Source: Cellulomonas palmilytica (GTDB lineage: Bacteria > Actinomycetota > Actinomycetes > Actinomycetales > Cellulomonadaceae). Taken from it: a stretch of DNA of 64,000 bases. Location of the stretch: NCBI RefSeq assembly GCF_021590045.1, contig NZ_CP062221.1:1612001-1676000 (forward strand), given 5' to 3'. This document shows positions 1-64,000 of the stretch, one piece after another. A model generated the notes under the pieces. It had not been told where the DNA came from and made no database searches. It worked only from the letters and a program-made list of their open reading frames with translations. Both the position numbers and the translations under genes were made by a program. The first letter of the stretch is position 1. Each line of letters starts with the position of its first letter.

Positions 1-1071
1 GTACGCGCGCGCCCGCGGGTCCTGCACCGCGACGGCGCACCGGTCGGCGTCCGGGTCGAGCGCGATCACCAGGTCCGCACCCTCGTCGGACGCCAGGCCC
101 AGCGCGAGGTCGATCGCACCCGGCTCCTCCGGGTTGGGGAACGCGACCGTGGGGAACCGGCCGTCAGGCTCGGCCTGCTCCGGGACGACGAGCACGTCGG
201 TGAACCCGGCCTCGGCGAGCACCCGCTGCGCGACCGCCCCGCCCACGCCGTGCAGCGGGGTCAGGACGATCTTGAGGTCCCCGGCCACCGCGCGCGTCGT
301 CGGGTCCGCGAGCCGCAGCGTCGCGTCCACGTACGCGTCGACGACGTCGTCGCCCAGCACGGTCCAGCCGTGGTCGGCCCGCGGCACCGACGCGACGGAC
401 GGCACCCGCGCGATCTCGGCGGCGATCGCCGCGTCCGCGGGCGGCACGATCTGCGCGCCCTGGCCGCTGTCCGTCACGACGCGTCCGCCCAGGTAGACCT
501 TGTAGCCGTTGTCCTGCGGCGGGTTGTGCGACGCGGTGACCATGACACCCGCGTCGGCGTCGAACCGGCGCACGGAGAACGCGAGCAGCGGGGTCGGCAG
601 CGGGCGGGGGAGCAGCAGCACCTCGATGCCGACGGCCGTCAGCACGGACGCGGTGTCCCGTGCGAGCTGCTCGGACTTGCGACGCGCGTCGTAGCCGACG
701 ACGACGCGCGGCGGCGGCGTGAGGCCGTCGAGCTCGCCCAGCAGGTAGTCCGCGAGTCCGGACGCGGCGCGGATGACGACCGCGTGGTTCATCCGGTGCG
801 GGCCGCCCGCGATCGCGCCGCGCAGCCCCGCCGTGCCGAACTGCAGCAGGCCGGAGAACCGGTCGGCGAGCTCGGCGCGCGCGTGCCTCGCGGCGCGCAG
901 CACCGTGAGCTGCTCGAGGTCCGGCTCGGCGCCCTCCTGCAGCCCGGGCGGTGACTCCTGCGCGAGCCGCAGCAGCTCGCGCAGCTCGTCCGCCGTCTCG
1001 GGGTCCGGGTCGTCGGCGATCCATGCCTCGACCCGGGCCTTGAGGTCCTCCCACGCGTCGTCGGCGCTCAT
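1..1071 (-). CDS. phospho-sugar mutase (phosphomannomutase/phosphoglucomutase), 3' end outside window
   Basis: Alpha-D-phosphohexomutase that interconverts hexose 1- and 6-phosphates through a phosphoserine. The 357 visible codons cover the N-terminal part; the family is about 550 residues, so roughly 200 C-terminal residues lie beyond the window edge. Visible motifs are QFGTAGLRG, the phosphoserine loop TASHNPP near residue 180, and the metal-binding loop DPDADR near residue 340. ATG at 1071 has GGGAG just upstream. The order mutase, purine nucleoside phosphorylase, LpdA-type flavoprotein is like the pmmB-deoD-lpdA neighbourhood of Mycobacterium (established knowledge). Whether mannose or glucose phosphate is preferred cannot be read from the sequence. 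Confidence 0.9.
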   Translation of the reverse strand, partial: MSADDAWEDLKARVEAWIADDPDPETADELRELLRLAQESPPGLQEGAEPDLEQLTVLRAARHARAELADRFSGLLQFGTAGLRGAIAGGPHRMNHAVVIRAASGLADYLLGELDGLTPPPRVVVGYDARRKSEQLARDTASVLTAVGIEVLLLPRPLPTPLLAFSVRRFDADAGVMVTASHNPPQDNGYKVYLGGRVVTDSGQGAQIVPPADAAIAAEIARVPSVASVPRADHGWTVLGDDVVDAYVDATLRLADPTTRAVAGDLKIVLTPLHGVGGAVAQRVLAEAGFTDVLVVPEQAEPDGRFPTVAFPNPEEPGAIDLALGLASDEGADLVIALDPDADRCAVAVQDPRARAY

Positions 1072-1080
1072 GGCTCCCAA

Positions 1081-1096
1081 CGTACTGACCAGTACG
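1081..1096. promoter_or_regulatory. perfect inverted repeat upstream of the mutase gene
   Basis: CGTACT-N4-AGTACG is a perfect palindrome whose near edge is 9 bases before the mutase ATG. Its symmetry and position suit a repressor operator, TetR-like in form, but no regulator gene is nearby. Confidence 0.35.
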
Positions 1097-1162
1097 GCTG
1101 CGCACGAACCGAACGTCCCGCCCCGCCGCGCGGCGCGCGCGGTAGCGGCTCGCGAGGTCCGG

Positions 1163-1993
1163 TCAGAGGCGCCGGATGATGTCGGCGAGCAGCGCGCTGA
1201 TGCGCGGACCGGCCGCCAGACCCGCCTCGAGGACCTCCTCGTGGGACAGCGGCTGCTCGCTGATGCCGGCCGCGAGGTTCGTCACGAGCGAGATGCCCAG
1301 GACCTCGAGCCCCGCCTGGCGCGCCGCGATCGCCTCGAGCGTCGTCGACATCCCGACGAGGTCACCGCCGAGCCGCCCGGCCATCCGCACCTCGGCGGGC
1401 GTCTCGTAGTGCGGCCCGCGGAACTGGACGTACACGCCCTCGTCGAGCGACGGGTCGACCTCGCGCGCGAGGCCGCGCAGACGCGCGGAGTACAGGTCGG
1501 TGAGGTCGACGAACGTCGCGCCCTCCAGGGGCGACGTCGCCGTGAGGTTGAGGTGGTCGCTGATGAGCACGGGCGTGCCCGGGCCCCACGCGGGGTTGAG
1601 GCCCCCGCAGCCGTTGGTCAGGACGACCGTCGTCGCGCCCGTGGCCGCGGCCGTGCGCATCCCGTGCACGACGCGCCGCACGCCCTTGCCCTCGTACAGG
1701 TGCGTGCGCGAGCCCAGGACCAGCGCGTGCCTGCCCGTGTCGCCGATGCGCACCGAGCGGATCGTGCCGACGTGGCCGTGCACCGCCGCGGCCGAGAACC
1801 CCGGGACGTCGGTGCTCGCGACCTCGGCGACCGTCTCGCCCAGCAGGTCGGCCGCGCCACCCCAGCCCGAGCCGAGCACGAGCGCCACGTCGTGGCGCGC
1901 CACCCCCGTCGCCTGCGCGAGGTGCTCCGCGGCCGCGCGGGCCACGTCGAACGGGTCGGTGGTCGGGTCGTCGAGGTCCAGGACGTCGCTCAT
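1163..1993 (-). CDS. punA: purine nucleoside phosphorylase
   Basis: Trimeric-type purine nucleoside phosphorylase of 276 residues, which splits (deoxy)guanosine and inosine with phosphate to give base and (deoxy)ribose 1-phosphate in purine salvage. Seen motifs are the phosphate-binding VLGSGWGG near residue 43, TNGCGGLNP, the signature GPHYETPAEVRM, and a late NLAAGIS segment. Length fits the family. ATG at 1993 is chosen because a TAGCGT -10 hexamer lies 7 bases upstream, which suggests a leaderless message. The neighbouring mutase could use the pentose or hexose phosphates produced; that link is inference. Confidence 0.93.
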   Translation of the reverse strand: MSDVLDLDDPTTDPFDVARAAAEHLAQATGVARHDVALVLGSGWGGAADLLGETVAEVASTDVPGFSAAAVHGHVGTIRSVRIGDTGRHALVLGSRTHLYEGKGVRRVVHGMRTAAATGATTVVLTNGCGGLNPAWGPGTPVLISDHLNLTATSPLEGATFVDLTDLYSARLRGLAREVDPSLDEGVYVQFRGPHYETPAEVRMAGRLGGDLVGMSTTLEAIAARQAGLEVLGISLVTNLAAGISEQPLSHEEVLEAGLAAGPRISALLADIIRRL

Positions 1994-2000
1994 GACGAGA

Positions 2001-2006
2001 ACGCTA
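2001..2006 (-). promoter_or_regulatory. -10 hexamer TAGCGT of punA
   Basis: Reads TAGCGT on the minus strand with 7 bases to the punA ATG. Same geometry as the other leaderless candidates in this window. Confidence 0.5.
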
Positions 2007-2110
2007 ACCCTCGTCGTACCCGGTGACGCGTCCGCGGCGCGCGGGACGTGCCGAGCCTCACGCGGGTGCTCACCAGGAGGTGGGGGCGGTGACCGGGCAG
2101 AATTGCCGAC

Positions 2111-3538
2111 GTGAGCACACCCCCCGGCACCAACGCCCTGCCCGACACCCGCGTCGTCATCGTCGGGGGCGGCCCCGGAGGCTACGAGGCCGCCCTCGTC
2201 GCGCGGCGCCTGGGCGCGGACGTCACGGTCGTCGAGGAGAAGGGGCTCGGCGGGTCCGCGGTGCTCACGGACGTGGTCCCGTCCAAGACGCTCATCGCGA
2301 CCGCGGAGTGGATGACGATCGCCGACCGCGCGCCCGAGCTCGGGATCCGCAGCGGCCTGAGCCAGGACCACGGCCACCACATCGACCTCGGCGCCGTGAA
2401 CACGCGCGTCAAGGCGCTCGCGGCCGCGCAGTCCGCGGACATCCGCGGGCGCCTGGAGAAGGAGGGCGTGCACGTCGTGCTCGGCCGCGGGCGGCTCGAC
2501 GGCCCGCAGCGCGTCGTCGTCGACCTCGTCGACGGCGGCGGCGAGAGGACGCTGGACGCGGACGTCGTGCTCGTCGCGACCGGCGCGCGCCCGCGCGAGC
2601 TGCCCGAGGCGCGACCCGACGGCGAGCGCATCCTCACCTGGACGCAGCTGTACGACCTGCCCGCGCTGCCCGAGAAGCTCGTCGTCGTCGGCTCGGGCGT
2701 CACGGGTGCCGAGTTCGCGGGCGCGTACACGTCGCTCGGCGCGGACGTCACCCTCGTCTCGTCGCGCGACCGCGTGCTCCCCGGCGAGGACGGCGACGCC
2801 GCCGAGCTCATCGAGCAGGTGTTCAAGCAGCGCGGCATGACGGTGCTGTCGCGCTCGCGGGCCGCGGGCGCGCGCCGCACCGCCGACGGGGTCGTCGTGA
2901 CGCTCGCCGACGGGCGCGAGGTCGAGGGCACACACGTGCTGTTCGCGGTCGGGTCGATCCCGACGACGAGCGGGCTCGGCCTCGAGGAGTCGGGCGTGCG
3001 TCTGTCGCCGTCGGGGCACATCGAGGTCGACAAGGTCTCGCGCACGAGCGTGCGCGGCGTGTACGCGGCGGGCGACGTCACGGGCGTGCTGCCGCTCGCG
3101 TCGGTCGCGGCGACGCAGGGGCGTATCGCGATGTCGCACGCGCTGGGCGACGCGGTCATGCCGCTGTCCCTGCGCGCGGTCGCGGCGAACATCTTCACCG
3201 CGCCCGAGATCGCGACCGTCGGCTACTCGGAGCAGCGCCTCCAGGAGGAGGGGCTCGCGTACGAGGTCAGCACGCTGCCGCTGACCCGCAACCCGCGGGC
3301 GAAGATGCTCGGCGTGCGCGAGGGCTTCGTCAAGATCTTCGCGACCCGCGGCGCGGGCATCGTGCTCGGCGCGGTGCTCGTCGGGCCGCGCGCGTCGGAG
3401 TCGGTGTTCCCGCTCGCGCTCGCGATCACGCACCGCCTGTCGGCCGACCAGGTCGCGCAGGTCATCACGGTGTACCCGTCGATGTCCGGCACGCTCGCGG
3501 AGGTCGCGCGCACGCTGCACCACCGCGCGGCGGACTGA
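2111..3538 (+). CDS. lpdA: NAD(P)H-quinone dehydrogenase, LpdA-type flavoprotein
   Basis: FAD-dependent pyridine nucleotide-disulfide family protein of 475 residues. The N-terminal FAD motif VIVGGGPGGYEA (about residues 15-26), a central NAD(P) motif VVVGSGVTGAEFAG, AAGDVTG and a C-terminal dimerisation domain are visible. The place of the redox disulfide (CxxxxC in true dihydrolipoamide dehydrogenase) reads GGSAVLTDVVPSK, with no cysteine pair. This matches the Mycobacterium LpdA (Rv3303c) subgroup, which reduces quinones instead of lipoamide (established knowledge). GTG at 2111 is used; a weak -10 (CAGAAT, 2098-2103) sits 7 bases upstream. It is divergent from punA. Confidence 0.88.
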   Translation: MSTPPGTNALPDTRVVIVGGGPGGYEAALVARRLGADVTVVEEKGLGGSAVLTDVVPSKTLIATAEWMTIADRAPELGIRSGLSQDHGHHIDLGAVNTRVKALAAAQSADIRGRLEKEGVHVVLGRGRLDGPQRVVVDLVDGGGERTLDADVVLVATGARPRELPEARPDGERILTWTQLYDLPALPEKLVVVGSGVTGAEFAGAYTSLGADVTLVSSRDRVLPGEDGDAAELIEQVFKQRGMTVLSRSRAAGARRTADGVVVTLADGREVEGTHVLFAVGSIPTTSGLGLEESGVRLSPSGHIEVDKVSRTSVRGVYAAGDVTGVLPLASVAATQGRIAMSHALGDAVMPLSLRAVAANIFTAPEIATVGYSEQRLQEEGLAYEVSTLPLTRNPRAKMLGVREGFVKIFATRGAGIVLGAVLVGPRASESVFPLALAITHRLSADQVAQVITVYPSMSGTLAEVARTLHHRAAD

Positions 3539-3550
3539 CGCGCCGCCGGT

Positions 3551-5563
3551 TCAGGGGATCGTCACGCGCACGACGAGCGGGAAGTGGTCGCTCGTCGTGA
3601 CGTCGGTCAGCACGTCCGCCGACGCGAACGCGACCTGCTGGCCGAACACCCAGTCGATCCGCTCGGCGGGCGCGTCCGACGGCGACGTCAGCACGTCCGG
3701 GTCGCCGACCTCGTCGACCGCGCTGACCCAGCCCGCATCGGTGAGCAGCTCGATCTCCGGCCAGCCGGGCTGGGCGTTGAGGTCGCCGCCGAGCACGCTC
3801 GGCCCGGTGACGGGCTCGGCGTCGAGCAGCGTCGCGAGCTGGTCGAGGCGCGTCGGGGTGTTCTCGGCGCGGTGCTGCAGGTGCACCGACGTCACGCGCA
3901 CGGTCTCGCCCGCGGCGGTCGTCACGGTCGCAGAGACCGCCGAGCGGCCCTGCGGCCCGGCGCCGTACGGGAGCACGGTCACCGCGACGTCCGTCAGGCC
4001 CGAGCGGGCCAGCACCGCGTTGCCGAACTGGCGGTCCGCGGCGGGCGCGTACTCGACGGTCATGCCGAGGCGCCGCGCGAGCCACGTCGCCATGTCCGCG
4101 CCGCCGCCCAGCACCCAGCCACGCTCGACCTCCTGGAGCAGCACCACGTCGGCGCCCGCGTCCTCGATGGTCGCCGCGGCGGCCTCGAGGTCGACGCCGC
4201 CGAACGGCGAGACGCCGTAGTGCAGGTTCCAGCTCACGACCGTGAGCTCGTCGCCTGCGGCCCGCGCGGGCACGTCGGAGCCGTGCGTGCTCGTCGTCGA
4301 CGGCACGAGGCCGACGAGCGCGAGCACGACCGGCGGGACGAGCAGCAGGCGCGAGGCGCGCACGCGCGCGGGCTGCTGCAGCTCGGGCTCGGGCTGCGTC
4401 CCCGAGGGCAGCGGCGTGCGGTGGTGCAGACCCGTGACCGCGACGACCACGGCGGCGGCGACCAGCACGTACGCGTTGTCGAACGGCAGCGGGACGTCGT
4501 AGTCGATCATGTAGCCCAGCAGCGGCACGATCACACCGAGCCCGGCGAGTGCCGCGGCCCCCGCGGCGCGCCACGTCCCGAGCGGCGCGGGACGACGCAC
4601 GGACAGCGTCCCGACGAGCACGACGGCGAGCACCACGTCCAGCACGACGACGGCGACGAGCGCGGCGACGCCCGAGGCGAGCATCGCGAGCGCGACGGCC
4701 ACGACGACGAGCACGGCGGCCCCGACGCGCACCGCACCCGGCCAGCGGTCGGGCCGCAGCAGCAGCCAGCCGCCCAGCCCGGTCGCGGCGACCACCGCGA
4801 CCCCGGCCCAGCCGAGCGCGATGCCGGACTGCGACGCGAGGAACGCGGGGTTCGCGCCGATCATCACGGCGATCGCGAGGAACGGCCCGACGGCCCACAG
4901 CCGGCGCGGGCAGCTCGTCGCGGGGGCGCCCGCTCCCGTGCCGCCGGCCGTGACGCGGAACGCGGCCAGCGGCGCGAGCGCGACGACGACCGCGACGACC
5001 CACCCGACCCACGACGAGCGCCACACCGCGTCCCACGTGCCCAGCAGCACCTGCAGCCCCGCGGACAGCCCGCAGCCGACGACGAGCCCGAGCGCGGCGT
5101 GCCGCGGGCCGGACGTGCGGCCCGCGACGAACGCGGTCGCGAGGACGAGCACGCCCACGGCCCAGGCGACGGACACCAGCCCCAGCCAGTACCGCGCGTC
5201 GCCGTCGAGCGCCTGCAGCACGACCCGCAGGACCGCCAGGACGGCCGCGCCCGCGATCACCGTGCGGCCGCTCGGGATCCCGCCCGGCGCGCGCGTGGCG
5301 AGCAGCAGCCCGCCCGCGACGAGCCCCGCGGCGGCGTAGGTGGCGAGCGCGGTGACGCCCACGGTGACGACGCCCGACGCGAACGCGTGGTCGAGCAGCG
5401 GGCCGCTCGCGCGCACGAGCTCGAGCGTCGCGACGACGAGCGCCGCGAGCAGCCAGACGCGCGTCGGGGTGCCGTCGTCCGGCGGGCGGGCCGTGAGGCC
5501 GTCGGGGGTGCGTCCGTCGTCGGAACCCGGTGCACGCTCCTCGTGCGTCTCGTCGCTCGTCAC
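3551..5563 (-). CDS. multi-pass membrane protein with C-terminal endonuclease/exonuclease/phosphatase domain
   Basis: A 670-residue protein. After a hydrophilic 40-residue start, about ten or eleven hydrophobic segments fill residues 40-390. A soluble C-terminal domain of about 260 residues follows. That domain has endonuclease/exonuclease/phosphatase signatures: VVSWNLHYG, LLQEVERG, GGDLNAQPG, IDWVFG and the terminal TSDHFPL. It is likely a phosphodiesterase or phosphatase facing one side of the membrane; the substrate (nucleic acid, phospholipid or inositol phosphate) cannot be told. GTG at 5563 fits an adjacent -10 hexamer and excludes a long GC-rich upstream extension. Its end converges with lpdA, 12 bases apart. 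Confidence 0.82.
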   Translation of the reverse strand: MTSDETHEERAPGSDDGRTPDGLTARPPDDGTPTRVWLLAALVVATLELVRASGPLLDHAFASGVVTVGVTALATYAAAGLVAGGLLLATRAPGGIPSGRTVIAGAAVLAVLRVVLQALDGDARYWLGLVSVAWAVGVLVLATAFVAGRTSGPRHAALGLVVGCGLSAGLQVLLGTWDAVWRSSWVGWVVAVVVALAPLAAFRVTAGGTGAGAPATSCPRRLWAVGPFLAIAVMIGANPAFLASQSGIALGWAGVAVVAATGLGGWLLLRPDRWPGAVRVGAAVLVVVAVALAMLASGVAALVAVVVLDVVLAVVLVGTLSVRRPAPLGTWRAAGAAALAGLGVIVPLLGYMIDYDVPLPFDNAYVLVAAAVVVAVTGLHHRTPLPSGTQPEPELQQPARVRASRLLLVPPVVLALVGLVPSTTSTHGSDVPARAAGDELTVVSWNLHYGVSPFGGVDLEAAAATIEDAGADVVLLQEVERGWVLGGGADMATWLARRLGMTVEYAPAADRQFGNAVLARSGLTDVAVTVLPYGAGPQGRSAVSATVTTAAGETVRVTSVHLQHRAENTPTRLDQLATLLDAEPVTGPSVLGGDLNAQPGWPEIELLTDAGWVSAVDEVGDPDVLTSPSDAPAERIDWVFGQQVAFASADVLTDVTTSDHFPLVVRVTIP

Positions 5564-5570
5564 GGGCCGA

Positions 5571-5576
5571 AGGCTA
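5571..5576 (-). promoter_or_regulatory. -10 hexamer TAGCCT of the EEP membrane gene
   Basis: Minus-strand TAGCCT, 7 bases before the GTG at 5563. Leaderless arrangement. Confidence 0.5.
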
Positions 5577-5641
5577 CGCGCCGCCGCTGCCCACGGCCGT
5601 CGCGGGACGCACGTCCCGGTCCGGACCACCCGGATGGGCCC

Positions 5642-6844
5642 ATGATGCGGCCTATGCGCCCGCACGGCCCCGTCGTCCGAACCGTCCGCCACGACCCGGC
5701 GGACCGGCCGCTCCTGGTGATCTGGGAGGCGACGCGTGCGTGCGCGCTGTCGTGCGTGCACTGCCGGGCCGAGGCGCAGCCGCGCCGGCACCCGCGCGAG
5801 CTCGACACCGACGAGGCCACCGAGCTCATGCGCCAGGTCGCCGCGTTCGGGCGGCCGTCGCCGATCTTCGTCATCACGGGCGGCGACTGCTTCGAGCGCG
5901 AGGACCTCGACGAGCTCGTGCGTCGGGGCCGGGCGCTCGGGCTCGCCGTCGCGGTGTCGCCGTCGGGCACGGCGAAGCTGGACCGTGCCGCGCTCGTGCG
6001 CCTCCAGGAGGCGGGCGTGACCGCGATGTCGCTGTCGCTCGACGGCGCGACGGCCGAGGTGCACGACGGGTTCCGGCGCGTGCCGGGGACGTTCGAGCGG
6101 ACGGTGCAGGCGTGGGCGACGGCGCGCGAGCTCGGGATGAAGGTCCAGGTCAACTCGACGATGTCGAGCCGGACGGTGCACGAGCTGCCGGACCTCGCAG
6201 CGCTCGTGCGCGAGCACGGCGCGATGACGTGGAGCGCGTTCATGCTCGTCCCGATGGGCCGCGGCGTGGACCTCGGCGCGCTGAGCGCGCAGCAGGCCGA
6301 GGACGTCATGAACTACCTGTACGACCTGGGCCCCTACGTCCCCGTCAAGACCACCGAGGGCCACCACTTCCGGCGCGTGTCGCTGCAGCGCGCGGTGCTC
6401 GCCGAGCGCGGTGCGGACCACGTCGCGGTGCTCGGGCTGGGCGACCTGTACGCCGAGCTCACCGAGCGCACGGCGGCGTTCGGCTGGGGCGACGGCGTGC
6501 GCGCGCGGCGGCCCCCGGTCAACGTCAACGCGGGCTACGGGTTCGTGTTCGTCTCGCACGTCGGCACCGTGCACCCGTCGGGGTTCCTGCCCGTCTCGGC
6601 GGGTGACGTGCGCGAGCAGCCGCTCACGGAGATCTACCGCTCCTCCGAGCTGTTCACCGGGCTGCGGGACTCCACGCGGCTGACGGGGCGGTGCGGCGCG
6701 TGCGAGTTCTCCCGCGTGTGCGGCGGCTCGCGGTCGCGTGCCTACGCGACGGCCGGCGACCCGTACGCGTCCGACCCGCTGTGCGCCTACGAGCCCGGCT
6801 CGTTCCCGTACGCCGACGACGTCGCGGCGCTGCTGGCGTCCTGA
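5642..6844 (+). CDS. radical SAM/SPASM protein, TIGR04053-like
   Basis: Radical S-adenosylmethionine protein of 400 residues. The cluster-binding triad is C34, C38, C41 (CALSCVHC). GGD of the SAM-binding region lies in FVITGGDCFER. A C-terminal SPASM-type cysteine set CGACEFSRVCGG plus a further C near PLCAYEP can hold an auxiliary Fe-S cluster. The whole sequence resembles the TIGR04053 group, whose substrate is unknown; some SPASM relatives act in haem or peptide maturation. No precursor peptide gene is visible beside it. ATG at 5642 is the first of three in-frame ATGs (also 5645, 5654), so the exact start is uncertain by a few residues. Confidence 0.85.
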   Translation: MMRPMRPHGPVVRTVRHDPADRPLLVIWEATRACALSCVHCRAEAQPRRHPRELDTDEATELMRQVAAFGRPSPIFVITGGDCFEREDLDELVRRGRALGLAVAVSPSGTAKLDRAALVRLQEAGVTAMSLSLDGATAEVHDGFRRVPGTFERTVQAWATARELGMKVQVNSTMSSRTVHELPDLAALVREHGAMTWSAFMLVPMGRGVDLGALSAQQAEDVMNYLYDLGPYVPVKTTEGHHFRRVSLQRAVLAERGADHVAVLGLGDLYAELTERTAAFGWGDGVRARRPPVNVNAGYGFVFVSHVGTVHPSGFLPVSAGDVREQPLTEIYRSSELFTGLRDSTRLTGRCGACEFSRVCGGSRSRAYATAGDPYASDPLCAYEPGSFPYADDVAALLAS

Positions 6845-6905
6845 CCTGCGGGACGACGCCCCTGAGCGGGTGCGCGGTCCGGGTGCTGCCCGCACACTCG
6901 TCGTC

Positions 6906-7697
6906 ATGCTGCGCGACGTCTCCGCCCACCTGACGCTCGACGTGTCCGCCCCCGCGACGCTGGCCCTCGCCGTCGCGGTCGCCGCGGGCCACGACGCCGA
7001 CGAGCGCCTCGACATCACGCTCGACGGTGCCCCGCTCACCGCCCGCGAGGTGCCCGACGAGCACGGCACGCGGCTGCACGTGCTCGACGCCGACCCCGGC
7101 ACGCTCGTCGTCGACTACTCCGCGACCGTGCGCGGCCGCGCCACGCCGCCCGAGGCGAGCGAGGCCGAGCGCCTGCGCTACCTGCGGCCCAGCCGGTACT
7201 GCGAGTCCGACTCGCTCGGACCGACCGCGCGCGCCGAGTTCGCCGGGCTCGTGGGGCAGGACCTGCTCGCCGCCGTGTCGTCGTGGGTCGGCACGCGCCT
7301 GGCGTACGTGCCCGGGTCGAGCCTTCCGACCGACGGCGCGGTGCGCACGCTGCTCGCGCGGCAGGGCGTGTGCCGGGACTTCGCGCACCTCGTCGTCGCG
7401 CTGCTGCGGGCGCTCGACGTGCCCGCGCGGCTCGTCGGCGTGTACGCGCCCGGTCTGGACCCGATGGACCTGCACGCGGTCGCGGAGGCGTGGGTCGACG
7501 ACGCGTGGCGCGTCGTCGACGCGACGACGCTCGCGCCGCGCTCGACGCTGGTCCGCGTCGCGACCGGGCGCGACGCGTCGGACACCGCCTTCCTGTCCGT
7601 GCACGGAGGCGCGGCGGACCTCACGGACTTCCACGTCAGCGCGGTCGTCGACGACCTGCCCGACGACGACGTGCGCACGCTCGTGACGCTCGGCTGA
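6906..7697 (+). CDS. transglutaminase-like protein
   Basis: 263-residue protein with a transglutaminase core. The catalytic triad is visible as C156 in GVCRDFAHL, H190 in DLHAVAEAWV and D205 in VVDAT. The N-terminal 110 residues look like the beta-rich domain that commonly precedes this core. No signal peptide or membrane segment is seen, so it is probably cytoplasmic. Family members include proteases and amidases as well as true cross-linkers, so the reaction is open. It begins 61 bases after the radical SAM gene on the same strand, and the two may be co-transcribed. Confidence 0.85.
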   Translation: MLRDVSAHLTLDVSAPATLALAVAVAAGHDADERLDITLDGAPLTAREVPDEHGTRLHVLDADPGTLVVDYSATVRGRATPPEASEAERLRYLRPSRYCESDSLGPTARAEFAGLVGQDLLAAVSSWVGTRLAYVPGSSLPTDGAVRTLLARQGVCRDFAHLVVALLRALDVPARLVGVYAPGLDPMDLHAVAEAWVDDAWRVVDATTLAPRSTLVRVATGRDASDTAFLSVHGGAADLTDFHVSAVVDDLPDDDVRTLVTLG

Positions 7698-7704
7698 GCC
7701 CGCC

Positions 7705-9072
7705 TCAGGAGAAGAGGGCCTGCCCGACGAACGGGCTGTCGCTCGTCGTGATCGGCGTGCCGTCGCTGCCCGTGCGCAGCGACCCGTCCGGGATGCCCGG
7801 CGGCACCGCGAACAGCCCCGAGCCCGTGTGCTGCAGGTACTCCATGAGCCCGTCGTCACGCGACAGCGTGGTCTGCATCGGGATGTAGTGCGTGCGCGGG
7901 TCGCGCACGAACGCGATGAAGAACAGCCCCGCGTCGAGCCGCCCGAGCGAGTCGTTGCCGTCGGTGAAGTTGTAGCCGCGGCGCAGCATCCGCACCCCGT
8001 CGTTCTGCGTGGGGTGCGCGAGCCGGACGTGGCTGTTCAGCGCGACGAGCGGTGCGCCCTCGCGCCCGGTGACCTCGAAGTCGGGCTCGGTGAACTCCTC
8101 GCCGCCGGAGAGGGGAGCGCCCTCGCCCTTGGTGCGCCCGACGAGCGCCTCCTGCTCGCGCAGCGACGTGCGGTCCCACGTCTCGATCTGCATGCGGATG
8201 CGTCGCGCGACCAGGTACGTGCCGTCCACGAGCCACGACGAGTCGTGCGAGTCGGCCGCGGCGGCGTCCTCGCCCACCCACACGTGCCGCTCGAGGGCGT
8301 CGCCCTCCTCGGCCTTGAGGTTGGCGGTGCCGTCCTTGAACCCGAACAGGTTGCGCGGCGTGCTCTGCGCGGTCGTCGTCGACGACGTGCGCCCGTACCC
8401 GAGCTGCGTCCAGCGGATCGTCGCGGCCCCGAACGCGGCGCGCGACAGGTTGCGGATCGCGTGCACCGCGACCTGCGGGTCGTCCGCGCACGCCTGCACG
8501 ACGAGGTCGCCGTCGCTGCGTGCCGGGTCGAGCGCGTCGGCGGGGAAGTGCGGGAGCTCGACGAGCGCGTCGGGCAGGCGGTCCGCGAGGCCGAACCGGT
8601 CGGTGCCGTCCGCCGCGACGAACAGCGAGCGGCCGAACCCGAACGTGATCGTCAGCCCCGCGGCCGGCAGGTCGGCGGCCTCGCCCGTGTCGTCGGGCGG
8701 CGCGTCGTACGGGCCGGACGCCGCGCCGAACGGACCGGCGGACAGGCCCTGCGTGAGGCGGGCCGCGATGGTCGTCCAGCGCTGCAGCAGCGCGACGAGG
8801 TCCTCGCGGTCGTCGGTCGTCACGTCGAACGCGGCGAGGTACAGGCGGTCCTGCGCGGGTGTGACGATGCCCGCCTGGTGGCGGCCGGTGAACGGGTACG
8901 TCCCGGCCGCGGCGGTGCCCGACGCGGTGCCGTCGCCGGTCGTGGCGGTCGCGCGCCCGCCGACGAACCCCGCGGCGCCGACGGCGGCGGCACCGAGCAG
9001 CCCGCCGCCGAGCAGCGCGCGACGCGTGACGCCGCGCGGGCCGGGTTCGGGGGTCTGCTCGGTGCCGGTCAC
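7705..9072 (-). CDS. efeB: deferrochelatase/peroxidase EfeB (DyP-type, Tat-exported)
   Basis: Dye-decolourising-type haem peroxidase of 455 residues, third gene of efeUOB. A twin-arginine signal (VTRRALLGGGLLG, then an Ala/Gly-rich stretch to about residue 43) predicts Tat export with haem already bound. The DyP motif GFKDGTANLK and a later haem-ligand region around HVRLAHP are visible. In this system EfeB oxidises ferrous iron or releases iron from haem for the permease (established knowledge). GTG at 9072 starts 1 base after the efeO stop, so the genes are translationally linked. Its 3' end converges on the transglutaminase gene with only 7 bases between. Confidence 0.93.
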   Translation of the reverse strand: MTGTEQTPEPGPRGVTRRALLGGGLLGAAAVGAAGFVGGRATATTGDGTASGTAAAGTYPFTGRHQAGIVTPAQDRLYLAAFDVTTDDREDLVALLQRWTTIAARLTQGLSAGPFGAASGPYDAPPDDTGEAADLPAAGLTITFGFGRSLFVAADGTDRFGLADRLPDALVELPHFPADALDPARSDGDLVVQACADDPQVAVHAIRNLSRAAFGAATIRWTQLGYGRTSSTTTAQSTPRNLFGFKDGTANLKAEEGDALERHVWVGEDAAAADSHDSSWLVDGTYLVARRIRMQIETWDRTSLREQEALVGRTKGEGAPLSGGEEFTEPDFEVTGREGAPLVALNSHVRLAHPTQNDGVRMLRRGYNFTDGNDSLGRLDAGLFFIAFVRDPRTHYIPMQTTLSRDDGLMEYLQHTGSGLFAVPPGIPDGSLRTGSDGTPITTSDSPFVGQALFS

Positions 9073-9073
9073 G

Positions 9074-10270
9074 TCAGACCCCCGTGACGACGGCGGTGAG
9101 CCGGGACAGCGGCTCGGAGAGCGCGTCGACCGCGGTCGAGAGCTCCTTGACCTGCTGCGCGGTCAGCTCGTCGTAGGACGTGAAGCCCTCCTCGACCGAG
9201 CCGTGCTCGGCGAGCAGCCCCTCGAGCGCGGCGAACCGCTCGGTCAGCGTCGCCGCGAGGTCCGGGTCGGCCTCCTCGACGACGTCCTCGAGCACCTCGT
9301 ACGCGAGGCGCGCCCCGTCGACGTTCGCCTGGAAGTCCCACAGGTCGGTGTGCGACCAGATCTCCTCCTCGCCCGTGACCTTGCCGGTCGCGACCTCGTC
9401 GAGCAGCTCCTTGGCGCCGTTGGAGATCTGGAACGCCTCGAACGTGAACGCCGGGTCGTTGACCTGGTCGACGAGGTCCTGCGTCCAGCCGACGAGGTCG
9501 TCGGCCGCCTTCGTGCGCTCCGCGTCGGTCAGCGGCACGTACTCGGTGCCGCCGTTGTCCGCCGCGAGCGGGGGCCACAGGTCCTTCTCGATGTAGTGCC
9601 AGCCGCTCCACGTCTGGCCGTCCTCGAGGTCGGCCTCGCGCGCGTCGGTCAGCGGGTCGAGGTCGCCGAACGACTCCGCGACGGGCTCGACACGCTCCCA
9701 GTGCACGCGCGTCGCCGCGTAGAGCTCACGCGCCTTCTCGTCGTCGCCGGCCTTGTACGCGTCCGCGAACTCCTGCGTCCCCGCGATGAGCGCGCCGACC
9801 TGGTCCTTGACGTACGCGACGTACTGGTCCTCCGCGGCGGCGAGCTGCTCGGCGGCGTCGCCCGTGGGGCCGACCGCCTCACCCGAGTCGGTCACGGTGA
9901 ACTCCGCGCGGATGCCGTCGCCCACCATGCCGGGCTTGCAGGCCGTGTAGTAGGTACCGGGGCGCACCTGCACGACGAGGTCGCGCGTGAGGCCCGGGCC
10001 GATGTTCTCCACCTCGGAGACGACGCGCAGGCCGTCCTCGCCGAGCAGGTAGAACTCGGTGACGTCGGAGCCGTCGTTCGTCACCGCGAACGTCAGCGTG
10101 CCGCTCGGCGCCGTGGCCGACGAGACGTCGCACGCGTCCTGCGTGCTGCTCACGGTCAGCGCGCGCTCGGGCGCGCCCGACGCGGCCGGGCCCGGGTCGT
10201 TGTCGACGCACGCGGCGAGCGGCAGGACGAGGGCGACGAGCGCGAGCGCGCCGACGCGTGAGCGGGACAT
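9074..10270 (-). CDS. efeO: iron uptake lipoprotein EfeO (cupredoxin plus M75/imelysin-like)
   Basis: 398-residue surface lipoprotein. The lipobox is LAAC with C21. Residues of about 35-125 form a cupredoxin-like domain, and the rest is the M75 helical domain, with HWERVEP and GWHYIEKDLW holding the metal-binding H and E residues. It hands iron to the EfeU permease in the efeUOB importer. ATG at 10270 has a clear GAGGAG ribosome site. It lies 42 bases after efeU and 1 base before efeB. Confidence 0.94.
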   Translation of the reverse strand: MSRSRVGALALVALVLPLAACVDNDPGPAASGAPERALTVSSTQDACDVSSATAPSGTLTFAVTNDGSDVTEFYLLGEDGLRVVSEVENIGPGLTRDLVVQVRPGTYYTACKPGMVGDGIRAEFTVTDSGEAVGPTGDAAEQLAAAEDQYVAYVKDQVGALIAGTQEFADAYKAGDDEKARELYAATRVHWERVEPVAESFGDLDPLTDAREADLEDGQTWSGWHYIEKDLWPPLAADNGGTEYVPLTDAERTKAADDLVGWTQDLVDQVNDPAFTFEAFQISNGAKELLDEVATGKVTGEEEIWSHTDLWDFQANVDGARLAYEVLEDVVEEADPDLAATLTERFAALEGLLAEHGSVEEGFTSYDELTAQQVKELSTAVDALSEPLSRLTAVVTGV

Positions 10271-10312
10271 GGGTCTCCTCAGGGTGCTGGTGCGGTGTTC
10301 AGGGAGCAGGCG

Positions 10313-11173
10313 TCAGGACGTCGCGGCGGAGGCGACGGCGGCGGGCGCCGTGGGCTTCGGTGCGGGCGAACGGCCCCACGTGGTGCGGACGAACACCGTC
10401 AGGACGACGGACACGTAGGCGGTCCACGCGACGAGCTGCAGCCAGGTGGTCGCGGGCGTGAAGTTGAAGATCCCCTTGGCGAGCGTCGCGTACCAGGACG
10501 ACGGCGGGATGCTCGCGGAGACGTCGAACGCGAGGGAGCTCAGGCCCGGCAGGATGCCCGCCTCCTGCAGGTCGTGCACGCCGTAGGACAGCACGCCGGC
10601 CGCGACGAGGACCAGGAACAGCCCCGTCCACGCGAAGAACCGGCGCAGGTCGAGCCGCACCGCGCCGCGGTACATGAGCCACGCCGCCACGACCGACACC
10701 GCGATGCCGAGCGCGGCGCCGACGAGCGGCGCGCTCGTGCCCGTCGACGTCGCCTGCGCGCCGGCCCAGAGGAACAGCGCGGTCTCGAGGCCCTCGCGGC
10801 CCACGGCGAGCAGCGCCATGACGACGACCGCGCCCTTGCCGGCCGCGATCGCGTCGTCGAGCTTGTGCTGCAGGTCCGCCTTGAGGTGGCGGGCCGTCTT
10901 CGCCATCCAGAAGATCATCCAGGTGATGAGCCCGACCGCGACGATCGACAACGTGCCGCCGATCGCCTCCTGCGCCTCGAACGACAACCCCTTGGGGCCG
11001 AACGTGAGCAGCGCGCCGAACGCGAGCGAGACGCCCCCGGCGACGGCGACGCCGCCCCACAGCGCGGGCAGCAGGTCGCGCCTGCCGGTCTTGACCAGGT
11101 AGGCCACGAGGATGCTGACGACGAGGGCGGCTTCGAGCCCCTCGCGCAGGCCGATGAGGAAGTTCGCGACCAT
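10313..11173 (-). CDS. efeU: iron permease EfeU (FTR1 family)
   Basis: 286-residue membrane protein with about seven hydrophobic segments. Two REGLE motifs, REGLEAALVV at residues 9-18 and REGLETALFL in the middle, are the iron-translocating repeats of FTR1/EfeU permeases. It is the first gene of the minus-strand efeUOB operon and would be regulated by the iron box 46 bases upstream. The C-terminal tail is short and hydrophilic. Confidence 0.94.
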   Translation of the reverse strand: MVANFLIGLREGLEAALVVSILVAYLVKTGRRDLLPALWGGVAVAGGVSLAFGALLTFGPKGLSFEAQEAIGGTLSIVAVGLITWMIFWMAKTARHLKADLQHKLDDAIAAGKGAVVVMALLAVGREGLETALFLWAGAQATSTGTSAPLVGAALGIAVSVVAAWLMYRGAVRLDLRRFFAWTGLFLVLVAAGVLSYGVHDLQEAGILPGLSSLAFDVSASIPPSSWYATLAKGIFNFTPATTWLQLVAWTAYVSVVLTVFVRTTWGRSPAPKPTAPAAVASAATS

Positions 11174-11219
11174 GGTGACCGTTCGGGTGCGTGCGTCCGC
11201 GGCGCCGACCGCCGCGAGG

Positions 11220-11238
11220 TGAGGTCAGGCTTACCTCA
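11220..11238. promoter_or_regulatory. IdeR/DtxR-like iron box of efeUOB
   Basis: TGAGGTCAGGCTTACCTCA matches 15 of 19 positions of the known IdeR/DtxR consensus TTAGGTTAGGCTAACCTAA. It keeps the AGGT-N7-ACCT core and lies 46 bases before the efeU ATG. Repression by iron-loaded IdeR/DtxR is the expected outcome (inference). Confidence 0.8.
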
Positions 11239-11311
11239 CACGATTCGCGAGGTTACACCCGGCGCACGGCGCGACGGGAGCCCGTGGAGCACCCTCGGGA
11301 TGTGTCTCCTG

Positions 11312-11842
11312 TCACGCGGGACCGCAGGCCCCGTCGCCGTCCGATGCCCCGGGGACGTTCGGGACCGCGGCGAGCAGTGCGGGCCAGGCGTCCGCGAACG
11401 CGGGGAGCAGGTCGAGCGTCGCGACCTGCTCGACCGGGACCCACGCGATCGCGAGCGACTCGGCGTCCGTGGGCCGCGCGTCGAGCTCGCGCACCTCGTC
11501 GGCCAGCACCGTCGTGTACGACCAGTCCGGGTGCCGGAGCACGTGCGACGCGTAGGGGCGCACCGCGTCCGCGGGGACGCCGGCCTCCTCGCCCGCCTCA
11601 CGCAGCGCGGCAGCGGTCGCGTCCTCGTGCGGCTGGCGCGCGCCGCCCGGGATGCCCCACGTGCCGCCGTGGTGGCTCCACGGCGCGCGGTGCTGCAGCA
11701 GCACGTGCGTGAGCCGCCCGTCCGCCGCGCGGCGCCCGACCAGCAGGCCCGCGGCGCCGTGCAGCCCCCAGTGCCGTGCGCCGCACGCGCACTCGACCCA
11801 GCCGTCGCCCGGCGCGGGCGCGTGGCGGGGCAGGTCGGTCAT
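11312..11842 (-). CDS. Nudix hydrolase
   Basis: 176-residue Nudix protein. The Nudix box G-x5-E-x7-REAGEEAGV is complete in the middle of the protein (about residues 66-88), so nucleoside diphosphate-linked substrates are likely cleaved with Mg2+. The N-terminus carries CACGARHWG, a two-cysteine segment that could be part of a small metal site but has no second pair. Substrate is unknown. ATG at 11842. The gene begins 31 bases after the carboxylase alpha stop on the same strand and may be its distal operon member. Confidence 0.88.
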   Translation of the reverse strand: MTDLPRHAPAPGDGWVECACGARHWGLHGAAGLLVGRRAADGRLTHVLLQHRAPWSHHGGTWGIPGGARQPHEDATAAALREAGEEAGVPADAVRPYASHVLRHPDWSYTTVLADEVRELDARPTDAESLAIAWVPVEQVATLDLLPAFADAWPALLAAVPNVPGASDGDGACGPA

Positions 11843-11873
11843 CCGGCGGGGCTCGTCGTCCGGGTCACCGGGC

Positions 11874-13691
11874 TCAGTCGACGATCTCGCAGATCGCGGT
11901 CCCGGCGCTCACGCTCGCGCCGACGGCCGCGGCGAGGCCCGTCACCTTCCCGGCGCGGTGCGCCACCAGCGGCTGCTCCATCTTCATGGCCTCGAGCACG
12001 ACGACGAGGTCGCCCTCCGCCACGGTCGCGCCGTCCTCGACGGCGACCTTGACGATGGTGCCCTGCATGGGGGACGCGAGCGTCGTGCCGTTGGCCGTGG
12101 CCTTCGGGCCGCCGCCGCTGCGGCGGGCCGGGCGGCGCGGTGCGCCCGCGGCCCGGGCGGCACCGGGGCGGCCCAGGCCGAGCGCGGCAGGCAGGACGAC
12201 CTCGAGCCGCTTGCCGCCGACCTCGACGACCACGCGCTCGAGCGCGGGCGAGTCCTCCTCGGGCGCGGGCGTCGCGGCGGGCGCCTTGCCGAGCGTCGCG
12301 AGCGTGCCCGCGAACTCGGTCTCGATCCAGCGCGTGTGCACCGCGAACGGCGTGGAGCCGTCCGCCGGGGCGAACGCCTCGTCCTCGAGGACCGCGCGGT
12401 GGAACGGCACGACGGTCGGGATGCCGACGACCTCGAGCTCGGCCAGCGCGCGCTTGGCGCGCGCGATCGCCTGCTGCCGGTCGGCGCCCGTGACGATGAG
12501 CTTGGCGATCATCGAGTCGAACGCGCCCGAGACCGTGTCGCCCTCGACGACGCCCGAGTCGACGCGCACACCGGGGCCCGACGGGAACCGCAGCGTCGAG
12601 ATGTGGCCCGGAGCGGGCAGGAAGTTCGCGGCAGGGTCCTCGCCGTTGATGCGGAACTCGATCGAGTGCCCGCGCGTCACGACCTCGTCGTACCCGAGCG
12701 GCTCGCCCGACGCGATGCGCAGCTGCTCGCGCACCAGGTCGATCCCGGAGATCTCCTCGGTCACGGGGTGCTCGACCTGCAGGCGCGTGTTGACCTCGAG
12801 GAACGACACCGTGCCGTCGGCGCCGACGAGGAACTCGCACGTCGCGGCCCCGACGTACCCGGCCTCGCGCAGGATCGCCTTGCTGGACGTGACGAGCTGC
12901 TCGCGCTGCGCGTCGGTGAGGAACGGCGCGGGCGCCTCCTCGACGAGCTTCTGGTGGCGGCGCTGCAGCGAGCAGTCGCGCGTGCTGACCACGACGACCG
13001 TGCCGTGCGCGTCCGCGAGGCACTGCGTCTCCACGTGCCGCGGCTTGTCCAGGTACCGCTCGACGAAGCACTCGCCGCGCCCGAACGCCGCGACCGCCTC
13101 GCGCACCGCGGACTCGTACAGCTCGTCGACCTCGTCCGACGTCCGCGCGACCTTCAGGCCGCGGCCGCCACCGCCGAACGCCGCCTTGATCGCGATCGGC
13201 AGGCCGTGCTCCGCGACGAACGCGTGGATCTCGTCCGTGCCCTCCACCGGGTCGGGCGTGCCCGCGACGAGCGGCGCTCCCGCCTTCTGCGCGATGTGCC
13301 GCGCGCTGACCTTGTCGCCCAGCGCCTCGATCGCGTCCGGCGACGGGCCGACCCACACCAGGCCCGCGTCGAGCACCGCGCGGGCGAAGTCCGCGTTCTC
13401 CGCGAGGAAGCCGTACCCGGGGTGCACCGAGTCCGCGCCCGAGCGGGCCGCGACGTCGAGGATCTTCTCGATCGACAGGTACGTGTCCGCGGCGCGCGCA
13501 CCGTCGAGCGCGAACGCCTCGTCGGCGAGGGTCACGTGCAGCGCGGTGCGGTCCTGGTCGGCGTAGACGGCGACGGACCCGACGCCCGCGTCACGGCACG
13601 CACGGGCGATACGCACGGCGATCTCGCCGCGGTTGGCGATGAGGACCTTGCGCAGCGGGCGCACGGCAGGGGCGGACAGGCTGGAGGGCAC
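11874..13691 (-). CDS. accA3: acyl-CoA carboxylase alpha subunit (biotin carboxylase plus BCCP)
   Basis: 605-residue fusion of biotin carboxylase and biotin carboxyl carrier protein. The N-terminus reads [13 protein letters not shown]; an ATP-grasp glycine loop GGGGRGLK, a carboxylase-type HRVQ-equivalent region and the terminal biotin motif EAMKMEQ with K570 are visible. It charges biotin with CO2 for transfer to acyl-CoA by the beta subunit encoded at 18209-19813. Biotin is attached by the BirA at 19975-20832. GTG at 13691 has a -10 hexamer 5 bases upstream. In Mycobacterium accA3 serves several beta subunits, so sharing here is plausible. Confidence 0.93.
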
Positions 13692-13696
13692 GGCTC

Positions 13697-13702
13697 ACCG
13701 TA
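13697..13702 (-). promoter_or_regulatory. -10 hexamer TACGGT of accA3
   Basis: Minus-strand TACGGT, 5 bases before the accA3 GTG. Confidence 0.45.
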
Positions 13703-14029
13703 ACGCCCGCCACCGGGCCGGGCCGTGCTGCCGCCGCCGCTGCGGACAAGATTGGGATTCCGCCCAACCTGCCCGGCACCGGTTTTGTAGGAACCCGACG
13801 ACGACCGGTGCCCACCCGGGTCTCCCTGTCCGGACCGCGCTGCACGATCCCCACAACCCCGCGCCCGCGACCCCGCACTTCCTCCGGCTCCGACCGTCGT
13901 ATCCCGGAGCGATGACGGTCGCGGCGGAAGGGGCTTCGCCGAGGCGGGGGTTGCTCCGGCTCCGGGGGCTGTGAGCCGGACGAAGGGCGGGGTCGGGGCG
14001 GCGGCGCGGGCCCGGAGGGCGGTGGGGGG
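13703..14029. other. 327-base intergenic stretch with hairpins, no gene seen
   Basis: No convincing ORF. It holds TTGGG-N6-CCCAA (13752-13767), a perfect 9-base inverted repeat GGCACCGGT/ACCGGTGCC (13775-13783 and 13804-13812), and CGACCGTC/GACGGTCG (13891-13898 and 13914-13921). The 29-base block 13882-13910 resembles the block at 46741-46769, so part of it may be a dispersed palindromic repeat. The maf gene ends at 14030, so one hairpin may terminate maf. Confidence 0.5.
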
Positions 14030-14728
14030 TCAGGGGGTCCAGAGGGTGGGGAGGGGGAGGTCGATCTGGAGCAGGAGGGAACGCAGGAGCGGCAGCGAGA
14101 GGCCGACGACGCCGTGGTGGTCACCCTCGACGCGCTCGACGAACGGGCCCCCGAGCCCGTCGATCGTGAACGCCCCCGCGACGGCCAGCGGCTCGCCCGT
14201 CGCGACGTACGCCGCGATCTCGTCGTCGGACACGTCCGCGAAGTGCACGACCGTCGACGACGTCGCCCCCAGCACGGCACCGCGTCCCGCGCCGAGAGAG
14301 CCGGGACGAGGCTCGGGCGCGTCGTCGTCCACCTCGCGCAGGTCGACCACCCAGTGACCGGTGTGCAGCGTGCCCGCGCGGCCGCGCATCGACCGCCAGC
14401 GCGCGACCGCGTCGTCCGCGTCGCGCGGCTTGCCCAGGACCTCGCCGTCGAGCTCGAGCATGGAGTCGCAGCCGAGCACGACGAGGTCGTCGGCGTCCGC
14501 GAGCGCGTCGGGCAGGTGCGCGGCCACGTCGTGCGCCTTCGCCTGCGCCAGCACCAGCACCGCGTCCGCCGGGTCGAGGCGGCCGTCCGCGTCGACGTAG
14601 CGCTCGCGGGCCTGCGCCAGCACCGCGTCCTCGTCGACCGAGGAGACCGCCACCAGCGGCTCGATGCCGGCCGCGCGGAGCGTGGCGCGACGGGCGGGGG
14701 ACGCGGACGCGAGCAGGAGGCGAGGCAC
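14030..14728 (-). CDS. maf: Maf family nucleotide pyrophosphatase
   Basis: 232-residue Maf/Ham1-like protein that hydrolyses non-canonical or excess nucleoside triphosphates to monophosphates. Seen are the N-terminal phosphate loop LLLASASPARR, the conserved VLGCDSML with the catalytic acidic residue, LGKPRD, and a late GAFTIDGLGG. Length is slightly above the usual 190-210, due to an insertion around the PEPRPGSLGAG segment. GTG at 14728 follows TAGGGT by 6 bases, indicating a leaderless start. A maf gene is also found within the acc cluster of Mycobacterium. Confidence 0.9.
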   Translation of the reverse strand: MPRLLLASASPARRATLRAAGIEPLVAVSSVDEDAVLAQARERYVDADGRLDPADAVLVLAQAKAHDVAAHLPDALADADDLVVLGCDSMLELDGEVLGKPRDADDAVARWRSMRGRAGTLHTGHWVVDLREVDDDAPEPRPGSLGAGRGAVLGATSSTVVHFADVSDDEIAAYVATGEPLAVAGAFTIDGLGGPFVERVEGDHHGVVGLSLPLLRSLLLQIDLPLPTLWTP

Positions 14729-14734
14729 GGCCCG

Positions 14735-14740
14735 ACCCTA
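14735..14740 (-). promoter_or_regulatory. -10 hexamer TAGGGT of maf
   Basis: Minus-strand TAGGGT, 6 bases before the maf GTG. Confidence 0.5.
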
Positions 14741-14820
14741 CCGACCGGTTCACCCGCTGACCGCGGCCGATCCGCGTGGCCGGGGGACGAATGTCGGGGT
14801 TCGCCCACAGGAACGTGGGT

Positions 14821-14826
14821 CACAAT
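14821..14826 (+). promoter_or_regulatory. candidate -10 (CACAAT) of the VKOR gene
   Basis: CACAAT is preceded by GGGT and lies 68 bases before the GTG at 14895. The same hexamer serves rpmE at 61696. Confidence 0.35.
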
Positions 14827-14894
14827 GGCGAACGCGCGCTTGCGCAGCGTCGGGTGACCGGCGGCGGACGCCGGGGATGCCTCAGGGAGGGCAC

Positions 14895-15584
14895 GTGAGC
14901 AAGCAGAACACGGTGGTCGACGTGGACGGCGTGGACGACGACGACCTCGAGCTCGACGACGTCGTCGACGACGACCCCGAGCTCCTCGCCCCCCCGGACC
15001 CGGCGTGGCGCCGCCGGACCGCGATCGAGATGATCATCTCGGGCCTGATCGGGCTCTACGCCTCGTTCGTCCTGTCGGTCGAGGCCCTCGTGCTCGCGGC
15101 CGACGAGGACGCGGACCTCAGCTGCAGCTTCAACGACAAGATCAACTGCGCGACGGTCGCGAAGCACTGGGCGGCCGAGCTGCTGGGCTTCCCGAACGCG
15201 TTCCTCGGCATCGCCGCCGAGGCGGTGGTGCTGACGGTCGCGGTCGCGCTGCTCGGCGGCGTGGTGTTCCCGCGCTGGTTCATGCGCACCGCGCAGGCGA
15301 TCTACACGGTCGGCTTCCTGTTCGCGTGGTGGCTGTTCTACATGTCGTTCTTCGAGATCGGCGCGCTGTGCCCGTGGTGCCTGCTCATCACGGTCACGAC
15401 GACGCTCGTGTGGGCCGGTCTGACGCGCATCAACATCCGTGAGGGCCACATCGCGCTCCCCGGCCGTGCGGGGGTGTGGGGCCGCCGGTTCGTCGAGGAG
15501 GGCAACGACTGGTTCGTGACGATCGCGCTGCTCGTCGTCATGGCGGGAATGATCATGGTCAAGTACGGCTACACCCTGTTCTGA
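14895..15584 (+). CDS. vitamin K epoxide reductase (VKOR) family protein
   Basis: 229-residue membrane thiol oxidoreductase. An acidic N-terminal tail of about 40 residues is followed by a hydrophobic segment, then by the loop cysteines C77 and C85, three more membrane segments with active-site C159-P-W-C162, and a last segment near the C-terminus. In actinobacteria VKOR reoxidises a DsbA-like partner for disulfide formation outside the membrane, passing electrons to quinone (established knowledge). No DsbA gene is in this window. GTG at 14895 has GGGAGG upstream. Confidence 0.9.
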   Translation: MSKQNTVVDVDGVDDDDLELDDVVDDDPELLAPPDPAWRRRTAIEMIISGLIGLYASFVLSVEALVLAADEDADLSCSFNDKINCATVAKHWAAELLGFPNAFLGIAAEAVVLTVAVALLGGVVFPRWFMRTAQAIYTVGFLFAWWLFYMSFFEIGALCPWCLLITVTTTLVWAGLTRINIREGHIALPGRAGVWGRRFVEEGNDWFVTIALLVVMAGMIMVKYGYTLF

Positions 15585-15597
15585 GCCGCATCCGCTG

Positions 15598-15638
15598 CGA
15601 CGAAGGCCCGGTCCCTCGTGGGGACCGGGCCTTCGTCG
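15598..15638. terminator. bidirectional terminator hairpin
   Basis: Perfect 18-base arms (15598-15615 and 15621-15638) with a 5-base loop lie between the convergent VKOR and DUF885 genes, 13 bases after the VKOR stop. Confidence 0.85.
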
Positions 15639-15656
15639 TCGGCGGTGCCGGGACCG

Positions 15657-17333
15657 TCAGAACGCGAGCTTGAGCACGTCCAGCGGGAGCGAGCCGAGGT
15701 TCAGCGCCTTGGCGTGGAACGCGCGCAGGTCGAACGCGTCGCCCGCCGCGGCCCGCGCCTCGTCGCGCGTCTGCTCCCACAGGCGCTGACCGACCTTGTA
15801 GGACGGCGCCTGCCCGGGCCAGCCCAGGTAGCGCATCCACTCGAACCGCACGAACGACTCGGGCATGTTGACGTTCGCGAGCAGGAACGCCAGCGCCTTG
15901 TCCGCGTCCCACCGGCCACCGCCCCACTGCTCGGGAGCGGGCAGGCCCAGGTGCACGCCGATGTCGAACACGACGCGCGCCGCGCGCATCCGCTGGCCGT
16001 CGAGCATGCCGAGGCGGTCGCCGGGGTCGTCGAGGAAGCCCAGGTCGGCCATGAGGCGCTCGGCGTACAGCGCCCAGCCCTCGCCGTGGCCGGAGATCCA
16101 GCACGCGAGGCGGCGCCACGTGTTGAGGTCCGCGCGGTTGTGCACGGCGGCGCCGACCTGCAGGTGATGCCCCGGGACGCCCTCGTGGTAGACGGTCGTC
16201 TTCTCGCGCCACGTGTTGAACGTCGTCACGTCGGCCGGCACCGACCACCACATGCGGCCGGGGCGGGAGAAGTCGTCCGACGGGCCCGTGTAGTAGATCC
16301 CGCCGGACTGCGTCGGGGCGATGAGGCACTCGAGCGTGTGCAGCGGCTCAGGGATGTCGAAGTGCGTCCCGTCGAGCGCGGCGATCGCCGCGTCCGACGT
16401 CTCCTGCATCCAGCGGCGCAGCTCGTCCTTGCCGTGCAGCGTGCGGGACGGGTCCGCGTCGAGCGCGGCGACGGCCTGCTCGACCGTGGCGCCCGGGCCG
16501 GCGATCTGCGCGGCCACGGCCTCCTGCTCGGCGACGACGCGCGCGAGCTCCTCGACACCCCACGCGTAGGTCTCCTCGAGGTCCACGGTCGCGCCGAGGA
16601 ACGCGCGGGAGAACAGCTGGTAGCGCTCGCGGCCCGCGGCGTCGTCGGCCGGGGCCTGCGGCGCGAGCTCGTCGCGCAGGAACTCCGCGAGGCGGCCGTA
16701 CGCCTCGCGCGCACCCGCGGCGCCGCGCTCGAGCTCGGCGCGCACGAGCGCGCACGACGACGAGTCGTCCAGCGCGGCCGCGGCGGCCTGGCCGTGCACG
16801 AACTCCGTGAAGAACGAGCCGTCGGCCGCGAGCTCGACGGCCTGCGTCACGCCCTCGGCGACCTGGCGGGCGGCGGGGACCAGCCCGCGCGCGGCGCCCG
16901 CGCGCAGCGACTCGACGTAGCCGTCGATCGCCTGCGGCAGCGCCGTGAGGCGCGACGCGATGTTCTCCCACGCCTCGATGTCGCCCGTCGGCATGATGTC
17001 GAACACGTCGCGCAGGCCCTGGACGGGCGAGGCGATGTTGTTGAGGTCGCGCAAGTGCTCGCCGGCCGCGTGCAGCTCGAGCTCGAGCCCGAGCCGCTCG
17101 CGCATGGCCGCGACGGTGATGCGGTCGACCTCGTCGACCGGCGCGAGCGCGTCGAGCTCGAGGAGCGTGGACCGCGTGAGGTCCGCGCGCGCGTCGTGCC
17201 CCGCGGGGGACAGGTCGGTCATCTCGTGGTCGTGGCCCGCCAGACCCATCCCTGTCGCGGACAGCGGGTCGAGCGAGGCGTAGGAGCTGACGTACTTCTC
17301 GGCGACGGCGTCGACGGCCGTGGGTTCACGCAT
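15657..17333 (-). CDS. DUF885 family protein, putative metallopeptidase
   Basis: 558-residue cytoplasmic protein of the DUF885 family. The C-terminal half holds YHEGVPGHHLQ, a zinc-binding HE-x4-HH motif, and ISGHGEGWALYAE, which supplies the third metal ligand region, as in gluzincin-like peptidases. Length matches the family. No signal peptide is seen. The natural substrate is unknown. ATG at 17333 sits 7 bases after TAGGGT. Confidence 0.85.
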   Translation of the reverse strand: MREPTAVDAVAEKYVSSYASLDPLSATGMGLAGHDHEMTDLSPAGHDARADLTRSTLLELDALAPVDEVDRITVAAMRERLGLELELHAAGEHLRDLNNIASPVQGLRDVFDIMPTGDIEAWENIASRLTALPQAIDGYVESLRAGAARGLVPAARQVAEGVTQAVELAADGSFFTEFVHGQAAAAALDDSSSCALVRAELERGAAGAREAYGRLAEFLRDELAPQAPADDAAGRERYQLFSRAFLGATVDLEETYAWGVEELARVVAEQEAVAAQIAGPGATVEQAVAALDADPSRTLHGKDELRRWMQETSDAAIAALDGTHFDIPEPLHTLECLIAPTQSGGIYYTGPSDDFSRPGRMWWSVPADVTTFNTWREKTTVYHEGVPGHHLQVGAAVHNRADLNTWRRLACWISGHGEGWALYAERLMADLGFLDDPGDRLGMLDGQRMRAARVVFDIGVHLGLPAPEQWGGGRWDADKALAFLLANVNMPESFVRFEWMRYLGWPGQAPSYKVGQRLWEQTRDEARAAAGDAFDLRAFHAKALNLGSLPLDVLKLAF

Positions 17334-17340
17334 GCGCCCG

Positions 17341-17346
17341 ACCCTA
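17341..17346 (-). promoter_or_regulatory. -10 hexamer TAGGGT of the DUF885 gene
   Basis: Minus-strand TAGGGT, 7 bases before the ATG at 17333. Confidence 0.5.
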
Positions 17347-17402
17347 CTCGCCGGTAGCCCCGGGCATGCGAGCGGAAACCCCCGCGCAGCAGGGGCGGCC
17401 GG

Positions 17403-17618
17403 TCAGCCGCGCAGGCTCCAGCGCCAGGAGTCGGGACCGGGAGCCGGGGCCGGCGCCGGACGGAGCTGGCGGCGCCGGTCCGCCCACGCCGCACGCGGCG
17501 TCGCCGGCTGGTCGGCCGGTGCGGCCGTCGCGGCGGCCATGATGCCCGCGACGAGCGCCGCGAGCTCGACGTCGTCGGGCGCGCCGCGCACCACGTGGAG
17601 CTGGGCGTCCTCGCTCAC
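17403..17618 (-). CDS. accE: acyl-CoA carboxylase epsilon subunit
   Basis: 71-residue small subunit found with actinobacterial acyl-CoA carboxylase beta subunits. The N-terminus VSEDAQLHVVRGAPDDVELAAL has the usual VxGxPxxxELAAL form and the C-terminus ends in SWRWSLRG, another shared feature. It stabilises the alpha-beta complex. The GTG start overlaps the stop of the upstream His-rich gene by 4 bases (GTGA), so coupled translation is likely. An in-frame upstream extension in the same frame is rejected because it is Arg-rich and covers the neighbour. Confidence 0.88.
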   Translation of the reverse strand: MSEDAQLHVVRGAPDDVELAALVAGIMAAATAAPADQPATPRAAWADRRRQLRPAPAPAPGPDSWRWSLRG

Positions 17619-18193
17619 TCGTCGTCCTCGTCGTCGTGCTCGTCGCCGAAGTCCACGTGGGAGCCGCGCGCGACGCCCCACTCCGCGACGTCGAAGCCCG
17701 CGTCGACGAGCGACTGCGTGAGGTCGCCCGCGGCGGACTCGACGATGTCGAGCGCCGAGTCGAGCGTGCGGTCGCCCGCACGCGGTGTGCGCACCACGAC
17801 GAGGCCCACGTGGAACGAGTCGGTCTCCTCCGCCTCGGCGAGCGCGTCGTCGTCAAAGTCGCCGTCGTCGTCCTGCCAGGTCATCCCGGTGAGGTCCGAG
17901 TGCATGCCCAGGCGCTCGTGGATGCGGTCGTAGAGCGCGGCGTTCAGGGTCCCGACACGCGCCTCGAGCGCGAGGATGCGCGGGTCCTCGTCCGCCTCGG
18001 TCGAGCCGAACTCGGCGCGCACGCCCACCGCGACGTCGACGTACTCGTGCAGCGCTGCGGCGAGCGCGTCGACCGCGGCGTGCAGGTCGGCCGGGTCCAC
18101 GTCCGTCAGCGGGGCGGGGCCGTGCGAGGGCGAGTCGTGGCCGTCGTCGTGCGCGTGCTCGTCGTGCGCGTGCTCGTCGTGCTCGTGCGTCAT
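17615..18193 (-). CDS. uncharacterised His-rich acidic protein inside the carboxylase operon
   Basis: 192-residue protein I do not recognise. Residues 1-20 carry seven histidines alternating with D and E, encoded by short DNA repeats near 18130-18190, and look metal-binding. The middle (residues 30-95) is predicted helical and alanine-rich. The C-terminus is very acidic (DFGDEHDDEDDE). It starts 15 bases after accD and overlaps accE by 4 bases, so it belongs to the accD-accE transcript. A role in carboxylase assembly or metal buffering is only inference. Confidence 0.75.
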   Translation of the reverse strand: MTHEHDEHAHDEHAHDDGHDSPSHGPAPLTDVDPADLHAAVDALAAALHEYVDVAVGVRAEFGSTEADEDPRILALEARVGTLNAALYDRIHERLGMHSDLTGMTWQDDDGDFDDDALAEAEETDSFHVGLVVVRTPRAGDRTLDSALDIVESAAGDLTQSLVDAGFDVAEWGVARGSHVDFGDEHDDEDDE

Positions 18194-18208
18194 CGTGAGG
18201 TCCAGTCT

Positions 18209-19813
18209 CTACAGCGGGATGTTGCCGTGCTTCTTGGGCGGCAGGGCCGCGCGCTTGGTGCGCAGCAGGCGCAGCGCCCTGGTGATCTCGGCGCGCGTCG
18301 CGGACGGCTCGATCACCGCGTCCACGTAGCCCCGGTCAGCAGCGTCCCACGGGTTGACGATCGCGTCCTCGTACTCGGCGGTCAGGCGCCGACGCTCGGC
18401 CTCGACGTCGCCGCCGGCGTCCGCGACCTTCTTCAGCGCGCCGCGCTGCAGGATGTTCACCGCGCCGCCCGCGCCCATCACCGCGATCTGCGCGGTCGGC
18501 CACGCGAGGTTCACGTCCGCGCCGAGCTGCTTGGACCCCATGACGATGTACGCGCCGCCGTACGCCTTGCGCGTGATGACCGTGACCAGGGGGACCGTCG
18601 CCTCGGCGTACGCGTAGATGAGCTTCGCGCCGCGGCGGATGATGCCGTTCCACTCCTGGTCCGTGCCGGGCAGGAAGCCGGGGACGTCGACGAACGTCAG
18701 CACCGGGATGTTGAACGCGTCGCACGTGCGCACGAACCGCGCGGCCTTCTCCGCGGCGTTGATGTCGAGCGTGCCCGCCATCTGCTGCGGCTGGTTCGCG
18801 ACGACCCCCACGGGGTGGCCCTCGACGTGCCCGAACCCGACGACGACGTTGCCCGCGTACAGCGGCTGCACCTCGAGCAGCACGCCGTCGTCGAGGACCG
18901 TCTCGACGACCGTGCGCATGTCGTACGGCTGGTTGTCCGAGTCGGGGACCAGCGCGTCGAGCGCGAGGTCCTCGTCCGAGGGCTCCAGGTCGCTCTCGTG
19001 CGGGTACAGCGGCGGGTCCGACAGGTTGTTCTGGGGCAGGTAGCTCAGCAGCGATCGCACGTAGTCGATCGCGTCGTCCTCGTCGGACGCGAGGTAGTGC
19101 GCGACGCCCGAGCGCGTGTTGTGCGTGGTCGCCCCGCCCAGCTCCTCGAAGCCCACGTCCTCGCCCGTGACCGCGCGGATCACGTCCGGGCCGGTGATGA
19201 ACATGTTCGACGTGCCGTCGGCCATGACGATGAAGTCCGTGAGCGCGGGGGAGTACACCGCGCCGCCCGCCGACGGGCCCAGGATGAGGCTGATCTGCGG
19301 GATCACGCCCGACGCCGCGACGTTCCGGCGGAAGATCTCCGCGAACTGCGTCAGGCCCGCGACGCCCTCCTGGATGCGCGCGCCGCCGCCGTCGCTGATG
19401 CCGATCAGCGGGACGCCCGTGCGCAGCGCGAGGTCCATGACCTTGGTGATCTTCTGGCCGTGCACCTCGCCGAGGCTCCCACCGAACACCGTGAAGTCCT
19501 GCGAGTACACCGCGACCGGGCGGCCGTCGACCGTGCCGTGCCCGACGACGACGCCGTCGCCCGGGATGCGCTTCTTCTCGAGCCCGAAGTTCGTCGAGCG
19601 GTGCCGCACGAGCGCGTCGATCTCGGTGAACGAGCCCGGGTCGAGCAGCTGGTCGATGCGCTCGCGCGCGGTCTTCTTGCCGCGGGCGTGCTGCTTGTCC
19701 ACCGCCGCCGCCTCGGCGCTCGCCTGCGCCTCGCGGCGGGCCGCGAGGTCGGCGAGCTTGCCGGCGGTCGTGCGTGCGGGCGCGCTCGGGCTGGTCGCGT
19801 CTGTCTGCGTCAC
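18209..19813 (-). CDS. accD5: acyl-CoA carboxylase beta subunit (carboxyltransferase)
   Basis: 534-residue carboxyltransferase of the AccD/PccB type, moving CO2 from biotin to acetyl- or propionyl-CoA. Two crotonase-like halves are visible, with GGGARIQEG and [10 protein letters not shown] in the N-terminal half, and [27 protein letters not shown] and GAVNIL in the C-terminal half. The oxyanion-hole glycines are in place. The start is put at the GTG at 19813 because TAGCCT lies 7 bases upstream; a GTG at 19837 would precede that -10. It is the first gene of accD-(His-rich)-accE and is divergent from birA. Confidence 0.93.
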
Positions 19814-19820
19814 CCGACCG

Positions 19821-19826
19821 AGGCTA
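19821..19826 (-). promoter_or_regulatory. -10 hexamer TAGCCT of accD5
   Basis: Minus-strand TAGCCT, 7 bases before the GTG at 19813. It decides between two in-frame GTG starts. Confidence 0.5.
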
Positions 19827-19974
19827 GTTGTCGGCACGCTCCAACGTGGTGCAGGGCGCGGACGGGTTTGCGCGTCGATCGTCGTGCCGATCCCACAACG
19901 CGCCGACGACGCGTCCGGTCCCGCGGCGGTTCGGGGGCAGGATGGGGGGACCGGTACGACGTGAGGACTGGGCG

Positions 19975-20832
19975 ATGACGACGCGACCAGCGCTGGACCC
20001 CGACGAGGTGCGCGCGCTGCTGCAGCAGCCGCACGGACCGCTCGCGCGCGTCGAGGTGGTCGCGACCACCGGCTCGACGAACGCCGACGTGGTGCGCGAC
20101 CTGCGCGCCGACCCCGCGTCCTGGCCGGACCGCAGCCTGCTGGTGGCCGACCACCAGGTCGCGGGCAGGGGTCGGCGCGACCGGACGTGGCAGACGCCCG
20201 CCGGGACCGCGGTGACCTGCTCGTTCGTCGTGCACCTCGACATGCCCGCCGACCGGTACGGGTGGCTGCCGCTGCTCGCCGGGCTCGGCGCGGTGCGGGC
20301 CGTGCGCGCCACCGCAGGCGTCGCGGCCTCGCTCAAGTGGCCCAACGACGTGCTCGTGCCCGCGTCGAGCGAGGTCGAGGGCTGGGGCCCGGCGCGCAAG
20401 GTGGGCGGGGTGCTGAGCGAGCTCGTGCCGCTCGCCGACGGGACGACGGCCGCGGTGGTCGGGATCGGCCTCAACGTGCTGCAGGCCGCCGACGAGCTGC
20501 CCGTGCCGTCCGCGGGGTCGCTCGCGCTCGCGGGGGCGCGGCACGTCGACCGGCTCGCGGTGCTCGTCGGCCTCGTCGAGGCGCTGGAGGCGATCGAGAC
20601 GCGATGGGACGCGTCCGGCGGTGCGGTGCACGACTCCGGACTGGCCGACGAGGTCGCCTCGGTCCTGTCGACGCTCGGCACCGGGGTCGCGGTCGACCTG
20701 CCCGGCGGCGACGTGGTGGAGGGTGTCGCGGTGCGCCTGGACGACGACGGCGCGCTCGTCGTGCGGACGGCCGCCGACGACGAGCGGCGTGTCCTCGCGG
20801 GTGACGTGCGTCACCTGCGGGCCCTGGCGTGA
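19975..20832 (+). CDS. birA: biotin-[acetyl-CoA-carboxylase] ligase
   Basis: 285-residue biotin protein ligase. The biotin/ATP loop reads [12 protein letters not shown] (about residues 63-74), followed by the catalytic LKWPNDVL and a small SH3-like C-terminal domain. There is no N-terminal DNA-binding domain, so this is the non-regulatory form. It activates biotin and attaches it to the lysine in AccA3. ATG at 19975 is chosen over an in-frame ATG at 19942 because GAGGA precedes it at ribosome-site distance. It is divergent from accD5. Confidence 0.92.
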
Positions 20833-20834
20833 AC

Positions 20835-20840
20835 TACCCT
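20835..20840 (+). promoter_or_regulatory. -10 hexamer TACCCT of the adenylate cyclase gene
   Basis: TACCCT lies 6 bases before the GTG at 20847 and starts 3 bases after the birA stop. Confidence 0.5.
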
Positions 20841-20846
20841 CGACCC

Positions 20847-21932
20847 GTGCCCGATCCAGCCGCCGACGCCCCGGAGGAGCACGCCGCTCTGGCGTCGACC
20901 GTCGAGGAGATCGACGACGCCCTCCTGGGTGGCACGCGCCGCTACTCCGCGCGCGACCTGGCCGATCGCGCCGACATGTCGCTCGACTTCGTCTCGACGT
21001 TCTGGTCGACGCTCGGCCTGCCGCACCTCGACCCGGACGACGAGTACTTCTCCGAGAACGACGCCGACGCGATCGGCCGCGCCGCGTCGCTCGTGCGGGA
21101 CCACGGCCTCGACCTGCGCACCGTCCTGACCGTGACGCGCGCGCTCGGGCACACCTCCGACCGGCTCGCGCTGTGGCAGGTCGAGGCGCTCGTGGAGGAC
21201 ATGTCCTCGCGCTACGAGCTCGACGACACCACGGCGCGCCTGCTCGTGCTCGACCGCCTCGCGGACCTCGCGCCCGTGCTCGAGGCGCAGCTCGTGCACT
21301 CCTACCGCCGTCAGCTCGCGGCGATCGCCGGCCGGTACGCCGCCGAGTTCGGCGACCTGGGCCGGCCCGGCGACGAGCCCGGTGCGCTGCCGCTCGCGCG
21401 CGCCGTCGGGTTCGCGGACATGGTGTCGTTCACGCGCCGCACCGCGGGTCTCGGGTCCACGGACCTGTCGGCGTTCGTGCAGCGGTTCGAGGCCGAGGCG
21501 CGCGACGTGGTCACCGCGGCCGGCGGGCGGGTCGTCAAGACGATCGGCGACGCCGTGCTGTTCGTCTCCGACACGCCGCAGGTCGGTGCGCTCGTCGCGC
21601 TGGGTCTCGCCGACGCGCTCGGACGCGAGCTCGACGTGTCGTCCGTGCAGGGGGCGGGCGGCCTCGCCGAGGGGGCGCGCGGGGTCACGCCCGTGCGGGT
21701 CGGGTTCGTGTGGGGGCGGGTCCTGTCGCGGTTCGGGGACGTGTTCGGGCCGTCGGTGAACCTCGCCGCGCGGCTGACGGACATCGCCGAGCCGTCGACC
21801 GTCCTCATGGACCAGGGCACGGCCGCGGTGCTCGCAGCCGACCCGCGGTTCGTCTGCGAGGAGCAGCCGGTCCGCGAGCTCCAGGGCCTGGGCACGGTCA
21901 CCCCGGTCCGCCTGCGCGTCGCGACGAGCTGA
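20847..21932 (+). CDS. class III adenylate cyclase with N-terminal regulatory domain
   Basis: 361-residue cyclase making cAMP. Residues up to about 170 form a helical regulatory domain like that of the pH-sensing mycobacterial cyclase Rv1264. The catalytic domain has the metal aspartates in GFADMVSFT and KTIGDAVLF, and the transition-state N and R in GPSVNLAARL. No membrane segment is present, so it is a soluble cyclase. The start at 20847 is favoured by the -10 six bases upstream. A GTG at 20829 that overlaps the birA stop (GTGA) is the alternative and would add six residues, through coupling with birA. Confidence 0.88.
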   Translation: MPDPAADAPEEHAALASTVEEIDDALLGGTRRYSARDLADRADMSLDFVSTFWSTLGLPHLDPDDEYFSENDADAIGRAASLVRDHGLDLRTVLTVTRALGHTSDRLALWQVEALVEDMSSRYELDDTTARLLVLDRLADLAPVLEAQLVHSYRRQLAAIAGRYAAEFGDLGRPGDEPGALPLARAVGFADMVSFTRRTAGLGSTDLSAFVQRFEAEARDVVTAAGGRVVKTIGDAVLFVSDTPQVGALVALGLADALGRELDVSSVQGAGGLAEGARGVTPVRVGFVWGRVLSRFGDVFGPSVNLAARLTDIAEPSTVLMDQGTAAVLAADPRFVCEEQPVRELQGLGTVTPVRLRVATS

Positions 21933-21939
21933 GCTCGCG

Positions 21940-22671
21940 CTAGGCGGCTTCCGGGTCGGGCAGCAGGAGGTCGGGGCCGTTGTTGCGGACCGCGTTGACC
22001 AGCGGGCGCACCGGGGTGGGTTCGAGGGCCGGCGGGGTCGCGGCGAGCAGGTCGCTCGCGCCCGCGGCGTCGACGGCCGGGTCGAGCCACGCGTCCCACG
22101 CGGCGTGCGGGAGCATCACGGGCTGGCGGTCGTGGATGAACGCGAGCCGCTCGCTCGCGGGACGCGTGAGGATCGTCGCCGAGACGAGCCACCGGTCCGG
22201 GTCGTCGTCGGCCTTGGCGGGGTCGCGCCAGAACTCGTACAGCCCGGCGAGCGCGACGAGCGAGCCGTCGTCGGGGTGGATGTAGTACGGCTGCTTGCGC
22301 TGCACGGGGGAGTCCGGGCCGGGCTTGCGCCACTCGTAGTAGCCGTCCGCGGGGATCAGCGCGCGGCGCTGCGCGAACGGGCGGGCGAACGCCGACTTCT
22401 CGGCGACGCTCTCGACGCGCGCGTTGATCATGCGGTTGCCGACCGACGGGTCCTTGGCCCATGACGGGACCAGGCCCCACCGGGCGACGCGGAGCTGGCG
22501 GGTGATCTCGCCCGTCTCGCGGTCCGCGCGCTCGACGACCATGCGCACGCCGTCCGTCGGGGCGACGTTCCATGACGGCGGCAGCAGGCGCACGTCGTCG
22601 GCGACGACCGCCACCGCGAACTCGTCGGCGATGGCCTGGTCCTCGCGGAAGGAGGCGTAACGACCGCACAT
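21940..22671 (-). CDS. SOS response-associated peptidase (YedK/HMCES)
   Basis: 243-residue SRAP protein that covalently traps abasic sites in single-stranded DNA. The initiator methionine is followed by the catalytic cysteine (MCGRYA), so ATG at 22671 is fixed by function. WNVAPT, RWGLVPSWA, NARVES, DGYYEWR (active-site E) and HDRQPVML (active-site H) are all present in order. Upstream in-frame codons would bury the catalytic Cys. It converges on the cyclase gene, 7 bases apart. Confidence 0.92.
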   Translation of the reverse strand: MCGRYASFREDQAIADEFAVAVVADDVRLLPPSWNVAPTDGVRMVVERADRETGEITRQLRVARWGLVPSWAKDPSVGNRMINARVESVAEKSAFARPFAQRRALIPADGYYEWRKPGPDSPVQRKQPYYIHPDDGSLVALAGLYEFWRDPAKADDDPDRWLVSATILTRPASERLAFIHDRQPVMLPHAAWDAWLDPAVDAAGASDLLAATPPALEPTPVRPLVNAVRNNGPDLLLPDPEAA

Positions 22672-22791
22672 GGGGCACACCCTGCCACCTGCCGCCCACA
22701 TCCGACGCGCCGCGCGTGCCCGATTCGGGCGCTCCGACCGGTTCCCGGGTCAAGCGAAGGTCAGCGCGGGGCCGTGCCCAGGTCAGAACAT

Positions 22792-22803
22792 CGAATCGAT
22801 TCG
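22792..22803. promoter_or_regulatory. 12-base perfect palindrome upstream of the MFS exporter
   Basis: CGAATCGATTCG lies 24 bases before the small leader ORF and 125 bases before the MFS GTG. It may be an operator. The half-site spacing does not fit the actinobacterial LexA box. Confidence 0.35.
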
Positions 22804-22827
22804 CGTCCGGCCCGCGAGAGTGCCACC

Positions 22828-22932
22828 ATGGACGCCGCGACAGCCGACGTCGGACGCCGGCCGAGCACCCGGAGCACACGTCCTCGTCGGACCGCGGACC
22901 CCCACCACGACCCCGACGACGGACCCCTGTGA
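22828..22932 (+). CDS. possible 34-residue leader peptide overlapping the MFS start
   Basis: ATG at 22828 opens a 34-codon frame (MDAATADVGRRPST, then Arg/Pro/Asp-rich) whose TGA overlaps the GTG of the exporter as GTGA. Only a weak GAGAG precedes it. The product has no recognisable domain; if translated, its role would be translational coupling or attenuation of the downstream gene. Could be chance. Confidence 0.3.
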   Translation: MDAATADVGRRPSTRSTRPRRTADPHHDPDDGPL

Positions 22933-24284
22933 CCCTCACCCACGCACCCAGCACCCGCGCGACGATCGACGACCCCCACGTGAACCCCAGCGCCCAGCCC
23001 GCCGCCTCCGACGAACGCCTCACCGCACCCGCCGCAGCCGCCGAGACCGTCCCGGTCGGCGGCACCACGCCGAGCGGGACCCCGGCGTACCGCCCGAACG
23101 CCAAGTACGTCCTGCTGCTCGGCATGATGTGCGCGCTCCCGGCGATCTCCAACGACATCTACCTGCCGTCGCTGCCGGACGTCGCGCGCGACCTCGGCAC
23201 CTCCGCCACCGCCGCGCAGCTCACGATGACCGCGATGATGCTCGGCGGCGCCGTCGGGCAGCTCGTCATCGGCCCGCTGTCCGACCGGTTCGGCCGCCGA
23301 GCGCCCGTGCTCGTCGGCGTGGCGCTGCACATCGTCACGTCGCTGCTGTGCGCCGTGGTCACCGGCGTCGAGATGCTCATCGCGCTGCGCGTCGCGCAGG
23401 GCTTCTTCAACGCGTCCGCGACCGTCGTCGCGATGGCCGTGATCCGCGACCGGTTCGTCGGCGCCGACGCCTCGCGCCTCATCTCGCGGCTCATGCTCGT
23501 CATCGGCATCGCGCCGCTGTTCGCACCGTCCGTCGGCGGGCTCATCGCGGGCGAGTGGGGCTGGCGGGCCGTGTTCGTCGGGCTCGGCGCGTTCGGTGCG
23601 TTCCTGTGGGTCGTGTGCTGCCGGCGCCTGCCCGAGACGCTGCCCGCCGCGCGCCGCCGCGACGGCGGTCTGCGCACCGCGCTGCGCGGCTACCGCTCGC
23701 TCCTGCGTGACCGGCACTTCCTCGCCCTGGCGATCATGCCGGGCCTCGGCAACGCCGTGCTCATGAGCTACGTGATCGGCTCGCCGTTCGTCCTGCAGGA
23801 GGGGTTCGGGCTCTCGTCGCACGAGTTCTCGCTGCTGTTCGCGCTCAACGGCATCGGGCTCGTCGCGGGCGCGCAGGTCAACGCCGCGCTCGTCCGCAAG
23901 GTCGCGCCCATCCGGATCATCCGCGTGGTGCTGCCCGCGTCGCTCGGCATGACGCTGGCGCTGCTCGTCGTGTGCGCCACCGGGTTCGGCGGGCTGCCGC
24001 TGCTGCTCGTCATGCTGTGGCTCGTCCTGGCCCTGGTGAACTTCGCGCCGCCGAACGCGTCCGCGCTCGCCCTGTCCCGGCACGGCGAGATCGCGGGCAC
24101 CGCCGCTGCCATGATCGGCGCGACCCAGGCGGCGATCTCGGGCCTCATCTCGCCGCTGTCCGGCTTCCTCGGCGGCGACGCCGTGGCCATGGCCGCCGTC
24201 ATGGTCGGGTCGTCGATGGCCGCGCTCGCGGTCCTCGCCCTGGCGACCCCCGCGTACCGCCGCGGCGGCGGCTGGACCGGCTGA
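22929..24284 (+). CDS. MFS multidrug exporter, Bcr/CflA type
   Basis: 451-residue drug:proton antiporter of the major facilitator superfamily with 12 hydrophobic segments after a 55-residue polar N-terminus. Typical Bcr/CflA features are the NDIYLPSLPDVARDLG of the first segment, the loop GPLSDRFGRRAPVL between segments 2 and 3, and VIRDRF with FAPSVGG in segments 4-5. Substrate unknown. GTG at 22929 is chosen because it overlaps the upstream short frame; GTG at 22980 is an alternative that removes 17 polar residues. The 3' end converges on the aminotransferase with 1 base between. Confidence 0.85.
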   Translation: MTLTHAPSTRATIDDPHVNPSAQPAASDERLTAPAAAAETVPVGGTTPSGTPAYRPNAKYVLLLGMMCALPAISNDIYLPSLPDVARDLGTSATAAQLTMTAMMLGGAVGQLVIGPLSDRFGRRAPVLVGVALHIVTSLLCAVVTGVEMLIALRVAQGFFNASATVVAMAVIRDRFVGADASRLISRLMLVIGIAPLFAPSVGGLIAGEWGWRAVFVGLGAFGAFLWVVCCRRLPETLPAARRRDGGLRTALRGYRSLLRDRHFLALAIMPGLGNAVLMSYVIGSPFVLQEGFGLSSHEFSLLFALNGIGLVAGAQVNAALVRKVAPIRIIRVVLPASLGMTLALLVVCATGFGGLPLLLVMLWLVLALVNFAPPNASALALSRHGEIAGTAAAMIGATQAAISGLISPLSGFLGGDAVAMAAVMVGSSMAALAVLALATPAYRRGGGWTG

Positions 24285-24285
24285 G

Positions 24286-25515
24286 TCAGGCCCCGAGCCG
24301 CGCGAGGCGGTCGACCGCCTCGGCGAGCACGTCGTCGCGCTTGACGAACGTGAACCGCACCCAGGACCGCAGGGCCTCGTCGGTGGGCGAGCCGGGACGT
24401 GTGAACGCGCTGACCGGCACCCCCACCACCCCGCACAGCCGCGGCAGGTCCCGGCACAGCGCCACGCCGTCGTCGTAGCCCAGCGGGGCAGCGTCGGCGA
24501 CGACGAAGTACGTGCCTTGCGGCCGCGCGACCGCGAAGCCCGCCGCGCGCAGCCCCTCGCTCAGCAGGTCCCGACGCCGCGCGAGCGACGCCGCGAGCTC
24601 GTCGACCCACGCCGCCACACCCTCGTCCTGCAGCGCGAACGCGATCGCCGGCTGGAACGGCGCACCGTTCACGTACGTGAGGAACTGCTTGACGGTCCGC
24701 ACCGCCGTGAGGATCTCGGCCGGCCCGCTGACCCAGCCGATCTTCCAGCCCGTGAACGAGAACGTCTTGCCCGCCGACGAGATCGTCAGCGTCCGCTCCG
24801 CCAGGCCCGGCAGCGACGCCATGGGCATGTGCCGCGGCCGCGCCCCGTCCGGGCCCGGCAGCGTCAGGTGCTCGTACACCTCGTCGGTCACGACGAGCGC
24901 GTCGTGCTCGCGCGCGAGCCGGCCGACCAGCTCGAGCTCCGCGAGGGTGAGCACCGCACCCGTCGGGTTGTGCGGGGTGTTCACGACGACGAGGCGCGTG
25001 CGGGATGTGAACGCGGCGGTGAGCGCCTGCTCGTCGAGCCGGAACCCGTCGGGCGTCGCGCGCAGGGGAGCGGTCGTGTGCGTCGCACCCGACAGCGCGA
25101 TCACCGCCGCGTACGCGTCGTAGAACGGCTCGAGCGTGAGGACCTCGTCGCCGGGCCCGGCCAGCGCGAGCACCGTGGCCGCCATCGCCTCCGTGGCCCC
25201 CGCGGTGACGAGCACCTGGGTGTCCGGGTCCAGCTCGATGCCGTAGTGGCGTGACTGGTGCGCTGCGACCGCGTGCCGCAGCTCGGGGATCCCCGGACCC
25301 GGCGGGTACTGGTTCACCCCCCTGGCGATCGACTCCGCCGCGACGCGCGCCACGGACTCCGGCCCGTCGACGTCCGGGAACCCCTGGCCGAGGTTCACCG
25401 CGCCCGTGGCCGCCGCGAGCGCCGACATCTCGGCGAAGATCGTCGCGCGCGGCCTGCCGTCCGCTCCGAGCAGGTTGGCAGCGCGGGCGACATCGACCCA
25501 ACGGGGAGTGCTCAT
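24286..25515 (-). CDS. PLP-dependent aminotransferase, class I/II
   Basis: 409-residue fold-type I aminotransferase. Visible are LGQGFPDVDGP and YPPGPGIPELR (substrate arm), NTPHNPTG, the aspartate in VVTDEVYEHL that binds the pyridine nitrogen, the Schiff-base lysine in SSAGKTFSFTGWKIGW, and a late VRFTF arginine for the substrate carboxylate. It resembles the kynurenine/methionine aminotransferase and DapC group; the amino acid used cannot be assigned from sequence alone. ATG at 25515 gives the family length. Confidence 0.88.
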   Translation of the reverse strand: MSTPRWVDVARAANLLGADGRPRATIFAEMSALAAATGAVNLGQGFPDVDGPESVARVAAESIARGVNQYPPGPGIPELRHAVAAHQSRHYGIELDPDTQVLVTAGATEAMAATVLALAGPGDEVLTLEPFYDAYAAVIALSGATHTTAPLRATPDGFRLDEQALTAAFTSRTRLVVVNTPHNPTGAVLTLAELELVGRLAREHDALVVTDEVYEHLTLPGPDGARPRHMPMASLPGLAERTLTISSAGKTFSFTGWKIGWVSGPAEILTAVRTVKQFLTYVNGAPFQPAIAFALQDEGVAAWVDELAASLARRRDLLSEGLRAAGFAVARPQGTYFVVADAAPLGYDDGVALCRDLPRLCGVVGVPVSAFTRPGSPTDEALRSWVRFTFVKRDDVLAEAVDRLARLGA

Positions 25516-25639
25516 GGCAACGGAGCGTAGGTCGCACGTCGGCAGAGCGCGGACGCGTCTCGTCGTCCGTGAGGTGTCGTGTTCCCGAACGACATCCCTC
25601 GAGGCCGCAGTGCCCTCCCTGCTTGCGGAACTGGGTGGT

Positions 25640-25765
25640 GGGTTCGATCGGCCGTCGTAACACCTCGAGCGAGGGGTGGAGCGGGTATGCCGTACGGCAA
25701 GAGGCAGAAGCATGTGCGGGCCTACCGGGAGCAGATCCCGTCGCCAGGGCGATCGACGGTGGCGA
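25640..25765 (+). mobile_element. truncated 5' end of a second IS30-family element
   Basis: Positions 25640-25667 closely resemble the terminal repeat of the complete IS30 element here (shared GTCG-AACACCTCG). The ATG at 25687 then opens MPYGKRQKHVRAYREQIPSP, a typical start for an IS30-type transposase. Similarity stops at about 25765, where the IS3 end begins, so the element was cut by the IS3 insertion. Confidence 0.6.
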
Positions 25766-25821
25766 GGAGCCTGACCCGGTTTGCCGGACAGTTCGGTTGG
25801 GTGATCATGCCGCCGCGGTAG
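25687..25821 (+). pseudogene. IS30-type transposase N-terminal fragment
   Basis: 44 codons. The first 26 or so (MPYGKRQKHV...STVAR) are transposase-like; the remaining codons read through the IS3 left end and stop at TAG. Non-functional. Confidence 0.55.
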
Positions 25822-26092
25822 CGGCGGTGTGAAGGTCCTCAAAGTCGTTCGGGGACCGGTAGCCGAGGCCGGAATGGCGCCGGAGCGGGTTGTAGAAGCC
25901 CTCGATCCACTCGAAGATCGCCGAGGCGAGCTCCTCGCGGGATGCCCAGGCGCGACGATCGAGCAGCTCGCGCTGCAGGGTCGACCAGAACGACTCCATC
26001 ATCGTGTTGTCCACGCTCGAGGCGACCCGGCCCATGGATCCGAGCAGGCCGGCGGAGCGCAGCCGGTGCCCGAACACCCAGGAGGTGTACTG
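25805..26092 (-). pseudogene. IS3 transposase OrfB, C-terminal part
   Basis: Continues OrfB from QYTSWVFGHRLR through the catalytic glutamate in NTMMESFWSTLQRE and the ending GFYNPLRRHSGLGYRSP to the stop at 25805. It is separated from the N-terminal part by 1448 bases of IS30. Joining the two at the duplicated CAG restores one 291-residue frame. Confidence 0.85.
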
Positions 26093-27540
26093 ACTGGGTT
26101 CAACCGGTCGATGCAACACCTGCCCGTTGGAGCGACCGTAGCTGCTCATCGAGGTCCTCGGCCGGTGTTCTCCAGCCGAGGACCTTGCGGGGTCTGCTGT
26201 TGATCGCGGCCTGGACGGCCAGGAGGTCCTCGGCCGGCCAGCGGGACAGGTCGGTGCCCTTGGGGAAGTACTGGCGCAGCAGCCCGTTGGTGTTCTCGTT
26301 CGTGCCGCGCTGCCAGGGTGAGTGCGGGTCGGCGAAGTAGACGGCGATCCCGGTGTCGATCTTGAACTGCGCGTGGGCGGACAGCTCCTTGCCGCGGTCC
26401 CAAGTCAACGACCGCAACAGCTCGGACGGCATCGTGGTCATCGTCGCGGTCAGGGCGTCCTTCATCGCGATGGCGCCGTAGCCGCCAAGCGCGGGCCCGT
26501 TCTTGACCGGTGGGACTGTCCCGTAGCCCTCGAGACGTGGCAGGTGGACCAGCAGGGTGTAGCGGCTCGTGCGTTCCACGACGGTGCCGATCGCGGACCG
26601 GTTCAGCCCGATCATCAAGTCGCCCTCCCAGTGCCCGGGCACTGCCCGGTCCTCGGCCTCGGCGGGCCGCTCGGCCAGGACGACGTCAGCCGTGACGTGC
26701 CCCTGGGGCCTGTTGCGGGCCCGCTCCCGGGGCTTGCGCAGCGCCCGGCCGGTCCGCAGGCAGGTCACCAGCTCGCGCTGCAGCGCCCCGCGTCCCTGGA
26801 TGTAGAGCGCCTGGTAGATCGCCTCGTGGCTGATGCGCATGTCCTCATCGTCGGGGAAGTCGATGACCAGCCGCCGCGAAATCTGCTCCGGGCTCCAGGC
26901 CGTCGCCCACCGCCGGTCGCTGCGGTGCGGCTTGTTCAGGCCCTTCCAGGTCGTCGCCGGCCCTGCCGCCAGCGTCCCGTCCGGTCGGCGCAACTGGCCG
27001 CTCAGCCGGACCTGGACGTACTCCTGCAGACGAGCGTTGATGACGAGCTTGGCTGGCTTGGGGCGCCGGGCGGCGGTCTGCGCCTTCCACTGCGCGACCG
27101 TCGCCCGGTACTCGGGCTTGCCGCCCCGGGTCGCCGCGTTGCGTCGCAGCTCCCGCGAGATCGTCCCCGGATCACGCCCCAGCTCGCGGGCGATCGCGCG
27201 AACACCAAGCCCGCGCGCTTTGAGAAGTGCGAGCTCCTCGCGCTCGTGGAACGACAGGTAGCGGCCGGTCGGCTCGGCCAGCGGCAACGGCGCCATCCCG
27301 CCAGCGTGACGAAACCACCGCGACCCGACCGGCCACGACACACCAACCCCGGCCGCGGCCTCCTCGGAACTCTTGCCCGCCGCGATCAACCGCCAGAACT
27401 CCCGCTCCACATGCCGAGCGGGAATCGGCCGCCCCGGTGAACGCATCGCCGGTCGCAACGCCCGGTCCGCCTGCTGCTGCCGTCGCACCACCTGACACCT
27501 CCGTGATCACGAGGTGTTGCGACGACCGGTTGAGTCCGCC
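26093..27540 (-). mobile_element. complete IS30-family insertion sequence (1448 bases)
   Basis: Bounded by CTG direct repeats (26090-26092 and 27541-27543). Its imperfect terminal inverted repeats share TCAACCGGTCG and GCAACACCT (26093-26121 against 27512-27540). The single transposase fills nearly the whole element. Both ends and the frame are intact, so it could still be mobile. Confidence 0.88.
26100..27491 (-). CDS. IS30-family transposase
   Basis: 463-residue DDE transposase. The N-terminal helix-turn-helix region contains FWRLIAAGKSSEEAAAGVGV and RAIARELGRDPGTISRELRRN. The catalytic core shows D in VPGHWEGDLMIG, D in SLTWDRGKELS and E in RGTNENTNGLLRQYFPKGTD. The GTG at 27491 and TGA at 26100 both fall next to the terminal repeats. 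The family is usually 330-420 residues, so the N-terminus may start at a later GTG or ATG. Confidence 0.9.
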   Translation of the reverse strand: MVRRQQQADRALRPAMRSPGRPIPARHVEREFWRLIAAGKSSEEAAAGVGVSWPVGSRWFRHAGGMAPLPLAEPTGRYLSFHEREELALLKARGLGVRAIARELGRDPGTISRELRRNAATRGGKPEYRATVAQWKAQTAARRPKPAKLVINARLQEYVQVRLSGQLRRPDGTLAAGPATTWKGLNKPHRSDRRWATAWSPEQISRRLVIDFPDDEDMRISHEAIYQALYIQGRGALQRELVTCLRTGRALRKPRERARNRPQGHVTADVVLAERPAEAEDRAVPGHWEGDLMIGLNRSAIGTVVERTSRYTLLVHLPRLEGYGTVPPVKNGPALGGYGAIAMKDALTATMTTMPSELLRSLTWDRGKELSAHAQFKIDTGIAVYFADPHSPWQRGTNENTNGLLRQYFPKGTDLSRWPAEDLLAVQAAINSRPRKVLGWRTPAEDLDEQLRSLQRAGVASTG

Positions 27541-28131
27541 CTGGCTGCCTCGGTCCGCGTGCACGATCGCACCGGGTGCGGGCTGGCGGCGCCATATGGC
27601 CATCTGCAGGGCGTCGACGAGCAGCTCGGAGCGCATGTGGTCGGCGATCGACCAGCCCACGATCTTGCGGGTGAACACGTCCAGGACGGCAGCGCAGTAG
27701 ACCTTCCCGGTGCTCGTGGGGTGCTCGGTGCTGTCCGTGCACCACAACCGGTCCGGGCCATCGGCGCTGAACCGGCGCTGCACGAGGTCATCGTGCGGCG
27801 CCGGCAGCGGTCGCTGGCCACGGCGTTTGCGTCGGTGACACACCCCGGCCAGCCCCGCCGCGCGCATCAACCTGGCCACGCGCTTGCGCCCGCAGGAGAC
27901 CCCGAGCCCGAGGCGCAACTCCGCGTGAACTCTGGGGGCACCGTAGGTCGCGCGCGACCCGTGGTGGATCGCCACGATCGTCGCGGTCAAGGCCTGGTCG
28001 GCGACCGCGCGAGCACTCGGCGGCCGACGAATGGCGTCGTAGAGCCCGGAGCGGGAGATGCCGAGCACCCGGCAGGTCAGCGCGACGGGCACCCCGTCGG
28101 CCGCCAGCTCCTGGACCAGCCGGGCAGTCAT
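27541..28131 (-). pseudogene. IS3 transposase OrfB, N-terminal part
   Basis: Starts at an ATG that overlaps the orfA stop (ATGA) behind an A-rich CCCAAAATGA run suited to programmed frameshifting. Contains the HTH_21-like start, the catalytic D in LWCTDSTEH and D in VHADRGSQ. The frame is broken right after GSQ by IS30 and runs on into it to a stop at 27172. Confidence 0.85.
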
Positions 28132-28415
28132 TTTGGGAGGACGTTCTCCCGGGCGAAGAACGCCGAGACGCGCTTGAGGATCTCGACCTCCATCTCCAGC
28201 ACCCGGTTGCGGCGGCGCAGCTCGACCAGCTCACGGCGCTCGTCCGTGCTGATGCCTTCACGGCGGCCCGTATCGACGTCGCCCTGGGCCATCCACCGGC
28301 GCAGGCATGACTCGCTGATCCCCAGATCGGACGCGACCTTCCTGACGGGCTGCTGGCCGCTACGGGCCAGGTCGACCGCTCGACGCCGGAACTCCGGCGG
28401 CTTGGCTGCAGGCAC
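28128..28415 (-). CDS. IS3-family transposase OrfA
   Basis: 95-residue DNA-binding partner of OrfB. It has the HTH region FRRRAVDLARSGQQPVRKVASDLGISESCLRRW and a C-terminal leucine-zipper-like stretch ELVELRRRNRVLEMEVEILKR in order. GTG at 28415 is chosen for the AGAGGAG site upstream; an ATG 24 or 30 codons earlier is less likely. Without an intact OrfB it cannot transpose the element alone. Confidence 0.85.
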   Translation of the reverse strand: MPAAKPPEFRRRAVDLARSGQQPVRKVASDLGISESCLRRWMAQGDVDTGRREGISTDERRELVELRRRNRVLEMEVEILKRVSAFFARENVLPK

Positions 28416-28540
28416 AAGGACTCCTCTCGGAGATGACATCGTCACCTCAGGGCAGGTGTCCGGGGAAGCGGGTCAGGCTCCCCTGGCCGCCGGCGGGCTG
28501 ATCACATAGTCCCCACCCGAACGGCGAAGAGCCAAGCAAA

Positions 28541-28567
28541 GGTGTCCACGGAAGCGGGTCAGCCTCC
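28541..28567 (-). repeat. second copy of the IS3 right end
   Basis: Matches 24 of 27 bases of the IS3 terminal repeat at 28456-28482, same orientation, 85 bases further out. The spacer between is not transposase sequence. Likely a scar of a related element. Confidence 0.6.
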
Positions 28568-28618
28568 AGCCGTCAATCCACCGGGAGGGGCGTCATCCAC
28601 CAGCCGATGTCCCGGGAA

Positions 28619-29947
28619 TTAGCCCGGAACGACCGTGTACTGGGCGTTTGCGCCGTACGCCTTTTCGACATTGTAAATGCGCGTGTAGACAACCTTCCAC
28701 GGCATGTCAATGGTGGGTCTGCACTCACCGGTCAGGAGGCCGGCGGCCAGTACCGTCCCGTAGGGGTAGAACACAGGCCCGCCGGAGTCGCCGCCGGCGG
28801 CGGTGAAAGTCGCGGTACCGTACCCACACCACGTGCCGTCGTCGTAGCCGCATGTCTTGCCCGTCGTTGCGCCCTTCTTGCAGCGCAAGTCTCCAGTCCA
28901 AGTCGATCGCCACGGGCCATCAACCGAGTGAATCTCGTTCGACGAGACGTAGATCTTGCCGATGGCCGGAGCCACGGGGGAGGGCACAGAGAGGAATGCC
29001 CAGTCTTGGTCTGGGAGGTAGTTGGGTTCCCCCATGGCGGAACCACTCGCGTATGCGGGGAGGATGGTGCCGCTGCGTCGGATCGTGCCAGCATCCACGC
29101 AATGTGCAGCGGTTGTCGAGTATGTGGTACCTGTCGAGATCTTCTTCATCGCATACCCGCTCGTACAGTGCGTATAGCCGCCGACGTCAAGGAATACGCC
29201 TGAGGCGAGCGAGTGGCTTTTCACTTCAGGTTGCGCGGGGATCAGGACGACTGGACCTGCGACCACGTACCCGCCTGTCGCTAGCGCGGAGGTCATCGCC
29301 TTGGCGAGTTGGTCCACCTGACTCTCAGGCAGTTCGGCGGCCCGGGTCACGTTCGCAGCCAAGACGGTGGGGTCGGACCTGATCTGGTCCGGGTCGAGGT
29401 TGACCCACCACCGCTCTGCGATCGACGACCCGCTAATTGATCCGAGAGCCAGTTCTGTGAGGGCGCTCTCCACTCGGGTCTTGTACGCATGCGTGAATGG
29501 CAACGAGACAAACTCGTACTCAATGTCTGGCGCCAGATCCTTTATTGCTCTTTCCAGCGCGCTGGCATTGTCGCCAACTACGCCGATATATGCGATGGCG
29601 CGAAGCGGGTCAACGGCACCGCCGCCGAAGGCGTCGGGATGCTTCTCTGCAAGCAGGTCGAACGACTCGTACGCGGTGCGCGTGAAGGCGTCGCGATCAT
29701 ACCCCCAGAAGGGTGTTTTGTCGGGGAGGTGGCCGTCGTCGGCATTCTGCATCGCCACCGAGTACTGGGCAATGACTTCGCCAGCCTTCTCGCGTACCGG
29801 CTCGGTGAGTCTGTCGAACGTTTCTGGGTCGATCTCGTCCACGATCCGGACAGTGTCGTCTGCGGCCCGTACCGGCCCTCCGATAACTGACGCCCCGATC
29901 GCAATCGTCAGTCCCGCCAACGCGCTGATGCTCCTGAATCGTTGCAA
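28619..29947 (-). CDS. secreted trypsin-like serine protease
   Basis: 442-residue S1-family protease. A signal peptide (LQRFRSISALAGLTIAIG, cleavage near residue 28) and a pro-region of about 170 residues precede the protease domain. The triad is H282 in TAAHCV, D315 in DQDWAFL and S388 in GGDSGGPVF; CGYDDGTWCGYG and TGEC give disulfide cysteines, as in alpha-lytic-type enzymes. TTG at 29947 is preferred because GGAGGAGGAG precedes it; a TTG at 30004 would add 19 residues. Base use is less GC-biased than the core genes and transposon scars flank it, so acquisition by transfer is likely. Confidence 0.82.
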   Translation of the reverse strand: MQRFRSISALAGLTIAIGASVIGGPVRAADDTVRIVDEIDPETFDRLTEPVREKAGEVIAQYSVAMQNADDGHLPDKTPFWGYDRDAFTRTAYESFDLLAEKHPDAFGGGAVDPLRAIAYIGVVGDNASALERAIKDLAPDIEYEFVSLPFTHAYKTRVESALTELALGSISGSSIAERWWVNLDPDQIRSDPTVLAANVTRAAELPESQVDQLAKAMTSALATGGYVVAGPVVLIPAQPEVKSHSLASGVFLDVGGYTHCTSGYAMKKISTGTTYSTTAAHCVDAGTIRRSGTILPAYASGSAMGEPNYLPDQDWAFLSVPSPVAPAIGKIYVSSNEIHSVDGPWRSTWTGDLRCKKGATTGKTCGYDDGTWCGYGTATFTAAGGDSGGPVFYPYGTVLAAGLLTGECRPTIDMPWKVVYTRIYNVEKAYGANAQYTVVPG

Positions 29948-30081
29948 CGCTCCTCCTCCAGAAAAGTTGCCCAAAGGATGCCAGCGGCGAGAGTGCTGCA
30001 GCAAAAGTCCGGGGCTCTGACGTGGACGCCGTGGTCGTGACGGGTCAGGTCGCTGTGGTGCGTAGGGATTCCGGGGTCGGC

Positions 30082-30165
30082 TCAGGTGCGGGCGACCTCG
30101 GCGGGGGTGCGAGGCCAGTCCGGAGTGGGGCCTGTGGTGGTAGGTGTCGATGTACGAAGCGATCT
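30082..30165 (-). pseudogene. transposase C-terminal remnant (frameshifted)
   Basis: Minus-strand translation gives EIASYIDTYHHRPHSGL, then after a one-base shift RTPAEVART and a stop, the usual end of IS481/IS3-type integrases. Too decayed to name further. Confidence 0.55.
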
Positions 30166-30179
30166 CGTGATGTGAGTCC

Positions 30180-30356
30180 GAGCTGATCCATCACGAAGGC
30201 CCCTCGCGCGACCTGAACCAGGTCGAGGCCGCGACCGCGTCGTGGGTGCTGTGGTTCAACAGCGAGCGCACCCACACCGTGATCGACGACCTGACCCGGA
30301 TCGAGGCCGAACAGGTCGACTACTCTCGCAGCGAACCCCTCGAACGAGCGAGCTGA
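30180..30356 (+). pseudogene. IS3-type OrfB C-terminal remnant
   Basis: 59 codons reading ELIHHEGPSRDLNQVEAATA, SWVLWFNSERTHTVI and ending ERAS-stop, the typical last segment of IS3 OrfB. The 5' part is missing. Confidence 0.65.
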
Positions 30357-30384
30357 CACCACAAACCAGCCCTCCGGACACGCC

Positions 30385-30450
30385 GGCCAAGGCGACGGCC
30401 TTGAGGTTCTCGGCGGACCAGCGCGACAGGTCGGTGCCCTTCGACGAGGA
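30385..30450 (-). pseudogene. IS30 transposase fragment
   Basis: Minus-strand KGTDLSRWSAENLKAVALA aligns with KGTDLSRWPAEDLLAVQAA of the complete IS30 transposase here. Only about 20 codons remain. The following 30451-30640 holds nothing I recognise. Confidence 0.6.
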
Positions 30451-30648
30451 CCCCGTTGGCTCGTTGACACTTCCCGGAGCCGTCGGGCTTGGGGACGGTG
30501 GTCGCTCTGATCACCCGAGGAGGGTGATGAGCGATAAGCGCAAGTACTGGCAGTCGCGCCCGAGCAGGCGACCGAGGTCGTGCGACCCTCTGCTACGCCA
30601 GTGGTGACTCAACTTGCAGGCGGTTCATGGCGCTTGGGGAAGAGCGTC

Positions 30649-30676
30649 TGTAACAGTTCGACACGCCGGGCCCGTC
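30649..30676 (+). promoter_or_regulatory. ECF-type promoter upstream of the sigma factor gene
   Basis: TGTAACA (30649-30655), 17 bases, CGTC (30673-30676). This resembles known ECF promoters of the TGTCACA-N16-CGTC kind and lies 36 bases before the sigma factor ATG, suggesting autoregulation. Confidence 0.5.
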
Positions 30677-30711
30677 TATGTCTGTAGAACTAGCAGTGAG
30701 GAAGGGGCGTC

Positions 30712-31215
30712 ATGGCGGTCGAGCCGCTGGACTCGGTGGACGACATCGGCGGCTTTGTCGCGCGCTATCGACCCGCGATGCTTCGCCTGGCGCTGGGGCT
30801 CTGCCGCGACCTCGACACGGCTGAGGACGTGGTTCAGGAGACACTCGCCCGACTAGTTCCTCGGTGGTCTATGGTCTGCGCCGCCACTTACCCGTGGGCC
30901 TACGTCCGCCAGGCCACCGTGCGGGTGTTCCTTAGTTCGCGCGACGAGCGCACCGTATACGTGTCGGAACACGCCGACGTAGCGGACGGCCACGACGCGA
31001 TGGCGGGCGTCGACGACCTGGACGCCGCAGTGCGCCGGATCCGGTCACTGCCTGCCCGTAGCCGGGCGGTGCTCGCGCTGCGGTACATCGAAGAGCTTGA
31101 CGATCAGACGATCGCGGACGTGCTGGGGACGACACGCGCCGCGGTTCGCGTCGCTGCGCACCGCGCCCTTCGACAGCTCGCTGTCCAAACGGAGAGGCAC
31201 AGGGAGATCAAGTGA
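30712..31215 (+). CDS. ECF-family RNA polymerase sigma factor
   Basis: 167-residue group 4 sigma factor with regions 2 and 4 only. Region 2 includes RYRPAMLRLALGLCRD and AEDVVQETLARL; region 4 includes LPARSRAVLALRYIEELDDQTIADVLG and the recognition helix TRAAVRVAAHRAL. GAGGAAGG precedes ATG at 30712. Its TGA overlaps the GTG of the next gene by 4 bases, the usual link to a cognate regulator. It lies between transposon remnants, so it may be laterally acquired. Confidence 0.9.
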   Translation: MAVEPLDSVDDIGGFVARYRPAMLRLALGLCRDLDTAEDVVQETLARLVPRWSMVCAATYPWAYVRQATVRVFLSSRDERTVYVSEHADVADGHDAMAGVDDLDAAVRRIRSLPARSRAVLALRYIEELDDQTIADVLGTTRAAVRVAAHRALRQLAVQTERHREIK

Positions 31216-31829
31216 TCAACGAACGAGCGTTCGCCGACAAGTTTCGCGTGACGGTCCAGCGCGAGCTCGCGCAAGCCTTGCGGTGCGATGCGTGCTCGGA
31301 CTCTCGCGAGCATGTCGAAGTCCTGCCCGTGGTAACGCTTCCCCCAGGACGACAGCCGCGCCGCGCTTTGCTCATCGCGGGTGTCGCGGCGTCCGCGGCG
31401 CTGGCCGCTGCACTCGCCGGAGCAGTGTCGCACCAGGTTGGGAGGGAAGCTTCGACGAATCTTGCAGACACGACGAGCGTGGGCGGACAGGAACCCCGCG
31501 CCACAGCGCCGCCCAGCCCCCACAAGGTCGAGGCGGTTGTGTCCGAGGGAATCCGCACGTTCCTGGGACCGTCGCTGTACACACTGGCAAGTCGCGACGG
31601 ATGCCTGGTCGACGAGGCGCGAGGGTTCGTCCTTGCACTCGACACGAGCTGGCGCTGGGATGCGCAGACGGCGACGCTGACCTCCGTGGCCACGGGAAAG
31701 AGCTATGGCCTCGGTGACGACGTCGAGATGGCGGGCAACGGGTACGGACGGCTGACGATTCCGGAGGCATGCGCTCACGTCGATCTGCCGCTTCGCGGCG
31801 TCTGGGACCCAGCGGCAGGAGGCCGATAG
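31212..31829 (+). CDS. membrane protein coupled to the ECF sigma factor, putative anti-sigma factor
   Basis: 205-residue protein with a 50-residue cytoplasmic N-terminus containing a CDAC pair, one membrane segment (about residues 52-72, LLIAGVAASAALAAALAGAV) and an exported C-terminal domain of about 130 residues without recognised fold. The topology is that of anti-sigma factors, but the zinc-binding HxxxCxxC of the ZAS type is absent, leaving only C-x2-C. The GTGA overlap with the sigma gene supports a functional pair. Assignment is by context only. Confidence 0.7.
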   Translation: MINERAFADKFRVTVQRELAQALRCDACSDSREHVEVLPVVTLPPGRQPRRALLIAGVAASAALAAALAGAVSHQVGREASTNLADTTSVGGQEPRATAPPSPHKVEAVVSEGIRTFLGPSLYTLASRDGCLVDEARGFVLALDTSWRWDAQTATLTSVATGKSYGLGDDVEMAGNGYGRLTIPEACAHVDLPLRGVWDPAAGGR

Positions 31830-31870
31830 CCTGGTGAACTCATGGCTGCCCTGTGGCGTGACTTCTGGCC

Positions 31871-32060
31871 CAGGTAACGAAGATCGTGCTGGAGTCCGCG
31901 CTCGAGGGTGAAATCACCGCTCACCTGGGTTACGAGAAGCAAGAGAAGGACGCCTCGCGGGGAGGGTAACGCCCGTAACGGCACCCGGGCGGAGACAGTG
32001 CTGATCAAGGGTGGCCCGGTGCAGATCGAGGTCCCCAGGGACCGGGCTGGCACGTTCGAG
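31871..32060 (+). pseudogene. IS256-family transposase fragment (frameshifted)
   Basis: First reads VLESALEGEITAHLGYEK, then after a stop and shift NARNGTRAETVLIKGGPVQ and VPRDRAGTFE, the conserved N-terminal segment of IS256/mutator transposases. The rest is missing; 32061-32249 contains nothing else I can support. Confidence 0.7.
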
Positions 32061-32249
32061 GCGGTGCGGCGTGCCGCGGACCGCCCGATCGACCGCGGTG
32101 AGGCACCTCGTACTTGACGGTCGGTCGGGTCGATGCTCCATCACGCCGACGAGCTCGTGCGCGCGATGGATGCACGGACAGGCCGCTGAGCCACCTTCCG
32201 TGCCGGCCTGACCGCGCACGGCGCCGATGACGGCGACGAGCGCGCCGGG

Positions 32250-32366
32250 TCAGAAGGTGCCGGCGGCGGCGGTGAGGCCGGCGATGACCATGAGGGCCAA
32301 CGACGACCATGCAGCGACGACCCACCACTCGACGTGGTGGCGTCGAACTGCTCGACGGTCTGCCAT
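32250..32366 (-). CDS. small membrane protein, 38 residues
   Basis: MADRRAVRRHHVEWW followed by a single hydrophobic segment to the C-terminus. A basic N-terminus and one membrane span suggest a small inner membrane protein, N-terminus inside. GAGAG precedes the ATG. No homologue is recognised, so this may be a chance frame. Confidence 0.4.
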   Translation of the reverse strand: MADRRAVRRHHVEWWVVAAWSSLALMVIAGLTAAAGTF

Positions 32367-32476
32367 GTCTCTCAAGATCGGCACCCGCAGCCGCAGAGAC
32401 AACGTCCCGCGCCGAACGGTCGAGAAATCACCCGAACGGGCGCCATTCGCCGTGCAAGACGGCGCGGCCGCGTGAT

Positions 32477-32989
32477 TCAGGAACCGGAGGCCGAGCGCAG
32501 ATCGTCCGCGACGTCCTGGAGCTGACCCGCCAGGGCGCTCAGACCGTCCGCGGCGTCGCCGCCCGCGTCCGCCGCGGCGTCGTCGAGGGCCTCCTTCGCC
32601 TCGTCCACGCGGGCGCGCGCGTCGTCCAGCGCCCGCTGCGACCCGGACGACGCGTCGTCCTTCGCGGCCTCGGCGGCGGCCTTCGCGTCGGCGAGCGCGG
32701 CCGTGGCCTCGTCGAGCGCCGCCTGCGCCTCCTTCTTCTTCTCCGGCGTCAGGTCGGCGAGCTGGTCGCGGACCTCGTCGGCCCGGGCGCGGGCGTCGTC
32801 GACCGTGCTGCGCAGGCCGTCGATGGCCTCGCGAGCCTTGTCGACCTGCGCCTTGGCCTGGGAGGCGGCGTCGCTCACCGCCTTGCGGGCGTCGTCCGCC
32901 TCGGAGCAACCCGCGAGCGTGAAGGACGCGGTCAGCGACGCGGTCAGGACGAGAGCAGCGGCGAGACGTCGGGGGGTCGTCGTGGTCAC
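32477..32989 (-). CDS. alanine-rich coiled-coil lipoprotein
   Basis: 170-residue exported protein. Signal peptide with lipobox LAGC near residue 28, then a nearly pure helical, heptad-like region rich in A, D, E and K for the remaining 140 residues, typical of a surface coiled coil. GTG at 32989 gives a normal signal length. An ATG at 33052, overlapping the upstream stop as ATGA, is the alternative and would put the lipid cysteine near residue 49. Third gene of the DUF6318 operon. Function unknown. Confidence 0.72.
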   Translation of the reverse strand: MTTTTPRRLAAALVLTASLTASFTLAGCSEADDARKAVSDAASQAKAQVDKAREAIDGLRSTVDDARARADEVRDQLADLTPEKKKEAQAALDEATAALADAKAAAEAAKDDASSGSQRALDDARARVDEAKEALDDAAADAGGDAADGLSALAGQLQDVADDLRSASGS

Positions 32990-33048
32990 GCGGACACGCT
33001 TCCCGACGAATCGCCCCCGCGCAACCCGTTCTCGGGCATCCGTCCGGC

Positions 33049-33882
33049 TCATCCGTCGAGGTGCCCGCGCAGCTCGACGACCTCGAAGGCGGGGGTCGTG
33101 GACGTGGTGAGGGCGTTGCCGTCGATCTCGCGCCACTTGTGCAGAGGGTCGACGTCCACCCGGTAGCGGCCCGTCCACGTCGTCGTGAGCGTGATCCGGG
33201 CCGTGCCCGGGTGGAAGTACGTGCTGAACACGTCGTGGTCGGGGTAGCGGTGGCCCTGTGACGTCGTGACCAACGGCGGCTGACCGTCGGCGAAGTCCCA
33301 CGAGTACGACACGGGCGTCGCCTCGATGTCGACGCCGTAGCCCAGCAGATCGGTGCGCAGGTTCTGCACCTCGGCCTCGGTGTAGACGATCGTCTTCTTG
33401 TTCACGAGCACCGGGCCGCCGTCGGGCTGCATCCGCGCGGGCGCGGCCGGGATCGTCAGCCGCCGGAAGTCCTCCTGCGTCACGCGCGGGATCAGGTCCT
33501 CGGGGCAGTGCCAGCCGACCTGCTGGTGCCAGGTCTCCTCGGTGCGCAGGCGGCGCCAGATGGGCATGAGCGGTGCGCCGTCCTCGCACTGGGGCGGGTC
33601 GTGCTGGATGGCGGACCCGCCCCAGCACGCCTCGTTCGAGTCCTTGTCGATCTCGGGGAACCGGCTCCAGCACGGCAGGTCCCGCTTCCACACGTAGGGC
33701 CCCGCGTCCGGGTTGGACTCATAGGCACTCAGGCCCGCGGTGGCTGCACTCGCGGCGAGGAAGAAGTCACCGTCCTCGACGCCAGACTCGATGCCCGCGC
33801 TCGCGCTCGTCGCTGCTGCGAAGGAGAGCAGGAGCGCCGACCCCACCAGCGCGACGAGCCGGGCTGCCGCCGGTGCTCTCAC
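33049..33882 (-). CDS. secreted PKD-like domain protein
   Basis: 277-residue secreted protein with signal peptide (VRAPAAARLVALVGSALLL..ASASA, about 30 residues). A cysteine-containing middle region (residues 45-130) is followed by a C-terminal beta-rich domain with PVSYSWDFADG, which resembles the PKD motif YxWDFGDG, and HRYPDHDVFSTYFHPGTARITL. The GTG start overlaps the stop of the DUF6318 gene (GTGA). PKD modules usually bind proteins or glycans at the surface. Binding partner unknown. Confidence 0.75.
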   Translation of the reverse strand: MRAPAAARLVALVGSALLLSFAAATSASAGIESGVEDGDFFLAASAATAGLSAYESNPDAGPYVWKRDLPCWSRFPEIDKDSNEACWGGSAIQHDPPQCEDGAPLMPIWRRLRTEETWHQQVGWHCPEDLIPRVTQEDFRRLTIPAAPARMQPDGGPVLVNKKTIVYTEAEVQNLRTDLLGYGVDIEATPVSYSWDFADGQPPLVTTSQGHRYPDHDVFSTYFHPGTARITLTTTWTGRYRVDVDPLHKWREIDGNALTTSTTPAFEVVELRGHLDG

Positions 33883-34571
33883 GCGTGAGTCACCGACATC
33901 ACGAGCCACGCGCCGTCGTACCACTTCAGGCCGACGTCGTACACCATGTCGTCGAGGCCAGGACTCTCGTCCACCACGGTCCCGTCCGGGGCGACATCAC
34001 GCGTGGGGCTCTCGGAGAGCGTCACCGTGGCGTTGAAGGCGTTGCCGTAGATCTCGCCGGCCACCGCCGAATGCACGATGATCGCGCCGCCCTCCGTCTC
34101 GACGCCCGTCGCCTCGTACTCGCGAAACTTGTCGAGCGACCGGTTGCAGAACCCGCAGTCGTTGTACGAGAGCTCGTCGAACACCGTTGTGTCGTGCGTC
34201 GCTGCCGCGTAGGGGTACATCAGGATGAAGTAGCGGGCGACCTCGGCGGCTGCTTCATCGCTCGGCGGTCCGTCCAGGGCGTCCGGGCGAGGCGGGGGGA
34301 CCGTCAGGTCGATCGACGAGAAGTCCTCCGCGCTGCTCGGGAGGGCGGTCGGCGTGGGCGTCGCCGACGGGGTGGGTGAGGCGCTCGCGGTCGGGGCGAC
34401 CGTCGTCGGAACCGTGGCGGACGCGGTCGGTGCGGCCGTGCCGCCGCCCGTGCAGCCGGTGAGCGCGGCAGCCAGGGTGAGCGCGACCGCGCCGGACGCG
34501 AGCACGCGGCGGGCGGGGCGCGGGGTCGGAGGCGTCGTGGTCGTCGCAGTCGGGTGCACGGCCGTGAACAT
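33879..34571 (-). CDS. DUF6318-like lipoprotein
   Basis: 230-residue lipoprotein with lipobox LTGC (C40), a Thr/Pro/Ala-rich spacer of about 55 residues, and a C-terminal domain with ARYFILMYPYAAATHD and NDCGFCNRSLDKF, features of DUF6318. The CxxC pair may be structural or redox-active. ATG at 34571 starts the gene; the next two exported-protein genes overlap in turn, so all three form one operon. Role unknown. Confidence 0.75.
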   Translation of the reverse strand: MFTAVHPTATTTTPPTPRPARRVLASGAVALTLAAALTGCTGGGTAAPTASATVPTTVAPTASASPTPSATPTPTALPSSAEDFSSIDLTVPPPRPDALDGPPSDEAAAEVARYFILMYPYAAATHDTTVFDELSYNDCGFCNRSLDKFREYEATGVETEGGAIIVHSAVAGEIYGNAFNATVTLSESPTRDVAPDGTVVDESPGLDDMVYDVGLKWYDGAWLVMSVTHA

Positions 34572-34677
34572 ACCCAAACCGGACAGGCGGACGGGGGCGG
34601 TTCCACGAGGCTGTGGACAACCGTCCGAGCGCGCGGTGGGCGGGGAACGCGTGCGGGGAAAGGGTGCGGGAAAAGGT

Positions 34678-34718
34678 CGACGCCCCGTCCGGCGAGGGAT
34701 GAGCCGGACGGGGCGTCG
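34678..34718 (-). terminator. terminator of adhE
   Basis: Perfect 16-base arms (34678-34693 and 34703-34718), 9-base loop, followed on the minus strand by a TTTT run. It lies 54 bases beyond the adhE stop. Confidence 0.85.
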
Positions 34719-34771
34719 CGAGCGGGCGGGGCTCTACCGGCGGCCGGAGCCGCGGGAGCCCCCGGAGGTGG

Positions 34772-37495
34772 TCAGCCCTCCTGCCCGCTCTTGCGGCCTC
34801 GGACGTCCTCCAGCGACGTTCCGTAGTAGGCCGCAGTCATGATGTCCTTCATGTCGTCGATCATCGGCATCCGCGGGTTGGCGGGGGCGCACTGGTCCTC
34901 GTAGGCACCCATGGCGACCTCGTCGAGACGGGACATGAACTCCTGCTCGTCGACGCCCTGCGCCTGGAAGGACGACGGGATGCCGACCTTCGCGCGCAGC
35001 GCCTCGACGGCAAGGGCGTAGGACTCGACGCCCTGCTCCGGCGTCGCCGCCGGCAGACCGAGCGTCTGGGCGATCTGCTGGAACCGCTCGGGCGCGACGT
35101 AGCTCTCGTACTTGGGCCAGCTGGTGAGCTTCGTCGGGACCGTGCCGTTGTAGCGGATCACGTGGGGGAGCAGCGTGGCGTTCGTCCGGCCGTGCACCAG
35201 GTGGTAGGTCGAGCCGATGACGTGCGCCATCGCGTGCACGATGCCGAGGAACGCGTTGCCGAACGCCATGCCGGCGATCGTCCCGGCGTTGTGCATCTTC
35301 TCGCGGGCGTCCTGCGTGGCCGGGTCGGCCGGGTCGCCGTTCACCGACTGCGCGAGGTTGTCGAAGATCAGGCGGATCGCCTGCAGCGCCATGCCGTCGG
35401 TGAAGTCGTTCGCGTAGACCGCGACGAACGCCTCGGTGGCGTGCGTGAGGGCGTCGAAGCCCGAGTCGGCGGCGAGCGAGCGCGGCATCTTCGAGGTCAG
35501 GACCGGGTCGATGATCGCGACGGTCGGGGTCAGCGCGTAGTCCGCGAGCGGGTACTTCTTGCCCGCGTCGGGGTCGGAGATGACCGCGAACGGCGTGACC
35601 TCGGCGCCCGTGCCCGACGTCGTCGGGATGCAGACGAGCTTGGCCAGGTCACCGAGGACGGGGAACTTGAACGCGCGCTTGCGGACGTCGAAGAACTTCT
35701 GCTTGAGGTCGGAGAAGACGATCTCCGGGTGCTCGTACAGCAGCCACATGACCTTCGCGGCGTCCATGGGCGAGCCGCCGCCCAGGGCGATGATCGTGTC
35801 CGGCTTGAAGTGCCGCATGTTCGCGGCGCCCTTCTGCACGGTGCGGACCGACGGCTCGGGCTCGACCTCGTCGATGATCTGCACGGCCACCGAGTTGGAG
35901 CGGCGGCGCAGCACGTCGAGGACCTTGTCGACGAAGCCGAGGGCGGTCATCGTCGTGTCGGTGACGATGGTGACGCGCTCGATGCCGGCCATGTCGGCGA
36001 GGTAGCGGATCGCGTTGGGCTCGAAGTAGGTCTTCGCCGGGACCTTGAACCACTGCAGGTTGTTGTTCCGACGACCGACGCGCTTGACGTTGATGAGGTT
36101 CACCGCCGAGACGTTGTTGGACACCGAGTTGTGGCCGTAGGAGCCGCAGCCGAGGGTCAGCGAGGGGATGAAGGCGTTGTAGATGTCGCCGATGCCGCCG
36201 AGCGACGAGGGCGCGTTGCAGATGACGCGGATCGCCTTGACGCGCTTGCCGAACTCGACGGTCAGGGCGTCGTCGCGCGTGTGGATCGCGGCGGAGTGGC
36301 CCAGGCCGTCGAACTCGACCATGCGCTCGGCGAGCGTGATGCCCTCCTCGGTGGAGTGCGCGCGCAGGACCGCGAGGACGGGGCAGAGCTTCTCGCGCGT
36401 CAGGGGCTCGTCGGGACCGACGCCCGAGACCTCCGCGAGGATGATGGACGTGTCCGCGGGGACGGTGAACCCGGCCTGCTCGGCGATCCACACGGGCGAC
36501 TTGCCGACGACCGCGGGGTTGAGCTTCGCGCCGGCGCAGTTCTCGCCGCCGGCCTCGACGCCGAAGATGAACTGCTCGAGCTTGGCCTTCTCCGCCGGGG
36601 TGGCGCGGTACGCGTGCAGCTTGGCGAACTCGACCATGGCGGCGTCGTAGATCTCGTCGTCCAGGATCGCGGCCTGCTCGGACGCGCAGATCACGCCGTT
36701 GTCGAACGCCTTGCTCAGCACGATGTCGTTGATCGCGCGGGCGAGCTTGGCGGTCTTCTCGACGTACGCCGGGACGTTGCCGGCGCCGACACCCAGGGCG
36801 GGCTTGCCGCACGAGTACGCGGCCTTGACCATGGCGTTGCCGCCGGTCGCGAGGATCGTCGCGACGCCCGGGTGGTTCATGAGCGCGCTCGTCGCGGTGA
36901 GGGACGGCGTCTCGACCCACTGGATGCAGTGCTCGGGCGCACCTGCGGCCACCGCGGCGTCGCGCACCACGCGGGCCGCCGCGATCGACGACTGCTGCGC
37001 GTTCGGGTGGAACGCGAAGATGATCGGGTTGCGGGTCTTCAGCGAGATGAGCGACTTGAAGATCGCGGTCGACGTCGGGTTGGTGACCGGCGTGATGCCC
37101 GCGATGACCCCGACGGGCTCGGCGATCTCGGTGATGCCGTTGAGCTCGTCGACGTTGATGACGCCGACGGTCTTGAGGTTCGACATCGAGTGGGTCACGT
37201 GCTCGCACGCGAAGATGTTCTTGACGGCCTTGTCCTCGAAGACGCCGCGGCCCGTCTCGTCGACCGCGAGCTTGGCCAGCTGACCGTGCTGGTCGAGCGC
37301 CGCGACCGCGCCCTTCTTGACGAAGCGGTCGACGTCCTCCTGCGTCATGGACTCGAACTCGGCGAGGGCCTTGGCGGCGTTCGCGACGAGCGCGTCGATC
37401 GCGGCGTGGACCTGCTCGTCGGACTGCACGGCGAGCGCCGGGGCGTCGGCCGGCTTGCGGCCCTTGGCGGGGCGGTTCGTGCTGGTGGTGGTCAC
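34772..37495 (-). CDS. adhE: bifunctional acetaldehyde-CoA/alcohol dehydrogenase
   Basis: 907-residue AdhE making ethanol from acetyl-CoA in two NADH-dependent steps during fermentation. The N-terminal aldehyde dehydrogenase half (to about residue 440) has the active-site cysteine in DNGVICASEQ. The C-terminal iron-dependent alcohol dehydrogenase half has IIALGGGSPMDAAK for NAD and the iron-ligand histidines around GIVHAMAHVIGSTYHLVHGR. Such enzymes form long filaments (spirosomes). GTG at 37495 has GGGAG upstream. Two DosR-like boxes lie 103-178 bases upstream, which suggests low-oxygen control. Confidence 0.95.
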   Translation of the reverse strand: MTTTSTNRPAKGRKPADAPALAVQSDEQVHAAIDALVANAAKALAEFESMTQEDVDRFVKKGAVAALDQHGQLAKLAVDETGRGVFEDKAVKNIFACEHVTHSMSNLKTVGVINVDELNGITEIAEPVGVIAGITPVTNPTSTAIFKSLISLKTRNPIIFAFHPNAQQSSIAAARVVRDAAVAAGAPEHCIQWVETPSLTATSALMNHPGVATILATGGNAMVKAAYSCGKPALGVGAGNVPAYVEKTAKLARAINDIVLSKAFDNGVICASEQAAILDDEIYDAAMVEFAKLHAYRATPAEKAKLEQFIFGVEAGGENCAGAKLNPAVVGKSPVWIAEQAGFTVPADTSIILAEVSGVGPDEPLTREKLCPVLAVLRAHSTEEGITLAERMVEFDGLGHSAAIHTRDDALTVEFGKRVKAIRVICNAPSSLGGIGDIYNAFIPSLTLGCGSYGHNSVSNNVSAVNLINVKRVGRRNNNLQWFKVPAKTYFEPNAIRYLADMAGIERVTIVTDTTMTALGFVDKVLDVLRRRSNSVAVQIIDEVEPEPSVRTVQKGAANMRHFKPDTIIALGGGSPMDAAKVMWLLYEHPEIVFSDLKQKFFDVRKRAFKFPVLGDLAKLVCIPTTSGTGAEVTPFAVISDPDAGKKYPLADYALTPTVAIIDPVLTSKMPRSLAADSGFDALTHATEAFVAVYANDFTDGMALQAIRLIFDNLAQSVNGDPADPATQDAREKMHNAGTIAGMAFGNAFLGIVHAMAHVIGSTYHLVHGRTNATLLPHVIRYNGTVPTKLTSWPKYESYVAPERFQQIAQTLGLPAATPEQGVESYALAVEALRAKVGIPSSFQAQGVDEQEFMSRLDEVAMGAYEDQCAPANPRMPMIDDMKDIMTAAYYGTSLEDVRGRKSGQEG

Positions 37496-37597
37496 GAGGG
37501 GACTCCCTGGTCGATGCGGAGTCGGCGAACCGGACGGGTGCTGGAGGTCCGTCCGAACCGACACCTCGACGCTAGGGACGGGGTCGCCGGAAGTGGT

Positions 37598-37673
37598 GGG
37601 ATGAAAGTCCCCCGAGGTCAGGAGGGTGCTCGGCAGTCGTCCGCGGGCGGGCCGCGAAGGGGACCTGGGTCCC
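37598..37673. promoter_or_regulatory. two DosR-like boxes upstream of adhE
   Basis: GGGATGAAAGTCCC (37598-37611) and GGGACCTGGGTCCC (37660-37673) match 12 and 11 of the 14 core positions of the known DosR/DevR consensus GGGACTWWAGTCCC. Centres are 62 bases apart. Confidence 0.55.
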
Positions 37674-37725
37674 AGTCCGTCCCTTTCGTTCCGCCGGGTC
37701 GGTCACCCGGCGGTCCGACGAGGAG

Positions 37726-39414
37726 TCAGTCCCGCAGCCGCGTGACCCACGACGACGCGAGCGACTCCTCCTCGAGGTCGAGCTCGCGCATCATGCGGCG
37801 CATCACGGCCTCGTCGAGATCGCCCGCGTCACGGTGCTCCATGAGCACCTCCCGCTGCACGGCGATGACCCGCCGGCGCATCGACTGGAGCTTGCGACCC
37901 GCGGCGGCGGACGTCGCGGCCTTGCCGCCGAGCAGCCCGAGCCCGCGTGCCGCCTCGGCCTGGACGCCGAGCTCGTCGGCGGTCGCGGGGTCGAGCATCA
38001 CGGCCGCGGCGGTCGCCCGGGCCCGCCAGCCCTTCGACAGCTTCTCGACGACCTCGGCGGCGCGCTCGTCGCCCATGCTGCTCGCGAGCCGCGGGCGCTG
38101 CTCCTCGAAGTACTCCTGCACCGCCTCGGCCGTCGCGACGCGCATCGCGGCCTCCTGCTTCGCGTCCTCGACCTCCTCCTGCGCGGACCCGATGCGCAGG
38201 CGCTGAATCAGCCACGGCAGGGTCGTCCCCTGCAGCAGCAGGGTGCCGAGCGCGACGGTGTACGCGGCGAGCTGGATCGTCGCGCGGTGCGCGAACGGCT
38301 CGCCGTCCATCGTCGCCGGGATCGCGGCGGCCGCCGCGAGCGTCACCACACCGCGCATGCCCGCCCACGAGACGACCGCGGACTCGCGCGACGTGAGCGC
38401 GTCGTCCTCGGGTCGGTGCGAGCCGGGCAGGCGCACGTTGTCGAACCACGCCGTCGAGAAGATGTACAGCGGACGCACGAGCATCGTCACGGCGAGCACG
38501 ACGAGCGAGACCGTCAGCCCGTGCCCGAACCCCTGGTCGGAGTCGACGACGTCACGGACGACCCACGGCAGCTGCACGCCGATCAGCGCGAACGTGAACG
38601 ACTCGAGCACGAGGTCGAGCGTCGACCAGATGGGCTCCTCGAACAGGCGCGTCGCGAACCCCGCGCGCGGGGACGTGTGGCCCAGGTACAGGCCCGCGGC
38701 GACGACCGCGAGCACCCCCGAGCCGTGCACGGCCTCCGCGCTCCAGTACGCCGCGAACGGCGTGAGGATCCCGATCGCGGACGCGACCACCGCGTCGTCG
38801 AGGTGCGTGCGCACCAGGTGCACGACGACCCCGAGCACGAGCCCCACGCCCACGCCCGCGACCACCGCGAGCGTGAACGTCCACAGCCCCGCGCCGAGCG
38901 CCCACGCGCCGCTCGCCACCCCGGCGAGCGCGACCTTGTAGAGCGTCAGGGACGTCGCGTCGTTGATGAGGCTCTCGCCCGACAGCAGCGTCATGACGCG
39001 CCGCGGCAGCCCGAGCCGCCGGCCGACCGCGGCGGCGGCGACGGCGTCCGGCGGCGCGACCACGGCGCCGAGCACGAGCGCCGCGGCGAACGGCACGTCG
39101 TCCAGCACGGTGAACACCGCGGCGACCGCGAGCGCCGTCACGATCACGAGCCCCACGCCGAGACGCGTGATCGAGTTCAGCGACGCACGGAAGTCCCGGT
39201 ACGACGACGAGAGGGCCGCGGAGTACAGCAGCGGGGGCAGCACGAACTCGAGCAGCAGCTCCGGGTTCACCTCGTAGCGCGGGACGCCCGGCACGAGCGA
39301 GACCAGCAGGGCGACGGCCACGACGACGAGCGGTGCGGGCCACCCGCGGCGGCGGCACACCGCCGCGACGAGGACGGCCGCAGCAGCCAGGGCGAAGACC
39401 TCGACGTGGTGCAC
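37726..39414 (-). CDS. Na+/H+ antiporter, CPA1/NhaP type
   Basis: 562-residue monovalent cation:proton antiporter. About twelve hydrophobic segments span residues 1-410, including the exchange motif GESLINDATSLTLYK with the ND pair, and APPDAVAAAAVGRRL. A cytosolic tail of about 150 residues is rich in A, E and R and probably helical, as in sodium/hydrogen exchangers. GTG at 39414. It lies upstream of adhE on the same strand, with a 230-base gap that holds the adhE control region, so co-transcription is possible but not needed. Confidence 0.9.
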   Translation of the reverse strand: MHHVEVFALAAAAVLVAAVCRRRGWPAPLVVVAVALLVSLVPGVPRYEVNPELLLEFVLPPLLYSAALSSSYRDFRASLNSITRLGVGLVIVTALAVAAVFTVLDDVPFAAALVLGAVVAPPDAVAAAAVGRRLGLPRRVMTLLSGESLINDATSLTLYKVALAGVASGAWALGAGLWTFTLAVVAGVGVGLVLGVVVHLVRTHLDDAVVASAIGILTPFAAYWSAEAVHGSGVLAVVAAGLYLGHTSPRAGFATRLFEEPIWSTLDLVLESFTFALIGVQLPWVVRDVVDSDQGFGHGLTVSLVVLAVTMLVRPLYIFSTAWFDNVRLPGSHRPEDDALTSRESAVVSWAGMRGVVTLAAAAAIPATMDGEPFAHRATIQLAAYTVALGTLLLQGTTLPWLIQRLRIGSAQEEVEDAKQEAAMRVATAEAVQEYFEEQRPRLASSMGDERAAEVVEKLSKGWRARATAAAVMLDPATADELGVQAEAARGLGLLGGKAATSAAAGRKLQSMRRRVIAVQREVLMEHRDAGDLDEAVMRRMMRELDLEEESLASSWVTRLRD

Positions 39415-39451
39415 GCGTCCTCCGCAGCTCGCCGGACGGGATGCTCAGACC

Positions 39452-42400
39452 CTAGTCGAGAAGCCCTGGCGGGCCCGTCCCGCCGTGCGCCTCGTCGTGC
39501 GCGAGCAGGCCCCACGGGACGGGCTCCTTGCCGGCCTCGTGGCACGCCCGCACGTACGCGCGGTGCAGCAGGTCGCGGTCCGTGCCCGGGACCCACGCGA
39601 CCGAGCGCCGGACCTCGAACTCCAGCGCGAACGCCGAGTCCGGGTCGGCCGCGAGGGCGTCGAGCGCGTGCCCGAGGTGCGCGACGACCTCGTCCTCTCC
39701 CGCGTTCGTCGCGGCGAGCAGCACCGCGAGCCGTGCGCTCACCCGCGCGGCGAGCGGCGGGTCGACGACGAGCTGCACGGCCTGCTCGGCCGCGCGTGTC
39801 GACGCCAGCGCGAGCTGCGGGGAGTCCGCCGCCTCGCGCATCGCGAGCCACAGGTTCACCTGCGCGCACGTGCTCGGGTCGGGGTGCTGGGCGGACTCGC
39901 GGAGCACGTCGAGCGCGGCCTCGGGGTCGCCCCGGTTGTCGTACGCCTCCGCCAGGGCCATCGCGGCGGTCGGGTACGGCGAGACGTCGTCGCGCGCGAG
40001 CACCTCGTGCAGGAGGCGGACGGTGCCGACGTCGCCCTCCGCGACCGCCTCGGCGAGCCGGGCCCGCTGCACGTCGTGCAGGGCGCGCAGCGCGTCGGGG
40101 CCGAAGGGCGACGCCGCGAGCCGGCGGTACCAGTCGGCGGCCTCGTCGAGCGACCCGCGCTCCCGCAGGCGTCGCGCGTGCACGGCGGTGAGCGCGACGA
40201 GCGCGCCGGTGTCGTCCTCGTACTCGTCGACGAGCCGCAGCTGCTCGGCATCGTCGCCCGGCGGGTCGACCTCGGCGTCGCGGACGAGCGCACGCGCGCG
40301 CTCGAGCGTCCGGGCGGCGTGCGCGGTCGCCGGGTCGGCACCGAGCAGGGCCGCGCTCTCGGTCCACAGGTCGTGCGCGTCCTCGAGCTCGCCGGGCCGG
40401 GTCGCGAGCCGCGGCATCTCGGCGGCGTAGGCGAGCGCCGCCTCGTCGTTGCCGCGCACGGCCTCGGCGACGACGAGGTGCGCACGCCGGTCCACGCGCT
40501 CGTGCGTCGCGAGCAGCCGCAGGTCGTCGTCCAGGCCGTCCACGCCGTCGAGGAGGAGTCGCGCGTTGAGCCGGTAGAGCGCCGCGTCGTCCGTCAGGCC
40601 CTCGCGGGCGGCGAGGCGCGCGAGGGCCTCGCGCGCGGCAGGCACGTCGTCCACGCCCGCGAGCGTGCGGCGCTGGTGCAACGACGCCCAGAGCGCGTCG
40701 ACGTACCAGCTCGTCTCGTCGGCGAACCAGGCCGTCTGCTGCACCGCGACGAGGTCGTGCTCGGCCCCGTCCAGGTCGTCGGTCTCGATGCGGCACCACG
40801 CACGCACCAGGCGCTCGCCGGGCGAGAGGTCGTCCAGCTCCGCGAGCGCCTCGAGCGCCTCGAGCGGCTCGTGCGAGCGCGTCAGGTCCTTCAGCCGCTC
40901 GAACCTGGCCTCGGCGTTGTCCGGACCGATCTCGAGCGCGCGTCTGCGCGCCTCGCGGGCGGCGACCGTCAGGCCGACGCCGTACAGCAGGCGCGCCGCG
41001 GTGGCCCAGTAGCTCGGCTCGCTCGGCTCGAGCAGGAGCGCCTTCTCCGCGCGGACGAGCGCGTCCCACACCTCGTGCGGCACGCGCGGGACCGCGTACG
41101 GGTCGGTGTCGGCCGGGACCGGCGACGTGGCCGCGAGGTCCTCGGCGATGTTCGCGCCGCTCCAGTAGACCCACGACTCCTCGGGGCCCGTGGGAGGGTT
41201 CGTCGGCACCGTCGCCACCCAGACCCGCTCGGCCTCGTACGCCTCGCCCCGGCCCGGGGGCATGCCGCCGAACCAACCGCGCAGCCGCAGCGCCTCCGCG
41301 AGGTACCACCCGGTGGTCGGCGGCGGGGGATCGAGCTCGATGAGCTCCTCCAGCAGCCTGATGGCCTCCTCGACGGCGGTCGGCTCGCCGAGCCCACGCC
41401 ACACGCCGCGCTTGGCCACCTCCAGGGTCGCCTCGCACCACAGCTGGGACCCCCGGCGCCCGACCTGCTCGAGGGCCCGCGCGCGCACGCGGTGCACCAC
41501 CTTGTCCGGGAACGACTCCGGGCCGCGCACCCCTTGCGCGAACGCCTCCGCGCACGCGGCCAGGGCCTCCTCGGGCAGCCCCGCCGCGAGACGAGCGGAC
41601 GCGAGCTCACGCCAGTACAGCCCGCTCTCGCGACGCATCGAGACGAGCTCGGTGTACGCGAGGCGGGTCACCGGCCACCGCGCGAACGCCTGCGCGAACC
41701 GCCGGGCGGCGGTCTCCAGGTCGCCCTCGACCTCCGCGACGAGCCCCAGCGCGAGCGTGCAGTCGCCCGTCGGGTCCGCGTCGTCGTCCCCCGCGTCGAC
41801 GAGCGCGTGCCGCCGTGCCTCGTCGACCTCGCCGCGCCACAGGAGCGTGGCGGCGAGCTCGGCGCGCATGCGCGGGGTCGGGCGCACCCGCACGCGGTCC
41901 TCGAGCACCTGCTCCGCCTCGCCGTTGCGGTTCAGCCGCATGAACGCGAACGCCCGCAGGACCGCGAGGTCCTCCTCCGCCTCGCCGCCGCCCCGGCCGC
42001 GCCGCGACCACCCGTACGCGCGCTTCTGCAGGTCCGCGGCGCGATGCTCGACCTCGGCCGCCGCGTCGTGCTCGATCGCCCGCAGGAGCGCGTCGAGCGC
42101 GGCGACCGGGTCGTCGGGCGACGGGTCGCGCGGCTCGCCCTCGCGCTGGGCCTCGCGCAGACGGTCGACGAGCAGCTCGGCGGGTGCCGGCCCCACGGTG
42201 ACCAGGGTCTGCAGGACCTCCTCGACGACGGGCCGCGCCGCCCGGCGGGGGTCCTTGCGCAGCGTCGCGTCGAGGCGCGCGGCCGTGGCCGTGAGTCCCT
42301 CGGCGGACCAGCGCTCGCGGGCGTCGGCGAGCCGGCCCGCGGCGTCGTACCGCTCGAGGAACGTGGCCAGGTCGTGCGTGAGCTGCTCCGCGAGCTGGGC

Positions 42401-42535
42401 GAGCCCCTGGCGGGCGTCGTCGTCGTCGTCGGACGCCAGCGCGTCCAGCGGCTGTCCCGGGTCGCCGGCGACCCGGGACAGGGCGTCGCGGGCGGCCGCC
42501 AGCGCGCCCCGGAGGCGGTCCGGCTCGGTGCTCAT
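39452..42535 (-). CDS. large TPR-like helical protein of the trypco-protease operon
   Basis: 1027-residue, mostly helical, A/L/E/R-rich protein without enzyme motifs I can name. Repeated helix pairs with TPR-like spacing recur throughout (for example AEQVLEDRVRVRPTPRMRAEL, ARRFAQAFARWPVTRLAYTE, AALDVLRESAQHPDPSTCA). No signal peptide or membrane segment. ATG at 42535 overlaps the stop of the protease gene (ATGA), so production is coupled. In conflict systems such TPR partners act as sensors or scaffolds; here that is inference. It is the last gene of the three-gene operon. Confidence 0.8.
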   Translation of the reverse strand: MSTEPDRLRGALAAARDALSRVAGDPGQPLDALASDDDDDARQGLAQLAEQLTHDLATFLERYDAAGRLADARERWSAEGLTATAARLDATLRKDPRRAARPVVEEVLQTLVTVGPAPAELLVDRLREAQREGEPRDPSPDDPVAALDALLRAIEHDAAAEVEHRAADLQKRAYGWSRRGRGGGEAEEDLAVLRAFAFMRLNRNGEAEQVLEDRVRVRPTPRMRAELAATLLWRGEVDEARRHALVDAGDDDADPTGDCTLALGLVAEVEGDLETAARRFAQAFARWPVTRLAYTELVSMRRESGLYWRELASARLAAGLPEEALAACAEAFAQGVRGPESFPDKVVHRVRARALEQVGRRGSQLWCEATLEVAKRGVWRGLGEPTAVEEAIRLLEELIELDPPPPTTGWYLAEALRLRGWFGGMPPGRGEAYEAERVWVATVPTNPPTGPEESWVYWSGANIAEDLAATSPVPADTDPYAVPRVPHEVWDALVRAEKALLLEPSEPSYWATAARLLYGVGLTVAAREARRRALEIGPDNAEARFERLKDLTRSHEPLEALEALAELDDLSPGERLVRAWCRIETDDLDGAEHDLVAVQQTAWFADETSWYVDALWASLHQRRTLAGVDDVPAAREALARLAAREGLTDDAALYRLNARLLLDGVDGLDDDLRLLATHERVDRRAHLVVAEAVRGNDEAALAYAAEMPRLATRPGELEDAHDLWTESAALLGADPATAHAARTLERARALVRDAEVDPPGDDAEQLRLVDEYEDDTGALVALTAVHARRLRERGSLDEAADWYRRLAASPFGPDALRALHDVQRARLAEAVAEGDVGTVRLLHEVLARDDVSPYPTAAMALAEAYDNRGDPEAALDVLRESAQHPDPSTCAQVNLWLAMREAADSPQLALASTRAAEQAVQLVVDPPLAARVSARLAVLLAATNAGEDEVVAHLGHALDALAADPDSAFALEFEVRRSVAWVPGTDRDLLHRAYVRACHEAGKEPVPWGLLAHDEAHGGTGPPGLLD

Positions 42536-44331
42536 CGCCCACCGTCCCGATCGGCGCGGCCCTCGCCGGGGCGGCGCAGGACGATCGGGCCCGGACGGGC
42601 CGTCACCAGCACCGGGAACGACCAGGGCCGTCGGGCCTGCTCGAGCCGCCGCCGGCCGTGCTGCACCGCGACCTGCACGGACGTGCCCCGCGCGAGCTGC
42701 CCGTACAGCTCGGTGAAGAACGCGCGCCCCGCCTCCGGGTCCACGGGCAGCGGGAACGCGAGCACCGCGCTCACACCCGCCTCCAGGAGGTCCTGCGCGA
42801 AGACCGTGAGGTCGGCCGGCAGCTCGGACTCCGCGACGCGCACGGGCTGGAGCACGACGAGCCGAGGCGCGTCGGCCCCTGCGCGGTCCCGCACGAACGC
42901 CGCGAGCTCGGGCGAGTCGAAGCTCACCGCGGTCGACCACGGCCGGTCGTCCAGGTCGACGACGTCGCGCATGTTGTCCACCCGTGCCCGCAGCACCAGG
43001 TGCAGCACGTGCGGTCCGCTGCGCACCACGTCCGCCAGCGCGGTCGTCGTCGCCGTGCTCGTCTCGTCCAGCGGCGTCGCGACGACCTGCCCGAGCACGC
43101 GCGCGGCGGTGGCCGCGGCCTCGGTCGAGCGCGACACCCGCTGCTGCTGGTCGCCCTCGTCGTCCGGCGACCGGAACACGCTGATGCGGCAGTCCGCCGG
43201 CGGCGGGGCGATGTCGCCGGGCTCGGTGTCGAGCGTGCGCACGAGCGTCGCGCGCTCGTGCGTGCCGAGCGAGACGCCGGGCCCGCCGTCCGCGGCGGGC
43301 AGCTGCAGGCACTCCCACGGCAGGTAGAGCAGGTCCTCGTCGACGCCCGGGCCGAAGTGCAGCTCGATGTCGAGCGACTGCCCGCCCGCGGCGAGCATGG
43401 CGCGCAGCCGCTCCTGCGCGGTGGTCGACCACAGGGTCTTGGCCAGCGCGCCTCCGACGACCGGGTACTGCAGGTTGTGCGAGACGCGGTTGGTGGCCTT
43501 GAGCATGCGGAACAGGCGCGCCACGTCGAGCCGCAGCACGTTGAGGTCGACCTGGGTCTGGTCGTGCCACGCGTCCTGCGCGCTGGGCGACGAGATCGTC
43601 ACGGTCCAGCGCTCGTCCTGCTGCCCGACGTCGACGAGGAGGCGGCGGCCCGTCGTGGCGGGCGCCGCGTCGAGGCCCGCGAGCATCTCGCGCTGCACCT
43701 CGGTGAGGCACGCGTCCCACCGCGGGTCGAGCCGCCGTGCGTCGAGGTTGTCGACCCGCAGCCGCTCGAACGCCCCGAACGCCGCGTCGATCGGCACGGC
43801 GAGGCCGCCGAGGTCGGTGTCCACGTCCCGTGAGCGCCGCACGACCGCGACGACCGTGCCGGTCTTCAGGTCGAGCACGGGCGCGCCGCTGAACCCCGAC
43901 TGCACCTGCCCCGCCTTGATGCGCAGGAGGCGCGGCGGACCGTTCTCCGGGCCCTCGTAGTGGTACGTGCCCGACGTGCCGCCCGGCTTGGTGGGCGGGA
44001 AGCCGTAGACGTACAGCTTGTCGTCGATGCGCGGCACGCCGCCCAGCGAGACGACGGGCTGGCGGCTCGACGTGTCGAGCGTGAGCAACGCGAGGTCGTT
44101 CGTCTCGTCGACCGAGGGACGCGTGACGGGCCGCGCCGTCACGCCGCGGCCCGCGTCGAGGACGACCTCGATGAGGTCGTGTCCCGCACTGCGGTCCAGG
44201 GCGCGCTTCACGACGTGGTGGCACGTCAGCACCTTGCCGGGGGCGACCACGAACCCCGTCCCCGACAGCTCGCCGCCGACGTCGATGCGCACCGTCGCCT
44301 TGGCGAGCAGGTCCGCCAGGTCGTCGGTCAC
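42532..44331 (-). CDS. trypsin-like protease fused to a CHAT-like (pseudo-caspase) domain
   Basis: 599-residue cytoplasmic protein. Residues 1-190 are a trypsin-like protease with catalytic H39 (LTCHHVV), D79 (NDLALL) and S148 (SGFSGAP). Residues 290-580 match the CHAT layout: LPWECL at 337-342, HVLHLVLRARVD at 441-452 and LVVLQPVRV at 491-499. At the places where active CHAT proteases have GHG and the catalytic Cys, this protein has R448 and V497. So the CHAT half looks inactive and may bind a partner while the trypsin half cuts. GTG at 44331 overlaps the trypco gene by 4 bases. Confidence 0.83.
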   Translation of the reverse strand: MTDDLADLLAKATVRIDVGGELSGTGFVVAPGKVLTCHHVVKRALDRSAGHDLIEVVLDAGRGVTARPVTRPSVDETNDLALLTLDTSSRQPVVSLGGVPRIDDKLYVYGFPPTKPGGTSGTYHYEGPENGPPRLLRIKAGQVQSGFSGAPVLDLKTGTVVAVVRRSRDVDTDLGGLAVPIDAAFGAFERLRVDNLDARRLDPRWDACLTEVQREMLAGLDAAPATTGRRLLVDVGQQDERWTVTISSPSAQDAWHDQTQVDLNVLRLDVARLFRMLKATNRVSHNLQYPVVGGALAKTLWSTTAQERLRAMLAAGGQSLDIELHFGPGVDEDLLYLPWECLQLPAADGGPGVSLGTHERATLVRTLDTEPGDIAPPPADCRISVFRSPDDEGDQQQRVSRSTEAAATAARVLGQVVATPLDETSTATTTALADVVRSGPHVLHLVLRARVDNMRDVVDLDDRPWSTAVSFDSPELAAFVRDRAGADAPRLVVLQPVRVAESELPADLTVFAQDLLEAGVSAVLAFPLPVDPEAGRAFFTELYGQLARGTSVQVAVQHGRRRLEQARRPWSFPVLVTARPGPIVLRRPGEGRADRDGGR

Positions 44332-44714
44332 GACCCGCCTCCCTCCGGCGGGGGCGGGTCGCCCTCCGGCGGGGGCGGGTCGACATCCGGCGTCGCGCCG
44401 TCGCGCGGGGACGCCTTCCACAGCAGCCGCACGCCGAACGTCGCGGTCGCGCCGCCCTTGACGAGCAGCGACGTGAGCCGCCCGGCCTCGACCGCGACGT
44501 CGACGCCGAACGTCACCTCGGCCTCGTCGGGCCGGGCGCGCCGCAGCGCGTCCGTCATCGACCGGGAGATCCGGGCGACCGACTCCGCGAGGTCGTCGAA
44601 CGACAGGACGTCGCTCAGCGCGGAGACGTCCTCCTCACGGTCGTCCTGCCGGGAGATCTCGACCATGACGCGTGGCGCGCCCGGCTCCAGCTCGGTGCTG
44701 ACGATCCGCGTCAT
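44328..44714 (-). CDS. trypsin co-occurring domain (trypco, CU044_2847-type) protein
   Basis: 128-residue protein. The helical middle SFDDLAESVARISRSMTDALR is followed by DEAEVTFGVDVAVEAGR and GATATFGVRLLWK, the signature of trypco1/CU044_2847 proteins, which are found next to trypsin-like proteases in predicted conflict systems (established knowledge). The C-terminal tail has a duplicated DPPPPEG unit. First gene of the operon; its stop overlaps the protease GTG. Probably a sensor, adaptor or protease regulator, inferred from context. Confidence 0.82.
   Translation of the reverse strand: MTRIVSTELEPGAPRVMVEISRQDDREEDVSALSDVLSFDDLAESVARISRSMTDALRRARPDEAEVTFGVDVAVEAGRLTSLLVKGGATATFGVRLLWKASPRDGATPDVDPPPPEGDPPPPEGGGS
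44341..44382. repeat. tandem 21-base repeat in the trypco gene
   Basis: Two perfect copies (44341-44361 and 44362-44382) encode the duplicated proline-rich DPPPPEG unit near the C-terminus. Confidence 0.8.
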
Positions 44715-44919
44715 CGCTCCGCCCCCGGGAGACGAGAGGAAAAGGGACTTCTCGGACACGGTAACGCCGCGCGCGCGGTGTGGCACGGGTGAGAAGCCTC
44801 GGCGACGGGCGCCGCGGCCGCGGCCCGATGGGCGATACGCCCGATCTCGCGGCCGGTCGCGAGGCTAGGTTCGCTCACCTGGGCTCGGGCAGGGCGAGCA
44901 CCGAACGAGGGGGAGTCGG
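44715..44919. promoter_or_regulatory. divergent promoter region of trypco operon and entA-like gene
   Basis: 205 bases separate the two starts. AGGT-N6-ACCT (44867-44880) resembles an iron box but is one base short. No clear hexamers for the trypco promoter could be fixed. Confidence 0.3.
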
Positions 44920-45648
44920 ATGACGCAGGGGACGCGCGGGGTCGCGCTGGTGACGGGGGCCGCCGGGGGCATCGGGTCGGCGGTCGTGGGCGTGCTGCGG
45001 GCGCGCGGGTACACGGTCGTCGGGACCGACCGGACGGCGCACGACGACGTGCGCGCGCTCGACATCACGGACGGCGACGCCGTCGCGGCGTTCGTCGCAC
45101 GGCTCGAGAGCGAGGACGGCCCGGTCGAGGTGCTCGTCAACGCCGCCGGCCTGCTGCGGACGGGTCCCGCGCTGGACGACGACGACGACCTCGTGGCGCT
45201 GGTCGCGGTGAACGTGCTCGGCACCGCGACGGTCACCCGCGCCGTGGTGCGGCGCATGGTCGAGCGCGGCCGCGGATCCGTGGTGACGGTCGCGTCCAAC
45301 GCGGCGCGCGTGCCCCGCACGGGCATGGCCGCGTACGGCGCGTCGAAGGCGGCGCTCACGGCGTGGACCAAGTCGCTCGGGCTCGAGGTCGCCGAGCACG
45401 GTGTGCGGTGCAACGTCGTGCACCCGGGCACCACGCGCACGCGGATGCTCGACGGGCTCGGGGACACCGAGCAGGTCGTGGCGGCGGCGATCAACGGGAC
45501 GCCGGAGGCCTACAAGGTGGGGATCCCGCTGCGCCGGGTCGCGGAGCCGGACGACGTCGCGGCCGCGGTGGCGTTCCTGGCGTCCGACGACGCGCGCCAC
45601 CTCACGATGCACGAGCTCTACGTCGACGGGGGCGCGTCGCTGCGCTGA
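44920..45648 (+). CDS. entA: 2,3-dihydro-2,3-dihydroxybenzoate dehydrogenase-like SDR
   Basis: 242-residue short-chain dehydrogenase. NAD motif TGAAGGIG, catalytic S126, Y139 and K143 (MAAYGASKAAL). RCNVVHPG, YKVGIPL and HLTMHELYVDGGASL parallel the EntA/DhbA sequence closely, so oxidation of 2,3-dihydro-2,3-dihydroxybenzoate in catechol siderophore synthesis is the best guess. GGGGGAG precedes ATG at 44920. The other dihydroxybenzoate genes (entB, C, E) are not in the window; the convergent neighbour is a phosphopantetheinyl transferase, which supports the link. Confidence 0.78.
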   Translation: MTQGTRGVALVTGAAGGIGSAVVGVLRARGYTVVGTDRTAHDDVRALDITDGDAVAAFVARLESEDGPVEVLVNAAGLLRTGPALDDDDDLVALVAVNVLGTATVTRAVVRRMVERGRGSVVTVASNAARVPRTGMAAYGASKAALTAWTKSLGLEVAEHGVRCNVVHPGTTRTRMLDGLGDTEQVVAAAINGTPEAYKVGIPLRRVAEPDDVAAAVAFLASDDARHLTMHELYVDGGASLR

Positions 45649-45676
45649 CTCCTGCCCGCGCGGCCGTCGCGCCGGG

Positions 45677-46303
45677 TCAGCGGGGGAGCGCGAGCGCGGT
45701 GACCAGCAGGTCCTCGCCGACGGCCCAGCGGCCGCGCAGCTCGTCGACCCCGAGCCCCGGCTTCAGCAGCCGGACGACGAACGCGTCGTCCTCGAGGTGC
45801 ACGCGCACGTCCTCGAACCCGAGCCACGCACCCGTGATGGGCGACCAGAGCTTGTACACCGACTCCTTCGCGCTGAACAGCACGCGGTCGGCGCACAGCG
45901 CGGGGTCGAGCTCGGCCAGCGGAGCGCGCTCGGACTCGTCGAGCACGAGGGCCGCGACCTCGGGCGGCAGCGGGGCGCGGGGCTCGGCGTCGATGCCCAG
46001 CCCCGCCCACGCGTCGGCGCGCGCGACCGCTGCGGCGCGGTAGCCCGCGCAGTGCGTCATGCTCCCGACGACGCCCGCCGGCCACACCGGCGCACGGTTC
46101 GGCGCGCTCGGCACCGCGAGCGTCGTGACGGCCAGACGGCTCAGCGCCTCGCGGGCGCACCCGCGCACGGCCGCGTACTCCGCCCGACGAGCGGGCACGG
46201 CCTGCGCGACCGCGCGCTCCTCGTCGGCGAACAGCGGGACGGTCACCGGCGGGCCGTGCCGCTCGGTGACCTCGACGCCCGGGGGCAGCAGGTCGGCGAG
46301 CAC
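45677..46303 (-). CDS. 4'-phosphopantetheinyl transferase, EntD/Sfp type
   Basis: 208-residue transferase that loads the phosphopantetheine arm of CoA onto carrier proteins of siderophore or other non-ribosomal synthetases. GIDAEPR holds the Mg2+ aspartate and FSAKESVYKLW the catalytic E and K. An N-terminal region VLADLLPPGVEV is like other actinobacterial EntD proteins, so GTG at 46303 is chosen; a longer frame upstream is low-complexity. Convergent with the entA-like gene, 28 bases apart. Confidence 0.85.
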   Translation of the reverse strand: MLADLLPPGVEVTERHGPPVTVPLFADEERAVAQAVPARRAEYAAVRGCAREALSRLAVTTLAVPSAPNRAPVWPAGVVGSMTHCAGYRAAAVARADAWAGLGIDAEPRAPLPPEVAALVLDESERAPLAELDPALCADRVLFSAKESVYKLWSPITGAWLGFEDVRVHLEDDAFVVRLLKPGLGVDELRGRWAVGEDLLVTALALPR

Positions 46304-46423
46304 GGGGTCACTGTGCCCGACATGTCTGTGCCTGCGCCGAGTCGTCCACGCCCACGCGCGTCCGCTCGGCTCCGTCGTCGCTGCGGCGCAGCCGCCGGAC
46401 GGCCGCCACGAACCCTCCCTGTC

Positions 46424-46490
46424 GAGTGCGCACGTTCCTGCGTGAGTGCGCACGTCCTGCGTCCGCACTCAGGCACGACCGTGCGCACTC
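46424..46490. repeat. short repeat cluster GAGTGCGCACG
   Basis: Two direct copies (46424-46434, 46444-46454) and one inverted copy (46480-46490) lie upstream of the transferase gene, with CCGCACTC as a further half copy. 46304-46559 has no gene; the last 70 bases are a G-rich tract. Confidence 0.6.
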
Positions 46491-46559
46491 GGCGGTGTGG
46501 GGGCGGGTGCGGTGGGACGGGGGGAGGACGGGAGGGGGATGGAGGGGGACGGGAGGGGC

Positions 46560-46596
46560 GACGAAGGCCCGTGACCGAGGGTCACGGGCCTTCGTC
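46560..46596 (-). terminator. terminator of tRNA-Arg
   Basis: Perfect 17-base arms (46560-46576 and 46580-46596) with a 3-base loop, 5 bases beyond the tRNA 3' end. Confidence 0.8.
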
Positions 46597-46601
46597 TCGT
46601 G

Positions 46602-46674
46602 TGCGCCCGAAAGGATTCGAACCTTCGACCTTCTGCTCCGGAGGCAGACGCTCTATCCGCTGAGCTACGGGCGC
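46602..46674 (-). tRNA. tRNA-Arg (anticodon CCG)
   Basis: 73 bases on the minus strand. Acceptor stem GCGCCCG/CGGGCGC, D-arm with AGCTCAGCGGATAGAGC, anticodon loop CTCCGGA giving CCG (reads CGG), T-arm GGTTCGAATCC. The 3' CCA is not encoded. Confidence 0.97.
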
Positions 46675-46758
46675 GAGATGCGCGAACGCATCGGCCAGCG
46701 AGCCTACCAGTCCTCCACCCCCACCCCGACCCCGCGATCGCTCCGGCTCCGCCGAGCG

Positions 46759-46822
46759 ATACCCGGAGCAACCACGGGGTCGGGGGACTGCCTCTGCGTG
46801 AACCCGTGGTTGCTCCGGGTAT
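46759..46822. repeat. 20-base perfect inverted repeat with 24-base loop
   Basis: Arms 46759-46778 and 46803-46822 are exact complements and contain CCCGGAGCAACCACGGG. It lies between tRNA-Arg and the GntR gene end. The block 46741-46769 resembles 13882-13910. Either a terminator for the GntR gene or a dispersed palindromic element. Confidence 0.75.
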
Positions 46823-46874
46823 GGCTCGCGAGTGCCGGAGGAAAGGTGGGGTCGTCCGTGGGGAGCGGGGTGGG

Positions 46875-47528
46875 TCAGGACTCGCCGAGGAGGGCGGAGA
46901 GGTACGTCGTCGTCTCCGCGACGGCCTTGGCCGCGTCGCCCGCGACGATCGCCTCGACGAGCGCGTCGTGCGCGGTCTGCCCGTGGTAGTCGGTGACGAA
47001 GTTGAACCGGATGTTCTCGCCGATCGCGTCGATGAGGTTCTCGTACAGCGACGCGAGCACGGGGTTCGCCGCGGCGCGCACGATCGTCGTGTGCAGCGCG
47101 AGGTCGGTCGCGACCATCGCGTCGAGGTCGCCCGACACGTACGCGGCGGCGCGCTCGTCGCGGCGGTCGAGCAGCGTGCTCGCGTCGAGCGCGGTGCGCC
47201 GGCGTGCGGCCAGGCGCGCCGCCTCGATCTCGAGCGCGCGGCGGACCTCGACGACGTCGCGCTGGCGCGCCTCGGCGATCTGGCGGCCCATGGTCGCGGC
47301 GAGCTCGGACGACGAGAGCACGTACGTGCCCGAGCCCTGGCGGCGCTCGAGCAGGCCGGCGTGCACGAGCGACTGCACGGCCTCGCGGACCGTGTTGCGA
47401 CCGACGCCGAGGAGCTCGACGAGCTGCGGCTCGGGCGGGATCCGGGAGCCGACGGGCCACTCGCCGCTCGTGATGCGCGCGCGTAGCTCCTGTACGGTCG
47501 AATCGATCAGACCGGTCCGTCGCGTCAT
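46875..47528 (-). CDS. FadR/GntR-family transcriptional regulator
   Basis: 217-residue regulator. N-terminal winged helix with [27 protein letters not shown] and the wing RRQGSGTYV. The C-terminal helical effector domain of FCD type has [12 protein letters not shown] and [17 protein letters not shown], where the histidine probably binds a metal. ATG at 47528 with GGAG upstream. It is divergent from the MFS gene at 47647 and most likely controls it and itself from the 118-base gap. Confidence 0.9.
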
Positions 47529-47646
47529 CGGGACAGGACTCCGTGTGCAGGCATGCGGTGCAGTCAACACGAGCGAAGCGCCTGCGTGCCAGGGGTGTCC
47601 GTCGTGCCGGTCGTCCCATCCTTGACGATTCACCCTGCGGAGTGTC

Positions 47647-48966
47647 GTGACGCCCGATTCGCTCGCTCCCGCTCCGTGGCGTGGGCGGCTCGTGGTGCTC
47701 GCGGGCATCGTGCTGGTGGCGCTGAACCTGCGCATCGCGGTCGCGGCGGTCTCGCCGATCGTCGACGTGGTGCGCGAGGACGTCGCGCTGTCGCCCGCGC
47801 AGGTGGGCGTGCTGGGGACGGTGCCGCTGCTGTCCTTCGCGGTGTTCGGCGCCCTGGCCTCGCCGCTCGGGCGGCGTCTCGGACTCGAGCCGACGCTCGT
47901 GCTGGCGCTCGCTCTCTCGGTCGCGGGGGAGGCGGCGCGGGCGCTGTCGTCGACCGCTCCGGCGTTCCTGGCGTGGTCGGTGCTCGCGCTCGCGGGCATG
48001 GGCATGGGCAACGTGCTGCTGCCGCCGCTCGTCAAGCGGTACTTCCCGGACCGCATCGGCGTGGTCACGGCGTCGTACGCGGTGATGCTGTCGGTGAGCA
48101 CCGCGGTGCCGCCGCTCGTGGCGCTGCCGTTCGCGCAGGCCGCGGGGTGGCGCTGGGCCGTGGGCGCGTGGGCGGCGCTCGGCGTGGTGGCGGCCGTGCC
48201 GTGGCTCGTCGTGATCGTCCGCTCGGTCGCGGCACGCGCGCACCTGCGCGAGCTGCTGCGCCGCGCGGGGACCCGGAGCCCCGCCGGCTCGCGCGTCGCT
48301 CCCACCGGGGACCGCGGCGACGTGCGACTGGTGTGGCGCTCGCCGCTGGCGTGGGCGATGGCCCTGACGTTCGCGGTCAACTCGCTCGGCACGTACACGG
48401 TGTTCGCGTGGCTGCCGCAGATGCTCGACGACCTCGGGCTCGGTACGGAGGCCGGCGGGCGGTGGCTCGCGCTGTTCGCGATCCTCGGGCTGCCCGCCTC
48501 GCTCGTGGTCCCCGTGCTGACGGCACGCATGCGCTCACCGTTCCCGCTCGTGGCCGGCTTCGTCGCGAGCTGGGCGGTCGGCTACCTCGGGCTGCTCCTC
48601 GCGCCCACGCACGGCACGGTCGTCTGGATGGTGCTGCTGGGACTGGGCACGAGCACGTTCCCCGTGCTGCTCGCCCTGATCGGGCTGCGCACCGCGACTC
48701 CGGGGCTGGCGGTGGTGCTGTCGGGCATGGTGCAGGGCGTGGGGTACGCGCTCGCGGCGCTCGGCCCGGTGACGATCGGCCTCGTGCACGAGGCGACCGG
48801 TGGCTGGGACGCCCCGATCGTGGTGCTGCTGGGCCTGCTCGTCGTGCTGCTCGCGGCAGGGTGGCGCGCGTGCCGTCCGGAGGTCCTGGGGCACGTCCCG
48901 CGCGCGGCGCCGACGACGGACGCCGGGGAAAAGGCGCTGCGCGGTTCCCCTACCCTGGAACGGTGA
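47647..48966 (+). CDS. MFS transporter, CynX/NimT type
   Basis: 439-residue major facilitator with 12 hydrophobic segments. [12 protein letters not shown] in segment 1, [11 protein letters not shown] in the loop after segment 2, and [18 protein letters not shown] in segment 4 are typical of the CynX/NimT group, which carries cyanate, nitroimidazoles or small anions. Substrate here is unknown. GTG at 47647 with GGAG 5 bases upstream. The TGA overlaps the argS GTG (GTGA), so some argS translation could be coupled to it. Confidence 0.85.
48951..48956 (+). promoter_or_regulatory. -10 hexamer TACCCT of argS
   Basis: TACCCT lies inside the end of the MFS gene, 6 bases before the argS GTG. A leaderless argS message independent of the MFS gene is likely. 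Confidence 0.5.
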
Positions 48967-50645
48967 CTCCCGACCAGCTCTCGCAGGCCCTCGCGGCCGC
49001 TCTCGCCGCGGCCGTCGCCGACGGCACGTTCGCTCTCGACCCCGCCGACCTCCCGGCGACCGTCCACGTCGAGCGACCGAGGCAGCGGGAGCACGGCGAC
49101 TGGGCGACGAACGTCGCGCTGCAGCTCGCGAAGAAGGCCGGGACGAACCCGCGCGCGTTCGCCGAGGAGCTCGCGAAGCGCCTGGGCGCCACCGCCGGCA
49201 TCGCGTCGGTCGAGATCGCCGGTCCCGGCTTCCTCAACATCCGGCTCGACGCCGCGGCCGCGGGCGAGCTCGCCCGCAGCATCGTCGAGCAGGGTGTCGA
49301 GTACGGCCGCAACGAGGCCGAGGCCGGCCACGTGGTCAACCTCGAGTTCGTCTCGGCGAACCCGACCGGTCCGCTGCACATCGGCGGTGTGCGCTGGGCC
49401 GCGGTGGGCGACTCGCTCGCGCGGATCCTGCAGGCCGCGGGCGCGCAGGTGACCCGCGAGTACTACTTCAACGACCACGGCGCGCAGATCGACCGGTTCG
49501 CGCGCTCGCTGCTGGCGCGGGCCCGCGGCGAGGAGGCGCCCGAGGACGGCTACGGCGGCCAGTACATCGCGGACATCGCGGCGCAGGTGACGGCCGACGC
49601 CGCGGCGGCGGGCGAGCCGGACCCGGCGACGCTCCCGGACGACGAGGCCGCGGAGGTGTTCCGTGCGCGCGGCGTCGACCTGATGTTCGACGAGATCAAG
49701 AAGTCGCTGCACGACTTCGGCGTCGACTTCGACGTGTACTTCCACGAGGACTCGCTGCACGAGTCGGGCGCGGTCGAGCGGGCCGTCGCGCGCCTGCGCG
49801 AGCTCGGGCACGTCTTCGACGCCGACGGTGCGACGTGGCTGCGGACGACCGAGTTCGGCGACGACAAGGACCGCGTGGTCATCAAGTCGGACGGTGAGGC
49901 CGCGTACATCGCGGGCGACATCGCGTACTACCTGGACAAGCGCGAGCGCGGCTTCGACCGCGTCGTCATGATGCTCGGCGCGGACCACCACGGGTACGTG
50001 GGCCGCATGAAGGCGGTCGCGGCGGCGTTCGGCGACGACCCGGACGTCAACCTCGAGATCCTCATCGGCCAGCTCGTGAACCTCGTCAGGGACGGCGAGC
50101 CGGTGCGCATGTCGAAGCGCGCGGGCACGGTCGTGACCATCGACGACCTGGTCGACGCGGTCGGCGTGGACGCGGCGCGCTACTCGCTCGCGCGCTCGTC
50201 GACCGACAGTGCGATCGACCTGGACCTCGACCTGCTCGCGAAGGCGACGAACGAGAACCCCGTGTTCTACGTGCAGTACGCGCACGCGCGCACCGCGGCG
50301 ATCGGGCGCAACGCGGCCGAGGCGGGCGTGCGCCGCGAGGACGGGTTCGACGCGAGCGTGCTGGACCACGTGACCGAGTCGGTGCTGCTGGGCCACCTCG
50401 CGCAGCTGCCGCGGGTCGTCGCGCAGGCCGCGAACCTGCGCGAGCCGCACCGCGTCGCGCGCTACCTCGAGGAGCTCGCGGGCGGGTTCCACAAGTGGTA
50501 CGACGCGAAGCGCTACGTGCTGCCGCAGGGCGACGAGCCCGTCACGGACGTGCACCGCACGCGCCTGTGGCTGGTCGACGCGACGCGTCAGGTGCTCGCG
50601 AACGGCCTGGGTCTGCTCGGCGTGAGCGCGCCGGAGCGGATGTGA
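48963..50645 (+). CDS. argS: arginyl-tRNA synthetase
   Basis: 560-residue class I synthetase that charges tRNA-Arg. The N-terminal additional domain is followed by the ATP motif [14 protein letters not shown] (HIGH) near residue 130, the KMSKS equivalent RMSKRAG and the C-terminal DALR anticodon domain with [12 protein letters not shown]. Length is normal. GTG at 48963 overlaps the MFS stop and has its own -10. Followed by lysA with another GTGA overlap; the argS-lysA-hom order is conserved in actinobacteria. Confidence 0.96.
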
Positions 50646-52006
50646 CGACGAGCATCCCGGGCGAGCCCTGGTCGACGGGGGTCGCCCGGGACGGCTCGGG
50701 CGCGCTCGTCGTCGCCGGTGTGCCCGTCGCGCGGCTGGCCGACGAGGTCGGCACGCCCGCGTACGTGCTCGACGAGGCGGACCTGCGTGCGCGGGCGGCG
50801 GGCTACCGCCGGGCGTTCACCGCGGCGTTCGCCGAGGTGGGCGCGGGTGTGGACGTGTACTACGCCGGGAAGGCGTTCCTGTCGGTCGCGGTCGCGCGTT
50901 GGGTGCACGACGAGGGTCTGCGCGTGGACACCGCGTCGGGCGGTGAGCTCGCGGTCGCGCTGCGCGCCGGCGTGCCGGGCGCGGACATCGGTCTGCACGG
51001 CAACAACAAGTCCGACGACGAGCTCGCGCTCGCGCTGGACAACGGCGTGGGCCGGATCATCGTGGACTCGCTCGTCGAGGTGGAGCGGCTCGCTGCGCTC
51101 GTGCAGGCACGCGGGGGCGACCCGGCGCCGGTGATGGTGCGCGTGACGACGGGCGTGCACGCCGGCGGGCACGAGTACATCTCGACCGCGCACGAGGACC
51201 AGAAGTTCGGCCTGTCGGTCACGGCGCGCGACGGCCAGGACAGCCCCGCGATGACGGCGCTGCTCGCGGTGCTCGACCACCCGGAGCTGCGGCTGCTGGG
51301 CATCCACTCGCACATCGGTTCGCAGATCCTCGACCCGTCGGGCTTCGAGGTCGCCGCACGCGTGGTGCTCGAGCTGCGCGCGGAGCTCGCGCGCCGCACG
51401 GGCGTGCTGGTGGAGGAGGTCGACCTGGGCGGCGGGTACGGGATCGCGTACCTGCCGGGGGAGGTCGCGCTCGACCCGGACCGGATCGCGAAGGACGTCG
51501 CGTCGTCGGTCGCGGCCGCTGCCGCCGACCTCGGCACGCCGCTGCCGCGGTTCTCGATCGAGCCGGGGCGCGCGGTCGTCGGACCGGCGGGGTTCACGCT
51601 CTACACGGTCGGGACCGTCAAGCCCGTACGCGTGGACGACGCGACCGAGCGCCTGTACGTGTCCGTCGACGGTGGCATGAGCGACAACATCCGCCCCGCG
51701 CTGTACGGCGCGCGGTACCACGCGGAGGTCGTCGGGCGGCTGTCGTCGGCGCCGACGGTGCTCGCCCGGGTCGTCGGGAAGCACTGCGAGTCGGGCGACA
51801 TCGTCGTGCACGAGGTGCAGCTGCCGGCCGACGTGCGCGCGGGCGACCTGCTCGCGGTCGCGGCGACGGGCGCCTACGGGCGGTCGATGGCGTCGAACTA
51901 CAACCTGCTGACGCGCCCGCCGGTCGTGGCGGTGCGCGACGGCGAGGTGCGCACGCTGCTGCGGCGCGAGACGGTCGACGACCTGCTGGCGCTCGACCAG
52001 GGCTGA
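50642..52006 (+). CDS. lysA: diaminopimelate decarboxylase
   Basis: 454-residue PLP enzyme (fold type III) converting meso-diaminopimelate to lysine. YYAGKAFLS holds the PLP lysine near residue 75; [28 protein letters not shown] and the cysteine in GKHCESGD contributed by the partner subunit are all present. GTG at 50642 overlaps the argS stop (GTGA), so the two are co-translated. Lysine is the last product of this branch; hom, the threonine branch point, follows after 264 bases. Confidence 0.95.
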
Positions 52007-52270
52007 CCGCGACCGGCGCCTGACCTGCACCAACCCGCCCGACCCGGGACAGGGGGCACGCGTCCGACGTGCGGGGTGTGCCCAAGGACCCTCCCCGGGG
52101 GGAGGTCGCGAGGTCCACGAGGAACGCGTCGCTCGTCGTGTCCGGACGATGCGCACGCGTCGCAGCAGCACGCCGCGTCCGGGCTCGTCCTGCCGACCGG
52201 ACGTCCCGAACCGGCCGGCACGAGTGCGCCCTATCCTGTGCGCAGTCCCGACGAGAGCACCGGAGGTCGT
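52007..52270 (+). promoter_or_regulatory. lysA-hom intergenic region with hom promoter
   Basis: GC-rich imperfect stem near 52087-52106 (CTCCCC against GGGGAG) may terminate lysA. TATCCT at 52232-52237 is a likely -10 for hom, giving a leader of about 25 bases with GGAGG before the GTG. Confidence 0.45.
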
Positions 52271-53581
52271 GTGCCCGCCCCCCTGAAGGTCGCCCTGCTC
52301 GGTTGCGGCGTGGTCGGCACCGAGGTGGCCCACCGCCTCGTCGCGCACGCCGACGAGCTCGCCTCCCGTGTCGGGGCGCCGCTGCAGATCATCGGCATCG
52401 CGGTGCGGGACGCGGCGGTGCCGCGCGAGGGCGTCACCGGGACGCCGCTCGAGGCGCTGCTCACGACGGACGCGACCGCCCTGGTGCGCGGCGCGGACGT
52501 GGTGGTCGAGGTGATGGGCGGCATCGAGCCCGCGCGCACGCTGATCCTGCAGGCGATCGAGTCGGGTGCGTCGGTCGTCACGGCCAACAAGGCGCTGCTC
52601 GCCTCGGACGGCCCCACGCTGTACAAGGCGGCGGACGCGGCGGGCGTGGACCTGTACTTCGAGGCCGCGGTCGCGGGCGCCATCCCGATCGTCCGGCCGG
52701 TGCGCGAGTCGCTCGCGGGCGACCAGGTGCAGCGCGTCCTCGGCATCGTCAACGGCACGACGAACTACGTGCTGGACCGCATGGCGACCGACGGGCTCGA
52801 GCTCGAGCAGGCCGTCAAGGAGGCGCAGGCGCTCGGCTACGCGGAGGCGGACCCGACGGCGGACGTCGAGGGCTACGACGCCGCGGCGAAGGCCGCGATC
52901 CTCGCGTCGCTCGCGTTCCACACCCGGGTGTCGCTCGACGACGTCGCGCGCGAGGGCATCACGGGTGTCACGGCCGCGGACGTGGCGTGGGCGCAGCGCA
53001 CGGGGCACGCGATCAAGCTGCTGGCGATCGCGGAGCGGAACGCGCACGACGAGGTCGCGGGCATCCAGGTGCGCGTGCACCCCGCGCTCGTCCCGCTCGA
53101 CCACCCGCTCGCGGGCGTGCGCGGCGCGTTCAACGCGGTGTTCGTCGAGTCGGAGGCGGCAGGCGAGCTCATGTTCTACGGGCGCGGCGCCGGCGGTGCG
53201 CCCACGTCGTCGGCGGTGCTGGGCGACCTCGTGTCGGTCGCGCGTCACCGGGTGCTCGGCGGGCGCGGGCCGGTCGAGTCGTCGTACGCGGCGCTGCCGG
53301 TCCTCCCGGCGGAGGCGGCGCGCACGCGGTTCCAGGTGCGCCTCGACGTCGACGACCGCCCGGGCGTGCTCGCGCAGGTCGCGCACGTGCTCGCGGGGCA
53401 CGACGTCTCGATCGAGGCCGTGCGGCAGTCCGCGGACGCGGGCGCGGGCGACGACGTCGCGCGCCTGCTCATCACGACCCACACCGCGCGCGAGAGCGCG
53501 CTCGCGGCCACCGTGGCCGCGCTCACCGACCTCGACGTCGTGCGTGACGTCGTGTCCGTCCTGCGAGTCGAAGGAGCCTGA
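52271..53581 (+). CDS. hom: homoserine dehydrogenase
   Basis: 436-residue NAD(P)H-dependent enzyme reducing aspartate semialdehyde to homoserine. The nucleotide motif [11 protein letters not shown] begins at residue 9, followed by VTANKALLA, the catalytic region [10 protein letters not shown] and [16 protein letters not shown]. The C-terminal ACT domain ([20 protein letters not shown]) allows feedback inhibition by threonine. GTG at 52271. The stop shares one base with the thrC ATG, so hom-thrC-thrB form an operon. Confidence 0.95.
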
Positions 53582-54672
53582 TGGCCCACCAGTGGCGCGG
53601 CGTCATCGCCGAGTACGCCGACCGCCTGCCCGAGCACCTCACGGCCCACCCGGTCACGCTGTTCGAGGGCGGCACGCCCCTGATCGCGGCGCCCGCGCTG
53701 AGCGAGCGCACCGGTGCGGACGTGCACGTGAAGTTCGAGGGCATGAACCCGACGGGCTCGTTCAAGGACCGCGGCATGACCACCGCGATGTCCGCTGCGG
53801 CGGCCCGCGGCGCGAAGGCCGTGGTGTGCGCGTCGACGGGCAACACGTCGGCGTCGGCCGCGGCGTACGCGACGCGTGCGGGCATGGTGTGCGCGGTGCT
53901 CGTGCCGGACGGCAAGATCGCGATGGGCAAGCTCAGCCAGGCGATCGCGCATGGCGCGACGCTGCTGCAGGTCGACGGCAACTTCGACGACTGCCTGATC
54001 GCGGCGCGCAAGCTCGCCGAGGCGTACCCGGTCGAGCTCGTGAACTCGGTCAACCCCGACCGCATCCAGGGCCAGAAGACCGCGTCGTTCGAGATCGTCG
54101 ACGCGCTCGGCGACGCGCCGGACATCCACGTGCTGCCGGTCGGCAACGCGGGCAACATCACCGCGTACTGGAAGGGCTTCCGCGAGTACGCGGGCCTCGA
54201 CGACGGTGCGGCGCACGGCGCGGTCGCGACGCACACGCCGGTGATGTGGGGCTTCCAGGCCGCGGGCGCCGCCCCGATCGTCCTGGGCCACCCGGTGAGC
54301 GAGCCGGAGACGATCGCGACCGCGATCCGCATCGGCAACCCCGCGTCGTGGCAGCAGGCCGAGGAGGCGCGTGACGTCTCGGGCGGCCTCATCGAGTCGG
54401 TGACCGACGAGGAGATCCTGCGCGCCCACCGCGTGCTGTCCGCGGAGGTCGGCGTGTTCGTCGAGCCCGCGTCGGCCGCGGGCGTCGCGGGCCTGCTGCG
54501 CCTGTCCGACGAGGGCCGCGTGCCGGCCGGTGCGCGCATCACCATCACGGTCACGGGCCACGGCCTCAAGGACCCGCAGTGGGCGCTGCGCCGCGCCGAC
54601 GGCGGCGAGGTCACCCCGGTGCGCGTGCCCGCGGACGTCGTGTCCATCGCGGACGCGCTCGGCCTGGGCTGA
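53581..54672 (+). CDS. thrC: threonine synthase
   Basis: 363-residue PLP enzyme making threonine from O-phosphohomoserine. PLP lysine in [11 protein letters not shown] near residue 62; [15 protein letters not shown] and [17 protein letters not shown] give the phosphate and ring contacts. It is the compact form without the N-terminal extension of plant enzymes. The ATG overlaps the hom stop by one base and thrB follows after 7 bases. Confidence 0.95.
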
Positions 54673-54679
54673 GGCCGCC

Positions 54680-55657
54680 GTGCGACTGCGTGCCGACCGG
54701 GTGCGCGTGCGCGTCCCCGCGACGTCCGCGAACCTCGGTCCGGGTTTCGACGCGATGGGCGTGGCCCTCGCGCTGCACGACGAGGTCGAGGTCCGCGCGG
54801 TCGCCGCGCCGGGCGTCACGGTCGTCGTCGAGGGGGAGGGTGCCGGCGCGGTGCCGGACGACGAGCGGCACCTCGTCGTGCGCGCGATCCGCACGGCGCT
54901 CGACCACGTGGGTGCGCCGCAGGCCGGGCTGACGCTGACGTGCCGCAACGCGATCCCGCACGGCCGGGGTCTCGGCTCGTCGGCCGCGGCGGTCGTCGCG
55001 GGCATCGTCGCCGCGCGCGGGCTCATCAGCGAGCCGGAGGCGCTCGACGACGCGACGGTGCTCGCGCTCGCGACGCAGCTCGAGGGGCACCCCGACAACG
55101 CGGCGCCGGCCATCCTCGGCGGTGCGACGATCGCGTGGACCACGCCCACGGGCGCAGTGGGCGCGACGCAGGTCGAGGTGCACCCGGACGTGGCGCCGGT
55201 CGTGATGATCCCGCCGACGCACCTGTCGACGAAGGCCGCACGCGGCGTGCTCCCGGAGCAGGTGCCGTTCGCGGACGCGGCCCAGCAGGCCGGGCGCGCG
55301 GCGCTGCTCGTGCAGGCGCTCGGGCGCCGCCCGGACCTGCTGCTCGACGCGACGGTCGACCGCCTGCACCAGGAGTACCGGCGTCGCGTCATGCCGGACT
55401 CGCTCGCTCTCGTCGACGCGCTGCGCCGCCGGGGTGTCGCGGCGGTCGTCTCGGGCGCGGGGCCGACGGTGCTCGCGCTCGCGCGCCGGCTGCGCGACGC
55501 GGACGCGGCGGGTCACGGGACCGAGGACGTCGGCACGGACGCGGACGCCGCGATCGCGGACGCGTTCGGCGGCGTGCTGGGCGGTTGGGTGATCCGGCCG
55601 CTGCCCGTCGACCCCTCGGGGGTGCGGCTCGCGGTGGGCGACCACCCGATCGGGTGA
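54680..55657 (+). CDS. thrB: homoserine kinase
   Basis: 325-residue GHMP-family kinase phosphorylating homoserine for threonine synthase. Visible motifs are VPATSANLGPGFDAMG at the start, the ATP loop PHGRGLGSSAAAVVAG near residue 95, and SGAGPTVLAL near residue 260. GTG at 54680, last gene of hom-thrC-thrB. No terminator hairpin is seen before the rho promoter. Confidence 0.94.
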   Translation: MRLRADRVRVRVPATSANLGPGFDAMGVALALHDEVEVRAVAAPGVTVVVEGEGAGAVPDDERHLVVRAIRTALDHVGAPQAGLTLTCRNAIPHGRGLGSSAAAVVAGIVAARGLISEPEALDDATVLALATQLEGHPDNAAPAILGGATIAWTTPTGAVGATQVEVHPDVAPVVMIPPTHLSTKAARGVLPEQVPFADAAQQAGRAALLVQALGRRPDLLLDATVDRLHQEYRRRVMPDSLALVDALRRRGVAAVVSGAGPTVLALARRLRDADAAGHGTEDVGTDADAAIADAFGGVLGGWVIRPLPVDPSGVRLAVGDHPIG

Positions 55658-55704
55658 GGACTGTCGAGGGAGGTCATCCGGGCCGGTCGTGAGGCCGACA
55701 GTGG

Positions 55705-55955
55705 TAGCATCGTCGCGTTCCCCCGGACCACATCCTCCGGGTCGCGTGCCCTCCCCGACCGGTGTTCCGCAGGACTCCGCGGGCCCGCTTCCCAGGCGAG
55801 TTGACCATCCGGGAACAACCCCAGCCTTGAACGCGTCGCCGACACGGTCGTGAGCCGCGCGTGGGCTTCCAGCACCGTCTCGTCGACGGACGTCCGTCTG
55901 ACGAGACGACGGCCTCCTACCCCGTGAGGCCACCGACGAGGGGGAAGGGTCCTTC
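55705..55955 (+). promoter_or_regulatory. rho promoter and long structured leader
   Basis: TAGCAT at 55705-55710 is a likely -10, leaving about 240 bases of leader. The main structure is CGTCTCGTC (55876-55884) pairing with GACGAGACG (55900-55908) around a 14-base palindrome (55885-55898). Leader-based self-control of rho is known in other bacteria; here it is inferred. Confidence 0.5.
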
Positions 55956-57965
55956 GTGACAGACACCAACCAGACCGGGTCCATGGCAGCGCTGCGCCTG
56001 CCCGAGCTGCAGGCGCTGGCGTCCGAGCTCGGCGTCAAGGGCATCTCGAAGATGCGCAAGGGCGACCTGGTCGAGGCGATCGACGCCGCGCGCGGCGGTT
56101 CGCGCCCCCGTGCCCTGGACGCTCGTCGCGAGCAGGCCGTCGCGCCCGTGCACGAGCCGGTGAAGGAGCCGGTGCGTGAGGCCGCGACGTCGCCCGCCGA
56201 GCCGGCCGCCGCGGAGCGTGACGAGGCCGCGCCGCGCACGCAGCGCACGCGTGGTGCGCGCCGGGCGCAGGGCCCCGCGCAGGACGCGCTCGCCGGACTC
56301 GAGGCCGCGATCGACGCGAAGATCGCGGGCGAGCCGGTCGACCGGCACGACCGGCATGACCGGCGGGGCGAGGGTCGTGACGGCCGGGACGACGACCGCG
56401 CGCAGCGCGCCGCCGAGGCGGCCGCCGAGGCCGTGGGCGAGGCGCTGGGCGAGGCGCTGGGCGAGGGTGGCGAGCGCCGCTCGCGCCGCGCGGGTCGCGG
56501 CCAGGGTGCCGCCGACGAGCAGGGCGAGGGCCGCCAGCAGCGCCGTCAGGGCCAGCAGGCGCAGGGCCAGGCGGGTCAGCAGGCAGGCCAGCAGCCGGGT
56601 CAGCAGCCGGGCCAGCACTCGGGTCAGCAGGGCCAGCAGGACGCCGCCGGCCAGGGCGACGACGAGGAGCGCGGCGGTCGTCGTCGTCGCTCGCGCGACC
56701 GCTACCGCGACCGGGACCGCAAGCGCGGCCGTGGCCGCAGCGGCCAGCCGGAACTCGCGGGTCTCGACGAGGTCGAGCTCGCGGACGACGACGTGCTGCT
56801 GCCCGTCGCGGGCATCCTCGACATCCTCGAGAGCTACGCGTTCGTCCGGACCACCGGCTACCTGCCCGGCCCGAACGACGTGTACGTCTCGCTCGGCCAG
56901 GTGAAGAAGAACGGCCTGCGCCGCGGTGACGCGATCACGGGTGCCGTGCGCCAGCCGCGCGACGGCGAGGCGGCGCAGGGTGGCCGGCCGAACAAGTTCA
57001 ACGCGCTCGTGCGTCTCGACTCGGTCAACGGCCTGTCGCCGGAGGAGGCGCGCCAGCGTCCCGAGTTCCAGAAGCTCACGCCGCTGTACCCGCAGGACCG
57101 CCTGCGCCTCGAGACGCCCGACCCGGGCCGGCTCACGCCGCGCGTGATCGACATCGTCGCGCCGATCGGCAAGGGCCAGCGCGGTCTGATCGTCGCGCCG
57201 CCCAAGGCCGGCAAGACGATCATCATGCAGCAGATCGCGAACTCGATCACCGCGAACAACCCCGAGGTCCACCTCATGGTGGTGCTCGTGGACGAGCGGC
57301 CCGAAGAGGTCACGGACATGGAGCGGTCCGTCAAGGGTGAGGTCATCGCCTCGACGTTCGACCGCCCCGCCTCGGACCACACGATCGTCGCGGAGCTCGC
57401 GATCGAGCGCGCCAAGCGCCTGGTCGAGCTCGGTCAGGACGTCGTCGTGCTGCTCGACTCGATCACCCGCCTGTCGCGCGCCTACAACCTGGCCGCGCCC
57501 GCGTCGGGCCGCATCCTGTCGGGTGGTGTCGACGCCTCGGCGCTGTACCCGCCGAAGAAGTTCTTCGGTGCGGCGCGCAACATCGAGAACGGCGGCTCGC
57601 TCACGATCCTCGGCTCCGCGCTCGTCGAGACCGGCTCCAAGATGGACGAGGTCATCTTCGAGGAGTTCAAGGGCACGGGGAACATGGAGCTGCGCCTGTC
57701 GCGCTCCCTGTCGGACAAGCGGATCTTCCCGGCCGTGGACGTCAACGCGTCCGGCACGCGCCGCGAGGAGCTGCTGATGTCGCGCGACGAGCTGCAGATC
57801 GTCTACAAGCTGCGCCGCGTGCTCGGCGCGCTCGACCAGCAGCAGGCGATCGAGCTGCTCATCGGCAAGCTCAAGGAGACGAAGTCCAACGTCGAGTTCC
57901 TGCTCGGCGTGCAGCGCTCCACACCGGGCAGCTTCGGCGAGGAGAACGCGGGCCGCACGGTCTGA
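55956..57965 (+). CDS. rho: transcription termination factor Rho with long N-terminal insertion
   Basis: 669-residue hexameric RNA helicase. Rho_N helices ([14 protein letters not shown]) lie near residues 12-42. A low-complexity Arg/Gly/Gln-rich insertion follows to about residue 275, with a Q-rich core near 190-232. Then come the RNA-binding domain ([19 protein letters not shown]) and the ATPase with Walker A APPKAGKT near residue 415, [15 protein letters not shown] and [14 protein letters not shown]. coli Rho has 419 residues; the insertion is an actinobacterial trait that can aid RNA binding or phase separation (known for other large-insertion Rho proteins). GTG at 55956. Confidence 0.95.
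56545..56640 (+). repeat. degenerate CAGCAG/GGGCCAG repeat in rho
   Basis: Imperfect short repeats (GGGCCAGCAG, GGGTCAGCAG, roughly 12-base spacing) encode the glutamine-rich core of the Rho insertion. Confidence 0.6.
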
Positions 57966-57978
57966 CACACGCACGCGC

Positions 57979-58014
57979 GACGGCCGCATCCCGGGGTTCC
58001 GGGGTGCGGCCGTC
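57979..58014 (+). terminator. rho terminator hairpin
   Basis: 16-base arms (57979-57994 and 57999-58014), one T-G pair, 4-base loop, 13 bases after the rho stop. Confidence 0.8.
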
Positions 58015-58114
58015 GTCGTCTCCGGGGCGTCCCCGGCGCGGGCGACGGGGCTCCGCACCCGACCGCTCGAGGGCCCGCGCTCAAGAACGGTGACCCCCGC
58101 GTCGATGCCGGGGT

Positions 58115-58591
58115 GTGGAGTCGGTCGGGGACGCCGTCGCGTGGCTGACGGAGCGCGCGCGTGAGCTGCCGCCGTGGGCGCTCGCGGCCGCCGCGCTCGT
58201 CGTGCTCGCGCTCGTCGTCGCCCTCCTGCGCCGCGCACGGCGCCCGCGGCGGCGCCGGCCCCGGCCCGGTGAGCTGTGGTTCGCGCTCGTGCCGTACGAG
58301 GACCGGTCGGGTGCGAAGGACCGCCCGGTGCTCGTGCTCGAGGTCGACGGCGACGCGGTCGTCGTCGCGCAGCTCACGTCGCAGGACAAGAGCCGCCGGC
58401 GCGACCACGTGCCCGCGCCCGCACGGCTCACGGGCATGCGCAAGGACAGCTGGCTCGAGCTGCGGCGACGCACCCTGCGCCGCCGCGCGTTCCGCCGCCG
58501 GGCGGGTGACCTGGGCCAGGCGGGGCTCGTGTGGTTCGAGCGTGAGCTCGAGCGTGCCGGGCGCGACGACGCACCCGTCGACTGGCGCTGA
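58115..58591 (+). CDS. membrane-anchored PemK/MazF-like protein
   Basis: 158-residue protein. One membrane segment (about residues 21-40, ALAAAALVVLALVVALL), an Arg-rich stretch, then a PemK/MazF-like fold: RPGELWFALVPYED, AKDRPVLVLEVDGD and VVAQLTSQ correspond to the usual PGDIWWVDF..G..RPVLVLS..YV..LTS pattern. True MazF toxins are soluble and have an upstream antitoxin gene; none is seen here, so endonuclease activity is doubtful. A type-II toxin label would rest only on the fold. GTG at 58115. Confidence 0.75.
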   Translation: MESVGDAVAWLTERARELPPWALAAAALVVLALVVALLRRARRPRRRRPRPGELWFALVPYEDRSGAKDRPVLVLEVDGDAVVVAQLTSQDKSRRRDHVPAPARLTGMRKDSWLELRRRTLRRRAFRRRAGDLGQAGLVWFERELERAGRDDAPVDWR

Positions 58592-58617
58592 GCGGCCCCT
58601 GGTCGGTCCGCCCGTCG

Positions 58618-59214
58618 TCAGGTCGGGTCGCCGATGTGGCCCGGTGCGGTGAGCGACAGCACGCGCTCGACGAACGCCGTGTACTCCGACATGTAGTGCC
58701 GCAGGAACTGCGCGGTGTCCTCGTCGGTCACCGTGACGCCACCCGCGCCGTCGTCGGCGTAGTGCTCCGGGTGGAACGTCAGGTAGACCTCGGGCGCGTT
58801 GAGCTGCGGCGCGTTGAGGAAGCTCAGGACGCTGCGCATCGACGACTGCATGACCGCGGTGCCGATCGCGCCGATCGACGCGCCCACGATGCCGGTGGGT
58901 TTGCGGGCGAACGAGTTGGTGCCCCACGGCCGCGACGCCCAGTCGATCGCGTTCTTCAGCGCCCCCGGGATCGACCTGTTGTACTCCGGCGAGACGAACA
59001 GGATGCCGTCGGCTGCCTCGACGGCCGCCTTGAGCGCGCGGCCCTGCGGCGGGTAGTCCTCGTCGTAGTCCGGCGAGTACAGCGGCAGGTCGCGGATGCC
59101 GATCTCCACGAGCTCGAGCTCGGGCGGTGCGAGGCCGACGAGCGCCCGCGCGACCGTGCGGTTGACGGACGTGCTCGACAGGCTCCCGACCAGGTAGCCG
59201 ATGCGGTAGGTCAT
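58618..59214 (-). CDS. NADPH-dependent FMN reductase family protein
   Basis: 198-residue flavodoxin-like reductase. YLVGSLSSTSVNRTVA binds the FMN phosphate, PEYNRSIPGALKNAIDW is the family signature, and GIVGASIGAIGTA follows. Reduces FMN, quinones or similar acceptors with NAD(P)H. Converges on the PemK/MazF-like gene. ATG at 59214; the DinB gene lies upstream on the same strand after 49 bases and may share its transcript. Confidence 0.9.
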   Translation of the reverse strand: MTYRIGYLVGSLSSTSVNRTVARALVGLAPPELELVEIGIRDLPLYSPDYDEDYPPQGRALKAAVEAADGILFVSPEYNRSIPGALKNAIDWASRPWGTNSFARKPTGIVGASIGAIGTAVMQSSMRSVLSFLNAPQLNAPEVYLTFHPEHYADDGAGGVTVTDEDTAQFLRHYMSEYTAFVERVLSLTAPGHIGDPT

Positions 59215-59263
59215 GGCCTTCCTCCTCCAGGTGGTGCGGGATCCGGGTGCCGCGGGTGCGACG

Positions 59264-59878
59264 TCAGGACGCGAACGAGTCCGCGACCTGCTGCAGGTGC
59301 GCGACGTAGCGCGTCCACTCGTCGGCGTCCTGGTCGGGCAGGTTCAGCGCCCCGGGGCGCAGGCCGGCAGCACCGTCGACGAGCTCGCGCACGATGTCCG
59401 CGTGCCCCGCGTGCCGGCTCACCTCGGTGGCGACGTGGACGACGACGTGCCGCAGCGTGACCGAACCCCGAGCCGCCGACCACCACGGCACGCGCCCGAC
59501 CGTGTCGAGCGGGGCCGTGCCGACGAGCTCGTCCGCGAACTCCCACACGTCCCGGTACAGGCCGAGCACCGACTCCAGCGACTCGTCGACGTCGGCCCAC
59601 ATGTCCGCGTTCGCGGGCGCGTCGTCGGCCAGCCACGGCAGCTCGGGCCCCGGCCAGCGTCGCCCGAACACCTCCCCGAAGTACCCGATCTCGACGCCCG
59701 CGCAGTGCTTCACCAGCCCGAGCAGGTTGGTCCCGGTCGGGGTCAGCGGCCGGCGCGCGTCGCGTTCGGACAACCCGTCGAGCTTCCACACGAGCGACCG
59801 GCGCGCGTGGTGCAGGTACTCCTGGAGCACGCCGCGCTCGTCGAGCACTCCGCCCGGAGCCGTGGTGCCGTCCGTCAT
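59264..59878 (-). CDS. DinB/DUF664 family protein
   Basis: 204-residue four-helix bundle protein. LLGLVKHCAGVEIGYFGEVFGR and VHVATEVSRHAGHADIVRELVDG carry the three histidines (one in VKH, HVATEVSRH, GH region) that hold a divalent metal in DinB proteins. Members include mycothiol-dependent transferases in actinobacteria, but the activity here cannot be fixed. ATG at 59878 with GGAGGA upstream. Confidence 0.85.
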   Translation of the reverse strand: MTDGTTAPGGVLDERGVLQEYLHHARRSLVWKLDGLSERDARRPLTPTGTNLLGLVKHCAGVEIGYFGEVFGRRWPGPELPWLADDAPANADMWADVDESLESVLGLYRDVWEFADELVGTAPLDTVGRVPWWSAARGSVTLRHVVVHVATEVSRHAGHADIVRELVDGAAGLRPGALNLPDQDADEWTRYVAHLQQVADSFAS

Positions 59879-59995
59879 CGGTCCTCCAGCGGTGCTCCTG
59901 CGTCCTCGCGGTTGCCGCCTCCCACAGTGGCGCGCCTTCCCCCTCGGCGCACGCGGGGGCACGATGGTCCCGACGTGACGGGACGAGGGGGACCG

Positions 59996-60364
59996 ATGGT
60001 CGACGAGGCGCTGGGGGCGCGGGTGCGTGCCGCCCTCGAGGACCACCTCGCGGGGCTCGGGCACGCGGGGGCGGACGACGAGCACGCGGTCACCGAGAAG
60101 CGCATGTTCGGCGGGCTCGCGTTCCTGCTCGGCGGGCGCATGGCGGTCGTCGTGAGCACGCGCTCCGGCGGGCTCATGGTGCGCGTCCCGCTCGAGGAGC
60201 GCGGTGCGCTCCTGGCGGGCGCAGGGGTGCGGCCGATGCGGATGCGCGGCTCGGACCTGCGCGGCTGGGTCGTGGTCGACACGGCCGAGCTCGCCGACGA
60301 CGACGTGCTGCGGCACTGGGTCGAGGTCGGCGTGCGGACCGCGGCGGCGGCGCCTGTGCGCTGA
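59996..60364 (+). CDS. TfoX/Sxy N-terminal domain protein
   Basis: 122-residue protein containing only the TfoX_N domain: EKRMFGGLAFLLGGRMAVVVS and LMVRVPLEER with a late LRGWVVVDTAEL. Gammaproteobacterial TfoX controls competence, but actinobacterial single-domain members have no known role, so function is left open. GAGGGGG precedes the ATG. Its TGA falls inside a 14-base tandem repeat that continues downstream. Divergent from the DinB gene. Confidence 0.85.
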   Translation: MVDEALGARVRAALEDHLAGLGHAGADDEHAVTEKRMFGGLAFLLGGRMAVVVSTRSGGLMVRVPLEERGALLAGAGVRPMRMRGSDLRGWVVVDTAELADDDVLRHWVEVGVRTAAAAPVR

Positions 60365-60411
60365 CGCCGGTGTTCTGACGCCCGTGTGCTGACCCGGGTG
60401 TGCTGACGCCG
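60361..60411. repeat. 14-base tandem repeat, 3.6 copies
   Basis: Units begin at 60361, 60375, 60389 and 60403 (CTGACGCCGGTGTT and variants). The first unit contains the stop codon of the TfoX-like gene. Confidence 0.75.
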
Positions 60412-60458
60412 CACGCGCTCGGGCGATGCCCCGCGCTCGCGGGTGGGATACCGGGCGG

Positions 60459-61625
60459 TCAGCGAGTGCCGCGCGCGGCCGCGAGGGCCGCGCGGTAGGC
60501 GCGCTCGACCTCGTCCGCGATCCGCGGCGTGTCGAACCGCGCCGCCGCGACACGCTGGCGCTGCGCGACCTCGGCCCGCCCGTCCGGGTCGTCGACCCAC
60601 CGGGCAAGCACGCGCGCGAACGTCGCGGTGTCGGACGGGTCGAGGAGCTGGCGCTCGAGGCCGGCCATCGTCGTGCGGTAGCCGGGGTTGTCGCCCGCGA
60701 GCACCACCCCGCGCGCGGCGGCGAGCGCCTCGACCACGGAGATGCCGAAGCTCTCCCCGCCCGTGGACGGCAGCGCGACGACGTCCGCGTCGGCCAGGAG
60801 CGCGGCCTTGTCCTCCTCGGCGACGAAGCCGGGCAGGTCGACGTTGGTCAGCCCCTCGCGCGCCACGGTCGCCGCGAGCTCGTCGTGCAGCGGCCCGCGG
60901 CCCGCGATCGTGAGCGTCCAGTCGTCCCGCGTGCCCGCGCGCGCCATGGCGACCGCCGCGTCGAGCAGCTCGCGCGGGCCCTTGCGCGGCACGAGCCGCC
61001 CGAGGAAGACGATGCGCACCGGGCGGTCCGCGCGCGCCTCGTCGGCGGCCGGCGGGAACCGCGTGACGTCGACGGGGTTGCCCAGCACCGCCGTCGGCAC
61101 CCGGAACGTCGCGTGCGCGAACCGCGCCGCCGCCTCGGACGTCGCGAACACGTGCCGGAACCGCCGCAGGCGCCGCCGCTCGAGCAGCCCGAGCGCGCGC
61201 GTGCCCGCGCTCACCCACCAGGAGTGCGGGTAGATGTGGAACGTCCCGACGACGGCGGTGCCGGACGCGGCGGCCGACACGACGCGGCCCGCGAGGACGG
61301 GGGAGTACGGCATCTGCACGTGCAGCACGTCGAACGGCACGCGCGCCAGCAGGTCGCGCACCTGGGCGCGCGACGCGGGCAGCGGCGTGTTGAGGCGGTT
61401 GCCGTTGAACGTCACGCCCACGTTGCGTCCGACGACGTGCAGCGGCAGGTCCGTGCGCCGCGTCGTGGACGCGACGTAGTGCACGTCGTGGCCGCGGCGC
61501 GTGAGCTCGGCGCCGAGCGTCAGCACGTACTGCTGCACGCCGTCGGGGCGGTCGAGGTCGTCGTCGATCACGAGACCGACGACGAGGCGGCGGTCGTCGT
61601 CACGGGGACCAGCAGCAGGCGGCAC
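60459..61625 (-). CDS. glycosyltransferase family 4 protein
   Basis: 388-residue GT-B fold enzyme. N-terminal acceptor domain starts LVIDDDLDRPDGVQQYVLTLG; the C-terminal nucleotide-sugar domain has VFLGRLVPRKGPRELLDA and the ExxxxxxxE motif in ESFGISVVEALAA. It resembles PimB-like mannosyltransferases of actinobacteria that use GDP-mannose, but the sugar and acceptor are not determined. GTG at 61625 is fixed by TAGGAT 6 bases upstream. Confidence 0.87.
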   Translation of the reverse strand: MPPAAGPRDDDRRLVVGLVIDDDLDRPDGVQQYVLTLGAELTRRGHDVHYVASTTRRTDLPLHVVGRNVGVTFNGNRLNTPLPASRAQVRDLLARVPFDVLHVQMPYSPVLAGRVVSAAASGTAVVGTFHIYPHSWWVSAGTRALGLLERRRLRRFRHVFATSEAAARFAHATFRVPTAVLGNPVDVTRFPPAADEARADRPVRIVFLGRLVPRKGPRELLDAAVAMARAGTRDDWTLTIAGRGPLHDELAATVAREGLTNVDLPGFVAEEDKAALLADADVVALPSTGGESFGISVVEALAAARGVVLAGDNPGYRTTMAGLERQLLDPSDTATFARVLARWVDDPDGRAEVAQRQRVAAARFDTPRIADEVERAYRAALAAARGTR

Positions 61626-61631
61626 CCCGGC

Positions 61632-61637
61632 ATCCTA
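61632..61637 (-). promoter_or_regulatory. -10 hexamer TAGGAT of the GT4 gene
   Basis: Minus-strand TAGGAT, 6 bases before the GTG at 61625. Confidence 0.5.
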
Positions 61638-61695
61638 GGGACTGCACCCGGACGGGACCGCACGGGGAAGATTTCTGGGGACGGACGGGTTCTGG

Positions 61696-61701
61696 CACAA
61701 T
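61696..61701 (+). promoter_or_regulatory. -10 (CACAAT) of rpmE
   Basis: CACAAT, 72 bases before the rpmE GTG, gives a normal leader. Divergent from the GT4 promoter about 60 bases away. Confidence 0.4.
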
Positions 61702-61773
61702 GGTCCGTTGGTCTGCGGTTCACCCGCGCGCGTCCGCGTCGGGACCCGGAGACACCCCACCAAGGAGATCCCC

Positions 61774-61986
61774 GTGAAGTCTGACATCCACCCGGAGTAC
61801 GTGGTCACCGAGGTCACGTGCACCTGCGGCAGCACGTTCGTCACCCGCAGCACCGTGACGAGCGGCAAGATCCACGCCGACGTCTGCAGCGCCTGCCACC
61901 CGTTCTACACGGGCAAGCAGAAGATCCTCGACACCGGCGGCCGCGTGGCCCGGTTCGAGGCCCGCTACGGCAAGAAGGCCAACTAG
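61774..61986 (+). CDS. rpmE: 50S ribosomal protein L31
   Basis: 70-residue ribosomal protein. The zinc-binding cysteines are present (VTCTCGSTF and [12 protein letters not shown]), so this is the zinc-containing form; actinobacteria often also have a cysteine-free copy made under zinc starvation. AAGGAG precedes GTG at 61774. The prfA gene follows after 127 bases that hold a large stem-loop. Confidence 0.97.
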
Positions 61987-61993
61987 CACCCTC

Positions 61994-62061
61994 GCAGCGC
62001 CGGTGCCTCGGCGCGGACGACTGCCCTCCATGGCAGTGTCCGCACCGGGCACCGGCGCTGC
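61994..62061 (+). terminator. three-tier stem-loop between rpmE and prfA
   Basis: Outer arms of 14 bases (61994-62007 and 62048-62061) are exact complements; inside are GCGGAC/GTCCGC (62013-62018 and 62038-62043) and ACTGCC/GGCAGT (62020-62025 and 62032-62037). It starts 8 bases after the rpmE stop and ends 53 before prfA. Terminator or a prfA leader structure. Confidence 0.7.
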
Positions 62062-62113
62062 TGCATTACCCGAGGTCTCGACCCGACCCCGCCGACCCAC
62101 GCAAGGAGACGCC

Positions 62114-63199
62114 GTGAGCGAGCAGTTCGCCGCCGCGCAGGCGCTGCTCGCCGAGCACGCGCAGATCGAGGCGCAGCTCGCCGACCCCGCGGTGCACGCC
62201 GACGCGTCGCGCGCCCGCCAGCTCGGACGCCGGTACGCGGAGCTCGGCCGCGTCGCGCACGCGTACGAGGCGTGGCGCAGCGCGTCCGGCGACGCGCAGG
62301 CCGCCGCCGAGCTCGCGGAGCAGGACGCGGCGTTCGCCGCCGAGCTGCCCGCGCTGCGGGAGGCTGCCGACGCCGCGGCCGCCCGGCTGCGCGAGGTGCT
62401 CATCCCGCGCGACCCCGACGACGCGCGCGACGTGATCCTCGAGATCAAGGCCGGCGAGGGCGGCGAGGAGTCCGCGCTGTTCGCGGGCGACCTGCTGCGC
62501 ATGTACACGCGGTACGCCGAGCGCATGGGCTGGTCGACGCAGGTGCTCGAGTCCACACCGTCGGACCTGGGCGGCGTCAAGGACGTGCACGTCGCGGTCA
62601 AGGCGCGCGGTGCCGTCGCGCCCGAGGACGGCGTGTGGGCCCACCTGAAGTACGAGGGCGGCGTGCACCGCGTGCAGCGCGTGCCCGTCACCGAGTCGGC
62701 GGGGCGCATCCACACGTCCGCCGCGGGCGTGCTCGTCCTGCCCGAGGCGGAGGACGAGGGCGAGGTCGAGATCGACCAGAACGACCTGCGGATCGACGTG
62801 TACCGCTCGTCCGGTCCCGGCGGGCAGTCGGTCAACACCACGGACTCCGCGGTGCGCATCACGCACCTGCCGACGGGCATCGTCGTGTCGATGCAGAACG
62901 AGAAGTCCCAGCTGCAGAACCGTGAGCAGGCGATGCGCGTGCTGCGCGCGCGGCTGCTGGCGGCCCGCCAGGAGGAGAGCGCCGCGGCGGCCAGCGAGGC
63001 CCGGCGCAGCCAGGTGCGCACCGTCGACCGCTCCGAGCGGATCCGCACCTACAACTTCCCCGAGAACCGGATCGCGGACCACCGCACGGGCTACAAGGCG
63101 TACAACCTCGACGCGGTGCTCGCGGGCGACCTCGGGCCGGTCATCGCCTCGGCGATCGAGGCCGACGAGGCCGCGCGGCTCGCCGAGGCGGGCGCGTGA
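62114..63199 (+). CDS. prfA: peptide chain release factor 1
   Basis: 361-residue RF1 that reads UAA and UAG. The stop-codon tripeptide region reads [16 protein letters not shown] (PxT as PVT, against PAT in E. coli), and the catalytic GGQ is in [10 protein letters not shown] near residue 237. The C-terminal end is typical. AAGGAG precedes GTG at 62114. Its TGA overlaps the prmC GTG (GTGA), coupling the factor with the enzyme that methylates the GGQ glutamine. Confidence 0.97.
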
Positions 63200-64000
63200 G
63201 CGCGGGCCCGTTCGACGCCGCGGCGACCCGTACGCCCGGCGTGCGCACGCTCGTCGAGGCCGCCGTGCGCGTGCTCGACGAGGCGGGCGTGCCCTCGCCG
63301 CGTGTCGACGCCGTCGCGCTCGCCGCCCACGCGCTCGGGCGTGACCGCCTCGAGCTCGCGCTCGCCCCCGACCCCGCGCCGGCGGGGTTCGTCGAGGAGT
63401 TCGCCGCGCTCGTCGACCGGCGGCGTGGGCGCGAGCCGCTGCAGCACATCGTCGGGCACACCGCGTTCCGGTACCTCACGCTGCGCGTCGAGCCCGGCGT
63501 GTTCGTGCCGCGCCCCGAGACCGAGGTCGTCGCGCAGGTCGCGGTCGACGAGGCCGCGCGCCTCGTCGGCGCGGGAGCGCGCCCGGTCGTCGTCGACCTG
63601 TGCTGCGGGACGGGCGCGATCGCGCTGTCGGTCGCCACCGAGGTGCCCGGCGCGCGGGTCGTCGCGGTGGACCTGTCGACCGGGGCCGTCGAACTCACGC
63701 GGGCGAACGCCGCCGCGGCCGGGGCGGCTGGGCTGCGCGTCGAGCAGGGCGACGTGCGCGAGCCCGGGCTGCTCGCGGACCTCGTGGGGACGGTCGACGT
63801 GCTCGTCTCCAACCCGCCGTACGTGCCGCCCGACGCGGTGCCGCGCGAGCCCGAGGTCCGCGACCACGACCCCGACCTCGCGCTCTACGGCGGTGGCGCC
63901 GACGGGCTCGACGTGCCGCGCGCCGTGATCGCCGCGGCGTGCCGCCTCCTCGTGCCCGGTGGGCTGCTCGTCATGGAGCACGCCGAGGTGCAGGACGCGC
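63196..64000 (+). CDS. prmC: release factor glutamine methyltransferase PrmC, 3' end outside window
   Basis: 268 codons visible of an expected 280-295. SAM-binding motif [16 protein letters not shown] near residue 135, the catalytic VSNPPYVPP near residue 205 and the helical N-terminal substrate domain ([21 protein letters not shown]) are present. It N5-methylates the GGQ glutamine of RF1 and RF2. GTG at 63196 overlaps the prfA stop. The last residues lie beyond the window. Confidence 0.95.

Follow-up and report, generated by a model that had tools for sequence, protein, structure and literature searches.

Results

The window, i.e., the whole 64,000-nucleotide stretch of Cellulomonas palmilytica DNA analysed here, carries on its reverse strand a cassette of three genes, which lies in a variable interval (39415..46874) delimited by Pfam assignments of its flanks and by empty or scarred sites in relatives. 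The first gene (44328..44714, 128 aa) encodes a Trypco1/CU044_2847-family protein, which matches Pfam PF19493 (6.1e-14, 52.8 bits against a cut-off of 24.6) and NCBIfam NF041216 (CU044_2847; 1.3e-14, 54.6 bits against a cut-off of 23). The second (42532..44331, 599 aa, GTG start) encodes a trypsin–CHAT protease, as assigned with Pfam, and the third (39452..42535, 1027 aa) a TPR-type helical-repeat protein. The first two genes overlap by 4 bp at GTGA (44328..44331) and the last two at ATGA (42532..42535), both on the reverse strand. The same three genes are found in three other Cellulomonas genomes, and each overlap is 4 bp long in 4/4 loci, giving GTGA three times and ATGA five times over 8/8 junctions. 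The first-pass annotation had read the overlaps as the mark of one operon; they confirm it in four loci, and the conserved synteny makes a chance grouping untenable. Among called ORFs, the three cassette genes are the only ones common to the regions compared at the four loci, where genes in the fetched loci were called by a codon-usage caller trained on eight window genes. A membrane span is unlikely in all three proteins (top 19-residue hydropathy, 1.48). A motif scan found no Walker A motif in them, Pfam gave no vWA or AAA match in the three window proteins, and profile searches bore out the earlier statement that the operon encodes no NTPase, toxin or nuclease domain. A promoter and terminator scan gave no signal above shuffled sequences, the G+C content making such a scan uninformative here.

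Trypco1 orthologues in the three other Cellulomonas genomes are 63-74% identical to the window copy, and the mean pairwise identity across the four cassette loci is 67%. The Trypco1 gene adjoins the trypsin-like protease gene, which is the arrangement by which Trypco1–trypsin conflict systems are recognised. Trypco1 domains occur in 68/394 sampled genomes of the class. A text search for the family names among open-licence papers listed two in which the term trypco is used, and we know of no functional test of Trypco1.

The protease (mean pairwise identity, 57.5% across the four loci) begins with a trypsin/HtrA-like serine protease domain at residues about 5-190 (Trypsin_2, 2.6e-18, residues 24-163 in Pfam), whose nearest solved relatives are the HhoA and HtrA proteases. 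By alignment, the predicted triad H39/D79/S148 is present in the window protease, and the His-Asp-Ser triad is whole in 23/24 family rows, which are not independent, the remaining row being truncated. The alignment consisted of 24 matches from the protease search minus P0004 (the window's own protein), P0025 (15% coverage) and P0027 (26%), plus the proteases of loci L008 and L009; P0006 is the L007 protein, P0012 is a fragment of the L008 protein, and P0008 is 97.7% and P0007 and P0009 are about 89-90% identical to L009 or L008. PADLOC matches to LmuA (9.5e-11) and Avs1b (5.4e-10) are confined to the trypsin region. Pfam detected VMAP-C (PF20028) neither in the window protease (E up to 1) nor in the three orthologous proteases (E up to 0.01); with the same library, two trypsin proteins linked to Trypco1 match PF20028 at 1.5e-37 and 1.5e-33.

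The second half of the protease is a CHAT domain at about residues 295-580 (PF12770, 6.4e-12, residues 295-567 in Pfam), with 8tl0 as its best solved relative. In the window protease, R448 occupies the column of the catalytic His and V497 that of the catalytic Cys. Among covered family rows, the His is absent in 23/23, while the Cys is present in 13/23 and absent in 10/23, counts in which the CHAT columns of P0013, without a Pfam CHAT match at 0.1, depend on the alignment. All four Cellulomonas copies are among the rows without the Cys. Of five comparison CHATs, four have both residues and one, the second CHAT of genome G018, has neither. Thus, the earlier description of a trypsin joined to a CHAT fold stands in part: both domains are real, and the Trypco and CHAT assignments held in profile searches (PF19493, NF041216, PF12770), but a CHAT acting as a second working protease is ruled out because its catalytic residues are lost. 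The CHAT half is, judging from these residues, a pseudo-enzyme (pseudo-caspase) on a genuine Pfam CHAT fold, which is a new point. With the CHAT residues gone, the trypsin domain is predicted to be the only possible source of catalysis in the protease. The protease family also contains a TIR–trypsin–CHAT fusion (P0024).

For the third protein, a four-orthologue profile gave a match to designed TPR chains (4.1e-33), in agreement with the initial view of a TPR-like protein of 1027 residues; single Pfam TPR models match it below their cut-offs only. This is the fastest-evolving member of the cassette, with a mean pairwise identity of 42% across the four loci and values from 28-53% depending on the stretch. 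An apparent disruption of the TPR gene in G059 ('1 TGA') was rejected: the called reading frame is uninterrupted for 1025 aa, the match extending up to its stop codon, so that the gene is no pseudogene.

The cassette is a self-contained, portable unit. Its presence is patchy, a complete TPR gene being found in 4/81 genomes of the genus, and the whole cassette was found, among the genomes searched, in Cellulomonas only. Its flanks differ at each of the four loci. In the window, the interval is bounded by an Na/H-exchanger gene (37726-39414) and a GntR-family gene (46875-47528), and Pfam identifies the flanking genes as ordinary metabolic, transport and regulatory ones. At the corresponding site, five relatives were read: G076, G026, G021 and G025 have no cassette there, and G041 has a deletion scar, where Trypco1 runs in frame into the last part of the TPR gene; the rest of that gene and the protease gene have been lost, and Trypco1 residues 1-105 are still 93% identical. 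PADLOC was run on 10 of the 36 flank proteins called at the other three loci, and one of these 10 is of a known defence type, namely a GmrSD-type enzyme that neighbours the cassette in G025; PADLOC and the flank gene families indicated no clear defence island at the cassette loci.

Plasmid or phage carriage was considered and rejected, in that no protease match covered 80% in plasmids (two partial matches) or phages (one partial match). The TPR protein as query gave no match in plasmids, and the distant protease homologue P0021 gave four partial plasmid matches. A nine-row protease-family profile found 11 loci in genome contigs, those of C. composti and C. terrae near full length and nine in the trypsin region only. 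A 22-row profile run over 396 genomes of the phylum gave a full-length match in the own genome only, the other seven matching genomes having CHAT-only or trypsin-only matches, and a profile of seven distant rows run over 394 genomes of the class matched the own genome only. The three protein searches returned at least 24, at least one and at least two matches; scoring was restricted to the 7999-8000 candidates sharing most words, so these counts are lower bounds. A trypsin–VMAP query gave no match in the own genome at 1e-3, in a search run with no positive control.

To place the cassette among its relatives, 36 Trypco1 loci were hand-picked from the match list so as to span scores and families. 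Neither trypsin nor CHAT lies near Trypco1 in 10/35 sampled loci; Trypco1 alone is therefore no proof of a protease system. Among sampled trypsin-linked loci elsewhere, a P-loop motif is present in 23/24 and CHAT in 0/24. In the Trypco1 tree, which was built without L081 (the local model did not re-find its Trypco1), the cassette family clusters with six trypsin loci in which the P-loop is encoded by a separate gene (support 98/98). This gene is an AAA_5 in 6/6 of these loci, and VMAP-C is present on the protease in 2/2 tested. The trypsin tree, built without P0011, L009 and L100 (length filter), puts the cassette protease in the same neighbourhood (support 86/92). The tree labels, P-loop gene separate or in the same frame, come from motifs and a reading of gene order, and six of the nine loci labelled 'MoxR' were checked afterwards. 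On these trees, the cassette Trypco1 is kin of the Trypco1 proteins in trypsin–VMAP/MoxR-type systems. In G109 and G100, Trypco1 adjoins a catalytically intact CHAT; descent of the cassette from such operons is unsupported because their Trypco1 proteins fall outside the 98/98 group that holds the window's Trypco1.

Discussion

Here, we describe a cassette of three apparently soluble proteins encoded in <5.3 kb without a P-loop ATPase, nuclease or toxin domain. As in the vWA-MoxR-VMAP ternary conflict systems set out by Kaur et al. 2020 (PMC7159879), a Trypco1 gene directly precedes a trypsin-like protease gene; the Trypco1 of the cassette groups with theirs and the trypsin domains are close. 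However, the cassette has no match to a P-loop protein, MoxR, vWA or VMAP-C; its protease has a dead CHAT domain instead, and its third gene encodes a TPR protein. We suggest, as an evenly balanced call, that the cassette is a proteolytic switch of the biological-conflict, or anti-invader, type that is both portable and self-contained. On our best reading, this switch would be soluble and related to the Trypco1–trypsin arm of MoxR/VMAP systems, the position of the NTPase core being taken by a dead caspase fold together with a fast-evolving TPR protein. Both the defence role and the switch mechanism are what we infer for the cassette.

We suggest that the fast-evolving TPR protein may be the sensor arm and dock on the dead CHAT domain, which would serve as a scaffold or allosteric gate. 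Trypco1 would be made first, under translational coupling, and may restrain the trypsin domain or tether it to the assembly. Upon sensing, changed contacts would activate the trypsin domain, which would then cleave a host or invader protein and in that way cause growth arrest or cell death; none of these steps would need ATP. The operon contains no effector, and no effector or substrate is evident. A bolder and only tentative version is that of an NTPase-free immune switch in which the pseudo-caspase fused to the live trypsin replaces VMAP-C and the AAA ATPase, and the separate TPR sensor flips it directly. If true, bacteria would have in this switch a minimal counterpart of pseudo-caspase-gated proteases. 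If the cassette protects, the energy-dependent switch thought to be central to these conflict systems would be replaceable by a dead enzyme domain. Because the cassette is so reduced, the roles of Trypco1, the pseudo-caspase and the TPR partner should be directly dissectable.

Precedents exist for parts of this scheme. Trypsin-like proteases serve as immune switches in Hachiman and AVAST, according to PMC12799240, and in the CARD-NLR-like LypABC system, according to PMC13236601. The nuclease–protease pairs known from AVAST type 1, Hachiman and Lamassu (PMC12799240) likewise have a trypsin-like domain fused to another and a gene directly upstream; however, the upstream gene of the cassette encodes Trypco1 rather than the MBL-type nuclease of AVAST type 1 and HamMAB, and there is no STAND NTPase. 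LypABC is similar in that trypsin-like proteases act with a TPR-bearing partner (PMC13236601). There, however, an AAA+ ATPase precedes the TPRs in LypB, and LypA contains an ATPase domain, whereas the cassette lacks a P-loop and carries a pseudo-CHAT in its stead. In Csx29, as described in PMC10028731, the protease is ATP-independent, TPR and pseudo-caspase domains touch the sensing partner, and it is through the TPR region that activation reaches the active caspase domain. The cassette shares with this TPR-CHAT protein the TPR and a caspase-fold region with a pseudo-caspase part, but its TPR is a separate protein, its sole CHAT is dead, its active protease is of the serine type, and no fourth gene such as Cas7-11 of Craspase (type III-E CRISPR) is common to the four loci. 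Because the relay described for Csx29 bypasses the pseudo-caspase, it offers no precedent for a dead domain acting as a gate.

We considered it rather unlikely that the cassette has a house-keeping or developmental signalling function unrelated to invaders, its HtrA-like protease working with a TPR adaptor in cytoplasmic quality control or regulation. HhoA and HtrA as closest solved relatives of the trypsin domain would fit such a role, as would the ordinary flanking genes at the window and the lack of a visible defence island. However, a house-keeping gene would not be expected to occur in 4/81 congeners with different flanks in each and a scar at the window's site, and the kinship of Trypco1 to VMAP-type systems and the TIR fusion within the family also speak against it.

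An unlikely alternative is that the trypsin–CHAT protein is a toxin, with Trypco1 as a dedicated inhibitor and the TPR protein as a chaperone or additional regulator; the module would then spread and persist through addiction or because phages trigger the loss of Trypco1. The encoding of Trypco1 first, overlapping the protease gene, the portability of the cassette, and the retention of Trypco1 residues 1-105 in G041, where the protease gene and the bulk of the TPR gene are missing, agree with this idea, although the G041 scar may be simple decay. Moreover, Trypco1 pairs also with intact CHAT (G109, G100) and with trypsin–NTPase loci and is, therefore, not an inhibitor peculiar to the trypsin–CHAT protease, and a TPR partner of ~1000 aa in all four loci exceeds the needs of such a pair.

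A parallel operon in the same genus (G018, locus L010) encodes, in order, an S8 protease, an intact CHAT, a dead CHAT and a TPR/FHIPEP protein. It resembles the cassette in having a CHAT without His and Cys followed by a profile-similar TPR protein (hhalign 96.6%, 420 columns, E 6e-10, for the TPR part) beside a serine protease, and differs in having a subtilase rather than a trypsin, a separate intact CHAT and an FHIPEP domain. Together with the union of TPR, pseudo-caspase and active caspase in Csx29 (PMC10028731), it could suggest a split Csx29/separase-like arrangement, in which pseudo-CHAT and TPR in trans are a conserved sensor-gate and the catalytic module is swapped (intact CHAT and S8 in G018, trypsin here); we hold this quite improbable, as unrelated repeat proteins easily score as similar, neither Trypco1 nor trypsin turned up within the 19 kb surrounding the G018 operon, the only one of its kind seen, and both the Trypco1 tree and the trypsin tree connect the catalytic half of the cassette with VMAP-type systems. 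The G018 pseudo-CHAT as query had matches in two other genomes of 148, and the CHATs matched there carry intact motifs.

Results

Sequence analysis identifies the cassette as a portable operon lacking a P-loop NTPase, whose protease combines a complete trypsin triad with a catalytically dead CHAT domain, and which is related to known conflict systems. Its three overlapping minus-strand genes lie where the first-pass annotation had placed them, i.e., the Trypco1 gene (44714-44328, 128 aa), the protease gene (44331-42532, 599 aa) and the TPR-type gene (42535-39452, 1027 aa), with the GTGA and ATGA overlaps present, in a host genome of 3.83 Mb on one contig. The domains proposed there were recovered by profile searches: the first protein matches PF19493 (6.1e-14) and NF041216 (1.3e-14), and the second carries Trypsin_2 (2.6e-18) and CHAT (6.4e-12) on a single chain. 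The third protein alone matches individual TPR models below cut-off only; a profile built from four sequences matches designed TPR chains (4.1e-33), in agreement with a TPR-like protein. In line with the claimed lack of an NTPase, a Walker A motif is absent from all three proteins, and none has a likely membrane span.

Catalytic residues were compared by aligning 24 protease rows with five comparison CHAT proteins. All three trypsin triad residues (H39/D79/S148) are present in 23 of the 24 rows, the remaining row being truncated at its start. The CHAT catalytic His is replaced in all 23 covered rows (by Arg in 8, Tyr in 10, Phe in 4 and Val in 1), while the Cys is kept in 13 and lost in 10 (8 Val, 1 Ser, 1 Tyr), including all four Cellulomonas copies. 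Both residues are present in four comparison CHATs (G018 CHAT1, G109, G241 and G501) and neither in the fifth, G018 CHAT2. Judged by these residues, the CHAT domain of the cassette protease is dead (a pseudo-CHAT). Because His is lost in every covered row and Cys only in some, His loss may have come first. The losses are not independent events, since the rows are related to one another and include several near-duplicates. The nearest solved sequences are HhoA/HtrA proteases for the trypsin part and 8tl0 for the CHAT part. The window protease has Gln six residues before the catalytic Ser, the position held by Asp189 in trypsin, and Lys/Arg specificity would therefore not be expected. One family member, the metagenome protein P0024 (838 aa), has a TIR domain ahead of the trypsin-CHAT architecture. 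Outside the window, the same genome encodes a second CHAT protein (G000:C1:3633448-3634092), by eye long and repeat-rich with His-Gly and Ser-Cys motifs kept.

Of 148 genomes searched with the protease and 81 genus genomes searched with the TPR protein, four in each case (the own genome included) hold a full-length homologue, and the two sets coincide (own, G010, G059 and G025). The protease query matched a fifth genome, the Cellulomonas G018, in its CHAT part only, and the TPR query a fifth genus genome, G041, as a remnant. The conserved co-occurrence implied by the proposal of a single module holds: gene order is the same in all four genomes, and the 4-bp overlap recurs at 8/8 junctions. When called ORFs were compared all-versus-all between 18-19 kb round the three other copies and window 30000-56000, the cassette genes were the sole genes common to the regions. 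The complete set of genes was seen here in a single genus, and the whole cassette was not found on plasmids or in phages searched. In the G025 locus, a GmrSD-type restriction enzyme gene (L009 16944-18977) lies ~6.4 kb from the cassette; of the 36 flank proteins called, 10 were scanned with PADLOC and this was the only one to match. In Cellulomonas composti, a BTAD-AAA regulator gene (L007 1825-5121) is convergent with the TPR gene across a gap of 19 bp.

The cassette's site in the window lies between genes assigned by Pfam to a Na/H exchanger and to the GntR family. The matching site was read in five relatives, and the cassette is absent there in G076, G026, G021 and G025; in G076, 117 bp separate the exchanger gene from a phosphopantetheinyl transferase gene. 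In the fifth, G041, whose exchanger is 92% identical to the window's, a scar fuses Trypco1 residues 1-105 (93% identical) in frame to TPR residues 942-1020 (74%). With the cassette gained, lost or decayed at this one site and differently flanked elsewhere, the pattern is that of an accessory, mobile-type unit. The exchanger-to-GntR interval (39415-46874) is a variable site that holds the cassette and an SDR gene here, the scar and an ABC-ATPase ORF in G041, and other genes in G021 and G025; only 3 of the 81 genus genomes have an SDR match that clears 1e-60. Window 28001-32000, with a G+C of 0.64-0.67 versus 0.70-0.78 elsewhere, is possibly a foreign segment.

Compared pairwise, the four cassettes share on average 67% identity in Trypco1 and 57.5% in the protease, with 67% over the trypsin domain and 52% over the pseudo-CHAT. 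The TPR protein averages 42%, falling to 28% over its residues 101-200. For scale, the window exchanger shares 78% identity with its G025 counterpart and 74% with the one in G059; at the same cut-off, nothing matched in G010. As the least conserved component, the TPR protein is the natural candidate for a sensor.

With an E-value limit of 1e-6, 68 of the 394 genomes sampled from the class contain Trypco1; 36 of the loci were read, and a local model re-found Trypco1 in 35. In 24 of these, a trypsin-like domain is encoded on the Trypco1 strand no more than 6 kb away, and 23 of the 24 have a P-loop motif in the same or a nearby frame (strict motif, 21 loci; looser motif, L083 and L086; no motif, L115). 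Among such loci, the cassette family is thus the NTPase-free exception. No locus among the 35 combines trypsin with CHAT; in one, G109, Trypco1 accompanies an intact CHAT in the absence of trypsin, and 10 have neither partner. In G109 (L040 8880-11193) and G100 (L121 2059-4472), the Trypco1 gene lies directly 5' of an intact-motif CHAT gene without trypsin, in G100 again with a 4-bp overlap; Trypco1 is therefore not tied to trypsin. In L043 (G201, 8799-11518), the protein after Trypco1 has a trypsin domain (Trypsin_2 1.2e-19), a P-loop by eye and a TPR match below cut-off, the usual parts apparently forming one chain.

Discussion

Trees support the idea that the cassette is a variant of known Trypco1–trypsin conflict systems. 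First, the Trypco1 tree (41 proteins) unites the four Cellulomonas copies in a single clade (97/99), nested in a 98/98 group with six loci of trypsin and a separate P-loop gene and with L043, a trypsin–P-loop locus; the Trypco1s of the two intact-CHAT pairs fall outside this group. Second, in the trypsin-domain tree, the cassette family lies next to loci of this kind, though less strongly supported (86/92, bootstrap not settled). The P-loop gene matches AAA_5 in all six grouped loci and the protease carries VMAP-C in both tested (L106 and L114), which makes them VMAP-type systems in the sense of Kaur et al. 2020 (PMC7159879); a vWA match was sought in a single candidate protein (L106:7668-11150) and was absent. 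However, the cassette lacks the MoxR/vWA and VMAP-C features of VMAP ternary systems, VMAP-C giving no match in the window protease by profile search, and we therefore do not assign it to them.

We suggest that the cassette is a putative defence system, as first proposed. The TPR sensor would dock on the pseudo-CHAT, and Trypco1 may restrain or tether the protease; activation would free the trypsin domain, which could then cleave some host or invader protein, arresting or killing the cell. Precedents exist. Csx29 is an ATP-independent protease whose active caspase domain, CHAT2, receives the signal through a TPR activation region, and which contacts Cas7-11 through its NTD, TPR and pseudo-caspase CHAT1 domains (PMC10028731); these data back activation driven by the TPR region and docking on a pseudo-caspase, not pseudo-caspase gating. 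In Hachiman and AVAST, nucleases are activated by trypsin-like proteases (PMC12799240), and LypABC needs trypsin activity (PMC13236601). In the best-matching titles and abstract openings of the open literature, which leaves most subscription papers and all bioRxiv outside, a Trypco1–trypsin–CHAT–TPR operon is undescribed.

The G018 operon (L010 8215-17133) looks like an undescribed protease system. It encodes an S8 subtilase, an intact CHAT, a CHAT without His and Cys, a 1279-aa TPR/FHIPEP protein directly after this dead CHAT, and a 494-aa protein. By sequence, the dead CHAT is a relative of the cassette pseudo-CHAT. The TPR part of the 1279-aa protein matches the cassette TPR protein at 96.6% in hhalign, a kind of score that repeat proteins inflate. 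Its C terminus matches FHIPEP (FlhA-like), as does the 494-aa protein below cut-off.
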